From: Globodera rostochiensis
Lineage: Eukaryota > Nematoda > Chromadorea > Rhabditida > Heteroderidae
Length of the DNA stretch: 64,000 nucleotides
Direction: 5' to 3'
Assembly: GCA_018350325.1 (NCBI GenBank)
Contig: JAEVLN010000006.1
Coordinates: 953,193-1,017,192 of the forward strand
Shown here: piece after piece, positions 1 through 64,000 of the stretch
How positions within the stretch are numbered: position 1 is the first letter of the stretch
Layout of the letters: each line of letters starts with the position of its first letter
Position numbers and translations under genes: made by a program
The notes under the pieces: model-generated
Database searches by the model: none
Told to the model about the DNA's origin: nothing
The model's input: the letters and a program-made list of their open reading frames with translations, nothing else

Positions 1-1107
1 GCTTCTGCTCGTTGTTGCTTCGTTGTGTGCCCTCTGCGGTTGGGTGTGCGTTGCTTGGTTGTTTGTTTGCGCGGATTGCTGAGGCTGATGATGGCCGTAC
101 TCCCCCATCACTTCTTGAATTTGTGTTTCTCTCCGGACGGCGTCGTTCAGCACGTCACGGAACTTTGTGGTTGTCCAGTTGCTTGGATCCTCGGCCTTTC
201 TGTTGAGTATGGTGCGCAGGAATGATGGGGTAAGCTTCTTCTCCAGCATGAGAAATGTCGGCGGACCTTCGATGTCCTCACCGGCGTTGTTCAGCTCTCG
301 CGTGAGCCGTTCGAGTTGCAGAAGGAAGTCCTGCGTGTCGCGCAGGTTTTTGCAGGCTTTCAAATTCGCCAACTCGAAGTGGAGTGCTCGCATGTGCTCC
401 TCCGGTGCGCCGTACGTGTCCTTCAGTAGGTGAAGTGCCACGTCGTAGTTTTTGTCTTCCAAGCGGAAGCCGGCAACAAGCTCCCGAGCTTCTCCGCTGA
501 GCATGTTGCGCAGGAGATTGAATTTCTCCGTTTTGCCGATTGCTTGGTGGCTGCCGATCGCCGATCTGAAGCTCTCGTAGAATTCCGGCCATTTCCTTTT
601 GTTGCCGTCAAACTTTTCCAGCTGTATGGGCTGAAATTGGTAGAATGGCGCGGTGAAGGATGGTGCTGATGCCATTTGCATTGGGTGTGTTGCCTGCTCT
701 GTTTTGATTTCTCTGTCGACTTTACTTTGGCACATCTTGGCGTTGACGCTGAGGCGGGTTTCCAAATCCCGCAGATCGCGCAGCTTGGTAGTTGCTTCGT
801 CGTAGCGTTCGGCAATTCTTTCCTTCTTGTCGAAGGCGACGTAGTCGGTTTCCTCTGCTTCGCGCTCTTTTGACGAAAGGGAACGGATGAGTTCCGACCA
901 TGCCGATAACGCTTCGCGCATTTCATCCAAATGCACCTCGATGATGCGGATTTCTTTGCCGATGCGATCCACCTGGGATTCGAGCAGGATCGCAGTTTCC
1001 CAGGCCGGATGTGCGGAGTCCGGTTGAACGTCCAGTTCGGTGGCATTGCGTGCCTTGCTGATTGTCTTCAATGCGGCGCTGATTCGCCGTTGGATGGGTC
1101 CGGACAT
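1..1107 (-). CDS. BEL/Pao retrotransposon gag-like protein, runs off the left edge
   Basis: The frame is open from an ATG at 1105-1107 to base 1 with no stop (about 369 codons). The first 150 residues are charged and probably coiled-coil. Then comes a region typical of the DUF1759 gag domain of BEL/Pao elements: QPIQLEKFDGNKRKWPEF, followed by GEARELVAGFRLEDKNYD and LLKDTYGAPEEHMRALHFEL. In the family this is the capsid-like part of a polyprotein whose protease, reverse transcriptase and integrase lie further on, here outside the window to the left. The frame is undamaged over more than 1.1 kb, so the copy may be young. Open frames at 278-592, 423-1046 and 923-1288 on the same strand are shadows. 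Confidence 0.85.
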   Translation of the reverse strand, partial: MSGPIQRRISAALKTISKARNATELDVQPDSAHPAWETAILLESQVDRIGKEIRIIEVHLDEMREALSAWSELIRSLSSKEREAEETDYVAFDKKERIAERYDEATTKLRDLRDLETRLSVNAKMCQSKVDREIKTEQATHPMQMASAPSFTAPFYQFQPIQLEKFDGNKRKWPEFYESFRSAIGSHQAIGKTEKFNLLRNMLSGEARELVAGFRLEDKNYDVALHLLKDTYGAPEEHMRALHFELANLKACKNLRDTQDFLLQLERLTRELNNAGEDIEGPPTFLMLEKKLTPSFLRTILNRKAEDPSNWTTTKFRDVLNDAVRRETQIQEVMGEYGHHQPQQSAQTNNQATHTQPQRAHNEATTSRS

Positions 1108-2530
1108 TGCTGCTTTGTTGAATTGCTGTTGCTTCGGTTTGTTGTCCTGGATCGATTGCTGTGCCGGACGCTTGCGGTTGCGCCGGTTGTGAGACTGACA
1201 CCAGTTGTCTCAAAGGACCGCTGGTGTAGTACACTCGATTTAATGGCAAACTTTCGGCCTCAGAGGGCTTCAAGTTTGTTGGACCCACCCACCAAGTTTG
1301 ATTACTCCTTGCCTGTTGGACAAGGAGTACTTATTGCTTCCCCCTACGGCTTTAGTGACTGCCTCAAAGGACAGTTACTAATCCCCCACTAGCCCTCGTG
1401 AGCACCCCTTCCGTGTACGTGAATGTAGTCCGGGCCTCAAAGGACCTCGACTACTCCTTGTTCTACGGATAATAGTTTCCGCCTCCAAGGACAGAAACTA
1501 TATCCCTTAATCCCCACTTTTCCGTCCCCCCGATTCTACCGGATTGCTGAGTCCGTAGAGTCGCTGTGGGCGCGGCTTGTTGTTGATGCACGTTGTTCAG
1601 TGCCGCTGGGGATGCTGAAGTTGCTGCAGACTCGATCGTCGCTGCCACAGGGTCGCCATGTCGGAATTGGGGCCGGGCTGGTTGGGGGGTGGAGGAGCGT
1701 GGGGGGACGGTGGCGAACACGGTCGCCAAAAGCAATAAGACGAAGAAGAAACGAATTTAATGTGTGTTTTATTCTCTCGCTCAAACTTGGGTAATTAAAC
1801 CTATTTACAATGAATGATCCCCAAATGAATTGATCACTGGGGCGGAAGTTGGAATCCCGGGACAATTGGTGGAGCCCGGGAAAGGGACAATTGAGTGATG
1901 TGTGTGAGTGAGTGGAAGGCAAAAGGCCGGGGGCAATTGAAATGTGATTGGACAATTGGGCCCGGACCAAGTTTGGGGCAAATGGTGCATTGATTGTTGG
2001 CATGTTTGGATTGGCACGAAATGAATGGGGGAAGTGGGGGAAATTGGTCACAGTGAAATGTGATCAAACTTTTGGCCTCGAAGGACCGCAAGTTTATGAA
2101 TGCGCCGCAGGGGCAATTGGGCAAATGTGTGTATTGAAGGGGTTTGCCCAAAGGAAGGAAATTGGAAGGGGCCGGGCCTCAAGCAGTGCTGGGAGAACAA
2201 CGGGGCGGGGCCGAGCAAATGTTGGGGATGGGAGGTGCAGTTGAACTGCTCGACATTGTGGGGACAATGGTTGTACAATTGGAAGAGAAATGATTGGTGG
2301 ATTGCTTGGGTGAGTGTATTTATGGGGGCCATTGTGGATGGATGGAACAAAGTACGTTGGGGCTGATAAGAGCCCTGCCCACAGAAGAGGAACATTGGAG
2401 TGTTCTTTGGTGGCGTGATTGGAGGGGGGGGGGGGGGGGGGGTAGTGGCAAACGATGAGTGACATTTGGAGGGGGGAGGGGGGTAAACATGTGCATGAGT
2501 GAGGGGGGGGGTAGTGAACTTGCCCTTCCC
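1108..2530 (-). repeat. leader and probable 5' LTR of the BEL/Pao element
   Basis: This stretch has no convincing protein and lies directly upstream of gag on the minus strand. A possible primer-binding-site core, TTGGCGACC on the minus strand, is at about 1721-1729. Beyond it (about 1731-2530) the sequence is strongly G-rich on the plus strand with repeated GGACAATTG words and long G runs, as might be expected of an LTR. Neither LTR boundary was fixed because the 3' LTR is outside the window, so the division into leader and LTR is inference. Confidence 0.35.
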
Positions 2531-2534
2531 TTAT

Positions 2535-2995
2535 CACTTCCCCATCAGTCGATCAAATTTTGATCGACCGGAATCCTCAAATTCCGACACGGTAATACCG
2601 AAAAAAATACCGCGGTAATACCGAAAAATACCGCGGTAATACCGAAAATACCGCGGTATTCCAGTCAGAGATATCTTGGTCGGTATTCGGTATCGGTATT
2701 TCGGTGAAATACCGATACCGAAAAAAAACCGAAATCCCAAAATTTCTTCGGTCGGTATACCGAATCGGTAATACCGAAAAAAATACCGCGGTAATACCGA
2801 AAAATACCGCGGTAATACCGAAAATACCGCGGTATTCCAGTCAGAGATATCTCGGTCGGTATTCGGTATCGGTATTTCGGTGAAATACCGATACCGAAAA
2901 AAAACCGAAATCCCAAAATTTCTTCGGTCGGTATACCGAATCGGTAATACCGAAAAATACCGCGGTAATACCGTACCGTGCCGAACACTACTCAC
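2535..2995. repeat. palindromic ACCGCGGT repeat island, two units of about 180 bp
   Basis: Two near-identical units of roughly 175-180 bp lie head to tail (about 2590-2765 and 2766-2940). Each contains several copies of the self-complementary word TACCGCGGTA joined by GAAAA spacers, then GGTCGGTATTCGGTATCGG. The 153- and 107-residue open frames here are low-complexity products of the repeat. Diverged copies of the same word continue at 3150-3410. It resembles the sub-terminal repeats of the hAT-like elements elsewhere in the window, but no target duplication was found. Confidence 0.6.
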
Positions 2996-3028
2996 CAGGG
3001 CATTCTATAATAAAAATAAAAAGAAATT

Positions 3029-3104
3029 TCACTCAAGGACTCGAACTTAAAACAAAAGTGACATGCGCCAAACAGTTTAACAACTGAGCTATGCGAGATT
3101 ACGA
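3029..3104 (-). repeat. tRNA-like sequence (SINE head or tRNA pseudogene)
   Basis: On the minus strand an A-box-like TAGCTCAGTTGTTAAAC is followed about 35 bases later by a B box, GTTCGAGTCC, with tRNA spacing. The anticodon and T stems pair poorly (the T arm is flanked by TTAA and TTGA), so a working tRNA is unlikely. It lies between two palindromic repeat islands. Confidence 0.5.
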
Positions 3105-3575
3105 ATAATAATTGAAAAAATTCAAATATATTACCACATTTTTCCGTTCGGTACTTTTTTCGGGACTCAAATTTTGTTCGGTCGGTACCTTCGGTTTTCA
3201 AAAAGTTTTGGTCGGTTCTTTTCGGTAAAATACCGAAAAAGTACAGGTACCGAAAAGTATCGGTACTTTTCGAAAAAGTTCGGTCTGTACTATTCGGTAA
3301 AGTACTGATGCCTGAGTACCGAAAAAAACCGAAATCTCGGTACTTTCCCGTACCGTCTGATCTCTAGCACGGTAAATTACCGCGGTAAACGGTATTCCTG
3401 TAAATGATTTTTTTGGCATAAATCCGATTTGACCAATGTTAGGCCGACCTTCAGTGGTCTTCGTAGGCATTGCCGAAGGGCTAATCTCAATGGCAGTCGT
3501 AGGCATAGCCAAAGGGCTAGTTTCAGTCGTCGTCAGTTGGATCCCTGGGGGTAGCAAGTTGGCTTCATAAGTTAA

Positions 3576-4232
3576 TTATCCCCCACCTTCAGCGGTCGGC
3601 GTGGGCATCACCGGCGGAGGGTCAACCTCGGTGCTCGTCGGCATCACTGGCGGCAGCATAAAATTTTCATTCGCCAAATCGACATTCTTTCCACCAAAAG
3701 CGCATTTGCAAGTTGAATTGAACTGCTTAAACTTCTTTTCAACAGCTGCACAGTCGTTGCTTTCAGAACAATTCCACAAGTTGACGCCCTGTCCATCCGC
3801 TAAAATTCACACATTACTCGATTTGTCCCGATTTTTATAAAAAAATATTTTAAATAGTTGAAAAAGTAATATATTAAATTTGCAAATTTTTCAGAACTGA
3901 TTCTATTACCCATGACTATAAGAAAAATGCATTAAAAGCGAAAATTGTCCAAAAATCCACCCCCAAAGATTGACATTTCCCCCAAAATTGTTTTGATATT
4001 TTTCTATAAAATTTTCAATAATATGTAAAAATAATACATTTACGATTGTGAGAGCAAAATTAATAAAGACTGACGAATTTTGAAGGGTTTTACGCAAAAA
4101 TAATGATACGGTCATCTCAAGTTCGTTGTTCTTAACCGTAACTTTGAAACCAAGTAATTGGCTGTCAAATCCTGGCAATTTATTCTTCGAATCGTTGCAT
4201 TTTTTTGCTGTCTCATTGCTTGGATAATGGTC
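3576..4232 (-). CDS. Small Cys-containing protein, Pro/Thr-rich tail, N-terminal exon missing
   Basis: Two exons join in frame: 4094-4232 (acceptor TTTACACAG, donor GTAAAA, ends in phase 1) and 3576-3799 (acceptor AATTTTAG, ends TAA). They give about 121 residues. The first exon contains FKVTVKNNELEMTVSLFL. The second contains DGQGVNLWNCSESNDC and STCKCAFGGKN, so there are five cysteines overall, then a tail of VMPTSTE and VMPTPTAE repeats. More repeats of this kind (LAMPTT, SAMPTKTTEG) lie just past the stop in another frame, which suggests an eroded longer tail. The upstream exon carrying the start, and any signal peptide, was not found. I do not recognise the family; extracellular location is inferred from the cysteine and Pro/Thr content. 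Confidence 0.45.
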
Positions 4233-4536
4233 CTGTGTAAAACAAAATTTAAATAGAAATTAGCGCTAATGCACCCTCTAAAAATGGCATTATCAGCCGA
4301 CAAAATTAATTTTGGTCCACTTTTTCCTAATTACTTGTGATGGTTGGCAAAAGCCAACCAAAATTCCCTGGTCCGCCGTTTTGGTGCCGATCGTTTTGGC
4401 GCGGTCAGTCATAACTTAGTCATTAGGAATCTCAAATCATACAAAATTTATCATTAAAAAAGCTCTTATTTGTTGAACCTTTAATTAAGCGAAAGCTAAC
4501 CGATTCGTCTCTTCTCAAAAAAGTTATAGTTTAAAC

Positions 4537-5388
4537 TAGGGTTGTTGGCGGTCGGTTAACCGAACCAAAAACCGGCTTTTTTGGCCTAAAAACCGAAACC
4601 GAAAACCGGGGGTCGTAAAACCGGTCAAACCAAAAACCGGGTACCGGTTTATCGGTTTTTTCGGTTTGAAAAATGCACCCCTAATGATGGGATTTTATGG
4701 CACTCCGTTAATGAAAAGGCTGGTGTAGTGGTAATTTGTTGGGGAATTGACAATTTCTTAACAAATTCGTTAAATACCAAAAAAATTTCCCGGACTCTTT
4801 TCGCTCCTAAAAAGCTTCAAAATGACCGGATTTTTAAATTTTTGGCCGAAAATCTGTTCACAAATTGAGTAAAAATTCAAATTTTTCTCGGCGGCGCCTA
4901 TCGGCACCGCCGACCCCCATGCCCCAGAAGCTTAGGCCTAAATAGAGCAACTGGCAGGGCCTTAGCCAAAAAAAGTATTCGGGCAAGCAAAAGGAAGTCG
5001 TATGGGGTGCATTTTTGGGGGCTTTATTACATTTCTTACGCAATTTTTTTAAAATATTTTTTAAAGTTTTTAGACCGCCGGGAAAATTTTTGGGATTTTT
5101 GTTAATAAATTTTAACAACATTTTAGCAAAATTACGCATTTTTTCGGAGTTTCGGAAATTTTTCAAAAAAAGAGTACGTAAGCGTGAGGGATGCACGGCG
5201 GAGAAATTTTTTTTACAAAAATTGGCAATCTTTGTTAAGAAAATTGAAGCAAAAACTCAGTGAATTCGTCCAATTTGCCAAAAATCTGTTTTCGGTTAAC
5301 CGGGCCAAAAACCGGAAACCGGGGGTCGCAAAACCGGCCTAACCAAAAACCGGTAACCCCGGTTTAAAACCGACCGTCAACAACTTTA
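4537..5388. mobile_element. hAT-like non-autonomous element with GGTTAACCG palindromic ends
   Basis: The left end reads TAGGGTTGTTGGCGGTCGG and the right end is its imperfect inverted copy (CCGACCGTCAACAACTTTA). Both sub-terminal zones are built from ACCGGTTTTT and GGTTAACCG words. The interior holds a GC-rich hairpin at about 4888-4912 and AT-rich spacer with no transposase. No perfect 8-bp target duplication is visible (GTTTAAAC on the left, CGCTTTGT on the right), so the ends are approximate. Confidence 0.45.
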
Positions 5389-6072
5389 CGCTTTGTCAAA
5401 CGGCAAGCGACTGGAATTGTACCTTTGTAAATGACTATTGATCTAAGCTGTTGATGGAGCCTTCAGCAAGCTCATGCCGAATAAATAAGCGCCTGCATAT
5501 TTTTGTTTAAAAACAGAGAATCTGTACTGATGAGGCCGGTCTCTGATTGTTAGTGTAAATTCTGGTGAACGACTATTTTTGCACTTTTCGCGCAACGTCA
5601 GGGCACCTTTTATATTATAGCATCTACAGACATATTGCTTTCGAATGATACTAAGATTGTTTGATTGGTCAGATAACCCGTTTCAAACACGTTGACGCCA
5701 AACCAATCGGCACCAAACTAGGCCCGACCGCAAAACGCCAACACTTTTAAGTGTTACAATTAATTTTTTTTGCACCTAGGTTTTGACGAAAGAAGCTCAA
5801 AAATAGTGTTTGCCCCGAAACATTTTTTGAATTACATTTCGCCATTTAGGGGGTTTTAGGTTTTATGTGTTCCGTTGGCTTTCCCCCCAAAAATGAAGAA
5901 GTCCTCTTGATAACAAAATATAATAGAACGTACCCAGAGATTACTGAAACGATAAAAACCACTGCCACGACCTCTGCGAGCCAAATAATCTGCATCTCTT
6001 ACACCGACATAGCAGACATATAGGCTTAAACAGGAAAAATGTCGATTGTTTCTGTTTTAAATTCACCCATTT
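5389..6072. other. no gene seen; half of a dispersed inverted-repeat family
   Basis: No supported coding exon. Bases 5610-5690 (TAGCATCTACAGACAT, then TTCGAATGATACTAAGATTG) match one arm of the large hairpin at 57062-57275, so a partial copy of that family sits here. A short open stretch around 5910-6025 (reading RTYPEITETIKTTATTS) might be an exon, but no partner or splice frame could be fixed. Confidence 0.4.
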
Positions 6073-6330
6073 TTGCACGTTTTGCCCTTCCTGACACAGA
6101 TCTTGATGGTCGGTCATTCGCTCTTCGTTCCCAACTTTCTTAAGAGGAATGGCCTAAACATCTCAATTGTTGTGCTTTTGACGGCATTTGCGTTGATGAC
6201 ACTAACAAAGTCAAAATTTAATTGGTGTAAAACGGCATTTAATTTATTGACTTACACTCTTCCATTCGGGTTGATCACAAGCGGAGTCTTAATGGCAGTT
6301 CTTGCGTCCAACTCCTCGCCCGTCTTATAA
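6073..6330 (+). CDS. possible terminal exon of a membrane protein
   Basis: After a good acceptor (TTCCTGACACAG, exon from about 6102) a 75-residue stretch reads through two hydrophobic segments, LNISIVVLLTAFALMTL and LPFGLITSGVLMAVLA, to a TAA. The hydrophobicity suggests two membrane helices at the C-terminus of a larger protein. No upstream exon was matched and I do not recognise the family, so it may be a fragment or chance. Confidence 0.2.
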   Translation: MHVLPFLTQILMVGHSLFVPNFLKRNGLNISIVVLLTAFALMTLTKSKFNWCKTAFNLLTYTLPFGLITSGVLMAVLASNSSPVL

Positions 6331-8110
6331 TCCAAAAATTTTTCCACTAAATATTATTGTTTTCACATAATTCAGTTTAAAAACATAAAAACAAAACACC
6401 TCGGGCGCAGTTTGGGGAACTTCCCAAAAAGAAAAAGAAAATTGAAGCCAGCGGCGGAACAACGTTTTTTGTATTAACCATTATTGGAAAAACGCTGAAA
6501 ATAAATTGCTTAAAAAAAAATAATAATAAAAGCCAAATTTTCAAAGTGAAAATGATTGCCCGTCCCATCGGATAATGACACCCACAGATCCAATCACTTC
6601 ACTCCCATTTCAGAAAATGTGGGCGAGGATGATTATAATTTTTTATAGTTATGCATAAAATAATGTAAATCAATGTGACGTACGGTGGTTAAATAAAATT
6701 TGGAATAATTAAAACAAAACAAAAAATGCAAAAAAAAATATAACGATAGTAAAATTAAAAGTTTATGCTAGGTTTTAAGTAAAATGAAAATATCGACCTT
6801 TTTCGATGTACGGCTACTATAAAAATGTGATCGAAAATGTGCACATTTTTTCAGTATTTTTCCAAAAAAGGCACCTAAATAATTGTAACCGGAATTTTCA
6901 TTCACATACTATAATTTGTTATTATGAAACAAATTCCAAAAAATTGCTCTAAAAATAAATTGGATATTGCAAAAAAAGACATTAAACTAATTGAAAATCC
7001 GAATTTTCAATCATCATATATACAATTTTCGCCCTGAGTTAATAAATAAAAAAGAAAAATGGGGCTCGGATTGCTTCATCGGACAAGAAATCGACTTTTG
7101 AATCGGTTGTTCCGGGACGTATTTGGGCAGTTCTGGTTGTCCTCCATGCTCCGGATCGGCCCAAATTGGGACTTTCCCGACGCGCTATTATAACCCCGGC
7201 GCATCCCTCCGCTCACAGACCGAATTGGTCTCTGTTCCTCCTCGGGAAGATGAATTTGATATTGAAGTTGAAGTTGAATTTGATATTGAATTTAAAGTTG
7301 AATTTGATATTGAATTTAAAGTTGAATTTGATATTGAAGTTGAATTTGATATGCCCGCGCCCTTCCCAACACAGTCGCGCTCAGCCTTGGCAAACAGTCC
7401 ATCCAAATTCACTGACCCTTCCGAGCCCACATTTGGGAATAAATGCAGCTATTTATATATGATAGACGCATTTGTTTCATCAATTTGTTGATGGGTTGCA
7501 AAAGGTGTGAGGGGATGCATTATTTGATGCACTATTTCTATTTTTTCGTACTTTTCTTCACAAATTCCAATTTTCTATGACTTCTCTAACTCAACATTTT
7601 GTAACAATCATTTTGAATATATTTGGTAAGATGAAAGTTATTTGTTCTCTCCTGGAACAGATGCAAAAAAAGGGTTCGTGTGACGCTCGAGCCCTAAACT
7701 TTACCGAGACTTGACCCCAAATCCCCCCAAAAATCCAAGACTTTTCGAGAATCGATACGAAAGACTTTCGAGCATCATTGTTATAAAGGTGACGAAATGA
7801 CCATTTTTAGGGCATTTGTCATCAGATTTTTAGTTTAAAATTATCAATTTCTCGTTTAAAAAATAGTTCACCTCCATTACACAACAGGGTTGCGTCAAAG
7901 GAGAAATTCAATAAATTAAGAGAATTTTGATCATTTAAAACTAAAAATTGAATAAATAGAATATTTTAAAGTATGCCATAATTTCAATAATTAAATTTTA
8001 ATCAGCCCTTTTGATGAATTCTGAGAATTTTTTGGGCCATATGAGTGAAATTTTTCTACACATCTAGTCATTGTTTTCAAGTGTTCGTTATTCATCAAAT
8101 CGGATATTCT
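6331..8110. other. AT-rich intergenic DNA, no gene supported
   Basis: Mostly long A and T runs with no exon-like composition. The exceptions are the G+C-richer stretch at 7070-7470, with a TATA-like motif and a short tandem repeat described separately. Confidence 0.5.
7250..7352. repeat. short tandem repeat around GTTGAATTTGATATTGAA
   Basis: Words of 6 and 18-24 bases (GAAGTT, GAATTTGATATTGAATTTAAA) are repeated about five times. Read on the plus strand they give an acidic FDIEVEVEFDIE peptide, on the minus strand an NSTSISNST-like peptide. Both are repeat artefacts unless transcription is shown. Confidence 0.6.
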
Positions 8111-8585
8111 TTAAGCTTCTATTTCTTTGACTGAAATCGTTTGTCATCATTTGTTTCTTTGAGGAGAAGCGAAAAGATTGCGTTTAATCATTCCCTAAAA
8201 TGCATATTTAAGGCTCATTGCACAAAGCGAATTTTATTTAAAGATATTTTAAAACATTTTACAGTAATCCCAATCAATCAATCCATTCTGGCCGTACAAA
8301 ATGGCTGCTCTTATTGTGCTTGCGATTCTGATCGGCGTAACAAACATTTCAAATATTTAAGCCCGTTTTTTTTGTTTCAAATATTTACTTTTTTGTTTTG
8401 TGCTTTTCCTCGTGTTGGACATTGTTTAACAAAATGCTGTAAAAATTTGATCATTAAGCAAGATAGCTTCTTTTATTTGTATTAATAAGAATCATTTTTA
8501 ACCTAAAAATATTTAAATATTTTTAGAAATTAAAGGAAAAGAATACAATAATTTTATTAAATTTAGAAACCAACAACCCTGATGG
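8111..8585. repeat. upstream segment shared with 12443-12738
   Basis: From TTAAGCTTCTATTTCTTTGA to ACCAACAACCCTGAT this segment aligns with 12443-12738, with interrupted identity including CTAAAATG, GGCTCATT and AAGAATCATTTTTAACCT. The second copy lacks roughly 180 internal bases. One copy lies about 320 bp before receptor gene 1 and the other about 270 bp before the small secreted peptide gene. It is either a duplicated promoter-proximal segment or a degenerate transposable element. Confidence 0.5.
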
Positions 8586-8906
8586 AATTGATTTTGTTCT
8601 GGTCCATTTGGGCATACAATAAATAATACAGTATACCCAAAAGGAACCTTCTGACAGTTTTGTCGAATTATTTATAAAAGTTCATTATTCTTCAACTTCT
8701 CAGAATTGGTTTCATTTGCTTGTTAGAAACAAAATTGGTCGTTAATTAAATAAAACCAAAAAATTACATTACCATAAAAAAGGCAATTGCCGCATTGAGC
8801 AACCAACAATTTTATAAAATTGCCAATTGGAAATTATATTAAATTCACTTGTCTGCCCCAAAATATGAAATTGATTTCAAATTAATTATCTGTGAATGCA
8901 TTGAAA

Positions 8907-11443
8907 ATGAATTATACAATGTCATCAAATTCAACATTTAGTGAGGTCAGTTTAATTATGATTTAAATCCTTTATTATATATTCTTAGTTTATTTAAGGT
9001 CTATTTCGAATTAGCAAATGCTCGCCCCTGCTGGACTTTGATTATTTTTGCTTCAATTTACACAATTTTGGCAATTGTTGGCATTTTTTGGAATTTCTCA
9101 GTTATTTACGTTACAATTCGGACAAAGTTTGTTGGCATTTAAATTAAACAAAGTTTAATTAATTAAAGTCTAAACATTTTAAAGAAATATTTTCAGATCA
9201 CTGAACAATTCCGCCAACAAATTGTTGGCCATTTATTCGTTTTTTGAAATTGTCCACCAATCTGGCCATTTTTTATTCGCATATTCTGTGATTTCTGGCC
9301 AATATTTAATGCCATACAAAACCGTCATTCAAATTCTTACGCCTTCATTATTTGCAGTTTCTTGCACAATTTTTTTACTCTTTTTTACAAGCATTGACCG
9401 ACTCATTGCTGTGATTTTTCCGCTAAGGTAAAATTAAAAATGTCTTTAAATTTATTTTATTTATTTTTAGACAATCAGAAAATGTTCTTTTTTATGTTAT
9501 GACATTGCCCTTCATCGGGTTATTCAATGTTTTCTATTTGTATTCTCAAAGTTGCGACTCAGCAGACAAAACACTCATTACTGGCACACTGAATGACATT
9601 AGAATGGCTTCTGTATTATTTTAATCTAGTACTTGTAGCGTTTATAACATTTCATTTCTTTTACTACTATCCGTAGGGATCCTAGCTTAGGCCTAAACCA
9701 CCCTGGCTTGGGGTTTGTTAGGCTCAGGCTCAGGCTTAAGCCTAAGCTTAGCTTAGACCAAGCTTAGGCTTAGCCTAAAAGGTGCAGGAGATCCGGGAAG
9801 TTTTGGATGAAGTGGGATTCGGACCGGAAGCGATTTGAAAATAATTTTTGTTACTTTTTTTGTTTGAATGACCAATAATTTATCTTCTAAGATATGAGTA
9901 TTTTTCAACAGCCAGAAATCTATCTTTTTGAGTGCATTTTTTTTCGAATTTTTGGCCAAAAATGCTAAAATATGCTTTTATTCACGAAACGTTGGCACTA
10001 AAAATTGCGTGAAAATGCCATTTTTGAGTTTCTCTCTTCCAATAAGCTTTTCTTTTAACAAATATTTGAAGTTTCAATGCATCAATTCGCCGGAGTTTAT
10101 TTGGCCAACAATAATAAGTCTAATTTTGCTGTCAACAATTGTTCTCTATGCGGTCGTTGCAATTGCTATTTACTTCAGAAAATGTATTTTTAATTAAATA
10201 AATAATATACCGTATTACCTCTTGTAATCCCCTAACCTCTAATAATCCCCCACTCTTTGAGTAGGTTGAAAATAATCCCCCACTCTCTAATAATCACCCA
10301 CTCTCTAATAATCCCCCAACCTCTGATAATCCCCACTCTTTGAGTAGGTTGAAAAATAATCCCCCACTCCCTAATAATCCCCCACTCCCTAATAATCCCC
10401 CACCTCAATTAACAGTCCGAATCCAATTTTATCACCTTTTTCTACTTGGTAACATTTGACGAGATGTAACGGGAAAAATGGATAAACTATGTGTGTGTTC
10501 CAAGGATGTACCCAGGTTTTTTTTTTCGAAGGAGGTGCTAAAAGTCGATTTTTAGGGGTTTTTTTTGAAAATTTGAAAAAGTCAATCTTTAGGGGTGCAA
10601 TGTTGGAGTTTATTGCAGTTTTCTTAAGGAATTTTTTTTGAAAAGTCAACTTTAGGGGTTCATTTTTGAAAAATTGAAAAAGGTCAATCTTTAGGGGTGT
10701 CTTCAGTCCCGGGTCTGTAACTCTCCAGGGAATGGTTGCCGCAAAAAATTTTTTTGCTGTTTCTTACATTGCAGACCGAGAGGAGTCGATTAATATATAT
10801 TTCGTTCGATTTTGAGTCTGAACCGTATGATCGATATTTTCCGAAAATTGGTCCAAATCCCCCCTATGGTTTTTTTCGTGTAGATGATGACATATCGCCA
10901 AAAAGGTTGAAAAATAATCCCCCAACCTCTGATCCTCTGATAATCCCCAGTCGCTGAGTAGGTTGAAAAATAATCCCCCATGGGGGATTACAAGAGGTAA
11001 CCCGGTATGTAATTCCCTGGCATATTCACACTTCTGCCAAAGTAACAAGCCTAAGATATTTTAAATATATTTTTTTTCTATTTTAAAGCACCGCCCAACT
11101 CCAACTCGCACCAATTCAACATTCGCATATTTCGCTCATTGTTCTGCATCGTTTCCGTGAATATTGGCGGATATTTTCTGAGTTTCTTTGACGTAATCTT
11201 TATTATAATTCCGATGTTTGGAAATGACATAATGTCAATATGGAAATTGAATCAAATCTTTGGCATTCTGTTGAACATCAGTGCCGCCTCCAATGCGCCA
11301 ATTCTTTACTTTACAAGGTAAAAATAAAAAGCAAATATCAATTATTAAATATCTTTTTTAGCAAAGAATATCGGAAGGCTTTTGACAAAGAATGGCAAAC
11401 GATCATCAAATTGTTCAAAAGAAATCCTGTGCAACCTCATTAA
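8907..11443 (+). CDS. Srsx-like serpentine chemoreceptor, copy 1 (7 exons, 320 aa)
   Basis: Exons: 8907-8945, 8999-9126, 9197-9427, 9471-9612, 10072-10183, 11089-11317, 11362-11443. The lengths sum to 963, exactly 321 codons. The product has about seven hydrophobic segments and a DRLIAVIFP motif after TM3 (residues about 122-130), the DRY-like signature of nematode Srsx receptors. The family is thought to act as G-protein-coupled chemoreceptors in sensory cilia. The N-terminus carries Asn glycosylation sites (NYT, NST). Every exon boundary matches the inverted paralogue at 48336-51339, which supports the model. Intron 4 holds an AGGCTTAAGCCT palindromic insertion (about 9670-9790) and intron 5 an 800-bp TA-flanked element, which explains why only these two introns are long. 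The Srsx label is by motif; srx or srw relatives are possible. Confidence 0.85.
9670..9850. repeat. AGGCTTAAGCCT palindromic insertion in intron 4 of receptor 1
   Basis: The words AGGCTTAAGCCT, AAGCTTAG and TTAGGCCTAA recur with a TAGGGATCC left end like that of the hAT-like elements. It is followed by a minus-strand B-box-like GGTCCGAATCCC at about 9812-9823, perhaps a tRNA-like remnant. The intron around it is 459 bp, against about 140 bp (with no insertion) for the first intron. Confidence 0.4.
10210..11005. mobile_element. TA-flanked inverted-repeat element, copy 1 (intron 5 of receptor 1)
   Basis: The ends are CCGTATTACCTCTTGTAATC and its inverted copy GATTACAAGAGGTAACCCGG, flanked by TA on both sides. 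Sub-terminal zones are arrays of AATCCCCCACTCTCTAATAA with TTGAGTAGGTTGAAA. The middle (about 10500-10710) carries another insert with GTCGATTTTTAGGGG words. It has no transposase. The TA duplication suits a Tc1/mariner-type mobiliser. Copies 2 and 3 are at 44610-44780 and 49557-50461. Confidence 0.7.
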
Positions 11444-11523
11444 GACCCCAAATCTCTCTATGTATAATTAATTCACTCATCGATTTGTTTTTTTCTTCTT
11501 CCCCTATAAATTCCTGTAATTCA

Positions 11524-11700
11524 AGTAAAGAATAGGCAAAATGTTAGCCCTGGGTGGGACTCGAACCCACGTCCTCCACCCAATCCGTGGGCAGCTCTTC
11601 CAACTGAGCTACCGGGGCGTCCCATTCGCCTTCTTCTTTATGGATGATCTTTTGCCCCCGCCATAGGCGTTTTAACCGTTCGCTTCCAACCAGCGGAACA
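11524..11700 (-). repeat. tRNA-derived SINE, copy 1
   Basis: Minus strand: a head with GGTTAAAACGCCTATGGCGG, a tRNA-like body (GCCCCGGTAGCTCAGTTGG, D stem GCTC/GAGC, T arm GTGGGTTCGAGTCCCAC) and a tail GCTAACATTTTGCCTATTC. The anticodon loop lacks T33 and its stem needs two G-T pairs, so this is a SINE rather than a working tRNA. A deleted copy follows at 11811-11910 and a relative with a different body is at 36345-36535. Confidence 0.65.
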
Positions 11701-11810
11701 CTCAAATCCTTACAGCTCCATCCTCAACGGGACCGGTCCCTCGGTCCATCGATCGATCTCACATCGATCGCTTCGCTGGCGACGGTTGGGCAACCATCCG
11801 GTGCTACCAG

Positions 11811-11910
11811 TAAAGAATAGGCAAAATGTTAGCCCCGGGTGGGACTCGAACCCACGTCCCTTTTGCCCCCGCATAGGCGTTTTAACCGTCTCGTCCAACC
11901 AGCGGAATTC
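11811..11910 (-). repeat. tRNA-derived SINE, internally deleted copy 2
   Basis: It has the same tail and T arm as copy 1 (GGTTCGAGTCCCACCC) and the same head (GGTTAAAACGCC), but the A-box half of the tRNA-like body between them is missing. Confidence 0.6.
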
Positions 11911-12442
11911 TCTCTCATCCTTACATTCAATTTTTTCCCAAAATCGTTTAAGTACATAAGAAATAGAAAATAGTGCCTATCAACGTGCAAAAAAAACGTC
12001 CAGGTGAAAAAGCCGGAAACTCATCGTCTAGTCGGATGATGCCACCGCCGACCGTCGGAGTAGTAGAAATTGAATGAAGAAATGATCAATTTAATAAACT
12101 AAAATTTAAAAATGCTTTCTTTTTCAATTTAGCGTTAAAAAAATAACCCCTTTTTTTTGCATTTGAATGTGCGGTACAGCTTAACGAATTAGAAACAAAG
12201 CAACAATAAAAATAACGCATTTAAGAATTATTATTGTTTTACCGGGTAGATTGGAGTTGCTTAAGGCCTCCGACCCTTTGGAGCGGAAATGTCGGAGCTC
12301 GAGAGCAAAAATCCCCAACAAAAAATGTCGGGGTCGAGAACACTAATTTGCTTACCTACTTTATATTTTTAAGCTTTCTAAATAGATTAAGAAAACTCGC
12401 GGCATTCACGCGAGTTGTTGTTGTACTTACGATATTTCTACT

Positions 12443-12738
12443 TTAAGCTTCCATTTCTTTGTAAGGAAATAAAATCGTTTTGTCATCATTTTATCTTGAG
12501 GAAAAGCGGAAAGATTGTGTGCTTGCGCTTAATCATTCCCTAAAATGTTTATTAGGCTCATTACACAAAGCGGTTTTTGTAAATTATTTAAATTTTAAAA
12601 CATTTTTTTAATAGTAAAACCATCGATCAATTCTGACCGTACTAAGAATCATTTTTAACCTGAAAGTATTTAAATATTTTTGGAAATTAAACGAGAAGGA
12701 TACAATAACTTTATTAAATTTAGAAATCGACAACCCTG
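12443..12738. repeat. second copy of the 8111-8585 segment
   Basis: Shares ordered blocks with 8111-8585 (AAGCTTC, TCATTCCCTAAAATG, CTCATT-CACAAAGCG, AAGAATCATTTTTAACCT, GACAACCCTGA) with about 180 bases fewer. It lies upstream of the gene at 13004. Confidence 0.5.
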
Positions 12739-13003
12739 ACTTTAATTTTTATCTCATAATTGTTATGTTATTTATATTATAAAATTGTACGCTTTTATTG
12801 TAACAAAAATTTTATGACAATCAATCCAATTCAATTGCGTAAAGAATTTTGTTTATGCGATCGATGTTTATTTAATGATCAGCAGCTACCGGTTATTTGT
12901 TTTATTTTTACTGTTTAATCAAATAAACGACAGTTTGTTAATAATAATAATTACACAAAACTAATAATTTAATAAAAATTTATTATTTTGTGTGAATTCT
13001 GAC

Positions 13004-13570
13004 ATGAATCATCATTATCATCATTACATTGCAATTTTTATGCTCTTCTGTTTGGTCGTTCAATCGCAATTTTCTTCTATAAATGGACTGCCAATTTTAC
13101 AGCGGTAAATTTATACATTTAAAAACAAATTAGAATAAAAGTTTTTTTATTTAAATTAGACGAATTAACCGCATCCGGGTAGCCCCTTTTGGCTAAAACC
13201 CGGATTGTCCGGGTCGGGCGGGATCCAGTCCGGCTGAGTCTCAATTTTAGAATCCGGTTCCCGTATCCTTATACCCGCATTTGCTTTTTAAGGCTTTTGA
13301 TTGAATTTTCTTAACAAATTAATGTTCATTTGTCACTTTACCGACGGTGCCTATCGGCACTGCCGGGGACCTCTCTTCACCTAATTTTAATTATTTTTTA
13401 TGTTTCAACAAAGTCTAAGCAAAAATTTAATTAATAAAATAATTTTATTTTTTCGAAGCGATCGTGTGAAGCGTGGACTAGGTGATTATGCAAGAATCGC
13501 GGCTTCCGGAGCTGTCAGTGCTGTGGCATGGCATGCCACAAATAAAGCAATTAACAAAATTGTGGGCTAA
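13004..13570 (+). CDS. small secreted peptide precursor (2 exons, 70 aa)
   Basis: Exons 13004-13104 and 13459-13570 (donor GTAAAT, acceptor TTCGAAG) sum to 213 bases. Residues 1-22 form a signal peptide (hydrophobic core YIAIFMLFCLVVQSQ). A short linker follows, then a basic cluster RRDRVKR at the exon junction, typical of prohormone processing. The last 31 residues begin GLGDYARIAASGAV and end NKAINKIVG. They are cationic, cysteine-free and look amphipathic-helical, with small residues at regular spacing. An AATAAA lies just past the stop. The layout fits a neuropeptide-like or antimicrobial-type peptide precursor, but no family is recognised. The intron carries a CCCGGAT repeat and a GC-rich hairpin. 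Confidence 0.55.
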
Positions 13571-13975
13571 AAAATAAAAAGGATAACGATCAGTTGAAGG
13601 AAAATGATCAGAAATGCTAATCGAGATGAATCAGCCTCCGGTGGACATTGGACAATATTTTTTCCCAAAGTTTATTTTCATGCTGAATTGTTTATCGTAC
13701 AAATAAATAAACATGAATGTAACAGAATGTTGCTTTTACGGTCACAACAAAAGTATCAAAAGTTGGCTAAGACTCAAAACGCCACAAAAGATTTCAAAAC
13801 TCAAAACAATTGCATAAAGCCCTAGAAATTTCGAAACGATTAATTTTGAAATTGCTCTTTTATGAATGTATTTAGAGGGAATTTATTTTATCGCATTTTT
13901 CACAAATTTTCGAAAAAAGGCCAAAAATAGGTGCTAAAAAAGTTTTCTACCAAAAATCCGTTTCCCGCTCATTTC

Positions 13976-15107
13976 TCATCGACAAAAAATAAATAACTCT
14001 ATGAGACTGGACAAAAGATAGACGACACAAAGGATCAGTGCCGGAATTGCCGATTTCTGATGCCAAAGTGGGCCATAAAAAGCTCCGCAGGCAATTGAAG
14101 CCAAAACACCCATCATCAAAAAAGCACATCCATTTTTTTTCAATCTTCGCTCCCGAACTTCATTATATCGTCGCCGGCGGCGCAACAAATCATTCGCATA
14201 ATGCCCGTCTTTGTGTTGGTCGCCGAAAGCGTTTTTTGCTAAATAAAAAAAATGTGTGCCATTTTATATAATTTTGTTAATTTGAGAGGCAAAGAATGAA
14301 TTGCTCAAATAATGTTATTTTTTGAAATCAATCTAACTAATTTCGATAAAATTTTTATTGAATTTCAAATTTATTCATAGTTTTTTTTTCTGAAAAAATA
14401 CTTATTTTTTGTTAGCAGTACAAAAAAGGTTTAATTTTTACAACTTTGAATTTTTTATTTTTTGTAAATTCAATTAATGTTTGGCAGGAAAAAATAAAAT
14501 ATTTTAAAATTTAAAAAAATTAAATTAATACTTGCCTTTAAGGAATGCCATAAACTTGTCGATCCCCATAATGAAATGTTCCATAAGTTTTGCCACTTTC
14601 TTTTGGTTTTTGTCATCGAGAATTGGATTTTTGAATATTTTTGGGATGTTTTGAGAAATGATTTGCTTAAAATCGGTTTTATCCATTAAATTTGTCGCCG
14701 TCTTTTCAATATTTAGAAATGACGTTTCATCCAAACTTTTTCCATTTTCCAATTGCTGACAAAAATTATTATGCATTTTTTTGAAATTTTCGTCCATTTT
14801 AAATTCCGCTTCCATTTTAAGGCAACATAAAACGCCAAAACCATGTTTTTGGAGCCATTTTAGTGCCAATTCCCGACCAAGTACCCCAGAATTTATTCCA
14901 CTGAATGAGTCCAACAATTCTTGGGCCGACTTTGACACATCTAAAAAAAGTTTTCGAACAATTCAATGTTTATGAATTATTATTTTAAATTTAATTTCCA
15001 CCTTTTTGGCATTCATTTTCGGCAACACTTTGATCACTCAGGGTCAATAAAATGAAGAATAATAAATATTCAAAACATTTTGATTTGTCAGATTTGAGTG
15101 AAAGCAT
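13976..15107 (-). CDS. secreted/membrane protein, tandem copy A (3 exons)
   Basis: Exons 15002-15107, 14525?-14940 and 13976-14238. Exon 2 is followed by an in-frame TAA, but CTTAAAGGCAA/GTATTAAT is also a good donor that joins exon 3 exactly in frame, giving an AAC codon. Product: N-terminal hydrophobic signal or anchor (FEYLLFFILLTLSDQSVA), a helical, cysteine-poor domain of about 140 residues, then in exon 3 NKNAFGDQHKDGHYAND, a run of arginines and two hydrophobic helices (CAFLMMGVLASIACGAFYG and PALILCVVYLLSSLIELF). If intron 2 is kept, a soluble secreted protein of about 172 residues results. A hydrophobic hairpin behind basic residues suggests membrane association in the longer form. 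I do not recognise the family; a secreted parasitism-type protein is possible. Confidence 0.6.
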
Positions 15108-15604
15108 TCTAAACAGAAAATGAAAATGATACAGCAATATAGATAACGCAGTAAAAAACACTTAAAGCTTACTATTTGTTCTTAAATTGGAAAGATTACG
15201 AATTTTGAAAATGTATTCAATGAATTCAATGGATTATATAAAAATATCTTTTCAGATTTGGCATAAATTTGACAAAAAAAAAACAAAATGATTACAAATT
15301 GTGCTATATTTCATCAATTTTAGCTAAATATATAAAATGGCAAATGTGCGTCGAATTGATTATATTTTTTAAACTGGATTGTTTAGCTATACGTAATAAC
15401 TAAAACATATTATAGTTTGGCAAATTTGACAAAGCATATTGGCTTTTTTTCGCTGTGTCGCGAATATTGAGGCACTGCAAAAATCTTAAACATTTGAATG
15501 TTTATATTGTGAGGCAGGCATAAAATTAGCTAATTTTACTTTGCTAGATTTGTAAAGGTGTACAAAATTGCAATTCTGCTGGTGTTAAAGCTGATGAGGA
15601 CCAG

Positions 15605-15745
15605 GTCTGGACGTCATAATGCTGACGATTACGCCGTTTTTGAGGTGTGTCATGACGTATTACGCTTACGCCGTCACTGGCATTTCTATAAAATTGCGCG
15701 TGACGCGTGACGGGACTCAGAGACCGGTGACGTCCAGCTCTGCTG
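15605..15745. repeat. TGACGTCA-type palindromic island
   Basis: Words GACGTCA, ATTACGCC, TGACGCGTGACG and GGTGACGTCC recur in both orientations within 140 bp. The style matches the sub-terminal repeats of the hAT-like elements, but no flanking duplication was found. Confidence 0.4.
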
Positions 15746-15983
15746 ATGAGGACGCTTCTCTCCTACCTTACCAGCTCCAACGTTCTTCCCAGCAGGTGGT
15801 TGGGGGGGGGGGGGGGTGTTGCGTGGGGGACAGTGTTTGGAGAAATCAATTAGGGCCTGTCCGCAAGCCGTCGTCGCCCAATGCCTCCACGTGGAGCGCG
15901 TGGTCCCTGTTCTCACAGCGCCTGCTTCAGTTCCTCCACCTCAAATTTCGCCCTCAAATCAGCTGTTGAAATGCGCGGCCTTT

Positions 15984-17079
15984 AAGCCAGTGATGTCCCG
16001 ATTCCCGCAACCGTGAAAATCCGGAACCGCTTCGGAATCGGTTCACGGAAGCGTTAAAATCTGGAACCGCAAAACCGATTCCAAATTATGTAGTTCCAAA
16101 ATCCAAGACTATATACGGCCCTGGTCTCGGGAAAACAAAAATTTGACTGCTGATTATGATTATAGTAATTAGACTAAGTCAAACATGACGAGAAATACAT
16201 TAACATTAGTTTTGCCATAAATACATTTTCGGCCGTATTTACAAATTTTTGGAATTTGGAACTGGAACCACTTGGAACCGGTTCCCGAAAACTCGGAACC
16301 GATTCCGGAACCGTTCCCGAAACCGCAAAAAAAAAATTTTGAACATGGGGATGATTTGGCATTCTGAAGTGGGCCGCAGCCGGATGACCAATTCCGTCAT
16401 GAATTCAAATAATTTTCGGTTAACCGCACCCTATCTGCCTATGTGAAATGGGTAAGGAAAATGATCAAAAAAAGTGGCATTTGTCAGGCGATCAATATGG
16501 AAGTGACAGTGACATCCGGCCAAAATGTGAATGGTGGTGGGTGGAGGGGGCAAAATGATTAACTATTTTCAGTGGCCGAATGAATGTGTGGCGATGGACG
16601 GGATGGGTGGAGGAAGAAAGGGGTGGCGGAGGGCAGGAGCTGTTAACATGCACTGTCTTACCGGATGCGGCTGATGATTGTGTCAAACGTGTGTTTCAAT
16701 GTGCATATTTATGCGACCATCCCAAGGCGAAGATGAGCAAATGGGGACAGAACACACAGAAAATGAAAATGACAGAAATAAAGTAGGAGTCTTAAGTGGA
16801 TGGCCGACTCTCCGGCAATCGATCACTTTACTTCTCCTCTGTAATCAATCGATCACTTTACTTCTCCTCTGTAATTGTTGTGCCGGCCTGTTGTCCCCGC
16901 GTAAAGACTCAGCCCGTGAGAAGGGAGTCGTGATGGGGATGGCAGAAGTTCCCGGTTCCGGTGCCGGTTCCGGAACCGCAAAAAACACGGATTTACCAAT
17001 TCGGAACTGCAAAAATCCCCGGAACCGGTTTGGAACCGGAACCGCGAAACCGTAAGGAAAAATGGAACAGGGAAAACAC
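15984..17079. mobile_element. probable hAT-like element with GGAACCGGTTCC words
   Basis: The left end CCAGTGATGTCCCGATTCC and right end (inverted: CCAGTGTTTTCCCTGTTCC) match at most positions. Both sub-terminal zones (16010-16335 and 16945-17060) are made of GGAACCGGTTCCCGAA words. No target duplication is visible. The middle holds a 35-bp direct repeat (ATCGATCACTTTACTTCTCC, twice near 16820-16875) and no transposase. Confidence 0.45.
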
Positions 17080-17638
17080 TGGATAGAAGACTAGCCTAGA
17101 TCCCGCTTAATCCAGCCCCTTATGAACCCCTAGAGTAAAAAGCCTTCCCACTCGGTCCACCCCCTCTCCGGGGTCTTAGTCCCGGACTTACAATTATAAC
17201 CCATTTTGTCAATTTCAATTTTGTCGGTGCCAAACCGGCCGGCACTAAACTGTCGCCCGACCGTGTATAACAAGGGTGCCGAAAGTACTATTTTTATAGG
17301 GCATTTGTTCACAAAACAAAAAAGGTAAATGTTAATACAAAACAAGAGAACGGAAATGAAACATAATAAGCATATTCAGTTTTTATTGCATTTTCTTAGA
17401 ATTTTCGCAAACCCGAATTGTTAAAAACCCAAAATGATTAGAAACTCGAAGATTTGTTATTCACAATAATATCACAAATAAAATTCTAGACAACGAAAAA
17501 TTCGAAACAATTAAAAAAATGCCGATCTTTAAGAGTGCATTTTTATCTTTCGGAGGAATTTTTTATCGCATTTTTTTAATTACCAGAAAAGGCCAAAAAA
17601 AGTTACCTACATTTAAAAATCCGCTTCCCGCTCATTTC

Positions 17639-18807
17639 TCATCTACAAAAAACATACAATTCTATGAGAGTAGACAAAAAAGAGACGGCACAAAGTATCA
17701 GTGCCGGAATTGCCCATTTGTGATGGAAAAGTCTGCCATAAAATACACCGACGCCAATTGCAACCAAAAGACGCAAAATGAGAAACGCACAAACTCGGGA
17801 TTCTCTCAATCTTTTCGCTTCTTCTTTTTTCCTTCTCGCTTCAATTTCACTTTCGATATCCATACGATAACGTCGCCGGCGGCGCAACAAATCATTCGCA
17901 TAATGCCCGTCTTTGTGTTGGTCGCCGAAAGCGTTTTTTGCTAAATAAAAAAAATGTGTGCCATTTTATATAATTTTGTTATTTTGAGAGGCAAAGAATG
18001 AATTGCTCAAATAATGTTATTTTTTGAAATCAATCTAACTAATTTCGATAAAATTTTTATTGAATTTCAAATTTATTCATAGTTTTTTTTCTGAAAAATA
18101 CTTATTTTTTGTTAGCAGTACAAAAAATTTTTAATTTTTACAACTTTGAATTTTTTATTTTTTGTAAATTCAATTAATGTTTGGCAGGAAAAAATAAAAT
18201 ATTTTAAAATTTAAAAAAATTAAATTAATACTTGCCTTTAAGGAATGCCATAAACTTGTCGATCCCCATAATGAAATGTTCCATAAGTTTTGCCACTTTC
18301 TTTTGGTTTTTGTCATCGAGAATTGGATTTTTGAATATTTTTGGGATGTTTTGAGAAATGATTTGCTTAAAATCGGTTTTATCCATTAAATTTGTCGCCG
18401 TCTTTTCAATATTTAGAAATGACGTTTCATCCAAACTTTTTCCATTTTCCAATTGCTGACAAAAATTATTATGCATTTTTTTGAAATTTTCGTCCATTTT
18501 AAATTCCGCTTCCATTTTAAGGCAACATAAAACGCCAAAACCATGTTTTTGGAGCCATTTTAGTGCCAATTCCCGACCAAGTACCCCAGAATTTATTCCA
18601 CTGAATGAGTCCAACAATTCTTGGGCCGACTTTGACACATCTAAAAAAAGTTTTTGAACAATTCAATGTTTATGAATTATTATTTTAAATTTAATTTCCA
18701 CCTTTTTGGCATTCATTTTCGGCAACACTTTGATCACTCAGGGTCAATAAAATGAAGAATAATAAATATTCAAAACATTTTGATTTGTCAGATTTGAGTG
18801 AAAGCAT
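17639..18807 (-). CDS. secreted/membrane protein, tandem copy B (3 exons)
   Basis: Exons 18702-18807, 18225?-18640 and 17639-17940, with the same structure, splice sites and optional stop as copy A 3.7 kb away. The 137 residues from exon 2 are identical in both copies, and the DNA of exons 1-2 and intron 1 is nearly so. In exon 3 the match is close only as far as the arginine run. Beyond it the copies differ by a 13-residue insertion (RMDIESEIEARRKKEEAKRL in B) and many substitutions, yet both keep two hydrophobic helices and the final FCR-stop. Upstream of exon 1 the copies diverge abruptly. The conserved exon 3 in both copies supports its use as coding sequence. Confidence 0.6.
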
Positions 18808-19384
18808 TCTAAATAGAAAATGGAGAATATTGGCAGCTCAGGAACACTCAAAAACAGCACTTTGAATGCTGTTTTAGTGTTTTTGGTTGCCCATATTTTT
18901 AAATTTACCCAGGAAATAAAATAATGTGCGTGAGTTTTTGTTTTTATAGTAAAAAAATGAAAATTTTCAATGACTTCAACCGGATATTTTGCTCCATTAA
19001 AAATTTGACTGATGAGAATATTGACTTTTTTTATGGATGGAATTGTTGGCAATTATTTGTGAGGCATAAGATAAGAAGGCAAATTGAATGTTTTCAATTT
19101 TTGTATTGGTGGGAGCATTGGCATAGTCAGGAAAAATTTTCGGGGGGGGGGGGGGAACTCGATTCTTAGGGTTGTATTTTTTCTTTTTATTGCATTTTTG
19201 TTAAGCAATTTCCAAAAAATGTTTTGATTTTAGGGGGGTGCATTTTCCGTTTTTACTCCATTTTTGGTTAAGGATTTTGATTTTTGATGACAATTTGTTA
19301 AGAAAATTGACCAAAAAACCTTTAAAATGTTTGTTTTGTTATTTTATATTTTATTACTCATTTTTAATTGCCAACACGGATAAG

Positions 19385-19850
19385 CTGCGTGCCGTTTACG
19401 AAAAGTTGTCAGATTGTCAAATAAAAATTGATTTAAACGAAAGTTTGGTGGTCCTACTGCAAATGATCTAAATGGTGCGCAAACACAAAATGTTCAAAAT
19501 GGTGCAAATATTCAAATAAATATTGGAAATGCACAAAAAGTTAATTTGGTTTAACATTTTCGTACATCCGATTAGCAACAAATTTGTGCCGGCGGACGGA
19601 ATTGACGACGCCGATCCTTCGGATGATTATGCTGCTAATGATCAGCAGCCGTACAGCCAAAATGATGAAATTGAAATGGACGACGACGGCTACAGACACA
19701 GCAGATCGATTTGTGTAGAACTGTACAAGCCAAAAATGGCAAAACGGCACATCATTAAGCTGGGCAATGTGGACCCGCAACCGCTGTTCTGGAAAAGAGC
19801 GTTTAAATATTTTTTTTTTGGGGGCAAAATAAAGGTGGTGTGGTACCAGG
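19385..19850 (+). pseudogene. uncharacterised coding fragments in several frames
   Basis: Three coding-like stretches are not joined by clear splice sites. 19385-19440 reads TDKLRAVYEKLSDCQIKIDL. 19449-19554, in another frame, reads GPTANDLNGAQTQNVQNG to a stop. 19585-19835 reads DADPSDDYAANDQQPYSQN, then KRHIIKLGNVDPQPLFWKRA up to a GTGGTG donor. The frame breaks may mark a decayed gene or missed small introns. No family is recognised. Confidence 0.3.
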
Positions 19851-20689
19851 GCTTGTATCTTGTCGTAATCGTAAGTATCGTATTTTAGAGCCATATAGTA
19901 TCGTATAATTTGCTAAAATCACGCGTATTGTAATTTTGACCTGTCTTGGGCCCTAGATTGGGAGGGGGGTCGGCGGTTCCGATAGGCGCCGCCGGAGAAA
20001 ATTTAAAATTTTTTACTAATTTGTTTAAGAAAATTTGTTCAAAAATTATGCAAAGCAAAAAGGCCCTCTTCAAAATGTTCTCGGCAGCGCCTGCATCGCA
20101 GAATTTCTGACCCAAAAATGATTGGAAACCGGAATTTCTGACCCAAAAATGTCCGGAATAAATGTTAGAGGAGGGGTATAAAACCGGAGAGCTTACTCCA
20201 AGCAAACCGGGTTGGAAAAACCAGTTTCGGGAATTCTTTACATAATTTTTGAACAGCTTTAAAGAAACTTGTACGGAGCCATATCAAAAAGCGACACTAA
20301 TATGACGACTTAGTACAGGAATAAATGTTTTTTTAAAATTAAATGTTCATTTTCCAAAGTATCAGCTATCAATATCGATATATCACAATCGTTTTTTTCA
20401 ATACACAATATCGTCGCTTGAATTGCAAATTTATTAAGGTTTGATAATTAGTAAAAATGATACCTATATATTATTAGGGCCCGGATTTATATGCATTTGC
20501 ACATTTTTAGTCCAATTAAGTTCGATGAAATTAGCTCAAAAAAGGTGTCGTTACGTTGGTCTTTTTCATTTTTGACCATTTGAAAATGCATATTTTGTCA
20601 CTTTTTTGACTAAAAATAATTATGAAAAAAATGCGATAAAGAAACAATTGCATCTTTAGAGGATTCGCAGCATATTTTGGCATTTAAAT

Positions 20690-21554
20690 TAGGGTTCCTC
20701 CCCGACCCCTCGAGGGCGGAAAAGTCGGGGTCGGGGTTGGCCGGGGTTGGCAATGTCGGGGTCGGGGACGATCAAAATTTTCGGGGTCGGGGTTCGAGGT
20801 TGAAGAAAATTTTGTTCATAAAATTTTTTCATAAAAATTCAGCATTTTTTCATAAAAATTTCAGCAATGATTTCACGGCAAGCATAAAATATAATTTTAT
20901 TTTTAAATCCGTTCATCATCTTTAAAAATCTCGAAAGTGAAGGGAATTTTGTAATTTCTGAAAACAAAAAATTTATGGAGTTCTCATCATGTTTGAATTG
21001 GCCCAACAACTCAGAATAACAGAAAAAATTTGAGCGGAGGGGGGATTGGCCTGAGAATTTTAGAAATTTTGTTGGAATTAAAAAGTTAAAAAATGGTGAT
21101 ATTTTTAGAAGCTTTTTAGGAATGGGAGGAATCGGCGGTGCCGATAGGCGCCGCCGGAAATTTTTTGAAGATTTTAACAATGTTTGTTAAGAAAATTGCT
21201 TCAAAATTAACGAAATTCGGCTAACACTTCTTAAATTTTGGAAGTTTTTAGTGACAAGTAAAAATTCACCTACGCATCGGGATCTGAACCCCAACTTGAC
21301 CCATCACGCAGACTCAACCACTCACCAACTACACCACCTATACACACTTTAATCACATTTTCAAAAGTACTTATTGCTCCCCAAAAAAGTCAATCTTTAG
21401 GGGTGTTGGTTCACCCCCGAGCCCGGACCCAAAAAAAGGTCGGGGACGGGGTCGGGGTCGGGGAGGCCGGGGTTGACCATGTCGGGGTCGGGGACGATCC
21501 CTTTTTTGGGCTCGGGGTCGGGGTTCGGGGGGTCGGGGTCGGGGAGGAACCCTA
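20690..21554. mobile_element. hAT-like element, GTCGGGG words, 8-bp duplication ATTTAAAT
   Basis: The inverted termini TAGGGTTCCTCCCCGACC and GGTCGGGGAGGAACCCTA are perfect over 18 bases and are flanked on both sides by ATTTAAAT. Sub-terminal arrays of GGGGTCGGGG occur at each end. The interior contains a GC-rich hairpin (about 21136-21162) and a tRNA-like sequence (21262-21340), but no transposase. Confidence 0.85.
21262..21340 (-). repeat. tRNA-like sequence inside the hAT-like element
   Basis: On the minus strand GGTGGTGTAGTTGGTGAGTG (A-box region) is followed by GGGGTTCAGATCCC (B box) at tRNA spacing. Stem pairing is incomplete, so it is read as a SINE or pseudogene nested in the element. 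Confidence 0.5.
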
Positions 21555-21622
21555 ATTTAAATGCATATTTGACTAAGCTTAGAATAATTTTTAAGTTAAT
21601 TTTAAAATAAAAAATCCTTTAG

Positions 21623-21934
21623 GAACAATTGAAGGGCCAATAGAAATTTCTGACGACCCTATTTCATGTGCAATATGTTTAAAGTCAATAAAGAATGAAC
21701 AAAAAATTGTAAAATTACACGAAGAAAACGGCAAAAATTCAATGGCATAATTTAATGTTATTAGAACATATTAATTAGTTTATTTAAACAAACCTTTTTA
21801 GCACATATTTCACAATGTTTGCATCAAAAAATGGTATGGCCGGAGGAAAATTAAAATTTGATTAAAACATATTTTTTAGGTTTGATCATCTTGGCAAAGT
21901 TCGATTTCCGTTGTGTCAATGCAAACTCTAAACT
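21623..21934 (+). pseudogene. RING-H2-like zinc finger fragment
   Basis: Three adjacent pieces carry RING landmarks in order. 21623-21740 has DDPISCAICLKSI (the C-x2-C pair). 21802-21850, after TTTTTAG, has HIFHNVCIKKWYG (H-x2-H-x2-C). 21880-21934, after TTTTTTAG, has FPLCQCKL in place of C-P-x-C. RING fingers of this type bind two zinc ions and usually act as ubiquitin ligases. The third cysteine position is not recognisable, the first piece has no clean GT donor, and the last ends at once in a stop. A degraded copy or incomplete gene is more likely than a working ligase. Confidence 0.35.
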
Positions 21935-22426
21935 AACCTTGGTAATTTAAAGAGGGCGGCTGGCATTTTTTGGCACTAAAAACACGAAATAGGCGCCTAA
22001 AATATGCACCAAACCCCCCCCCCCCCCCCCCCAAAATAGGCACTAAAATTAGCAGAAAAAAATGCCAAAATGGGCAAATTTTTTTGTATTTTTTGCAGAA
22101 AAATAACTTTTGTTTTTATCTATCCGAGAGTTAATTTATAGGCAGGCACCATCAAAATTGAAAAATTTGAAGTTTTTTTTTCAAAAGCTTATACGCAAAA
22201 ACAAGCATTTGCCTGAAAATGTCAGCTCTAGTAATAGTTGGACTCAGATTTATATGCTCTAACATTTATTTTTTTGAATTTGTTTGAGGAATTAGGTAAT
22301 TGATTTTAGATAATTTTACAAACGAAATCAAAAAGTTGTTTTTAGATTAGGAAAATTTTAAATAATCAATTTTGATAGACTCAGCAATCCTCACAATTTC
22401 ATTTTACTCACATCCCGTTTTTTTAA

Positions 22427-22973
22427 ATGAAGGCGGTTGATTTTTACATAATATTCGACGCCTCATCATCGCAAATGCATTCAAATCTGTACATGGACCC
22501 TGTCGCAGCATTGTTTTGCATTGCCACCGAACACAACGCCACAAATGATGACAATGACGACGACGGCACTTTCAAACGGGCACAAGCAAACATGCGATTA
22601 ATAAAATCTTGGCATTTTTGAACAGCAAAGCTGAAGATATTATGCAAAATTTATTGCATGAAATGGCTTTTCCAAATGTTGGCCAAGTTGCTGACGAACG
22701 ACCATTTTTTAAAATTGGCGTCGAAACCTTTAGCGAAAACGCAAAGATTGAAAACATCCGAAAAGTGCTCGAAACGATTGTCAATAATCGACAAAATAAT
22801 GCACAAGAAAATATAGAGAAGGCTGAGCGCGCGTTAAGCATAATCAATGCCTTTAAAACTGATCAAATTTGGTGCGCTAATTACGTGATGAAAAATATTC
22901 AAATCATTAGCGAAGAAATTTATGAATTAGAAATTAATGGCTGTTTTGAGAGATTTAATCGAATATGTAATTA
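22427..22973 (+). pseudogene. uncharacterised helical protein with a frame break
   Basis: From an ATG at 22427 the frame reads MKAVDFYIIFDASSSQ then an Asn/Asp-rich stretch to a stop near 22621. Coding-like sequence then continues in another frame (HAINKILAFLNSKAEDIMQN, VLETIVNNRQNNAQENIEK) to TAA at 22973. No intron signal lies at the switch near 22590, so a frameshift is likely. No family recognised. Confidence 0.35.
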
Positions 22974-23501
22974 AACTTATTCTTTTTTTTAACTAAAGTT
23001 AAGCGAAATTCCCGAGATCGGACCAAAATCCCGGCTTTTTTACAGCGGCCGGGAAAGTGCCGGATTTGCGCCCTATAAATTATTCATTTTGGAATATTTG
23101 TAATCTCGGGACCCGGGTTTTCCAAAAATCCCGGGGTTTTCAATTTATTGTCACTAAAAGCGTTGAAACACGCAAAGGCGGGGGGACCTAGCAGTTTTGA
23201 ACCCACAAATTTTTGCTCTGTATTTGAAATTTAGTTGGCCCTGCTGAATGGTGTTCTATCGCGATGCTTTAACTTCGTTATATATGGAAATATTTAATTT
23301 TGCAATTTTTAATAAATAATGAAAATATTTGCAAAAATAAACAGGTTTTGCTACATTTCTTGTCACATCTCTACACCTACCTATGAATATTTTTGTTGTT
23401 GGCTAATCGTCGTTGATCATTGTTGGCACGTAATCCGTCGGCATTTTCTGGCTAAAATTTATAAATTCAAAATCAAAATAAAATCCCAATATTTTTTGGC
23501 T

Positions 23502-26500
23502 TTATTCTTGGTTATTCCGCTCCTTTTTTTGTATTTTTGTATAAATAATTAAAAAGTAAACGCACGCGCACTGTTCCGGCGTCGTGAGCCGCCCGCACTT
23601 TTTGCACGCTTTGGCACAGTTTTGTGCCATCCAATGCGGATTGCGCTCACATTCATTCATCGACGACGGCTTGCTACCACCACCATGCAGCAGCGTGTTG
23701 TGATCATCGTCGTCGTTTTCATGGTAGTGAGCCCAACGTTTGCATTCAGAATAAAGGTTTTTGCAGCCTGAAAGAATCAATTATAAATAGTCACTTAAAC
23801 GTACTCACTTAGAATATTTAAATTCAAAAAATAATCCCCAAAATTATTCAAATTTAATTATTCATTTAATAATAAGATTTTAAGCGGTAACGGCATCGGT
23901 GCCAATATTACGCGTAAACAAATTTATTAAAAATTTGAAACAACAAGTTAAGTGCCTTCATTGTCCGGAATCCGGAAATTGATACTCCATGAAATACAAA
24001 ATTTATTAAATTTCATGTGTTCGTGTTAATAGAAAAAAATCAATTAAGAGAACATGCTAGACAGATTCAAGCTGATTCCGCATCGTCAAAAAGTTGCAAT
24101 TAAAAATTAGACAGAGAATGCAAGTAGAGGCTCTGATCAAAACTAGAGTAGGTCACCGGGATTTTTGGGAAAACCCGGGACCGGGATTGAGAAAATTAAA
24201 AAACCGGGATTTTAGGAGTGGGAAAATTCAGTCCCAAAATTGGATAATTCAGTCCCAGTCCCGGTCCCGACCTACTCTAATCAAAACTGACCCGGTGTTC
24301 CCTGTTTTGCATGAGGCCGGCACCCATTGAAACGGCACGTGCCCGGGCACCACGTGTTCATTGTGCGTGGCGCTGACTTGCAGCCGCCCTTTGCGGCCCA
24401 GTGCATGCAACATTCGTGATTGTCATGGCAAACTCTATTCTTTGGTGGCGGAGGCTGTGTGAAAGGTGTTTTAATCACAAATAAAGCGCCACATAAAATG
24501 TTTATATGTGATTGACGGAGTAATTCTAAAACTCATATCAAACAAAAGGACGGATCCTATCAGTTTAAGCCAATTTATGGGCCTTCACATTTTCCCAAAA
24601 CGTGACTCAGGTCTCGAACCGAGCAAAGTCTCGGGGGTTTTTTGGTGGGTTTTGGACTTGAGTCTCGGGGTCAAGCCTCAGTTCGGGTCTCGGTAAATTT
24701 CAGATCTCGAACATCATTACAAATATCACAAAAATTAAAACAAAATCTTACGGTTGGTGACGGGGTGGTTGAGCCCCAATGTTTGCTTTTTGTTTTCTTC
24801 TTTTTCGGAGGCCGCGTTGTGCAGTCGTCCTATTTGAAAAATGACATTATTTCCGGAGCCATCGGTTTATTTATCTGCATAAATCGCTTAACATCTTTCA
24901 GGTCCGACTAGAGTACGGCGGAAACGGGATTCCCGCGGAAAAAGTACTGGATGCCAAGCGGGATTTTTGCGGGAATGGGTAAAACACGGAATTCCCGTTC
25001 AGGATTCCCGTCCCGCAACATTTTGAAATCCCGTTCACGGAATTTTTTGTTTTACCCGAGCTCTAGTTTCAAGGGCGTACGACCGAATCCAGTTCGGTCC
25101 GAATACAGACTGGGGCAATAACCGACTTTAAACTTAACCGATTCAGACTTTCAAAACATTCTTGAGACTTGTCCGATCGCAAAGCTTTACCTTATCGATA
25201 GCTTTGCCTCAACAGGAGCTTCGAATGATTTTTATAAAGTCTGAATCGGTTAAGGGTTAAGTTTAACGCAAGTTATTGCCCCGTTTTTGTATTCGAACCG
25301 GTCTGGATTCGGTTTCGACTGGTCAACAAACGCTCACACTGTTTTTGCCTTCACATCCGTCCGCTTTTTCTTCTGACGACGACGACGACTCGTCGGATGA
25401 GCTGTCGCTGACGGCCGATCGAACGCTCTAAGGAAAAGAAAGAAATTCTTTAAAAACATAATGCCAAGAATTTAAAGAGGGACACTATTTTTAAATACCC
25501 GTTTTATGGTCTCCGTTCCATTGCATTCTTTGCATACGCAACAACAGCTTAGATTTGGTGCTGAAATGTTCAATTATAAAAAAAGTCTAAAGAAGCAATT
25601 TATAATAGTTAAAAACTTTAAAAACCCATCTTTAATTAAAATTATTGGCTTTGGCTCATAAAATGCGTACATATAAATAGGGCGTTTGGCTTTTAGAGTC
25701 AGGACCATTAACCAAAATAAATTTAAAATTTTGTAGTTTTTTTTGAAAATTTCTAGAAAAATGTATACGAGTGAGTAAAGAAGTTTCACTTAATGTTGAG
25801 GCCATCATAGAAACGGTCGTGAAGGATGTCGTCATTGAGCTTGTTTCTGTTGATGGCACTGCGGCGGTAGTTTCGCTGGACGGCGGTGATGGGGTTATGC
25901 CAAAAGTTGATGAAGCTGTTAGCGCAGGAGAATTTGTGCTTGTTGAAGTTGTTTCAGTCTGATCAGTTTGCGCTGGAGGATTTGTGCTTGTTGAAGTTGT
26001 TTCAGTCTGATCAGTTTGCGCTGGAGGATTTGTGCTTGTTGTAGTTGTTTCAGTCTGATCAGTTTGCGCTGGAGGATTTGTGCTTGTTGAAGTTGTTTCA
26101 GTCTGATCAGTTTGCGCTGGAGGATTTGTGCTTGTTGAAGTTGTTTCAGTCTGATCAGTTTGCGCTGGAGGATTTGTGCTTGTTGAAGTTGTTTCAGTCT
26201 GATCAGTTAGAGCAGGAGGATTTGTGCTTGTTGAAGTTGTTTCAGTCTGATCAGTTTGCGCTGGAGGATTTGTGCTTGTTGAAGTTGTTTCAGTCTGATC
26301 AGTTAGCGCAGGAGGATTTGTGCTTGTTGAAGTTGTTTCAGTCTGATCAGTTTGCGCTGGAGGATTTGTGCTTGTTGAAGTTGTTTCAGTCTGATCAGTT
26401 AGCGCAGGAGGATTTGTGCTTGTTGAAGTTGTTTCAGTCTGATCAGTTTGCGCTGGAGGATTTGTGCTTGTTGAAGTTGTTTCAGTCTGATCAGTTTGCG

Positions 26501-29500
26501 CTGGAGGATTTGTGCTTGTTGAAGTTGTTTCAGTCTGATCAGTTAGCGCAGGAGGATTTGTGCTTGTTGAAGTTGTTTCAGTCTGATCAGTTTGCGCAGG
26601 AGGATTTGTGCTTGTTGAAGTTGTTTCAGTCTGATCAGTTTGCGCTGGAGGATTTGTGCTTGTTGAAGTTGTTTCAGTCTGATCAGTTAGCGCAGGAGGA
26701 TTTGTGCTTGTTGAAGTTGTTTTAGTCTGATCAGTTAGCGCAGGAGGATTTGTGCTTGTTGAAGTTGTTTCAGTCTGATCAGTTTGCGCTGGAGAATTTG
26801 TGCTTGTTGAAGTTGTTTCAGTATGATCAGTTTGCGCAGGAGGATTTGTGCTTGTTGAAGTTGTTTCAGTCTGATCAGTTTGCGCTGGAGGATTTGTGCT
26901 TGTTGAAGTTGTTTCAGTCTGATCAGTTAGCGCAGGAGGATTTGTGCTTGTTGAAGTTGTTTCAGTCTGATCAGTTAGCGCAGGAGGATTTGTGCTTGTT
27001 GAAGTTGTTTCAGTCTGATCAGTTTGCGCTGGAGAATTTGTGCTTGTTGAAGTTGTTTCAGTCTGATCAGTTTGCGCTGGAGTATTTGTGCTTGTTGAAG
27101 TTGTTTCAGTCTGATCAGTTTGCGCAGGAGGATTTGTGCTTGTTAAAGTTGTTTCAGTCTGATCAGTTAGAGCTGGAGGATTTGTGCTTGTTGAAGTTGT
27201 TTCAGTCTGATCAGTTTGCGCAGGAGGATTTGTGCTTGTTGAAGTTGTTTCAGTCTGATCAGTTTGCGCTGGAGGATTTGTGCTTGTTGAAGTTGTTTCA
27301 GTCTGATCAGTTAGCGCAGGAGGATTTGTGCTTGTTGAAGTTGTTTCAGTCTGATCAGTTTGCGCAGGAGGATTTGTGCTTGTTGAAGTTGTTTCAGTCT
27401 GATCAGTTAGAGCAGGAGGATTTGTGCTTGTTGAAGTTGTTTCAGTCTGATCAGTTTGCGCTGGAGGATTTGTGCTTGTTGAAGTTGTTTCAGTCTGATC
27501 AGTTTGCGCAGGAGGATTTGTGCTTGTTGAAGTTGTTTCAGTCTGATCAGTTAGCGCAGGAGGATTTGTGCTTGTTGAAGTTGTTTCAGTCTGATCAGTT
27601 TGCGCAGGAGGATTTGTGCTTGTTGAAGTTGTTTCAGTCTGATCAGTTAGAGCTGGAGGATTTGTGCTTGTTGAAGTTGTTTCAGTCTGATCAGTTAGCG
27701 CAGGAGGATTTGTGCTTGTTGAAGTTGTTTCAGTCTGATCAGTTTGCGCAGGAGGATTTGTGCTTGTTGAAGTTGTTTCAGTCTGATCAGTTAGAGCAGG
27801 AGGATTTGTGCTTGTTGAAGTTGTTTCAGTCTGATCAGTTTGCGCTGGAGGATTTGTGCTTGTTGAAGTTGTTTCAGTCTGATCAGTTAGAGCAGGAGGA
27901 TTTGTGCTTGTTGAAGTTGTTTCAGTCTGATCAGTTTGCGCTGGAGGATTTGTGCTTGTTGAAGTTGTTTCAGTCTGATCAGTTTGCGCAGGAGGATTTG
28001 TGCTTGTTGAAGTTGTTTCAGTCTGATCAGTTTGCGCTGGAGGATTTGTGCTTGTTGAAGTTGTTTCAGTCTGATCAGTTAGAGCTGGAGGATTTGTGCT
28101 TGTTGAAGTTGTTTCAGTCTGATCAGTTAGCGCAGGAGGATTTGTGCTTGTTGAAGTTGTTTCAGTCTGATCAGTTTGCGTTGGAGGATTTGTGCTTGTT
28201 GAAGTTGTTTCAGTCTGATCAGTTAGAGCTGGAGGATTTGTGCTTGTTGAAGTTGTTTCAGTCTGATCAGTTTGCGCAGGAGGATTTGTGCTTGTTGAAG
28301 TTGTTTCAGTCTGATCAGTTTGCGCTGGAGGATTTGTGCTTGTTGAAGTTGTTTCAGTCTGATCAGTTAGCGCAGGAGGATTTGTGCTTGTTGAAGTTGT
28401 TTCAGTCTGATCAGTTAGAGCAGGAGGATTTGTGCTTGTTGAAGTTGTTTCAGTCTGATCAGTTTGCGCTGGAGGATTTGTGCTTGTTGAAGTTGTTTCA
28501 GTCTGATCAGTTTGCGCTGGAGGATTTGTGCTTGTTGAAGTTGTTTCAGTCTGATCAGTTTGCGCAGGAGGATTTGTGCTTGTTGAAGTTGTTTCAGTCT
28601 GATCAGTTAGCGCAGGAGGATTTGTGCTTGTTGAAGTTGTTTCAGTCTGATCAGTTTGCGCTGGAGGATTTGTGCTTGTTGAAGTTGTTTCAGTCTGATC
28701 AGTTAGAGCAGGAGGATTTGTGCTTGTTGAAGTTGTTTCAGTCTGATCAGTTTGCGCTGGAGGATTTGTGCTTGTTGAAGTTGTTTCAGTCTGATCAGTT
28801 AGCGCAGGAGGATTTGTGCTTGTTGAAGTTGTTTCAGTCTGATCAGTTTGCGCTGGAGGATTTGTGCTTGTTGAAGTTGTTTCAGTCTGATCAGTTAGCG
28901 CAGGAGGATTTGTGCTTGTTGAAGTTGTTTCAGTCTGATCAGTTTGCGCAGGAGGATTTGTGCTTGTTGAAGTTGTTTCAGTCTGATCAGTTAGAGCTGG
29001 AGGATTTGTGCTTGTTGAAGTTGTTTCAGTCTGATCAGTTTGCGCAGGAGGATTTGTGCTTGTTGAAGTTGTTTCAGTCTGATCAGTTAGAGCAGGAGGA
29101 TTTGTGCTTGTTGAAGTTGTTTCAGTCTGATCAGTTTGCGCTGGAGGATTTGTGCTTGTTGAAGTTGTTTCAGTCTGATCAGTTTGCGCTGGAGGATTTG
29201 TGCTTGTTGAAGTTGTTTCAGTCTGATCAGTTAGAGCAGGAGGATTTGTGCTTGTTGAAGTTGTTTCAGTCTGATCAGTTTGCGCTGGAGGATTTGTGCT
29301 TGTTGAAGTTGTTTCAGTCTGATCAGTTTGCGCTGGAGGATTTGTGCTTGTTGAAGTTGTTTCAGTCTGATCAGTTAGCGCAGGAGGATTTGTGCTTGTT
29401 GAAGTTGTTTCAGTCTGATCAGTTAGCGCAGGAGGATTTGTGCTTGTTGAAGTTGTTTCAGTCTGATCAGTTAGCGCAGGAGGATTTGTGCTTGTTGAAG

Positions 29501-32500
29501 TTGTTTCAGTCTGATCAGTTTGCGCTGGAGGATTTGTGCTTGTTGAAGTTGTTTCAGTCTGATCAGTGAGGGGCTAATACTTTATTATTAATTATTATCA
29601 GTAGCGGATTTTTAGCATCGGCTATGCTGAAAAAAAGGCTTTTGTGCCTATTTTGCGATTAATCGAAAAAATCCTTAAGATAAATGCAATAAAACCAAAC
29701 AACACTCCTAAAAATCCGTTTTCTTTTTTTTATTTAGCATTAAGAGTACCCCAAGTTTTAAAAGTTTCAAGATAAAGTTGGAAATTGACTTTTTTTTAGG
29801 AAAATTAATCCACAAAAGTGAATTTTCTTTTACAAATGAAAGGATTTTGACCGAAAATCTGAGTTTGCAACTGCGAATAAAAAATTTAAAATTTTAAGCA
29901 AAAATTGGTAGGTTTTTTTTTTTACTTTTTTAAGATTTGTAGTGCCAACTTTGATGCTTTTTAATGCCTAATTGCTTAACCATTTTTTAAAAACGCTCCC
30001 TAATTATATTATTTTATTGAAAATGATTAAAATAAATAAATAAAATCACAACTAAATAACGATAAAAACTTTTTTTGTTATTACCACTTTACAGACGCCG
30101 TCAACACAAGTGGATGCGAAGCATGGTTCTTCACCTTAATCAGTTAATATAAAATAGTATTTTTTTATTATTATTAATTTAAAAATTTACTGTTTCCTTG
30201 GAAAATGGAACAATCGCCGCCAGACTTAATTTTTGCACAGCATAACGGACTCGGGTAACGCCGAGTCGTCGAATCGCAGAAAAGATAGCTTAACCGCCGC
30301 ATAAAATTACATTTTTTAGCTCTTTTAATTAATGTAGTTACTTAACTATAATTAAGCATCGGATTCCCCTTGGGGGCGAAAGAATAAGGAAAGTCTGTGC
30401 CTCCGACCCAAGCTGGAAGTATAACGGACTACTGGGAAGACTCAGACATAACGATCGAGGGGGCGTCATGTCTAAGTTGCCGGGTGAAAATTCGGAGGGG
30501 AAGGAGCTCATCCCTAAAAAGTTGACAATGTCTTTGTCAAAATTCGATACTAAAAAAATCTTAGACTTTTCAAAATCTCAAGATAATTATGTACAAGAAC
30601 CGTGCCCGGGGACCTTTCGACAGTAGAGGGCAATTCGACTTTACGTTTTTTTTCTTAGTTTTATAAATGCTTATTTGAAATTGTTTCAAAATATTTATTC
30701 TGTTGAAAAGTCCGAAAGCCTAAAAATCGGGCACCAAAATTCCTTACAAATTAGTGTATTTTTAAGTATTTTTCTAAAATTGTTAATTATTTTATTAATT
30801 GTTTATCAAAATTATTCACGCTGATCCACATTCGCCTGCCAATTTACACGTTGGTCGCGGCGCGTATGTGTACAAATTGTCCGTGTAGTCGTTGCTTAAG
30901 CCGGCTAAAAATTATTCCAAAATTAAAAAATAGCTTATTAATTTATTTGCCGTGACTTTGAAGAACCTGAAATTAGCACAACCGGATCCTGAAATGGAAG
31001 CATCGTCGCGTTGAGTCGACAATATGTCGACCCCGAACACTTAAATAATCAAATATTTCTAAATTCACTTTTAAATCTCTACAAAAAAAAAAATTTCCCG
31101 TAAATATTATTTTTTTAACAATTTATTACCGCAACAACTTGCGCATCGGGTGGAAATTGCGCCTCGCGCTCCTCGCGCGTTTGCCACTTTATGCGCCATT
31201 GTTCCCAAACCTGTTGTTCGTAATTTGCAATTAACATAATCAATAATCAATATCAATCAATCAATCGATCTTAAAACAAAATCAACGCACATAATCAACG
31301 AAGCAGTGATGGAGGAAGAAGATTGGGTCTTGCGTTGACGTGACTAATTGTGCCTAATTAACACAAATCGGGTCCATTTTCATAGATTTGGTAAATGGAT
31401 AAAACTCGTTAGTAACAGTAATAAAAATTAAAAAACGTTTAATTTTATTAAAAAAAATTCGAATTATATTATTAATTCCCAACAATTCCCAACCGACCAT
31501 ATCGCCGCCTATCCACGCATGAACATTGTTGTGATTCATCTCCAATATTTGTTCATCATCCGGAATTGGCTGAGTGCAATTGCTGGTTGATGTCTGAAAA
31601 ATATTTTGATTAATTTTGTTATATTATTATTATTTTGATTAATTTTGTTATTATTATTATTATTTAAAATGAGTGTAATGTTCAAAAAAGAATGTCCAAT
31701 TTAATAATCACACTAGAGAATGGACGGTCGAGATAAATTTTTTCAATATTCTCGATCGACGAAAATAGGTAAAATTAAAAATTACTCCTTCTGTAAATGC
31801 GAAAATGCCTTGCATTTCTCGGTACGTTATCGTGGCGACGACTCTGAACGAGTGAATAAAAAATGAAATTTAAATAATTTATATTTTAATTTACACTTAC
31901 TGATTCTCAGTCAGCAAATTACTAGGCATCATTTGCCCAAGATAGCGTTGTATTTTGTGTCCGCTAGCCTGCATTTTTTTGGTGGGATTTAAAACATAAA
32001 TATGTAATTAGCGCGATCATTAAATGCTAAATGATTACAGTAATCCAATTGGCCAAAAATCCGTTGGCAATTTGACCGTCGTCATTGTCCGATGTACCCA
32101 TGAACAAATTGCTCCACATGATGGAATCGGTCTGTTGTAAAAACAAATAATACAAATAGTAAATGAGGAAAAAGGGTACGGGATTCGGAAGTCGTTCGTC
32201 CATGGTCGAGTCCCAGTAGGGAAGGCACACGGATGGGTCGATGGCACGCAGTGCAAATTCCATCATAAAACAAGCATTTATTTTACCCATTTTCCTCCAT
32301 TAGCCACTCACTGTCGTTTGGTTAATATTTTCAAAATGTTTACAAACAAAAAAGATTTAAATTTATTACATTAAAAAAGATTAAAATTTTCAGTAATATT
32401 TGGCCTGCTGGTCCTCCCCCCCCCCCCCCCCCCCCCCTCCCTCCGCCCATGTTTAAAACAATAAATAAATAAACATTTTTAAAGTAGTGAAAAAGTGCTT

Positions 32501-35034
32501 CTAGAGATTTTCCGAGGCGTAGAATCCGAACAAAAACCTCAGTTTCAAACAAATTCAAATTCGGAACAAAGAATTCAAACAACATTCGAGAAAATTTAAA
32601 ATTTTTTCCAAAACATTCGGCCTCAAAATCTTCAAAAATCACAAAATTACAACGAAAAGATGCAATCGAATTCATATGCTTTTGATGATTTTGAGGCCAA
32701 CATCAATTTTTGGCAGATATTGTAGAAGTTTCGACTCGTTTAGGGGGTGTTTTTTTCAAGTTTAATAAAAAGGGCCCAGTTTCCCGGAGGGGGGGGGGAC
32801 AAGGCCCGAGAAGCGAACTTTTTGTTTAGAAATTCACCTTTTCAAAAATTCACGGTGCCAAAGCACAAAGGTCGGAGCGCCGTGGGCGCACGGCATCATC
32901 CGCGCATTGGAATGGAGGAAGGAAATTCGATCGTATTCGTAGGAGCCGAAGCCATTTTTTAGTTGAAGCAATGCGGCGTGCTTAAATTAAATTTTATTTG
33001 TTTTAATAAAAAAATATTACAATTAGGTTAATGAAGCGAAACATTTATTTCTTACAAGCAAAATTGTTGAAAATTGTTTTAATGAAAGGGCACGCAGATA
33101 TTATTTAGGTATATGCAACCAAAAAAACGACACTTTTTAAGTGTAAACATTAAAGAGTGTTCTCGAGTCTTGACTCAAGAAATGTCTCGTTTTTGGTTCT
33201 CGGTGTCCAGTCTTGATTCTCGGGGTCAACTCTCGGGTTTTGAGTTTCGGTAAAAACCAAAGGTTGCAAAGTCAAAAAACACAATGCCAACTAGTGCTCG
33301 GCAATGGCCTCGATACGATAAAATATCGCTATCGAAAAAACCCGATATTTCGCGATATTTTATCGAAATATCGTTCCGAGCACTAATGCCAACCCATTTT
33401 AGCCACTTTTGGTATATTTATTAATTTTCTTAACAAAAATGGGCGAGCGCAAAAAAAAATTGACCATTTTTTGAATTTTTGCTTGCAAATCCCTTAATAA
33501 AAAAGGCATTTAAACAGCGCCTATCGGCACCATCATGTATCGGTTAAAGAAAGATCTCTGCAAAATGAGGCTTTTGAAAATTTTCTCTTGGAAGCGCCGT
33601 GCCGTAAGAACCACCGGTATGCCATTGACAAGTACTGAAGCAAAAACAAATTTTTCCATTTCTCGAGAGACCAAAAACTTTAATCGATTCTTTAAATCGT
33701 ATATTTCACATATTGGGCACCCAAAAAGTTGCTCACGAATCGTGCTCGCTGATTGTCGCTGAGCATCCGGTACTCCATGCGCTCACATTTTGCCAAAATC
33801 GTTTTCGACGACCCGTCCAACCCCCGTCGCCAGCGTCTACCATATGAACAAGGACCAGAGCGTGGCGAGTCGAAACCTGAAGGCATTAAAATTTGAATTT
33901 TCACAAAAATCACAGTGAAAAGAGTAGGGGGGATTCCGTGCCGTGCCGTGCCGTAAATGTAGAGAAGACACAACTTCATTCTCCATTTCTTCAATTCGCA
34001 TTAGCATATGCTCACCGGGCATGTACGTGCTCAGGCAACTGGTGTTGAAGCACGCGTATAGTTCAGAGACCACAGAGGGCGGCGGTTGCGCCGCTTTTTC
34101 CGCAGGCGTCGGTTTTCGAAATGTCGGCATGCCTGTAAAAATGCCTATGTGTATAAGCTCTCAGGCATGGGCACGGATATCCGCGGATATATCCGGATAC
34201 GAAAATTCGTATCCGTGCCGATGTCTGTATAAGCTAATGAAACATGACAACAAATATCGGCTGGTTCCTCAACTCGGCACCGCTTGCAATTTTAGACTGC
34301 AGTTACATATTATGACTGGAGCCGAGATTTTTATGGACATGCGCGGAGCCGGGACTCCGCTGTTTGTCCAGGAGCCTTTTTTTGAATAGAACCCCTCAAT
34401 CGCTAAGCTTTCCGTTCGATATAAAGTCAGAATATTTGATTTTTGCTTAAGTAACGATAAAATTATGACTGATGACGCCAAAATGGACGGCGCCGAGTTG
34501 GCTGGTTCCGTAAAAGTGACATCATTTTGCTAACCGAGCCCCGGGGATGGCGGCGGTAATTCGGTCGCTGGCAAAAGTCGGCCTTCTCGTTCCGCCTTAA
34601 TTGCTTTTTGTTAGCAAACAAACAACATGAACACTGAAAGAATGAGGCATTTTTTGTAAAGTTTTAAAAATAGTACAAAATTTAAAAGTATAAAATTGTC
34701 TAATTTTCAGTCACAAACGCTTTGTATAATCTCTCTAAATGCTCTTTTCGTCATTTTTTTCGCTAACCTTTCTGGCTTCCAACCAAAATTGCAGCCTCAT
34801 TTTGCACGCTCGTCGTAACTCTCTGCCAAATCTGTCGCAAACGGTTAAATTCACTGCCAGCAAATCGCCGACGTCAATGACGACGGCCAATGGCGGCGGT
34901 GTGCCAGCAGTGGACGTGGTGCCATTATCGGCGTAAGTGCCGCCGACGACATGTCGACGATGTTGGCCAATAATGGTGGAAATAATGAGCTCGGTCAACA
35001 AACAAAATTTGATTTTGGTGGATAATCCCATCAT
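23502..35034 (-). CDS. Tyrosinase with giant mucin-like exon and two ShKT modules (21 exons, 1985 aa)
   Basis: Exons, 5' to 3': 34768-35034, 34535-34595, 34016-34132, 33737-33876, 32838-32980, 32180-32264, 32039-32131, 31901-31968, 31786-31843, 31494-31593, 31291-31343, 31130-31210, 30967-31039, 30820-30904, 30191-30288, 30085-30134, 25769-29573, 25499-25560, 25338-25427, 24292-24454, 23502-23767. The sum is 5958 bases. An N-terminal signal-like segment ([17 protein letters not shown]) is followed by a tyrosinase domain. Its CuA histidines are about 218, 228 and 237 ([20 protein letters not shown]) and CuB about 365, 369 and 390 ([27 protein letters not shown]). The Cys-rich [16 protein letters not shown] region follows, then residues 525-1792 of Thr/Ser/Pro repeats, then two ShKT modules ([17 protein letters not shown]..., [16 protein letters not shown]). 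Nematode tyrosinases oxidise phenols, for example in cuticle or eggshell hardening, and often carry ShKT modules. The long repeat linker is the odd part. The exon 6 acceptor is non-canonical and the last exon may extend past 23502 by splicing. Confidence 0.88.
24144..24279. mobile_element. hAT-like element (136 bp), 8-bp duplication ATCAAAAC
   Basis: Inverted ends TAGAGTAGGTC and GACCTACTCTA enclose ACCGGGATTTTTGGG and CCCGGTCCCG words, and ATCAAAAC flanks both sides. It lies in the intron between the two ShKT exons of the tyrosinase gene. Confidence 0.85.
24910..25075. repeat. GGGATTCCCG palindromic island with CTAGAG ends
   Basis: Words GGGATTCCCG and GCGGGATTTTTGCGGG recur between CTAGAGTACGG and CCGAGCTCTAG. 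It is similar in style to the 136-bp element nearby, but no target duplication is seen. Intron of the tyrosinase gene. Confidence 0.5.
25078..25322. repeat. large imperfect inverted repeat (hairpin element)
   Basis: The outer arms pair over about 50 bases (CGACCGAATCC...GGGGCAATAAC with GTTATTGCCCC...GGATTCGG). The inner arms pair CTTAACCGATTCAGACTTT with AAAGTCTGAATCGGTTAAG. The loop region holds AAAGCTTTACC. The right end abuts exon 19 of the tyrosinase gene. Confidence 0.6.
25946..29566 (-). repeat. 48-bp coding tandem repeat, about 75 copies
   Basis: 3.6 kb of 48-base units at near-perfect register fill most of exon 17 of the tyrosinase gene. In the minus reading frame each unit gives [16 protein letters not shown], with Q or L at position 8 as the main change. 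The other frequent variants are synonymous there (CCA/CCT for Pro, GCG/GCT for Ala), while on the plus strand the same bases would change amino acids. The unit has no cysteine and seven threonines plus two serines, as in O-glycosylated mucin domains. Rare variants (GAAG to GTAG near 26041, CAG to TAG near 26725) keep the minus frame open. Confidence 0.9.
30355..30653 (+). ncRNA. possible structured Pol III RNA inside a tyrosinase intron
   Basis: This roughly 300-base stretch is much more G+C-rich than the introns around it. It has no coding frame and ends in a T-run (ACGTTTTTTTTC, 30643-30654) like a Pol III terminator. It contains GGAAAGTC followed by CCTCCGACC, GGGGGCGTCATGTC and GGAGGGGAAGGAGCTCATC, words reminiscent of conserved parts of RNase P and RNase MRP RNAs. 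The order and pairing could not be verified by hand, and a repeat element is the alternative. Confidence 0.25.
33292..33385. mobile_element. 94-bp hAT-like element, 8-bp duplication ATGCCAAC
   Basis: Ends TAGTGCTCGG and CCGAGCACTA are perfect inverted copies, with ATGCCAAC on both sides. The inside consists of GATATTTCGCGATATTTT words. It lies in the intron between tyrosinase exons 4 and 5. Confidence 0.85.
34165..34227. repeat. GGATATCC palindromic island
   Basis: GGGCACGGATATCCGCGG and its inverted partner CGTATCCGTGCC enclose TATCCGGATACG. It is a minimal version of the palindrome-built elements, in the intron between tyrosinase exons 2 and 3. No duplication was found. Confidence 0.45.
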
Positions 35035-35958
35035 TTACGAGCAGTCCGTGTTGACAGAAGTGTTTATTTAAAATGCATTTTGGCACCCAAAAATATAAAA
35101 CAAATTAATGCCTTTGCAATAATAAATAATTAAATCAAATATTTTACGATATTCAAAACCATCCACTGGTTTATATGCCCCATAATCGGGTTCAATTTGG
35201 GCGCCGTAAGAATGAATTAATTTTAAAATTTGTCGATTTTTAACAAAGCAAAAAAAATTAATTCTTTACATAAAGCAATTAATATGAATGAAACAACAAC
35301 AAAAAAACATTTGTCGCCAACCAACAAAATGTCTAATAAAAAAGTGCAGTCTCTCGAATCATTTTGAGTCATTTTAGCATTGGCCTTTAATAAAAAAAAT
35401 GCACAAGTCCGAATTACGTGCACTGGTTGGTGATGATTCATTTTTGGTTTGTCATTTATTTCCCATGTTTACTACATATACATAATTCAATAATTTAACA
35501 TTTTTTTTCAAATGCCTTCTGCCCTTTCCCGCTTTGTAATTTTGTTATATTTTTTAATTATTTAAATCAAATTACTAATTATTTGGGTACGGATAATATT
35601 GAAAAATGAATATTTTGTATACTTTGAAGAATACGGCCCTAAAAGAGCCTTTTTTTTGTTGGTCGGAATTTTTTCCGTTACGTAAAAATGCATATTTTGG
35701 TGGTTGGTGCAATTTCAATATTTAAAGTCTAAAAATTTCAACATTTTATTTATTATTTATTAGGTAACAAAATTTCATGAATTGGAAATTGAAATCATGA
35801 CTGTTAGCGAAACTTTCTGTTTTTACATATTTTTGGGAAGGGTGGCAATTTTGTTAAAAAAGCAATTTGAAAATATGGTTAATAGAGAATCCAAAAAATT
35901 TTGCTGCAGGGTAAATTGTGATAAATTCTAAAAATTCGATCCTAAATGATCAAAGTGA
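35035..35958. other. AT-rich intergenic DNA between two minus-strand genes
   Basis: No supported exon, RNA or repeat was seen. The region should hold the promoter of the tyrosinase gene (upstream of 35034) and the 3' end of the kinase gene. Confidence 0.5.
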
Positions 35959-38900
35959 TCACTCGGTATTTTGTGTCACATTTTGATACGTTGTTGCACA
36001 ATGTTTGACACTTTCGGACATTTGTTGCGATTCGTTGACAATCGCCTGGCGCTTCTTTCGAACTTTGTCCATCATTTTACGCATTTGTTCCCATTTTTGC
36101 GTGCAATTTTCACGGACACACAAACGTTTTTTCTCAGTGATCATTTCGGCCAGCTTTTTAAATGTAATTTTGTTGAATATTATGCCTGTCCATGCATAGC
36201 TCCAGCTCATCTCGGCCGGATAGCATTTCAAATCCAAATAGTCCAGTACGCCCTCTGCCGTCATCCGTTTTTGGGGTACAATGTGCAACAAATTCTGAAC
36301 TATTAGCCGTTACAATTTGACTATTTTTATCAATAAAAATGTATTAAAAGATAGGCAAAATGGTAGCCCCGGGGGCGGCAATCGACCTAAGGCAAAATGG
36401 TAGCCCCGGGGGCGGGAATCGAACCCACAATTCTCGGCTTCGGTGATCATTGTGCTTCACAACCAAGCCAATGAATGGGCCCCTTGCCCCCTGAGGACGT
36501 TCTAACCGTCCATCTAGCTGGGACACTTTTTGCTTCCTTACAATGTCGTTAATTTAGATTGGGAGCATTAAATCATTTAAAGTAAAATGTAAGAGCAACT
36601 TGGTGCGGGTCTATTTTTTCTGATTACAAACAAACGAATAAGATTTTTTTGTTGTTTTTAGTTTTTTGTTCGCAATTCGGCGACGCCTCAGATTAATTTG
36701 TATCATTTTTACTTTTTGTATATAAAATGATTCAGACCGTTAATAGCACAGCAAGTCGGGTACTTTTAATCCAAAATTTAAAAATGCGTTTGATTCCCTC
36801 TGCCGATGAATTTAACCAGCGCAAATCGTAGACAAATTTCTTTGGAATTAACAATTTTGCATTAAGATTGATTGATCTTCCACTGTAGATGGCCAGAGCT
36901 TGTAACAGTTTTAATGTAATGTTCAACTTAATATTTTATGAAATATATTTACAAAGTAAAAAACAATTAAAGAGACAAAAAAAATTTTTTTACTTATTTT
37001 ACCCGAAAATTCTCTGTGCTTTCGTTTAACTGCTGCGCCTTTCTTTCGCTTTTTACCAAAAGAATTTCATAAATCATTATTCCCAATGACCAAATGTCTG
37101 CTTTTGATGAGGTCTAAAGATCAGAGCACCAATTCAAAAAATGAAATTATAAAGTACAAATCAATCACACATTGTGAATTATAATATTTTCAAAAAAGAT
37201 TTTGATAGTGTTTTTGTTATAAAAACAACATTCCTAGGCAATCCGGGCTTGCTGAATCCGAATCAGAGGTCAAAATGATTTTACTTTTAGTCCCGGTTTT
37301 GGATTTTTCAAAAATCCTGGTCCCGCCGTCCAACTCTAATTGTGGGGGGGGGGGGCTCATATTTGAACCTGTCTTTTTCTAATTAGATGAAGCTTTAGCA
37401 TAATTTTAACGTCAGAATTGGATTCAGCGTGCTTTTGAATAAATGCAAAAAGGCTCAATAAACATTACTAAAAATCTTCCTGCTGCTGAATGTTTTTTTT
37501 AAATCAAAGAAAAAAAACAAATTTATTACGTCGTACCCCATGCAGCATTCGGTAACTTTCGGGACTGGAATACATCGGTGAAGCCAGCCGCATTTTGGGT
37601 ATTTTTCGATAGTCGGCCCGCTTACGGCGTTCCAATCGACGGCGCCACAACAGCCAGCCAACCTTTTCGGGAAATTGTTCCGCTCCATCAAAATCAATAA
37701 GTTTAAGCCGCTCCCCCTCCTCCTCCCCCTCCTCCTCCTCTTTGTCCTCCGCCGCCGTCTCAGTGCCACCACTTGGGACGAACAAAAAGTTTTGCGGCTT
37801 CACATCCAAATGCATGCCAACTGTCAAAGGTGCCAAAAAAAAATTACTTTTTTCTAGAACTCATCGATACTGGGACCACTAATTCAAAAAGTCCTAGAGT
37901 GAACTTGCTGAATAAAAATTTTAAGCAATTCGATTTTACGCTCGTATGAACCCGGTTTTTGGAAAACCTATTTTGGCATTTTTTTTTATATCAACATTTT
38001 TCGATCCTAAAAATCTATTATGATGTTTTCTTATTATTACAGAAATTTATTTTGGTTCTAAAAAATATAAAAATTAAAATTATGTAAATATTTTCAGAAA
38101 CTATAGGTACACCCTCTAATTGTAGCATTCCCCTCGAGGTGGGGGGAGGTTCAAAAATAAAGCTCCGGAGCTTCTAATAGAGGAAATACGGTATATAAAA
38201 AATATAATTTTCATTTTCTTAAATAAATTTTGTAAAAAATAAATGTTTCTTTTTATTTTTCAGTTGTTTAATTGGCGAACCCTGATGCATTTCCTTGATT
38301 GGCTCCACAATTTGTCGAATCATCGCCTCAATTCCTGGCAAATTGTCGCTGTTATATAAGCGATGATCAAATCCATCGCTACCCTTTTCCATTATTATTA
38401 GTGCCCGTTTTGGCCTTCTTTTTGGGCTGCCGATTATTATTCCACTGTAACAATTTAATTGTATTAATTTATTAATAAATATCATTAAAAAAATATTTGT
38501 AAAACTGAAAGATACAAATTATACTTATTAAATTGTAAAATTTAGAATTTCTTTCTTTTTAAATAAATATCTAATTAAAGTAATTTGTAAAACAAATGCC
38601 TCACAAATCGTAAATTTTTAGAAGATGCCTTTTCTTCGCGTCGTCCAATTTTTCAATTTTGTTCAACACTTTTGCCGAATTACGGAAGCCTTTGCTCGAA
38701 ATATTTCCCCGACCATCCAATTCGATTTCTTTCACCGCTAAACACCGATTTTCCGGAATTCCAAGCGCTTCTCCATTTTTTACGAAAGCAACAAAAACCT
38801 TTAAAAATTTATTTAAATTTAATCTGGTTTCTATAATTTAGGGTAAATTTATTGTTTGGAAATTATATTTTATTTGCATTGGAACCTTCCACATTTCCTC

Positions 38901-39394
38901 ATAATATCCAACCATCATAAATTTTTGACATTCTCTCAACTCATTATATGATAATGATATACCCTCTATATGTATTTGTTTATTAAATTTAAATTAAATT
39001 GATTAATTATTATAAACTGTCTGAAACTCTTAATTTTCAACAATTTAAATTTTAAAAAACCTTTCCAAACCCGCCTTTTCCCAATTCATCGTCTTTTTGT
39101 ATTAAAAGTTTCTTCAATGTTCTATCCTTCAGTGATTTGTATGACAAACTTTTGAATTTTGATGAATTTTCAAAATCCTCACAAAGTTCTGTAAATTTAC
39201 ATATATTTCTATTAATGTCTTTTTTTAATTTTACCATTTACAGAAGGAATTTGTCTTTGATTACTATTTGAAATTATTCGATTTGTTGCTTTGCTTTCAT
39301 CAATTTGACGTAACTGTTTTGCTCCAACAAATTTGTTGAAAAATAATGAGCCTATGAAACTGGTCAAAAATTTAACAGTTAAATTTGTTGGCAT
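35959..39394 (-). CDS. Protein kinase with possible signal peptide (8 exons, 514 aa)
   Basis: Exons 39235-39394, 39061-39188, 38605-38798, 38281-38444, 37537-37820, 37003-37113, 36764-36926 and 35959-36299 sum to 1545 bases. A TTCTAACAG acceptor lies six bases before the ATG, consistent with spliced-leader trans-splicing. The first 25 residues (NLTVKFLTSFIGSLFFNKFVGA) look like a signal peptide or anchor. Kinase landmarks: Gly loop GKGGFG (about 90-95), Lys119 in LAVKEIEL, catalytic HLDVKPQN with Asp221, metal-binding LIDFDG with Asp258 (DFD in place of DFG), SSPES, DIWSLGIMIYEIL, and the final PQKRMTAEGVLDYL. An acidic Glu-rich insert sits between the catalytic and DFD loops. A Lys-rich coiled tail of about 80 residues follows the domain. 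Catalytic residues are intact. The family was not assigned. A secreted kinase is possible if the signal peptide is real. Confidence 0.82.
36345..36535 (-). repeat. tRNA-derived SINE, related to 11524-11700
   Basis: It has the same head (GGACGGTTAGAACGTCC, GGGGGCAAGG) and tail (GGGCTACCATTTTGCCT) as the 11.5-kb copies, but a different tRNA-like body: A box TTGGCTTGGTTGTGAAG, B box GGTTCGATTCCC. The tail segment is partly duplicated (36352-36390 and 36391-36415). It lies in the intron between kinase exons 7 and 8. Confidence 0.65.
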
Positions 39395-40027
39395 TCTTTC
39401 TGTTAGAAATAATAATATTTATGTATTAGCAAATAAATAAAATACAAAAAATGTTTGATATTGATTTTTTTAATTCTTTTTTATGGTTAACATTCGTCAT
39501 CGGTCTGTCATCTTCTGTTGTGTGCTCAAATTTATATTATATATTGTTTTGAAATACGAATATTTTTCTAATTAGAGTGCTTTTCCATTAAACTCAATAA
39601 AGACAAAAAACTCAAAGTACCGCAAAAAGATCGTTTCAATTTACAAAAAAATAAAAATTTTATTTTTTTCATAACGCACTCCTAATTCGAGAATTTAGCA
39701 TAGGTATAGCGCGGATGGTTTTTAGAAGTTTACTTTTTATTCTTGTTGGTGTTGATTCAAGTTTCAGTCACTGGTTTATTATTTAATTGTTTTATAATTT
39801 TTTATATTACCTAAATTATAAATTTTTATTTTTGTGTCGATAAATAATCAGAATTTTAACAGTAAAAATCGGTTATATGGACTAAAAAGCGTTTGGATTC
39901 CGCGGGTAGACTATAAACTTTCTTTATTACACAACCAACAACCAATTCCTGTTCATCTCCAAGTAACGAAGTGAATTTTTTTTCAAAATTATTAATTTTA
40001 ATTTTTTCAAAATTTGAATATCTTCAC

Positions 40028-40868
40028 TAGAGACCGGTCGAGACGAGATCTCGTCTCGAAATCTCGAAAAATCTCGACGAGATTCTCGAGAAATCTCGTC
40101 TCGACATCTCGTCTCGAATAAAACTGAATTTTCGAGATTTTTCGAGATCCGAGATTTTTTCGAGAATCTCGTCTCGAGTCTCGCTCGAAAGAAGCTCGAG
40201 ATTCTCGATCTCGACTCCAAAAATTTTTCATAAAAACAATGCTTTTCTTAACAAAGATTTCCAATTTTTGTAAAAAATTCCCCCGGCGACGCCTGTCGGC
40301 ACCGCCGGACATACTCCATTTTGGCTGCAAATCTCTTAACAAATTGAGTTAAAAATTCAAAATGTTCTCGGCGGCGCCTATCGGTCTCACTCCCAAAAGT
40401 GAATAAAAATTCTCAAAAACTATTTTTGAAAAATTTCATAAAAATTCTAACAATTTTCTCGCTGGCTCTTTCATACCCCACTAATAGGTCAAGCCCAGCG
40501 CGGCAGACAGCACATGGTCAGACACTAAGACCCTCACCATTGAATTTTCTTTTGATTTTCAAAACCTTGGAACACAGGCTAACACTTACTCCGTGACCAA
40601 GTTTTGCAGACATGCTTCTAGTGCTCCCTTCTTACCCCTACAAAATTTGGTGGAGTTTCTGAGAATTTTGAAAAAAAAAATTATATTTGCATCAAAATCT
40701 CGAATCTCGACTGTTCCGGGTCGAGATTTTCGAGATCCGAGATTTTTTCGAGAATCTCGTCTCGACATCTCGTCTCGACTAAAATGAGCTTCACGAGATT
40801 TTTCGAGATCCGAGATTTTTTCGAGAATCTCGTCTCGAGTCTCGCTCGAAGCTCAAGTCCGGTCTCTA
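40028..40868. mobile_element. hAT-like element, TCTCGAGA words, 8-bp duplication ATCTTCAC
   Basis: Ends TAGAGACCGG and CCGGTCTCTA are perfect inverted copies flanked on both sides by ATCTTCAC. Both sub-terminal zones are dense in GAGATTTTTCGAGATCC and GTCTCGACATCTCG words. The centre contains a GC-rich hairpin (about 40281-40310) and a second half hairpin (40368-40383). No transposase is present. Confidence 0.88.
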
Positions 40869-41663
40869 ATCTTCACTGTGTCCGTCTATCTTCAACAAAT
40901 TTGGTACATTTGCTGAGGCCTATTTAAATTTCCGACGTATCGCCGTTAAGATGTCATATGTGTAAAAAACTGTCTAAATACGATATCCTAAAATTAAGTT
41001 TCAATTAATTTCAACGATACGACATCGGAGGTTAATAAATAAAATGAGTACTTTCCTGTTTTGCGACCCCCTCATCAAATCTGCTGAAAAACATCATATT
41101 TGGGGTTTTCAAGGGTGCTGATCAGGGGTGCTCGTAACCATCAAAAAAAATTCGTAATAAGTAATCCGTAATTAGTAAAAGGCAAAAAAAATTCGTAATA
41201 AGTAATCCGTAATTAGTAAAAGGCAAAAAAAATTCGTAAAAAGTAATCCGTAATTCGTAAAAGCCAAAAAAATTCGTAAAAAGTAATCCGTAATTCGTAA
41301 AAGGCAAAAAAAATTCGTAAAAAGTAATCCGTAATTCGTAACAGCCAAAACGCCGTAAAAAGTAAGTAATTCGTAATTCGTAACTCGTAATTCTCAAATT
41401 TTTTTTAATACATCGAATCTCAAAATTTACTTCATATCATTAATCAAAATTATAAAGTAGGATATTGTGGTGACAAAAGACTAAGTTTTCGGGCAACATT
41501 TCGTTCTCAGGTCGGTAACCATCAATCCGGCAGTCAGATGGGAGGGGTCGGCGGTGTGAAATTGCCAATATTTCTTATATTTTGGGAATTTTTCCAAATT
41601 TTTGAAAAATCAGAAAACCTGGTACATAAGGTACTATGGCCACCCTGGCCACACCCCCGAAAT

Positions 41664-41980
41664 CTATATATAAAAAGTTGAATGTGTGTTTGTTTGTTTG
41701 TTTGTCCTGACGTGGTTGGGGAGTTGAATTAGCGGGGAAATTTCGCGTAAAAATAAATGTTTGAATTTCAGTACTGAAAATGGATTAAGGAGTGAAGAAG
41801 GTTAGACGAGAGAAGCGAAAGAAATAGTGTGGCAAGTGAAGAGACTTTTGCCGAATGAAACAGAGATTGGGAATTCGTAAAGAAAAAATAAGTTGGTCAG
41901 CCAGTCGATTCTGTTGTTTAGTGGATAAACACGTTGCCTTACTTGGTGAATGTGTCGGTTCGATTCCCGAATGTAAAACT
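41664..41980 (+). mobile_element. Helitron-like start and tRNA-like sequence
   Basis: TCTATATATAAAAAG followed by GTGTTTGTTTGTTTGTTTG resembles the 5' ends of many animal Helitrons. At 41890-41970 an A-box-like TTGTTTAGTGGATAAACACG and a B box GGTTCGATTCCC occur at tRNA spacing. Whether these are one unit or two is unclear. Confidence 0.35.
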
Positions 41981-42002
41981 ATGTTTTCAATACATTTAAC
42001 TA

Positions 42003-42376
42003 GAAGAGCTCTCGCAAAATGTCATATCGCCAAATGCCCCTATTCAAAACGTCTTGCCGTGTTCAAACTTGAGTCCCTGGCGTTCCGTCGTCTCGTTAAC
42101 GACTTATGTTTAATTCACAAAATATGTCACAATCACACACACATCAACCCCACAGATATTCTCAAATTCTCTGACCGTCCTAGTCGTAAACATCCATTCC
42201 AAATTTACAAAAATAAAAAGTCCCCCATCACCTCCAATCTCTTCGTTAATCGGTGTATTAATAGATGGAATTGTCTCCCTCGCGATTTGGTATCTATAAC
42301 GCACCCCCAAATTTTCAAACCCAAACTCGCTCTCTTTCTTAAAAGCTTCCCCGATCCAAACTCTCCTCTGCCCTAA
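42003..42376 (+). pseudogene. LINE reverse-transcriptase C-terminal fragment
   Basis: A stretch of about 120 residues has the layout common at the C-terminus of CR1/Jockey-type LINE proteins: RLAVFKLESLAFRRLVNDL, then DRPSRKHPFQIYKNK, then NRCINRWNCLPRDLVSITHP and FKPKLALFLKS before a stop. It lacks the catalytic part of the polymerase, so it is a 5'-truncated copy. The open frame extends upstream through the tRNA-like segment, probably by chance. Confidence 0.6.
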
Positions 42377-42442
42377 CAAAAATCCCAAACTCCCAAACGA
42401 TTGTTGACACATTTTTACGTAAACCGCCCTCCATGTCCATAA

Positions 42443-42698
42443 ACCCAACTCATCCATGTCCAACTCCATGGAGCATAACTTGCTTCAACCTTAGTATTAA
42501 CGCCATTCGATAGATCTCGAAGAGTTGAAGCTAACATCAAGTTTGCAATTAGACAATTCGCAAAGCTTTAACTTGATGTTAGCTTCAACTTTTCGAGATC
42601 TATCGAATGGCGTTACTTTCTAAATCGGTTAAGGTTGAAGCAAGTTATGCTCCATGGATGAGTTGGACATGGATGAGATGGGTATGGATGAGTTGGGT
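42443..42698. repeat. 256-bp near-perfect hairpin element
   Basis: Arms AACCCAACTCATCCATGTCC, CCATGGAGCATAACTTGC and CGCCATTCGATAGATCTCG recur inverted on the right side. The inner arms TTGAAGCTAACATCAAGTT and AACTTGATGTTAGCTTCAA surround a loop of about 25 bases with an AAAGCTTTAA motif like that of the 25078 hairpin. Confidence 0.75.
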
Positions 42699-43023
42699 GG
42701 GACCCCAATTTTCTTGACAAATACCGTTAAATCTGTTAACAAATTGAGTCAAAATTCAAAATTTTCTCGGCGGCGCCTATCGGCACCGCCGACCCTCCCT
42801 CCGCCCCAAAAAACAGAAAATTACGAAAAAATTACGAATTTTTTGCAAAATTCGTAATAAGTAATCCGTAATTCGTAAAAGGCAAAAAAATTCGTAAAAA
42901 GTAATCCGTAATTCGTAAAAGGCAAAAAAAATTCGTAAAAAGTAATCCGTAATTCTTAACAGCCAAAACGCCGTAAAAGTAAGTAATTCGTAATTCGTAA
43001 TTACGAGCACCCCTGGTGCTGAT

Positions 43024-44308
43024 CACGAATCCGGCAATATTTTTAAGATCTGACAACATCTAAGATTTTGAAAATCTATGATTTTTATTTATTTTTTCAG
43101 CAGATTTGGTGATGGGGTCGCAAAACAGGAAAGTACCATAAAATGTATTAAGGGAATGGTTGATAAAAATTTTGCTTAAATATTCTTTAAAAGGATTTGA
43201 TCGAAAATTAATTTGTCTGTGAAGGATTTACAGTAATACTTTTTAAAATTTATATGATGTGAAAACATATATGTGTGGGTGTCAAACAAACAAAAAATTG
43301 TGTGTTTACATGACGTCGTCGTACTTACGACGAGTCAAGTAAATTTTAAAACAGAATTTGTACGACGTCGTCCATTTTTTCCACAATTTTTAATTGAAAC
43401 AGCCAATTTACATGATGTGTGTGTGATATGTACGGCGTCGCATCGGCGATCAATGACGTCTTATCGGAGTTATGACGGAAATTGAACTAGGCGGCCGCTA
43501 TGCTGTCCAGCACGCCGTACAAAGTGAGAACACTCGCCGCGTTCAACAAAAGCATTTGATGGAGCGAATCGATAAAAATTTACTGACCAATTCATAAAAC
43601 GCCCCTGGCAACTGTGAAATTCTAGGGTTGGATGGGACTGGTTCCGGGACGCGATTTCCCGGTTTTTTCAGCAACAATAAGTTTGATCGGAATTAATATG
43701 CTCGCAAAATGAATTCTTGTGCAAGAATCTTTCGTTGAATGATTTTTTGAAAATTTAACTTCACCCGAAAATGAATATAAAATCGTCATTTTTAAAATAT
43801 TACATTTATTACCTATTCACATAAAAATTGAAAAAAACGATTTTAATTGTTCTTAATTTTGGCCAAAAATTCAGTTAATTAAATTTATATAATGCCTAAA
43901 TTTTAGACTAAATAAGTTCAAAGAGTATGACGTCATTCAATAATTTATTTGTTTAATTTTTACCGATTTTTGGGACTTCGCCACAGAAAATTAATTGTAA
44001 TTGACGTCTTCAAGACCGCGTTTTACCCAATAAATCAAATCAACAACTTTACTCTTGCATTCAAATTTTAGGCAATTTATGTGACAAACATTTATTTTTT
44101 TCGAATATCTTCAGACTCAAATAGGTCACAAACAAATAAATAAGTAATTTAAAGCCGCGCATTCATTGAGTCTTTGTTTTTTAATTTGGCTAAATTTGCA
44201 TTTTTTAATTTTTTTAAAATAATTTGAATTAGTTAATAGATTTTTTAAAATTAATAAGAATCATGGATTTTAGTGGGTTAAAATATTGTTTAATTCTTTA
44301 TTAATTTT
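43024..44308. other. AT-rich DNA, no gene supported
   Basis: Contains GACGTCGT-type words at 43310-43460 and otherwise A/T runs. No exon-like segment was found. It includes the likely promoter region of the TauE/SafE gene. Confidence 0.5.
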
Positions 44309-44310
44309 AG
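44309..44310 (+). promoter_or_regulatory. candidate spliced-leader acceptor of the TauE/SafE gene
   Basis: TTAATTTTAG ends ten bases before the ATG at 44321 with no possible 5' exon close by. This is the usual position of nematode trans-splice acceptors. Similar sites precede the kinase ATG (39400) and the F-box-like ATG (53240). Confidence 0.4.
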
Positions 44311-44320
44311 AATATTAATT

Positions 44321-47240
44321 ATGCCTCCTCAACACATTAATGGAAGTCCTCTAATTAAAACAGCCGAAAAGAAATCATTGCTTGTTGAAAGTGGGCAGTT
44401 AAATGGCAATTCGGGAAGCTTCGAATCGGTTGGACGACGAACCCCGGCTCAATGGTTCAGAAAATACTTTTGGGAAGGTAACAAAATGCTAAAATATTTT
44501 AAAACCCCAAACGAAAGTTAAATAGGTATAAATAAGCTTCTTGTGTAAATTCTTACTATCGATTAGTAAAATAAAATAAATTTATATATTCAAAAATTGG
44601 TCATGGTTACCGTAAATACTCTTGTAATCCCCCACCCTCTAATAATCCCCCACCCTCTGAGTATTTAAACTCACAACCCCATTCTTTTCTCCTCTAATAA
44701 TTCCCACCCTCTAATAATGTCGTCCTTTCTGAGTAGGTTGAAAAATAATCCCTCATGGGGGATTACAAGAGTATATACGGTAATTGTTGTGAACAACCAA
44801 ATGATGATTTGATCTGTCCTGAAAGTTTTCATATTTTTTTGTAGGTCAAAAGCTCCACGGACATGGCGAGAAGCAGAAAAATTGTCCCAATGCAACATTT
44901 GAGCAAAAATTTTTGAGCAAACACCAAAATTTTGTTGCGGTGCTGATCCCATTTTGTGTTGCACAGGTAAAGAAATCTCAATAAATAATAAAAGGATATT
45001 TTTTATTTTTGAATTTAAATTATTTCAAATATTCACAAAATTGTTTTTTTTCACATGGCGCAGTATTATTTCTTTTATTGTTCAGTTTATTTGGTGGACA
45101 GCCGCGGTCAAATACAATTTTTTCAGTCTATATTCAACATGTAATTTAATTTATTTGTTTACCTGAAAGAAAACATTGGCTATTTTTTTTTAATTTGTTT
45201 AAAAAATATTTTAATACATAAAAATAGCTTAAACACAAAATACTCATATTGCATCACAATTAATTGTATAAATAGAGAAAATTAAGATTGGCAAATGCCG
45301 GTGACAATGATAGTCGGGTCAATCATAGCTGGTAATAGTTTTTTGTTGTTTCCTTTTAAACTCATTTAAAGGAATGACAAGCGAAGGCGGAGGAGCAGTT
45401 GCATTTCCGGTCTTTAAAAAAAATTAATTTTATTTTTAAATCGAATTTTTTATAAAAAGTTTTATTACATTTTTTTTTCAGGTTATGACCTTTATTCTGC
45501 ACACAAAACCCCACACAGCACGAGATTTTTCCATTATGATTCAAGCCGTGAGTTTTTTTTTTCAAATTCAATACTTTGACCGATTTATTTTTTTTAGATT
45601 GGCATGTCAATGTCATTTTTTGTGATTTTGTTTATGCGCATACAAATAGAATGGTGCCACCCAATTTTAATTACCTAATAATTATTTGAACATTTAGTTT
45701 TATTTTTTTAAGATATTTTTATATATTCTTTTTATGTTCAGGCGCGCAATATTTTTCGGAACTGCCGGTGCCATTCCTGGCGCAATAATTGGTTTTGCTT
45801 TGGTATAAATATGCTTAATGATATATTTATATACGAATATTTATTATCATTTTTTGTGCTATAAAATTAGTTTTAATTTTGTTTTAATGTTAATAGTTAT
45901 ATAGAAGAAGCATTATTTTTATTCAGTTGGAGCCGTTGTTTTCGCCTCAATCAGAAAAAATGCTTTTTGTTTCAATTTGGAGTTCATTTGCACTTTCTCT
46001 TTGGATATTAAATCGTGAGAAGAAACGCAAAACTTTCCCAAGCATTCAACATTTTAATGTTTGGAAGTCGTTGATTTTGTTTTTAACCGGCTTAATTGGA
46101 GGTAAATTGAAAAATGTTTTATCATTTTAATTGAATAAAATTAAATTTATTTATGTTTGTTTTAATAATTCATATTTCTTTAAGGCATTTTTACTTCTTT
46201 TGCTGGGAGCGGTGAGTCATTCAAAAAATGTTTTTTTTGTTTATTTTATATTTAAAAGTTCAATTATTTATTATTGTTTCAGGTGTTGACATTTGTTTAT
46301 TTTCAATTTTGACACTGTTGTTTAATGTCAGTGAGAAGACAGCTACGCCAACAACTGTCGTTTTGATGGGTAAAATAAATCAGTTAATTTATTTAATTAA
46401 GTTTTAATTAGAATTATTAGAAAAAAATAGAATACACTTATATATATATATATACCTATTCTATAAATAAATTTAAATAATTTTAGCATTAAATTCTCAA
46501 TTTTGTTATTATTGGCGAGCGGTGATAATGGACGAGGCGATCAATGAGTTGGCTTACAATTACATCAAAGTTGGCTTTTTAAATTTTTATTATAATTACC
46601 TAAGGCCTAGAGATTTGAGAAATCGGGTAAAAATTAAAAATGCCATTAAAAGTTCATTTTGATTTTTTTTTAATTTCACAAAAAAAAATCTCCAATAAAA
46701 ATCAGGTCACTGTTCCAATTACAAGCATTTGTGCTCCAATCGGAAGCTTTTTGGGCTCACATTTCCATCGTCAGGTAAACCAAATTTTGATCCAACAAAT
46801 CTTTTTTGTTATTTTTTATTTTGGTTTAAAAAATTTGAAATTTGACTTTAATTCTAGACACTCGCCTCTCTGGTGTACATTCTTGAAATTGTTGCTTATG
46901 TTGGCTTCCTTTTCACCAAACCGTCTTTGCAATTGGTCAGAATTTTGTGTGCTTAATTTAAAAGCAAAAATCAATCAATAATGGTCAGTTTTTAATTTAA
47001 TCCCTAAATTATCCATAAATACCCATTACCGTAATTGGAGCATCGGGTCACCACCATATCCCAGAATTAAAATTTCATAATGTTCAGGTCATTCCAAGCA
47101 TTTTGATAATCGCCTTTGGCTACGCCTTTTTCCGCTCAATCAGCAAATGTGGCAAAAGATTGCTTCAATCGGATGGGGCTGAGATGGCCGAAAATGCCAT
47201 GGCCAAAAAAGCGTCTGAAGAAAATTTGGAAGAAGCTTAA
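44321..47240 (+). CDS. TauE/SafE-family membrane protein (15 exons, 423 aa)
   Basis: Exons: 44321-44477, 44845-44966, 45086-45140, 45287-45331, 45372-45409, 45482-45547, 45598-45653, 45742-45802, 45927-46101, 46185-46211, 46283-46369, 46487-46569, 46706-46774, 46858-46935, 47088-47240. The sum is 1272 bases. A hydrophilic N-terminus is followed by about eight hydrophobic segments and two related TauE-type motifs: GSIIAGMTSEGGGAVAFPV (about 121-140) with HTARDFSIMIQAIGM, and GLIGGIFTSFAGSGVDICLF. Bacterial family members export sulfite or organosulfonates, and related nematode proteins exist whose substrate is uncertain. The second half also has the PSEKTATPTTVVLMA-type stretch (here VSEKTATPTTVVLMA). 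Exon 3 uses the acceptor TATTGTTCAG at 45085; the upstream CAG at 45063 would break the frame. Intron 1 carries a TA-flanked element. An AATAAA lies about 55 bp past the stop. Confidence 0.9.
44610..44780. mobile_element. TA-flanked inverted-repeat element, copy 2 (intron 1 of TauE gene)
   Basis: Ends CCGTAAATACTCTTGTAATC and GATTACAAGAGTATATACGG are inverted copies flanked by TA. The inside has three AATAATCCCCCACCCTCT-type units. It is the shortest copy (171 bp) of the family at 10210 and 49557. Confidence 0.75.
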
Positions 47241-48335
47241 AATGTACTTGTTTTACTTAAAAGCGTACTGGAATCTTTTGTTTTTATTATTTGAATAAAA
47301 AATGATATCGACGAATATTTTAGCATATTAATTATATAATGTCTTCATGCGCTATTATAATCTCGGCGCTAGACCAAATTGGTCTTTCGCCTCGGGCAAA
47401 TTAATTGTGAAGCTGATCCGGCGCAATTTATGTAAATGTTTTTATTTATTTATATTTTCGTTTTTATTTCGATTTTTGGCGAGATCATTCAAACCCCGCT
47501 TTATATGAAACAGTTGAACTTTCATTAAATTTTGCCACAGAATAAAAGTAAATTTTTCGTTTATTATTATTATTAATGCATTGTTTTGATCATTCATTTC
47601 AAAAAAATTTCTCGGCGGCGTCTATCGGTAGGCACCAGGGTTGGGCAAAATTTCGGGGTTCGGAATTTTGGGTTTTTTTCAGGTCCCGGTCCCAGTCGGG
47701 ACTTTTGAAAAATGAAAAGTCCCGGTCCCGGTTTTTTGGTCCCGCCGGGACCGGGACCAACCGGGACAAATAACACCACTAAAGCGAATATGGAAAATTT
47801 ACAATTGGCACCATCTACAACTCCAGAAGAAAACTTTTTGAATCTGATGATGACAATGACGTTGGTGATCAAGAAGATCAACAATATGTGTGGCCGGAAA
47901 ATTACAATTTTTAGTTTTTCGATAAAAGAAAAATTGTTTTCCCTTGAAAAGTCTCGATTGGTCCCGGTCCCGGTAAAGCCCTTTGTCTTCAAATACCAGT
48001 GCGCCAAATTGGCATTCTTTGGGAAAAGACGAATCGGGTATCAATCTTAATCGAAAATTCAACCATCATTTTTTTGAAAAGTTATGAAATGGGCCATGAT
48101 GAACGGGCGACAAGTTGGGGCAGTTCGAACCTTTTCCAATAACGCATTATCCGGGAGCCGAATCAATGGGCTACGATTCATACACAATACAAAACGATGT
48201 TTTGAAAAAATAAAAGCTTTACAAATAAATGAAAAAAGTAAATTGACAGAATAAGCTATGAAGAACTTTATCCTATATTTAAGCATGAACTGTTAAGTAA
48301 AAGCTTTGTCCAGCAGGGGGGGGTCGGGCATTTCC
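47241..48335. other. intergenic DNA with hAT-like debris
   Basis: Bases 47345-47410 repeat a TATA-like motif and GACCAAATTGGTC block seen near 7180-7250. Bases 47635-47990 form a CCCGGGACC palindromic island that begins CAGGGTTGGGCAAAATTTCGG. It encloses a coding-like remnant (NDVGDQEDQQYVWPEN) shared with 51110-51170. No intact gene was found. Confidence 0.5.
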
Positions 48336-51300
48336 TTAACTTCCCGAATGAGGTTGCACGGCATTTCTGTTGAATAATTTGATGATCGTTTGCCATTCTT
48401 TGTCAAAAGCCTTCCGATATTCTTTGCTAAAAATTAATATTTTTTAAAATTCGATATTTGCTTTTTATTTTTACCTTGTAAAATAAAGAATTGGCGCATT
48501 GGAGGCGGCACTGATGTTCAACAGAATGCCAAAGATTTGATTCAATTTCCATATTGACATTATGTCATTTCCAAACATCGGAATAATGATTATGTGAGCG
48601 AAATTTAGAAAATATCCGCCAATATTCACGGAAACGATGGCAAACAATGTTTTAAATATGCGAATGTTGAATTGATGTGAGTTGGAGTTGGGCGGTGCTT
48701 TAAAATAAAAAAAAAATATATTTAAAATATCTTTTTGAATTTAAAAATACATTTTTTGAAGTAAATAACAATTGCAACGACCGCATAGAGAACAATTGTT
48801 GTCAGCAACATTGCATTTATTATTGTTGGCCAAATAAACTCCGACGAATTTGTGCATTGATACTTAATGTAATTGTTAAAAAATTATAATTTAAATCTAT
48901 TATTTACTGTAAATTTATACAAATAAAAATGGTGGGTTATGGTACGCTTCCAAATTTATATATAGATTAATTGCTATTTGTGCTTAGTAACTTAGAAAAT
49001 AAGTCAAATGCTAAAAACCTAAATATGATATTTATATGGTAAATTGGGTGTTTTAGTGATTAGCAATTACTCAATGACCCAAATAATGCTTGGAGCTGTT
49101 ACCATAACCCAAAGTACCCTTAAAATAATACAGAAGCCATTCCAATGTCATTCATTGTGCCAGCAACGAGTGTTTTGTCTGCCGAATCGCAACTTTGAGA
49201 ATAAACATATAAAACATTGCATAACCCAATGAAAGGTAATGTGATAACATACAAAAAAACATTTTTTGACTGTCTAAAAATGAAAATGAAAATTATTTAA
49301 ATTACTAATAATTTTACCTTAGCGGAAAAATCACAGCAATGAGTCGGTCAATGCTTGTAAAAAAGAGTAAAAAAATTGTGCAAGAAACTGCAAAATTCGA
49401 AGGCGTAAGAATTCGAACGACGATTTTGTAGGGCATTAAATATTGGCCAGAAATCACAGAATATGTGAATAAAAAATGGCCAGATTGGTGGACAATTTCG
49501 AAAAAGGAATAAATGGCCAACAATTTGTTGGCGGAATTGTTTAAATGCCTAAAATACCGTAAACACTCTTGTAATCCCATCTCCTCTAATAATCCCGCCC
49601 CTTCGGAGGGGGTTGAAAAATAATCCCACCCCCTCTAATAATCCCGCCCCTTCGGAGGGGGTTGAAAAATAATCCCACCCCCTCTAATAATCCCGCCCCT
49701 TCGGAGGGGGTTGAAAAATTATCCCACCCCCTCTAATAATCCCGCCCCTTCGGAGGGGGTTGAAAAATAATCCCACCCCCTCTAATAATCCCGCCCCTTC
49801 GGAGGGGGTTGAAAAATAATCCCACCCCCTCTAATAATCCCGCCCCTTCGGAGGGGGTTGAAAAATAATCCCACCCCCTCTAATAATCCCGCCCCTTCGG
49901 AGGGGTTGAAAAATAATCCCACCCCTCTAATAATCCCGCCCCTTCGGAGGGGGTTGAAAAATAATCCCACCCCCTCTAATAATCCCGCCCCTTCGGAGGG
50001 GTTGAAAAATAATCCCACCGCCCCTTCGGAGGGGGTTGAAAAATAATCCCACCCCCTCTAATAATCCCGCCCCTTCGGAGGGGGTTGAAAAATAATCCCA
50101 CCCCTCTAATAATCCCGCCCCTTCGGAGGGGGTTGAAAAATAATCCCACCCCCTCTAATAATCCCGCCCCTTCGGAGGGGTTGAAAAATAATCCCACCCC
50201 TCTAATAATCCCGCCCCTTCGGAGGGGTTGAAAAATAATCCCACCCCTCTAATAATCCCGCCCCTTCGGAGGGGTTGAAAAATAATCCCACCCCCTCTAA
50301 TAATCCCGCCCCTTCGGAGGGGGTTGAAAAATAATCCCACCCCCTCTAATAATCCCGCCCCTTCGGAGGGGGTTGAAAAATAATCCCACCCCTCTAATAA
50401 TCCCGCCCCTTCGGAGGGGGTTGAAAAATAATCCCGCCGGTGGGATTACAAGTGTTTACGGTATTTCCTTTTAAGCTTTATTATTCTTTAGTTTTATTTG
50501 AATATTATTTAGATAATTCCACGAATATTATCAAAAAGTTGCTTCGATTTTAATTATTTAGTAATTAACCATTCTTTAATTAAATGTCAACAAACTTTGC
50601 CCGAATTGTAACGTAAACAACTGACAAATTCAAAAAAATGCCAACAATCGCTAAAATTGAATAAATTGAAGCAAATATAATCAAAGTCCAGCAGGGACGA
50701 GCATTTGCTAATTCGAAATAGACCTTAAATAAATTAAAAATAATAAATAAAAAAATACGTTAGGTTTGCACGGGACCGGTACCGAGTCGGGATTTCCCGG
50801 TTTTTTCAGGTCCCAGTCCGGGAGATAAGTCCCGGTTTCGGTTTTTTAGTCCCGCCGGGACTGGGATCAACCGGGACTAAATTTACACCACTAAAGATGA
50901 CATCATTGAGATACGCTTCCCCCATTAATAAAAAATTTTTAAATAAATTTCATATTTTTTTAATTAAAGAGCGCGCAAAAAAAGCATTTTATACATCTCA
51001 AAATCCCCCCCCCCCCCCCCCCGGGGGCGTCAATCGGCATCGCGGGGCTCTCCCAAAAAAATTTAAAATTTTCTTTAAAAGGGTCGAGCACTTAATACCC
51101 GTACCCGCAATTTCATTTGATGTTGACAATGAGGTCGAAAATCAAGAAGATCAACAATATGTGTGGCCGGAAAATTTAAATTTTTTAGTGTGTTTCGATA
51201 AAAGAAAAATTTCTCAATTGAAAAGTCCCGGTGAAAATCTTGGGCCCGGTCCCGGTAAGTCCCAAAGTCCCGGTCCCGTGCAACCCTAATTTAAATCATT

Positions 51301-51339
51301 AATAAAACTGACCTCATTAATGGTTAAATTTGTTGACAT
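48336..51339 (-). CDS. Srsx-like serpentine chemoreceptor, copy 2 (7 exons, 317 aa)
   Basis: Exons 51313-51339, 50596-50723, 49318-49548, 49132-49273, 48751-48862, 48475-48697 and 48336-48426 sum to 954 bases. Exons 2-5 have exactly the same lengths as in copy 1 (8907-11443) and the same splice phases. Exon 6 is 6 bases shorter and exon 7 is 9 bases longer, adding SGS after QPH. The DRLIAVIFPLR motif, the CDSAD loop and the C-terminal KAFDKEWQTIIKLF are shared. Start context: ATG followed by STNLTINE with one glycosylation site. The gene is intact despite two transposon insertions: a hAT-like element in intron 1 (50761-51288) and a 905-bp TA-flanked element in intron 2. The second ends only eight bases before the exon 3 splice site. 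Confidence 0.85.
49557..50461. mobile_element. TA-flanked inverted-repeat element, copy 3, with about 17 internal tandem units
   Basis: Ends CCGTAAACACTCTTGTAATC and GATTACAAGTGTTTACGG are inverted and flanked by TA. The interior is an array of about 17 units of roughly 50 bp containing AATAATCCCACCCCCTC and CCGCCCCTTCGGAGGGG (a small hairpin) with TTGAAA. Unit length varies by one or two bases. Confidence 0.8.
50761..51288. mobile_element. hAT-like element in intron 1 of receptor 2
   Basis: Left end TAGGTTTGCACGGGACCGG and inverted right end TAGGGTTGCACGGGACCGG match except for one base. CCCGGGACC words follow on both sides. No 8-bp duplication is visible. Internal bases 51110-51200 read DVDNEVENQEDQQYVWPEN, shared with 47840-47900, possibly a leftover of transposase coding sequence. 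Confidence 0.6.
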
Positions 51340-53263
51340 TATATAATTAATTTTCAACGCATAAATTTAAAAAGCCAGTCTTTCAGATAGTTATTTTTGG
51401 AAAATCAATTTTTAATTTGTTAATTAATTTTCTATATTAATTATTGTTAACTTTAGAATTAACTTTTATTTGAATTTGTATTCCAATACTATATTGTTGC
51501 TCAAACATATGAAACTTTATTATGATAAATAAAACTTTTAGATTGGCACTTTAGTAGGTGGTTAAACAGATAAATTTATTATAATTTCTAGTTGGCAATT
51601 CTTTAAAAAATTTGTTGCGAATGGCGGCAATTGCCCTTTTTATTGGATATTTTATGGTAATGTAATTTTTTGGTTTATTTAATTAACGAGAAATTTTGTG
51701 GCCTTTTATCTTTTATTCTCGCTCTATCAAGCAGATGAAAACATTTCTGAGATAGTTAATGAATAACGACAATATGATAAATAAACTGCGCTGCCTTCTT
51801 TTGGGCGGTGTTTAAACATATCATAATTAGGGCTGGGATTTTTAGTTCCTGTTTTAAGCGATTTTATAGGAACGATTTCTTAGTTCTTTATTTTTTAGGA
51901 ACTAAAAAGTTCTTAAAAACAATTCGGCCTTTTTAAATTCCTTAAGAAAAATGCAAAAAAACCGAAAAATGCCCCCCCCCCTCTAAATTGACTTTTCCTA
52001 ATTTTCAAAAAATGCAAACCCTACTTTTAAAAAATTTTGACTGAATTGCTTTTGATATGCAATTTTTTACCACAAGACTTTTTAGAAACTTTTGAACTAA
52101 CTTTATTAGGGATTTTAGGAACTAAAAATCCCAGCCTTAGTCATAACAAAAACTGAAAATTTCCCAGGCACTTATTTCTAACGACTAAAAGCCTGGCAGA
52201 ATATTATTAATCATAGATTTTTAAAAATTGGAAGCACATTTGTGCACGAAGAAGAAGGAAGACGGAACGATGAACTCATCCCAAGAAGGTATGAGCACGC
52301 AACACGGGAGGAATCAAACTGTCAATCGCCTTAATGGATAAATAAATTAAATTAAAAAATAAAAGACCCCACTTTTTGTTGTAAAGCTATTGAAGTGCCA
52401 GGAAAATGATGCACTTTGCAATGAATCAGCGATTGATCGCTTGTCTTGACTTCTTCCTTGGCAATGGATATAGGTATACAAATATAGACCGGCTGCCAAG
52501 GAAGCACGAGACGACAAAAGAATATTGAGACAATTAATTATTTAATAATAAATTAATAAACGGACCAAGCCAGTCAACGATAATTATTCTTTTTTTTCAT
52601 TAAAAGACCAGTTTTCTTTACGGAACTCCCCCCCCCCTCCTAACTTTGAAACCAATCTGAAATCAGTATGCTTTTTCCCACTCCGTTGCACCCCCACTTA
52701 TTTGTCGTTTTTCCTCTCGGAAACCCTATAAAAGTGGTTTTGAGTGATTTCGAGTCTGGGCCCTCAGATCCATATTTACGCGAAAATTTTCTTTTGTGGA
52801 TTGGCAGCAAAATGCGTAGAGCCCAAATCGTTGCCCCCTTATTTTCACGATTGTCCTTGAAAATGAGGTTTTTTAGGAACTATTGAACTAACTTTTTTGG
52901 GGGTTTTAGGGACTAAAAATCCGGTCCCTAGTTAGTGTATGTGAACACAGTAAACATATTTTAGAGAGAGGTTAATACAGGAGTCGTATTCGTCCTTGAA
53001 TGGCAAGGACAGTCATTGAAAATGGACCCCCGATCTTAAGAATTTGAAATGTCCTTATTTTCACGATTGTCCTTGAAAATGAGCATTTGGCTGGAAGTTT
53101 AAATATTTTATGGAAACATTTATGTTTTGGCATTGTGTACTTCAAATTTTCTATAGGAAAATGCCATTTTATCAAAGCGCCCTCTGAAAATTCGGGACTT
53201 TTTTTAGCTTTTTTCTTATTTTGCAGCAACTCTGTTTTAGGCTTTTGGGACCAAAAAGGAACA
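51340..53263. other. intergenic DNA without a supported gene
   Basis: It contains one hAT-like element (51828-52139), a related TTTTAGGGACTAAAAATCC fragment at 52862-52935, and AT-rich sequence. A short duplicated phrase (CCTTATTTTCACGATTGTCC) occurs at 52837 and 53052. Confidence 0.5.
51828..52139. mobile_element. hAT-like element, TAGGGCTGGGATTTTTAG ends
   Basis: Ends TAGGGCTGGGATTTTTAGTT and AACTAAAAATCCCAGCCTTA are inverted copies. The flanks ATCATAAT and GTCATAAC agree at six of eight positions, a likely aged target duplication. The inside has AGGAACTAAAAAGTTC words and no coding sequence. Confidence 0.7.
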
Positions 53264-56200
53264 ATGGCAACGCCCGCAAAGAAAAGGAAGAAAATGTGCC
53301 GGCCCATTTCTGCTTATCGCAAATCACTGGCACCGCTCGGATCCGTGATCACTCCGACTGGAGAACGGCGAAGTGCGCGAATTACGCGCATAAATAGCAT
53401 TCATTTGCCAAGCATCTTCGTTTGTGCCGACATTTGGCTTGACATTTTTGCGTTCATTGTGCCCGGCCAACTCGGGCTCAAGTTGGCATTGCTTTCTAAT
53501 CGATTTGATTGCCTTGTGGACAAGCATTTCAAGACGCGCAAATGGGCACTTGGAAAGTTGGAAATTCGAAAGCGAAAGGTGGACGAATTTGTGCAAATTG
53601 TCAAACGGGTCAAAAATGGTCGCTTGCAATGGTTGCCGATGCCGCAACAGCCGTTGCCCAACAGTTTGGTCGGATTCAACGAAATTATCGTCCGGTGTGT
53701 TTTTTGGGGATTTAAAAATGATTTTGTTTGTCCCCCCAAGCGGCAACGGTATTTTTAAGTCCGCCACAAATATTTTATAGGCTAAGCTAGCGCATATTTT
53801 GGCATTTTTAAAAGTTTTAGAGAAAAAAAGCCGTTGGTCACCGCCGGGACAATTTTAGAAAACATTTCCGTGAGCAGGCACGTAGCCAGTGGGCGGGGGG
53901 GGGCATGCCCCCCCCCCGAAATGAAATTTGAGAAAAAAAACAATAGGGGGGAACCTTTTGTTTTGCACATTTACAAATTTTGACCAATTTTCTTAATAAA
54001 TTCCAATCAAAAATTTTCTCCGGTGGCCTATCGGCACCGCCAAGCCGCCCAAAAAATGAAGTAAAACGGAAAATGCATCCCCAGAAAAAAATCGAGAAAA
54101 ATTGCTTAACAAAAATGCAATAAAAACGGAAAAACATCGACTTTTTGCCCCCCCCCCGAAAAAAAATCCTGCCTACGTGCCTGTCCCTGAGTATGGTCTA
54201 GTTCCCTTAAAATTTTTGGATTATGAAAAAAACCAATTCTGTCTGCTGAAAAGTCTCCTTTTGAAATGATGCAAAAAATTAGGAGCTTCTTTTTGGGTAT
54301 GTTCAACAGCCACCAACTCGTTTTTTGGTACTAATGTAATTTGTATCCGCCTTTTTACATAAAATTTCTTATATTCGTCAATTTTTCTTTTGTCTTAGAA
54401 AGTGTTTCTAGGGGGTCTAGTTTTTTGTGATTCAACTCATTTTTCTAGTTTGGTTTGCATAAACGAGTTGATGTGTTACCTGTTCAGGTTACTAACAATT
54501 GAATTTGTTTCGTAATATTTTTCAAATTCCCTAAAATTCGACTTTTTGGAGAAAATTTTTCCTTGAAAAATTACTTAACAAAAAAGCAGTAAAAATAAAA
54601 ATGCACCCCCCAAAAATCGAACCTTTTTTGTGAAAAGTGCAATAAAGCCAAAAACCCACCACTAAAAACTCGCACTTTTTTTGGATTAGCCTCCACTGAA
54701 AAATTTTCTGGCTACGTCCGACTCGGGGAAGAGGCTCCAAACTTTTCAGTTCGGGCTGTCGTCAGCTAATGATCAGAATATAGCTCAAATATTATTGGCA
54801 AATTCATATTCATTTACAACAGCACCAAAATTTTCAGTTATGTTGATCAGTCGGTGATCGAATTTCTGGACCAAATTCTGCGCAATGTCGGCGCCAACAT
54901 CACTTTGCTGCCGAATATTTATTCCTATTTCTATTCAAAAAAAAGCTGGCACATTTTCATCCATCAAATTTGGCCTATGCTAAAGCCAAACATTAGCCGA
55001 ATGATGCTCGATGGCGAAAGCCATATGATGATCAATAGCGACAATTTTTTTCAACTTCGACGTCATTTGTCGCCCGCCGTTCTGCGCGAGTGTGCCAACC
55101 TCCGGTCAATCGATTCCGACCATTTGTTTCCCACTGGCGGTGCGGCCGACGACAGTATTGGCACAACCAACGGCAAAGCGTTGTCCAAATGGTTGCACAC
55201 CCCCCGGGGGGATGGCCGTCCAAAGGTGTTGAAATCTAACGCTTGGCGCATGCCTGGCGTCGTCACCAAAACGTTCAAGGAGCTCAAGGAGGTGGTTGCT
55301 CGTTGTCTTCATTTATACCAATTTCCTGTAATAGAGCCCCATGGGGCTCTATTGTTAAAACCTATTTTTTTAGAAAAAGTTAACAAATTTGCAATTTTTG
55401 CACCAATTTTGGACAATTTTGACCCTTTTTACTGGCAAAATCAAAAAGGGGGGCTCTATTAGAGCATGGGGCACTAATAAAGCATGGGGCTAATGCGGTA
55501 TATCCATTTTTTTGGACCTAACTTCCATGGACAAAAACATTCTTTACAGAAATGAGTCGAATTTGTCGACAGAAATGCATTATTTGCAAAAATTTACCGT
55601 TTTGTCCCTAGAAATGGCATTTTTTTTATTAATGAGCTGCGTTTTGCCATAAATGTCCCCCTTTTTTTGCCATTTTAGGCATTTGTCAATGCGTCTTCTT
55701 CGGTCAGCTATGTCGTCCGTGTTGATGCCTATCTTGAGCATATGGAGCCATTTGTGGTGGAAAATCGGGTTACCCGCGAGTGCTTGACACTTCATCGCGC
55801 CCGGGGCGATGCGTGGATAATGGAGAGGGGCCCAATTGGCCGCGATGAGCAGCAACGGGCGGTGTGGACGCGCGAAGCAATGGAGAAAAATTGGCCGAAT
55901 TTGCTGCACTTTGAGTTTGGTGACCGCGACATCGGGTGAGAATAAGAAAAATACGATCAGTGAAATGGCATCATCCGCCCGTATCCAGAAAAATGTTTTC
56001 GGGTGGGGGGAGGCAGGCCCGTAGCCAGAAATTTTTTTCGGGGAGGGGGCAGTTCTTAGGGGTGTATTTGTTCCTTTTTATTGCATTTTTGTTAAGAAAA
56101 TTTCAAAAATCCAAATTTTTTATGCGAATTCTGCTTTACCGTTAGGGGGAGGGGGGTCGGCGGTGCCGATAAGCGCCGCCGGGAAAATTTTGAATTTTTG

Positions 56201-56619
56201 ACTCGATTTGTTAAGAAAATTGGTCCAAAAATTGTAAAAGTAAAAAACAATAGGGTCCCCCCTCTTGTTTTTTTTTGTGAAATTTCATTTCGGGGGGGGG
56301 GGCATGCCCCCCCCCTGGCTACGGGCCTGGGGGAGGGAACTCATTAGAAATCGATGTATGGCATTTTTCATTCTGCTTCACTTGTGGGTGGGGGGTCGGA
56401 TAGGCGGTGCCGAGATTTGTACAGGAAATGGTGGTTGCCAAATTGCAACAAAAAAAAAATGCTAAGAAATCCATGAAATGAAGAAGTGTCTTTTTATGTA
56501 CGGGTTGATACTTGGATAATTTTGTCAAAAGAATTGGGCCCAAATTTGCGCGCCATTTTTCAATTTGTGCATATTTTTTTAGTCCGTTGTCGCCCGTCGA
56601 ACCAAGCAAGGGCGAATGA
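53264..56619 (+). CDS. F-box-like protein of a nematode-expanded family (4 exons, 392 aa)
   Basis: Exons 53264-53694, 54838-55291, 55679-55935 and 56583-56619 sum to 1179 bases. TCTGTTTTAG lies 24 bases before the ATG, a possible trans-splice site. The N-terminus has a basic cluster (PAKKRKK). Residues about 47-90 (SIFVCADIWLDIFAFIVPG, LGLKLALLSNRFDCLVDKHF) resemble the F-box-like start of large protein sets in Globodera and Heterodera. The middle is rich in Trp/His and ends TFKELKE; then AFVNASSSVSYVVRV and a final RDIGGPLSPVEPSKGE. F-box proteins link substrates to SCF ubiquitin ligases through Skp1; whether this family does so is not known. Stopping at the TGA at 55937 is possible, but the GTGAGAA donor just before it and the small fourth exon give the family-like tail. 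Introns 1 and 3 carry sibling transposons. Confidence 0.72.
53875..54183. mobile_element. hAT-like MITE with CAGGCACGTAGCCAG ends (intron 1 of F-box-like gene)
   Basis: Left end CAGGCACGTAGCCAG and right end CTGCCTACGTGCCTG, flanked by TCCGTGAG and TCCCTGAG (7 of 8 match). Poly-G and poly-C tracts lie just inside the ends. The centre holds the GC-rich hairpin (about 54020-54042). Length 309 bp, close to its sibling at 56014. Confidence 0.75.
54300..54740. repeat. diverged relative of the 309-bp MITE
   Basis: The phrases AAAATGCACCCCCCAAAAATCG, GGCTACGTCC and TTGAAAAATTACTTAAC match internal parts of the MITEs on either side, but termini and hairpin are incomplete. Confidence 0.35.
55328..55500. 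repeat. palindrome-bounded repeat in intron 2 of the F-box-like gene
   Basis: A perfect 24-bp palindrome with half-site AATAGAGCCCCA lies at 55330-55353. Related GGGGCTCTATTAGAGC and CACTAATAAAGCATGGGG words follow at 55448-55490, and the repeat ends near TGCGGTATA, recalling the TA-flanked family. Confidence 0.5.
56014..56319. mobile_element. hAT-like MITE with CAGGCCCGTAGCCAG ends (intron 3 of F-box-like gene)
   Basis: Ends CAGGCCCGTAGCCAG and CTGGCTACGGGCCTG are perfect inverted copies flanked by GGGGAGG on both sides. The centre carries the GC-rich hairpin (56158-56182). At 306 bp it is almost the size of the copy in intron 1 of the same gene. Confidence 0.8.
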
Positions 56620-57989
56620 ATTGGTGCAATGTTTCTTTAAAAAGGAAAGACGAAGACTTGATCTTTTTTTTAATCGATTTTTGATTACAAATATAATTAC
56701 TTGCCTACATTATGGAACAGTTTTCACACTGTAAGGCTCACTGAAATTAATTGGCACTGATTGGAATGAAAATTTGCGAAGCGACGATCGAAAAAATTCT
56801 GTCAAATTGGTGACTTTTGTTTTAAAAAAAAGTGTTTTAGGGCTTTTGAGAGGTACTGCAGTGCCGTAGACACTAACCGGGAATTTCAAGTAGTAGTGGA
56901 GATACCGACATGCTTTAAGGACTAAGATCTCGAGTTTTGAGACTGACGGCACGCTATCAAAAAAGCCCCACGGGCATCCCTAATGGAAAACCGTTTTTTC
57001 GTGCCAGTTTGGCGCGCGCGCTGAATCATAAATTCCTTTGTTTATGCCAAATCGCCTAACTCTTTTTTGTTCTAGCATCTACAGACATGGTGTTTCCGAA
57101 TGATACCAAGATTATTTGATTTGGTCAAATAGTAGCCAAAAAGATTCGGTGGTTGGGGTCAGTTCGGCGCCGATAAGTTTGACAAGTTATAACTTTTTGC
57201 TTATTTGACCAAATCAAACAATCTTAGTATCATTCGAAAGCACCATGTCTGTAGATGCTTAATTGAAAAGAGCTAAGCGATTCGCCTTAAACAAAGAAAG
57301 TTATGACGCCACAACGACAAATTGGCACGAAAAATGGCAATTTTCACACATTTTAAGCTATAACTTTAAAGACGATTGGTTAGCTTTAACTTAATCAAAG
57401 GTTCAGCATACTGAGAATCAATCTTGTTTGATTTGCTTGCCTAATAACTAAGTTATGACTGATCGCGCCGAACTGGGCGGATCTGAAAAGATATGTATGA
57501 GAAGACCTGTTGTGTCAAAGAAAACTTTTTCCCCTTGGGGGAAACATCCGTTCTTTCGATTCTCGGGATAGTATTTTGAAATGGAAGTTAGATAGGTACG
57601 CATTTTACGCCCCCGATAATTTCAAAACCGCCCTTTTTGTGCATTTAATTTCCCTTAAAATTAGGGGGGCGGTGGAAATTACGAAGAATGTTTGGTTTTG
57701 ATTTTGAATCATTTGTTAAACAATTTAAAACACGCAAATCGCTTACAAATTTGCAAAAAAACAGGTTTTCTCGTGTTAATTGCTACTTTTCAAGGACGCC
57801 GATGACCACGACCGAAACAACCAAAAGGATTAATTAATGGTCGGGTGTTGGCTCTCCAAAACTCTAATTATTAGCCGAAATATATTGACAACAAGGCGCC
57901 TACATCAACAACACCATTCACAAAAGTCGGAACCACCACGCGACCCCTCATTATTGGCCCTAAAAAGTTGAAAAATTCACAACAAAAAA
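56620..57989. other. intergenic DNA with a large hairpin, no gene
   Basis: Apart from the inverted repeat at 57062-57275 and a related ATAACT-GTTATGACTGATCGCGCC phrase at 57440-57480 (also near 4400 and 34465), nothing was recognised. Confidence 0.5.
57062..57275. repeat. large inverted repeat (hairpin element)
   Basis: The arms contain TCTAGCATCTACAGACATGG and GAATGATACCAAGATT, then TTTGGTCAAATA, and recur inverted (TATTTGACCAAA, AATCTTAGTATCATTC, CCATGTCTGTAGATGC). The central 60 bases are unpaired. One arm of the same family is at 5610-5690. Confidence 0.7.

Positions 57990-64000
<6,011 letters not shown>

Follow-up and report, generated by a model that had tools for sequence, protein, structure and literature searches.

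A Globodera rostochiensis tyrosinase gene model that may join a long mucin-type repeat to two ShK modules

In contig JAEVLN010000006.1 of the Globodera rostochiensis genome (GCA_018350325.1), a long tandem array of a 48 bp unit lies among the exons of a tyrosinase gene and is open in a frame that can be joined to them. This raises the question of whether the array is translated, giving an enzyme with a mucin-like stalk, or is an intronic minisatellite whose open frame has no coding significance. The locus was examined in a 64,000 bp stretch of the contig (positions 953,193 to 1,017,192), referred to here as the window, and the coordinates given are those of the window except where another locus is named.

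The tyrosinase gene was modelled on the minus strand (35034-23403) as 23 exons encoding 2,018 residues, with one terminal stop. The original prediction of a single minus-strand gene with all exons joined in phase was retained, but the number of exons was revised from 21 to 23. The end of the gene, previously placed at 23502, was also revised. Position 23502 is reached when the penultimate exon is read on into the next intron, and the C-terminus and stop codon are probably encoded by a last exon at 23403-23451 (acceptor score 8.0). In the product, a hydrophobic N-terminus that resembles a signal peptide (by eye) is followed by the tyrosinase domain, a Cys-rich segment, the repeat exon, the 21 residues of a further Cys-rich exon, a short linker and, finally, two ShK domains.

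Most exons are supported by matches to paralogs, principally the loci L025, L026, L027 and L042. All four match exon 1 (34768-35034), which includes the start codon, the hydrophobic N-terminus and a Cys-containing region. Exon 2 (34535-34595) is 81 % identical in L042, and paralog matches were also found for exon 3 (34016-34132). Exons 4 to 12 make up the tyrosinase core, which begins with an EYRML motif in exon 4 (33737-33876) and ends in exon 12 (31130-31210), both with paralog matches. The CuA site (LHS..AHG..WHRE) is in exon 5 (32838-32980), identified by comparison with paralogs and hemocyanins, and the CuB site is divided between exon 10 (31498-31593; HNNVH) and exon 11 (31291-31353; DPIFFLHH), which match both paralogs and hemocyanins. 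Exon 7 (32039-32131) has paralog matches, while exon 8 (31901-31968) and exon 9 (31786-31843) were placed using splice sites and phase, as their best paralog matches (E 0.46 and 0.095, respectively) are not significant. The acceptor of exon 6 (32180-32294), placed by paralog comparison, is uncertain and is considered separately below. Exons 13 (30967-31039), 14 (30820-30904), 15 (30191-30288) and 16 (30085-30134) also match paralogs; the last two encode the Cys-rich segment and exon 16 ends in phase 0.

No paralog counterpart was found for exon 17 (25769-29573), which consists of the Thr-rich repeat and a Ser/Thr-rich tail. Exon 18 (25499-25560) encodes the 21 residues that include five Cys, and its paralog match is not significant. 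Exon 19 (25338-25427) encodes a Ser/acidic linker that, by eye, resembles the first part of the L025 linker (match not significant), and exon 20 (24752-24829) completes the linker with STTPSPT, an ending common to the paralogs by eye. The first ShK domain is in exon 21 (24292-24454) and the second, with an internal insertion, is in exon 22 (23566-23767); both exons match paralogs.

Elsewhere in the window, an open frame with a DUF1759 match (87.2 bits) at 1-1209 on the minus strand is presumably part of a retroelement. Two near-identical 145-codon open frames, also on the minus strand, are found 3.7 kb apart at 14528-14962 and 18228-18662, and no Pfam family scored above the cut-off for either. 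A weak protein-kinase match (16 bits, below the cut-off) at 37507-37860 on the minus strand is probably an exon of a neighbouring gene.

The original prediction included a tyrosinase domain with both copper sites and two ShKT modules, and both were borne out. In a Pfam search, the model protein, which included the 10 residues of exon 6 that are in doubt, matched the tyrosinase domain PF00264 with 119.4 bits (cut-off 22.6) over positions 3-212 of the 214 in the profile. The two ShK domains (PF01549, cut-off 20.9) scored 29.4 and 25 bits, though the second match spans only positions 15-37 of 37. Fifty distinct PDB sequences, including bacterial tyrosinases, match the product with E up to 0.001. 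In the two alignments printed, both to molluscan hemocyanins, the copper motifs are in register, with AHG..WHRE, HNNVH and FFLHH aligned and the first CuA His (LHS) placed by position. Molluscan hemocyanins and bacterial tyrosinases of known structure are like the window gene in their type-3 copper sites, but these matches carry neither ShK modules nor a mucin stalk, whereas the gene model has both. At the second copper His of CuA, the window gene has C-A-H, similar to the C-x-H of hemocyanins, and the position of the Cys is occupied by Ser or Gly in L025, L026, L027 and L042. A site of the C-A-H type could allow a Cys-His thioether bond.

The window gene, L025, L026, L027 and L042 form a subfamily of at least five genes. 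Identity to the window gene over the 48-residue CuA exon is 77 % for L026 (C10:652250), 73 % for L042 (C30:390844), and 69 % for both L025 (C80:501921) and L027 (C10:661964), and is 44-53 % for seven places in contig C6. Tyrosinase genes are clustered at G000:C6:155142-216041, and several of them have ShK-like exons. The four closer paralogs match the window gene both before and after the stalk, with the two ShK exons among the matches, and no significant matches to exons 8, 9, 18 or 19 were found in them. In place of the repeat, a short linker connects the Cys-rich segment to the first ShK domain in these paralogs. The linker lengths, determined by eye, are 77 residues in L025 and 56 in L026, with 24 in L042 and 21 in L027, where one exon was read, and the Ser/Thr fractions range from 0.27 to 0.54. 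The window gene retains a linker of this kind (exons 19 and 20, 56 residues) in addition to exons 17 and 18, and the linker exons end in TPSPT in the window gene, L025, L027 and L042 and in TPSLT in L026.

In L025, L026 and L042, the join between exon 16 and the equivalent of exon 19/20 is in phase 0 (by eye). Exons 17 and 18 of the window gene lie inside this phase-0 intron, where the paralogs show no such exons. Their combined length of 3,867 bases is divisible by 3. When exon 17 alone is skipped, a stop follows immediately, but when exons 17 and 18 are both skipped the frame is kept. The pair is thus a symmetric phase-0 cassette, closed by exon 18, and transcripts lacking it would encode a stalkless form like the paralogs.

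The boundaries (29573-25769) and length (3,805 bp) of exon 17 are as originally predicted. Tandem repeat detection and a count of the spacings placed 76 units of 48 bp at 25920-29567, so the 16-residue unit stands, while the earlier count of about 75 becomes 76. The units fall into 13 types. Variation is frequent at three sites (two synonymous, one Q/L), and the 16-residue unit has a variant with L in the last position. As the units are otherwise homogeneous and each of the 7 kinds of rare change alters the encoded residue, a purifying signal among the units is absent and purifying selection within the array is unsupported. When 38 bases of the unit were compared with the 92.6 Mb assembly, allowing up to 3 mismatches, all 76 matches were at this locus, and the possibility that the repeat is a dispersed element was rejected at this setting.

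Past the array, the same frame continues for a tail of 50 residues, 27 of which are Ser or Thr. No ungapped register aligns the tail to the repeat with more than 38 % identity, and hence the tail is not an obvious decayed copy of it. An origin of the tail as duplicated sequence was also rejected, as only its own position was matched with E up to 1. The repeat and tail together make up 1,268 residues, including 473 Thr, 166 Ser, 153 Pro and 154 acidic residues, but only 2 basic residues (one Lys, one His) and no Tyr or Cys. Mucin-type PTS regions are long stretches in which Ser/Thr reach at least 40 % and Pro at least 5 %. Here, Ser/Thr account for 639 of the 1,268 residues (50 %) and Pro for 12 %, in line with this rule, and the label "mucin-like" fits the composition of the exon. 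No Pfam family was found in the repeat region at E up to 1.

Whether the array is coding must be judged on more than its open frame. All 75 spacings are exactly 48 bp and the sense frame is free of stops for 1,216 codons. However, the unit consensus is open in 3 of the 6 frames, and an open frame through the array is consequently, by itself, weak evidence for coding. A second large array, in L025 (1802-3294, G000:C80), consists of 62 copies of a 24 bp unit (96 % matches) in the interval between exons 3 and 4, which is an intron by homology. Its longest open stretch on the sense strand is 178 codons, but the three antisense frames are completely or almost completely open over 505-506 codons, indicating that non-coding introns in this tyrosinase family do give rise to long open arrays whose unit length is a multiple of three. 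These observations, the lack of a purifying signal and the fact that exon 16 can be joined in phase to exon 19, as the paralogs seem to do (by eye), are all consistent with the repeat being an intronic minisatellite. The gene would then produce a short-linker ShK tyrosinase, and the open frame would be a by-product of the 48 bp unit length.

We consider this reading unlikely, though it deserves some weight. The array in the window gene has no indels in 75 spacings, versus 9 of 54 anchor spacings that depart from 24 or its multiples in the L025 array (six of 47, two of 23 and one of 52), where the indels break the frame. TRF detected nine other arrays with at least 5 copies in the window and at the L025, L026, L027 and L042 loci. 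Eight of them have indels at one period or another, and the remaining one, at 7246-7349, is 104 bp long; several arrays with fewer than 5 copies are likewise free of indels. Usable donor and acceptor sites surround the tail and exon 18. The strongest argument against a minisatellite is the tail, which is extremely rich in Ser/Thr and in the same frame. Its 27 Ser/Thr were not reached in any of 20,000 dinucleotide shuffles (mean 10.9, maximum 22). The tail also ranked first for Ser/Thr among 55,205 open 50-codon stretches from both strands of 244 kb outside the array, a number that is not one of independent stretches as they overlap one another and some of the loci overlap. The runner-up, with 25 Ser/Thr, overlaps a simple repeat at 7221-7370. 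The tail is thus the best evidence that exon 17 would be coding. Further arrays in the window, as listed by TRF period, are at 49572-50435 (approximately 9 copies, 1-6 % indels) and 41142-41350 (approximately 5 copies, 0-1 %).

Other ways of reading the array were also examined. As the repeat frame contains no ATG ahead of the tail and has a stop just upstream of 29573, translation that begins at an ATG could reach the array only via a splice junction, and an independent ATG-started mucin gene was rejected. The nearest upstream exon of the model is exon 16, and its end phase fits exon 17. The plus strand, which is open for 947 and 226 residues, was not a better candidate, as there are two stops within the array in that frame.

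Acceptor sites were scored using a matrix derived from 36 sites taken as homology-supported, 17 from the window gene and 19 from the paralogs. Their range of 2.4 to 12.2 is flattering, as the training sites score themselves. Immediately before AG, 15 of the 36 have C, 11 have T, 9 have A and one has G, and TAG and AAG acceptors are therefore ordinary in this tyrosinase family. The exon 17 acceptor (tattag) scores 4.8, inside the family range, and the acceptors of exons 18 and 19 score 6.0 and 4.2, respectively. However, four candidates in the intron between exons 16 and 17 score higher, namely 29626 (8.7), 29673 (6.5), 29707 (5.2) and 30051 (4.9), and a candidate inside the array at 29524 (6.3) also exceeds 4.8. 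By direct reading, entry in phase 0 at any of the four upstream sites leads to a stop within 11 codons, and at 29626 this is the fifth codon. The stronger upstream acceptors are real evidence that 29573 would not be used exclusively. Were one of them, for example 29626, chosen in one class of transcripts, these would end shortly beyond the Cys-rich segment and encode a short tyrosinase without stalk or ShK modules, and the downstream exons would rarely be used. This outcome appears quite improbable, given that ShK exons 21 and 22 match the paralogs well, which suggests that they are used.

A different difficulty concerns the enzyme itself. At the exon 5/6 boundary, L026, L027, L042, L014 and L018 have CAG or TAG acceptors. 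In contrast, the intron end in the window gene (32838-32270) and in L025 (approximately 3765-3895) is TGTTTTAT, which is not AG. Heteroderid introns are reported to be GT/AG, GC/AG and traces of AT/AC (PMC11817004), with a high rate of GC/AG introns in Globodera (PMC4901422), and the TGTTTTAT junction fits none of these. In L026, exon 3 apparently ends at a GC donor (G|GCACAA, approximately 4384), consistent with the GC/AG rate reported. In the window gene, the sole nearby AG that keeps the frame is the acceptor used in the model for exon 6 (ctaatggag before 32294). This is a poor GAG that scores -0.2, compared with 2.4 to 12.2 for the 36 other family acceptors, and its use inserts approximately 10 residues that are absent from the paralogs and hemocyanins. 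At the L025 junction, no in-frame AG was found by reading. The window gene and L025 appear to have in common either an unusual 3' splice site or damage at exon 5/6, and the lack of a normal acceptor places the continuity of the enzyme in doubt.

If the loss of this acceptor, which is present as AG in L026, L027 and L042, had broken the enzyme, the array could have grown in a decaying gene copy free of selection. We regard this as very improbable. The remaining exons are open and most of them match the paralogs, although exons 8, 9, 18 and 19 have no significant match. That L025 has the same TGTTTTAT end also points to inheritance of an unusual site and not to recent decay.

Tyrosinases of the Heterodera schachtii Hs-Tyr type are reportedly expressed in glands and secreted into plants. 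Nematode proteins with a tyrosinase domain and ShK modules include Hs-Tyr and Caenorhabditis elegans TYR-1 to TYR-6 (PMC13273113 and PMC5537230), and the association is also recorded in PMC10857297. The window gene is like them in having both in one protein. However, Hs-Tyr is reported to have four ShK-like sequences (PMC5537230), compared with two in the window gene. The C. elegans TYR proteins are described with an N-terminal ShK module, whereas both modules of the window gene are C-terminal, and a long repeat is not mentioned for the TYR proteins or Hs-Tyr in the descriptions consulted (PMC13273113 and PMC5537230).

Toxocara canis MUC-1 to MUC-5 are secreted, O-glycosylated mucins of the surface coat with a Ser/Thr-rich core and paired ShKT flanks (PMC3611597), and the same plan of mucin core and paired ShKT is described in PMC13273113. 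The likeness to the window gene, a Ser/Thr-rich stretch with a ShKT pair, is one of plan, and homology of the cores is not claimed. The Toxocara proteins are 176-316 residues in total, with no enzyme domain mentioned in the description consulted (PMC3611597), compared with a core of 1,268 residues and a tyrosinase in the window gene. The MUC family is defined as having no other domain, and the window gene, with a signal peptide by eye, does have one, namely the tyrosinase domain. The C. elegans PHAT pharyngeal-gland proteins also have ShK modules parted by Ser/Thr-rich stretches but, unlike the window gene with its tyrosinase, they are described as consisting of a signal peptide and ShK motifs only, and ShK proteins that carry further domains, TYR-1 being an example, are noted not to be specific to the gland (PMC2563036). 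The claim that a mucin repeat beside ShKT modules was undescribed therefore has to be narrowed. Mucin with ShKT is known (PMC3611597 and PMC13273113, with PHAT resemblance in PMC2563036), but its fusion to a tyrosinase appears to be unreported. No report of tyrosinase, mucin and ShK together was found in searches of the open PubMed Central literature. Thus, tyrosinase with ShK and mucin with ShK are both known in nematodes, and the triple combination may be new.

Overall, the predicted tyrosinase-repeat-ShK fusion is upheld at the level of sequence, with extra support from the paralogs, the array and the tail. We think it likely that the product is a secreted type-3 copper tyrosinase linked via a long mucin-type stalk to two ShK modules, and that at least a fraction of the transcripts include exon 17 and are translated through it. 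The stalk would be polyanionic, rich in Thr, Ser and Pro, hydrated, heavily O-glycosylated and extended. Mucins extend approximately 0.25 nm per residue, which would give a stalk of approximately 0.3 µm. The ShK pair would anchor or dock the stalked enzyme in the surface coat, the cuticle or a gland secretion, and the enzyme would oxidise phenols or the Tyr residues of neighbouring proteins. Without Tyr, the stalk cannot serve as a tyrosine substrate of its own enzyme and, with only one Lys, it would be a spacer or anchor rather than a self-crosslinking substrate. A matrix-building function, as originally proposed, is plausible. Tanning of the cyst wall by polyphenol oxidase has been proposed, and a literature search on this subject found no papers.

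How the stalk was acquired is more tentative. A scheme to which we give slightly less than an even chance is that an exon pair bearing a minisatellite was recruited in the ancestral phase-0 intron, creating a skippable cassette that encodes a mucin segment of 1,289 residues. One gene could then supply both a stalkless and a stalked oxidase, with a stalk adjustable via the repeat number, and two secretory plans known from nematodes, the ShKT tyrosinase and the mucin-ShKT coat protein, would have been merged in a single chain. If the array is translated, a single polypeptide would combine an oxidase that cross-links the matrix with the mucin-ShKT plan of nematode surface coats and gland linings. 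It would then be a candidate for placing phenol oxidation in the nematode surface, the cyst wall or a secretion, and the gene would be an example of an intronic minisatellite turned into a very long coding stalk.
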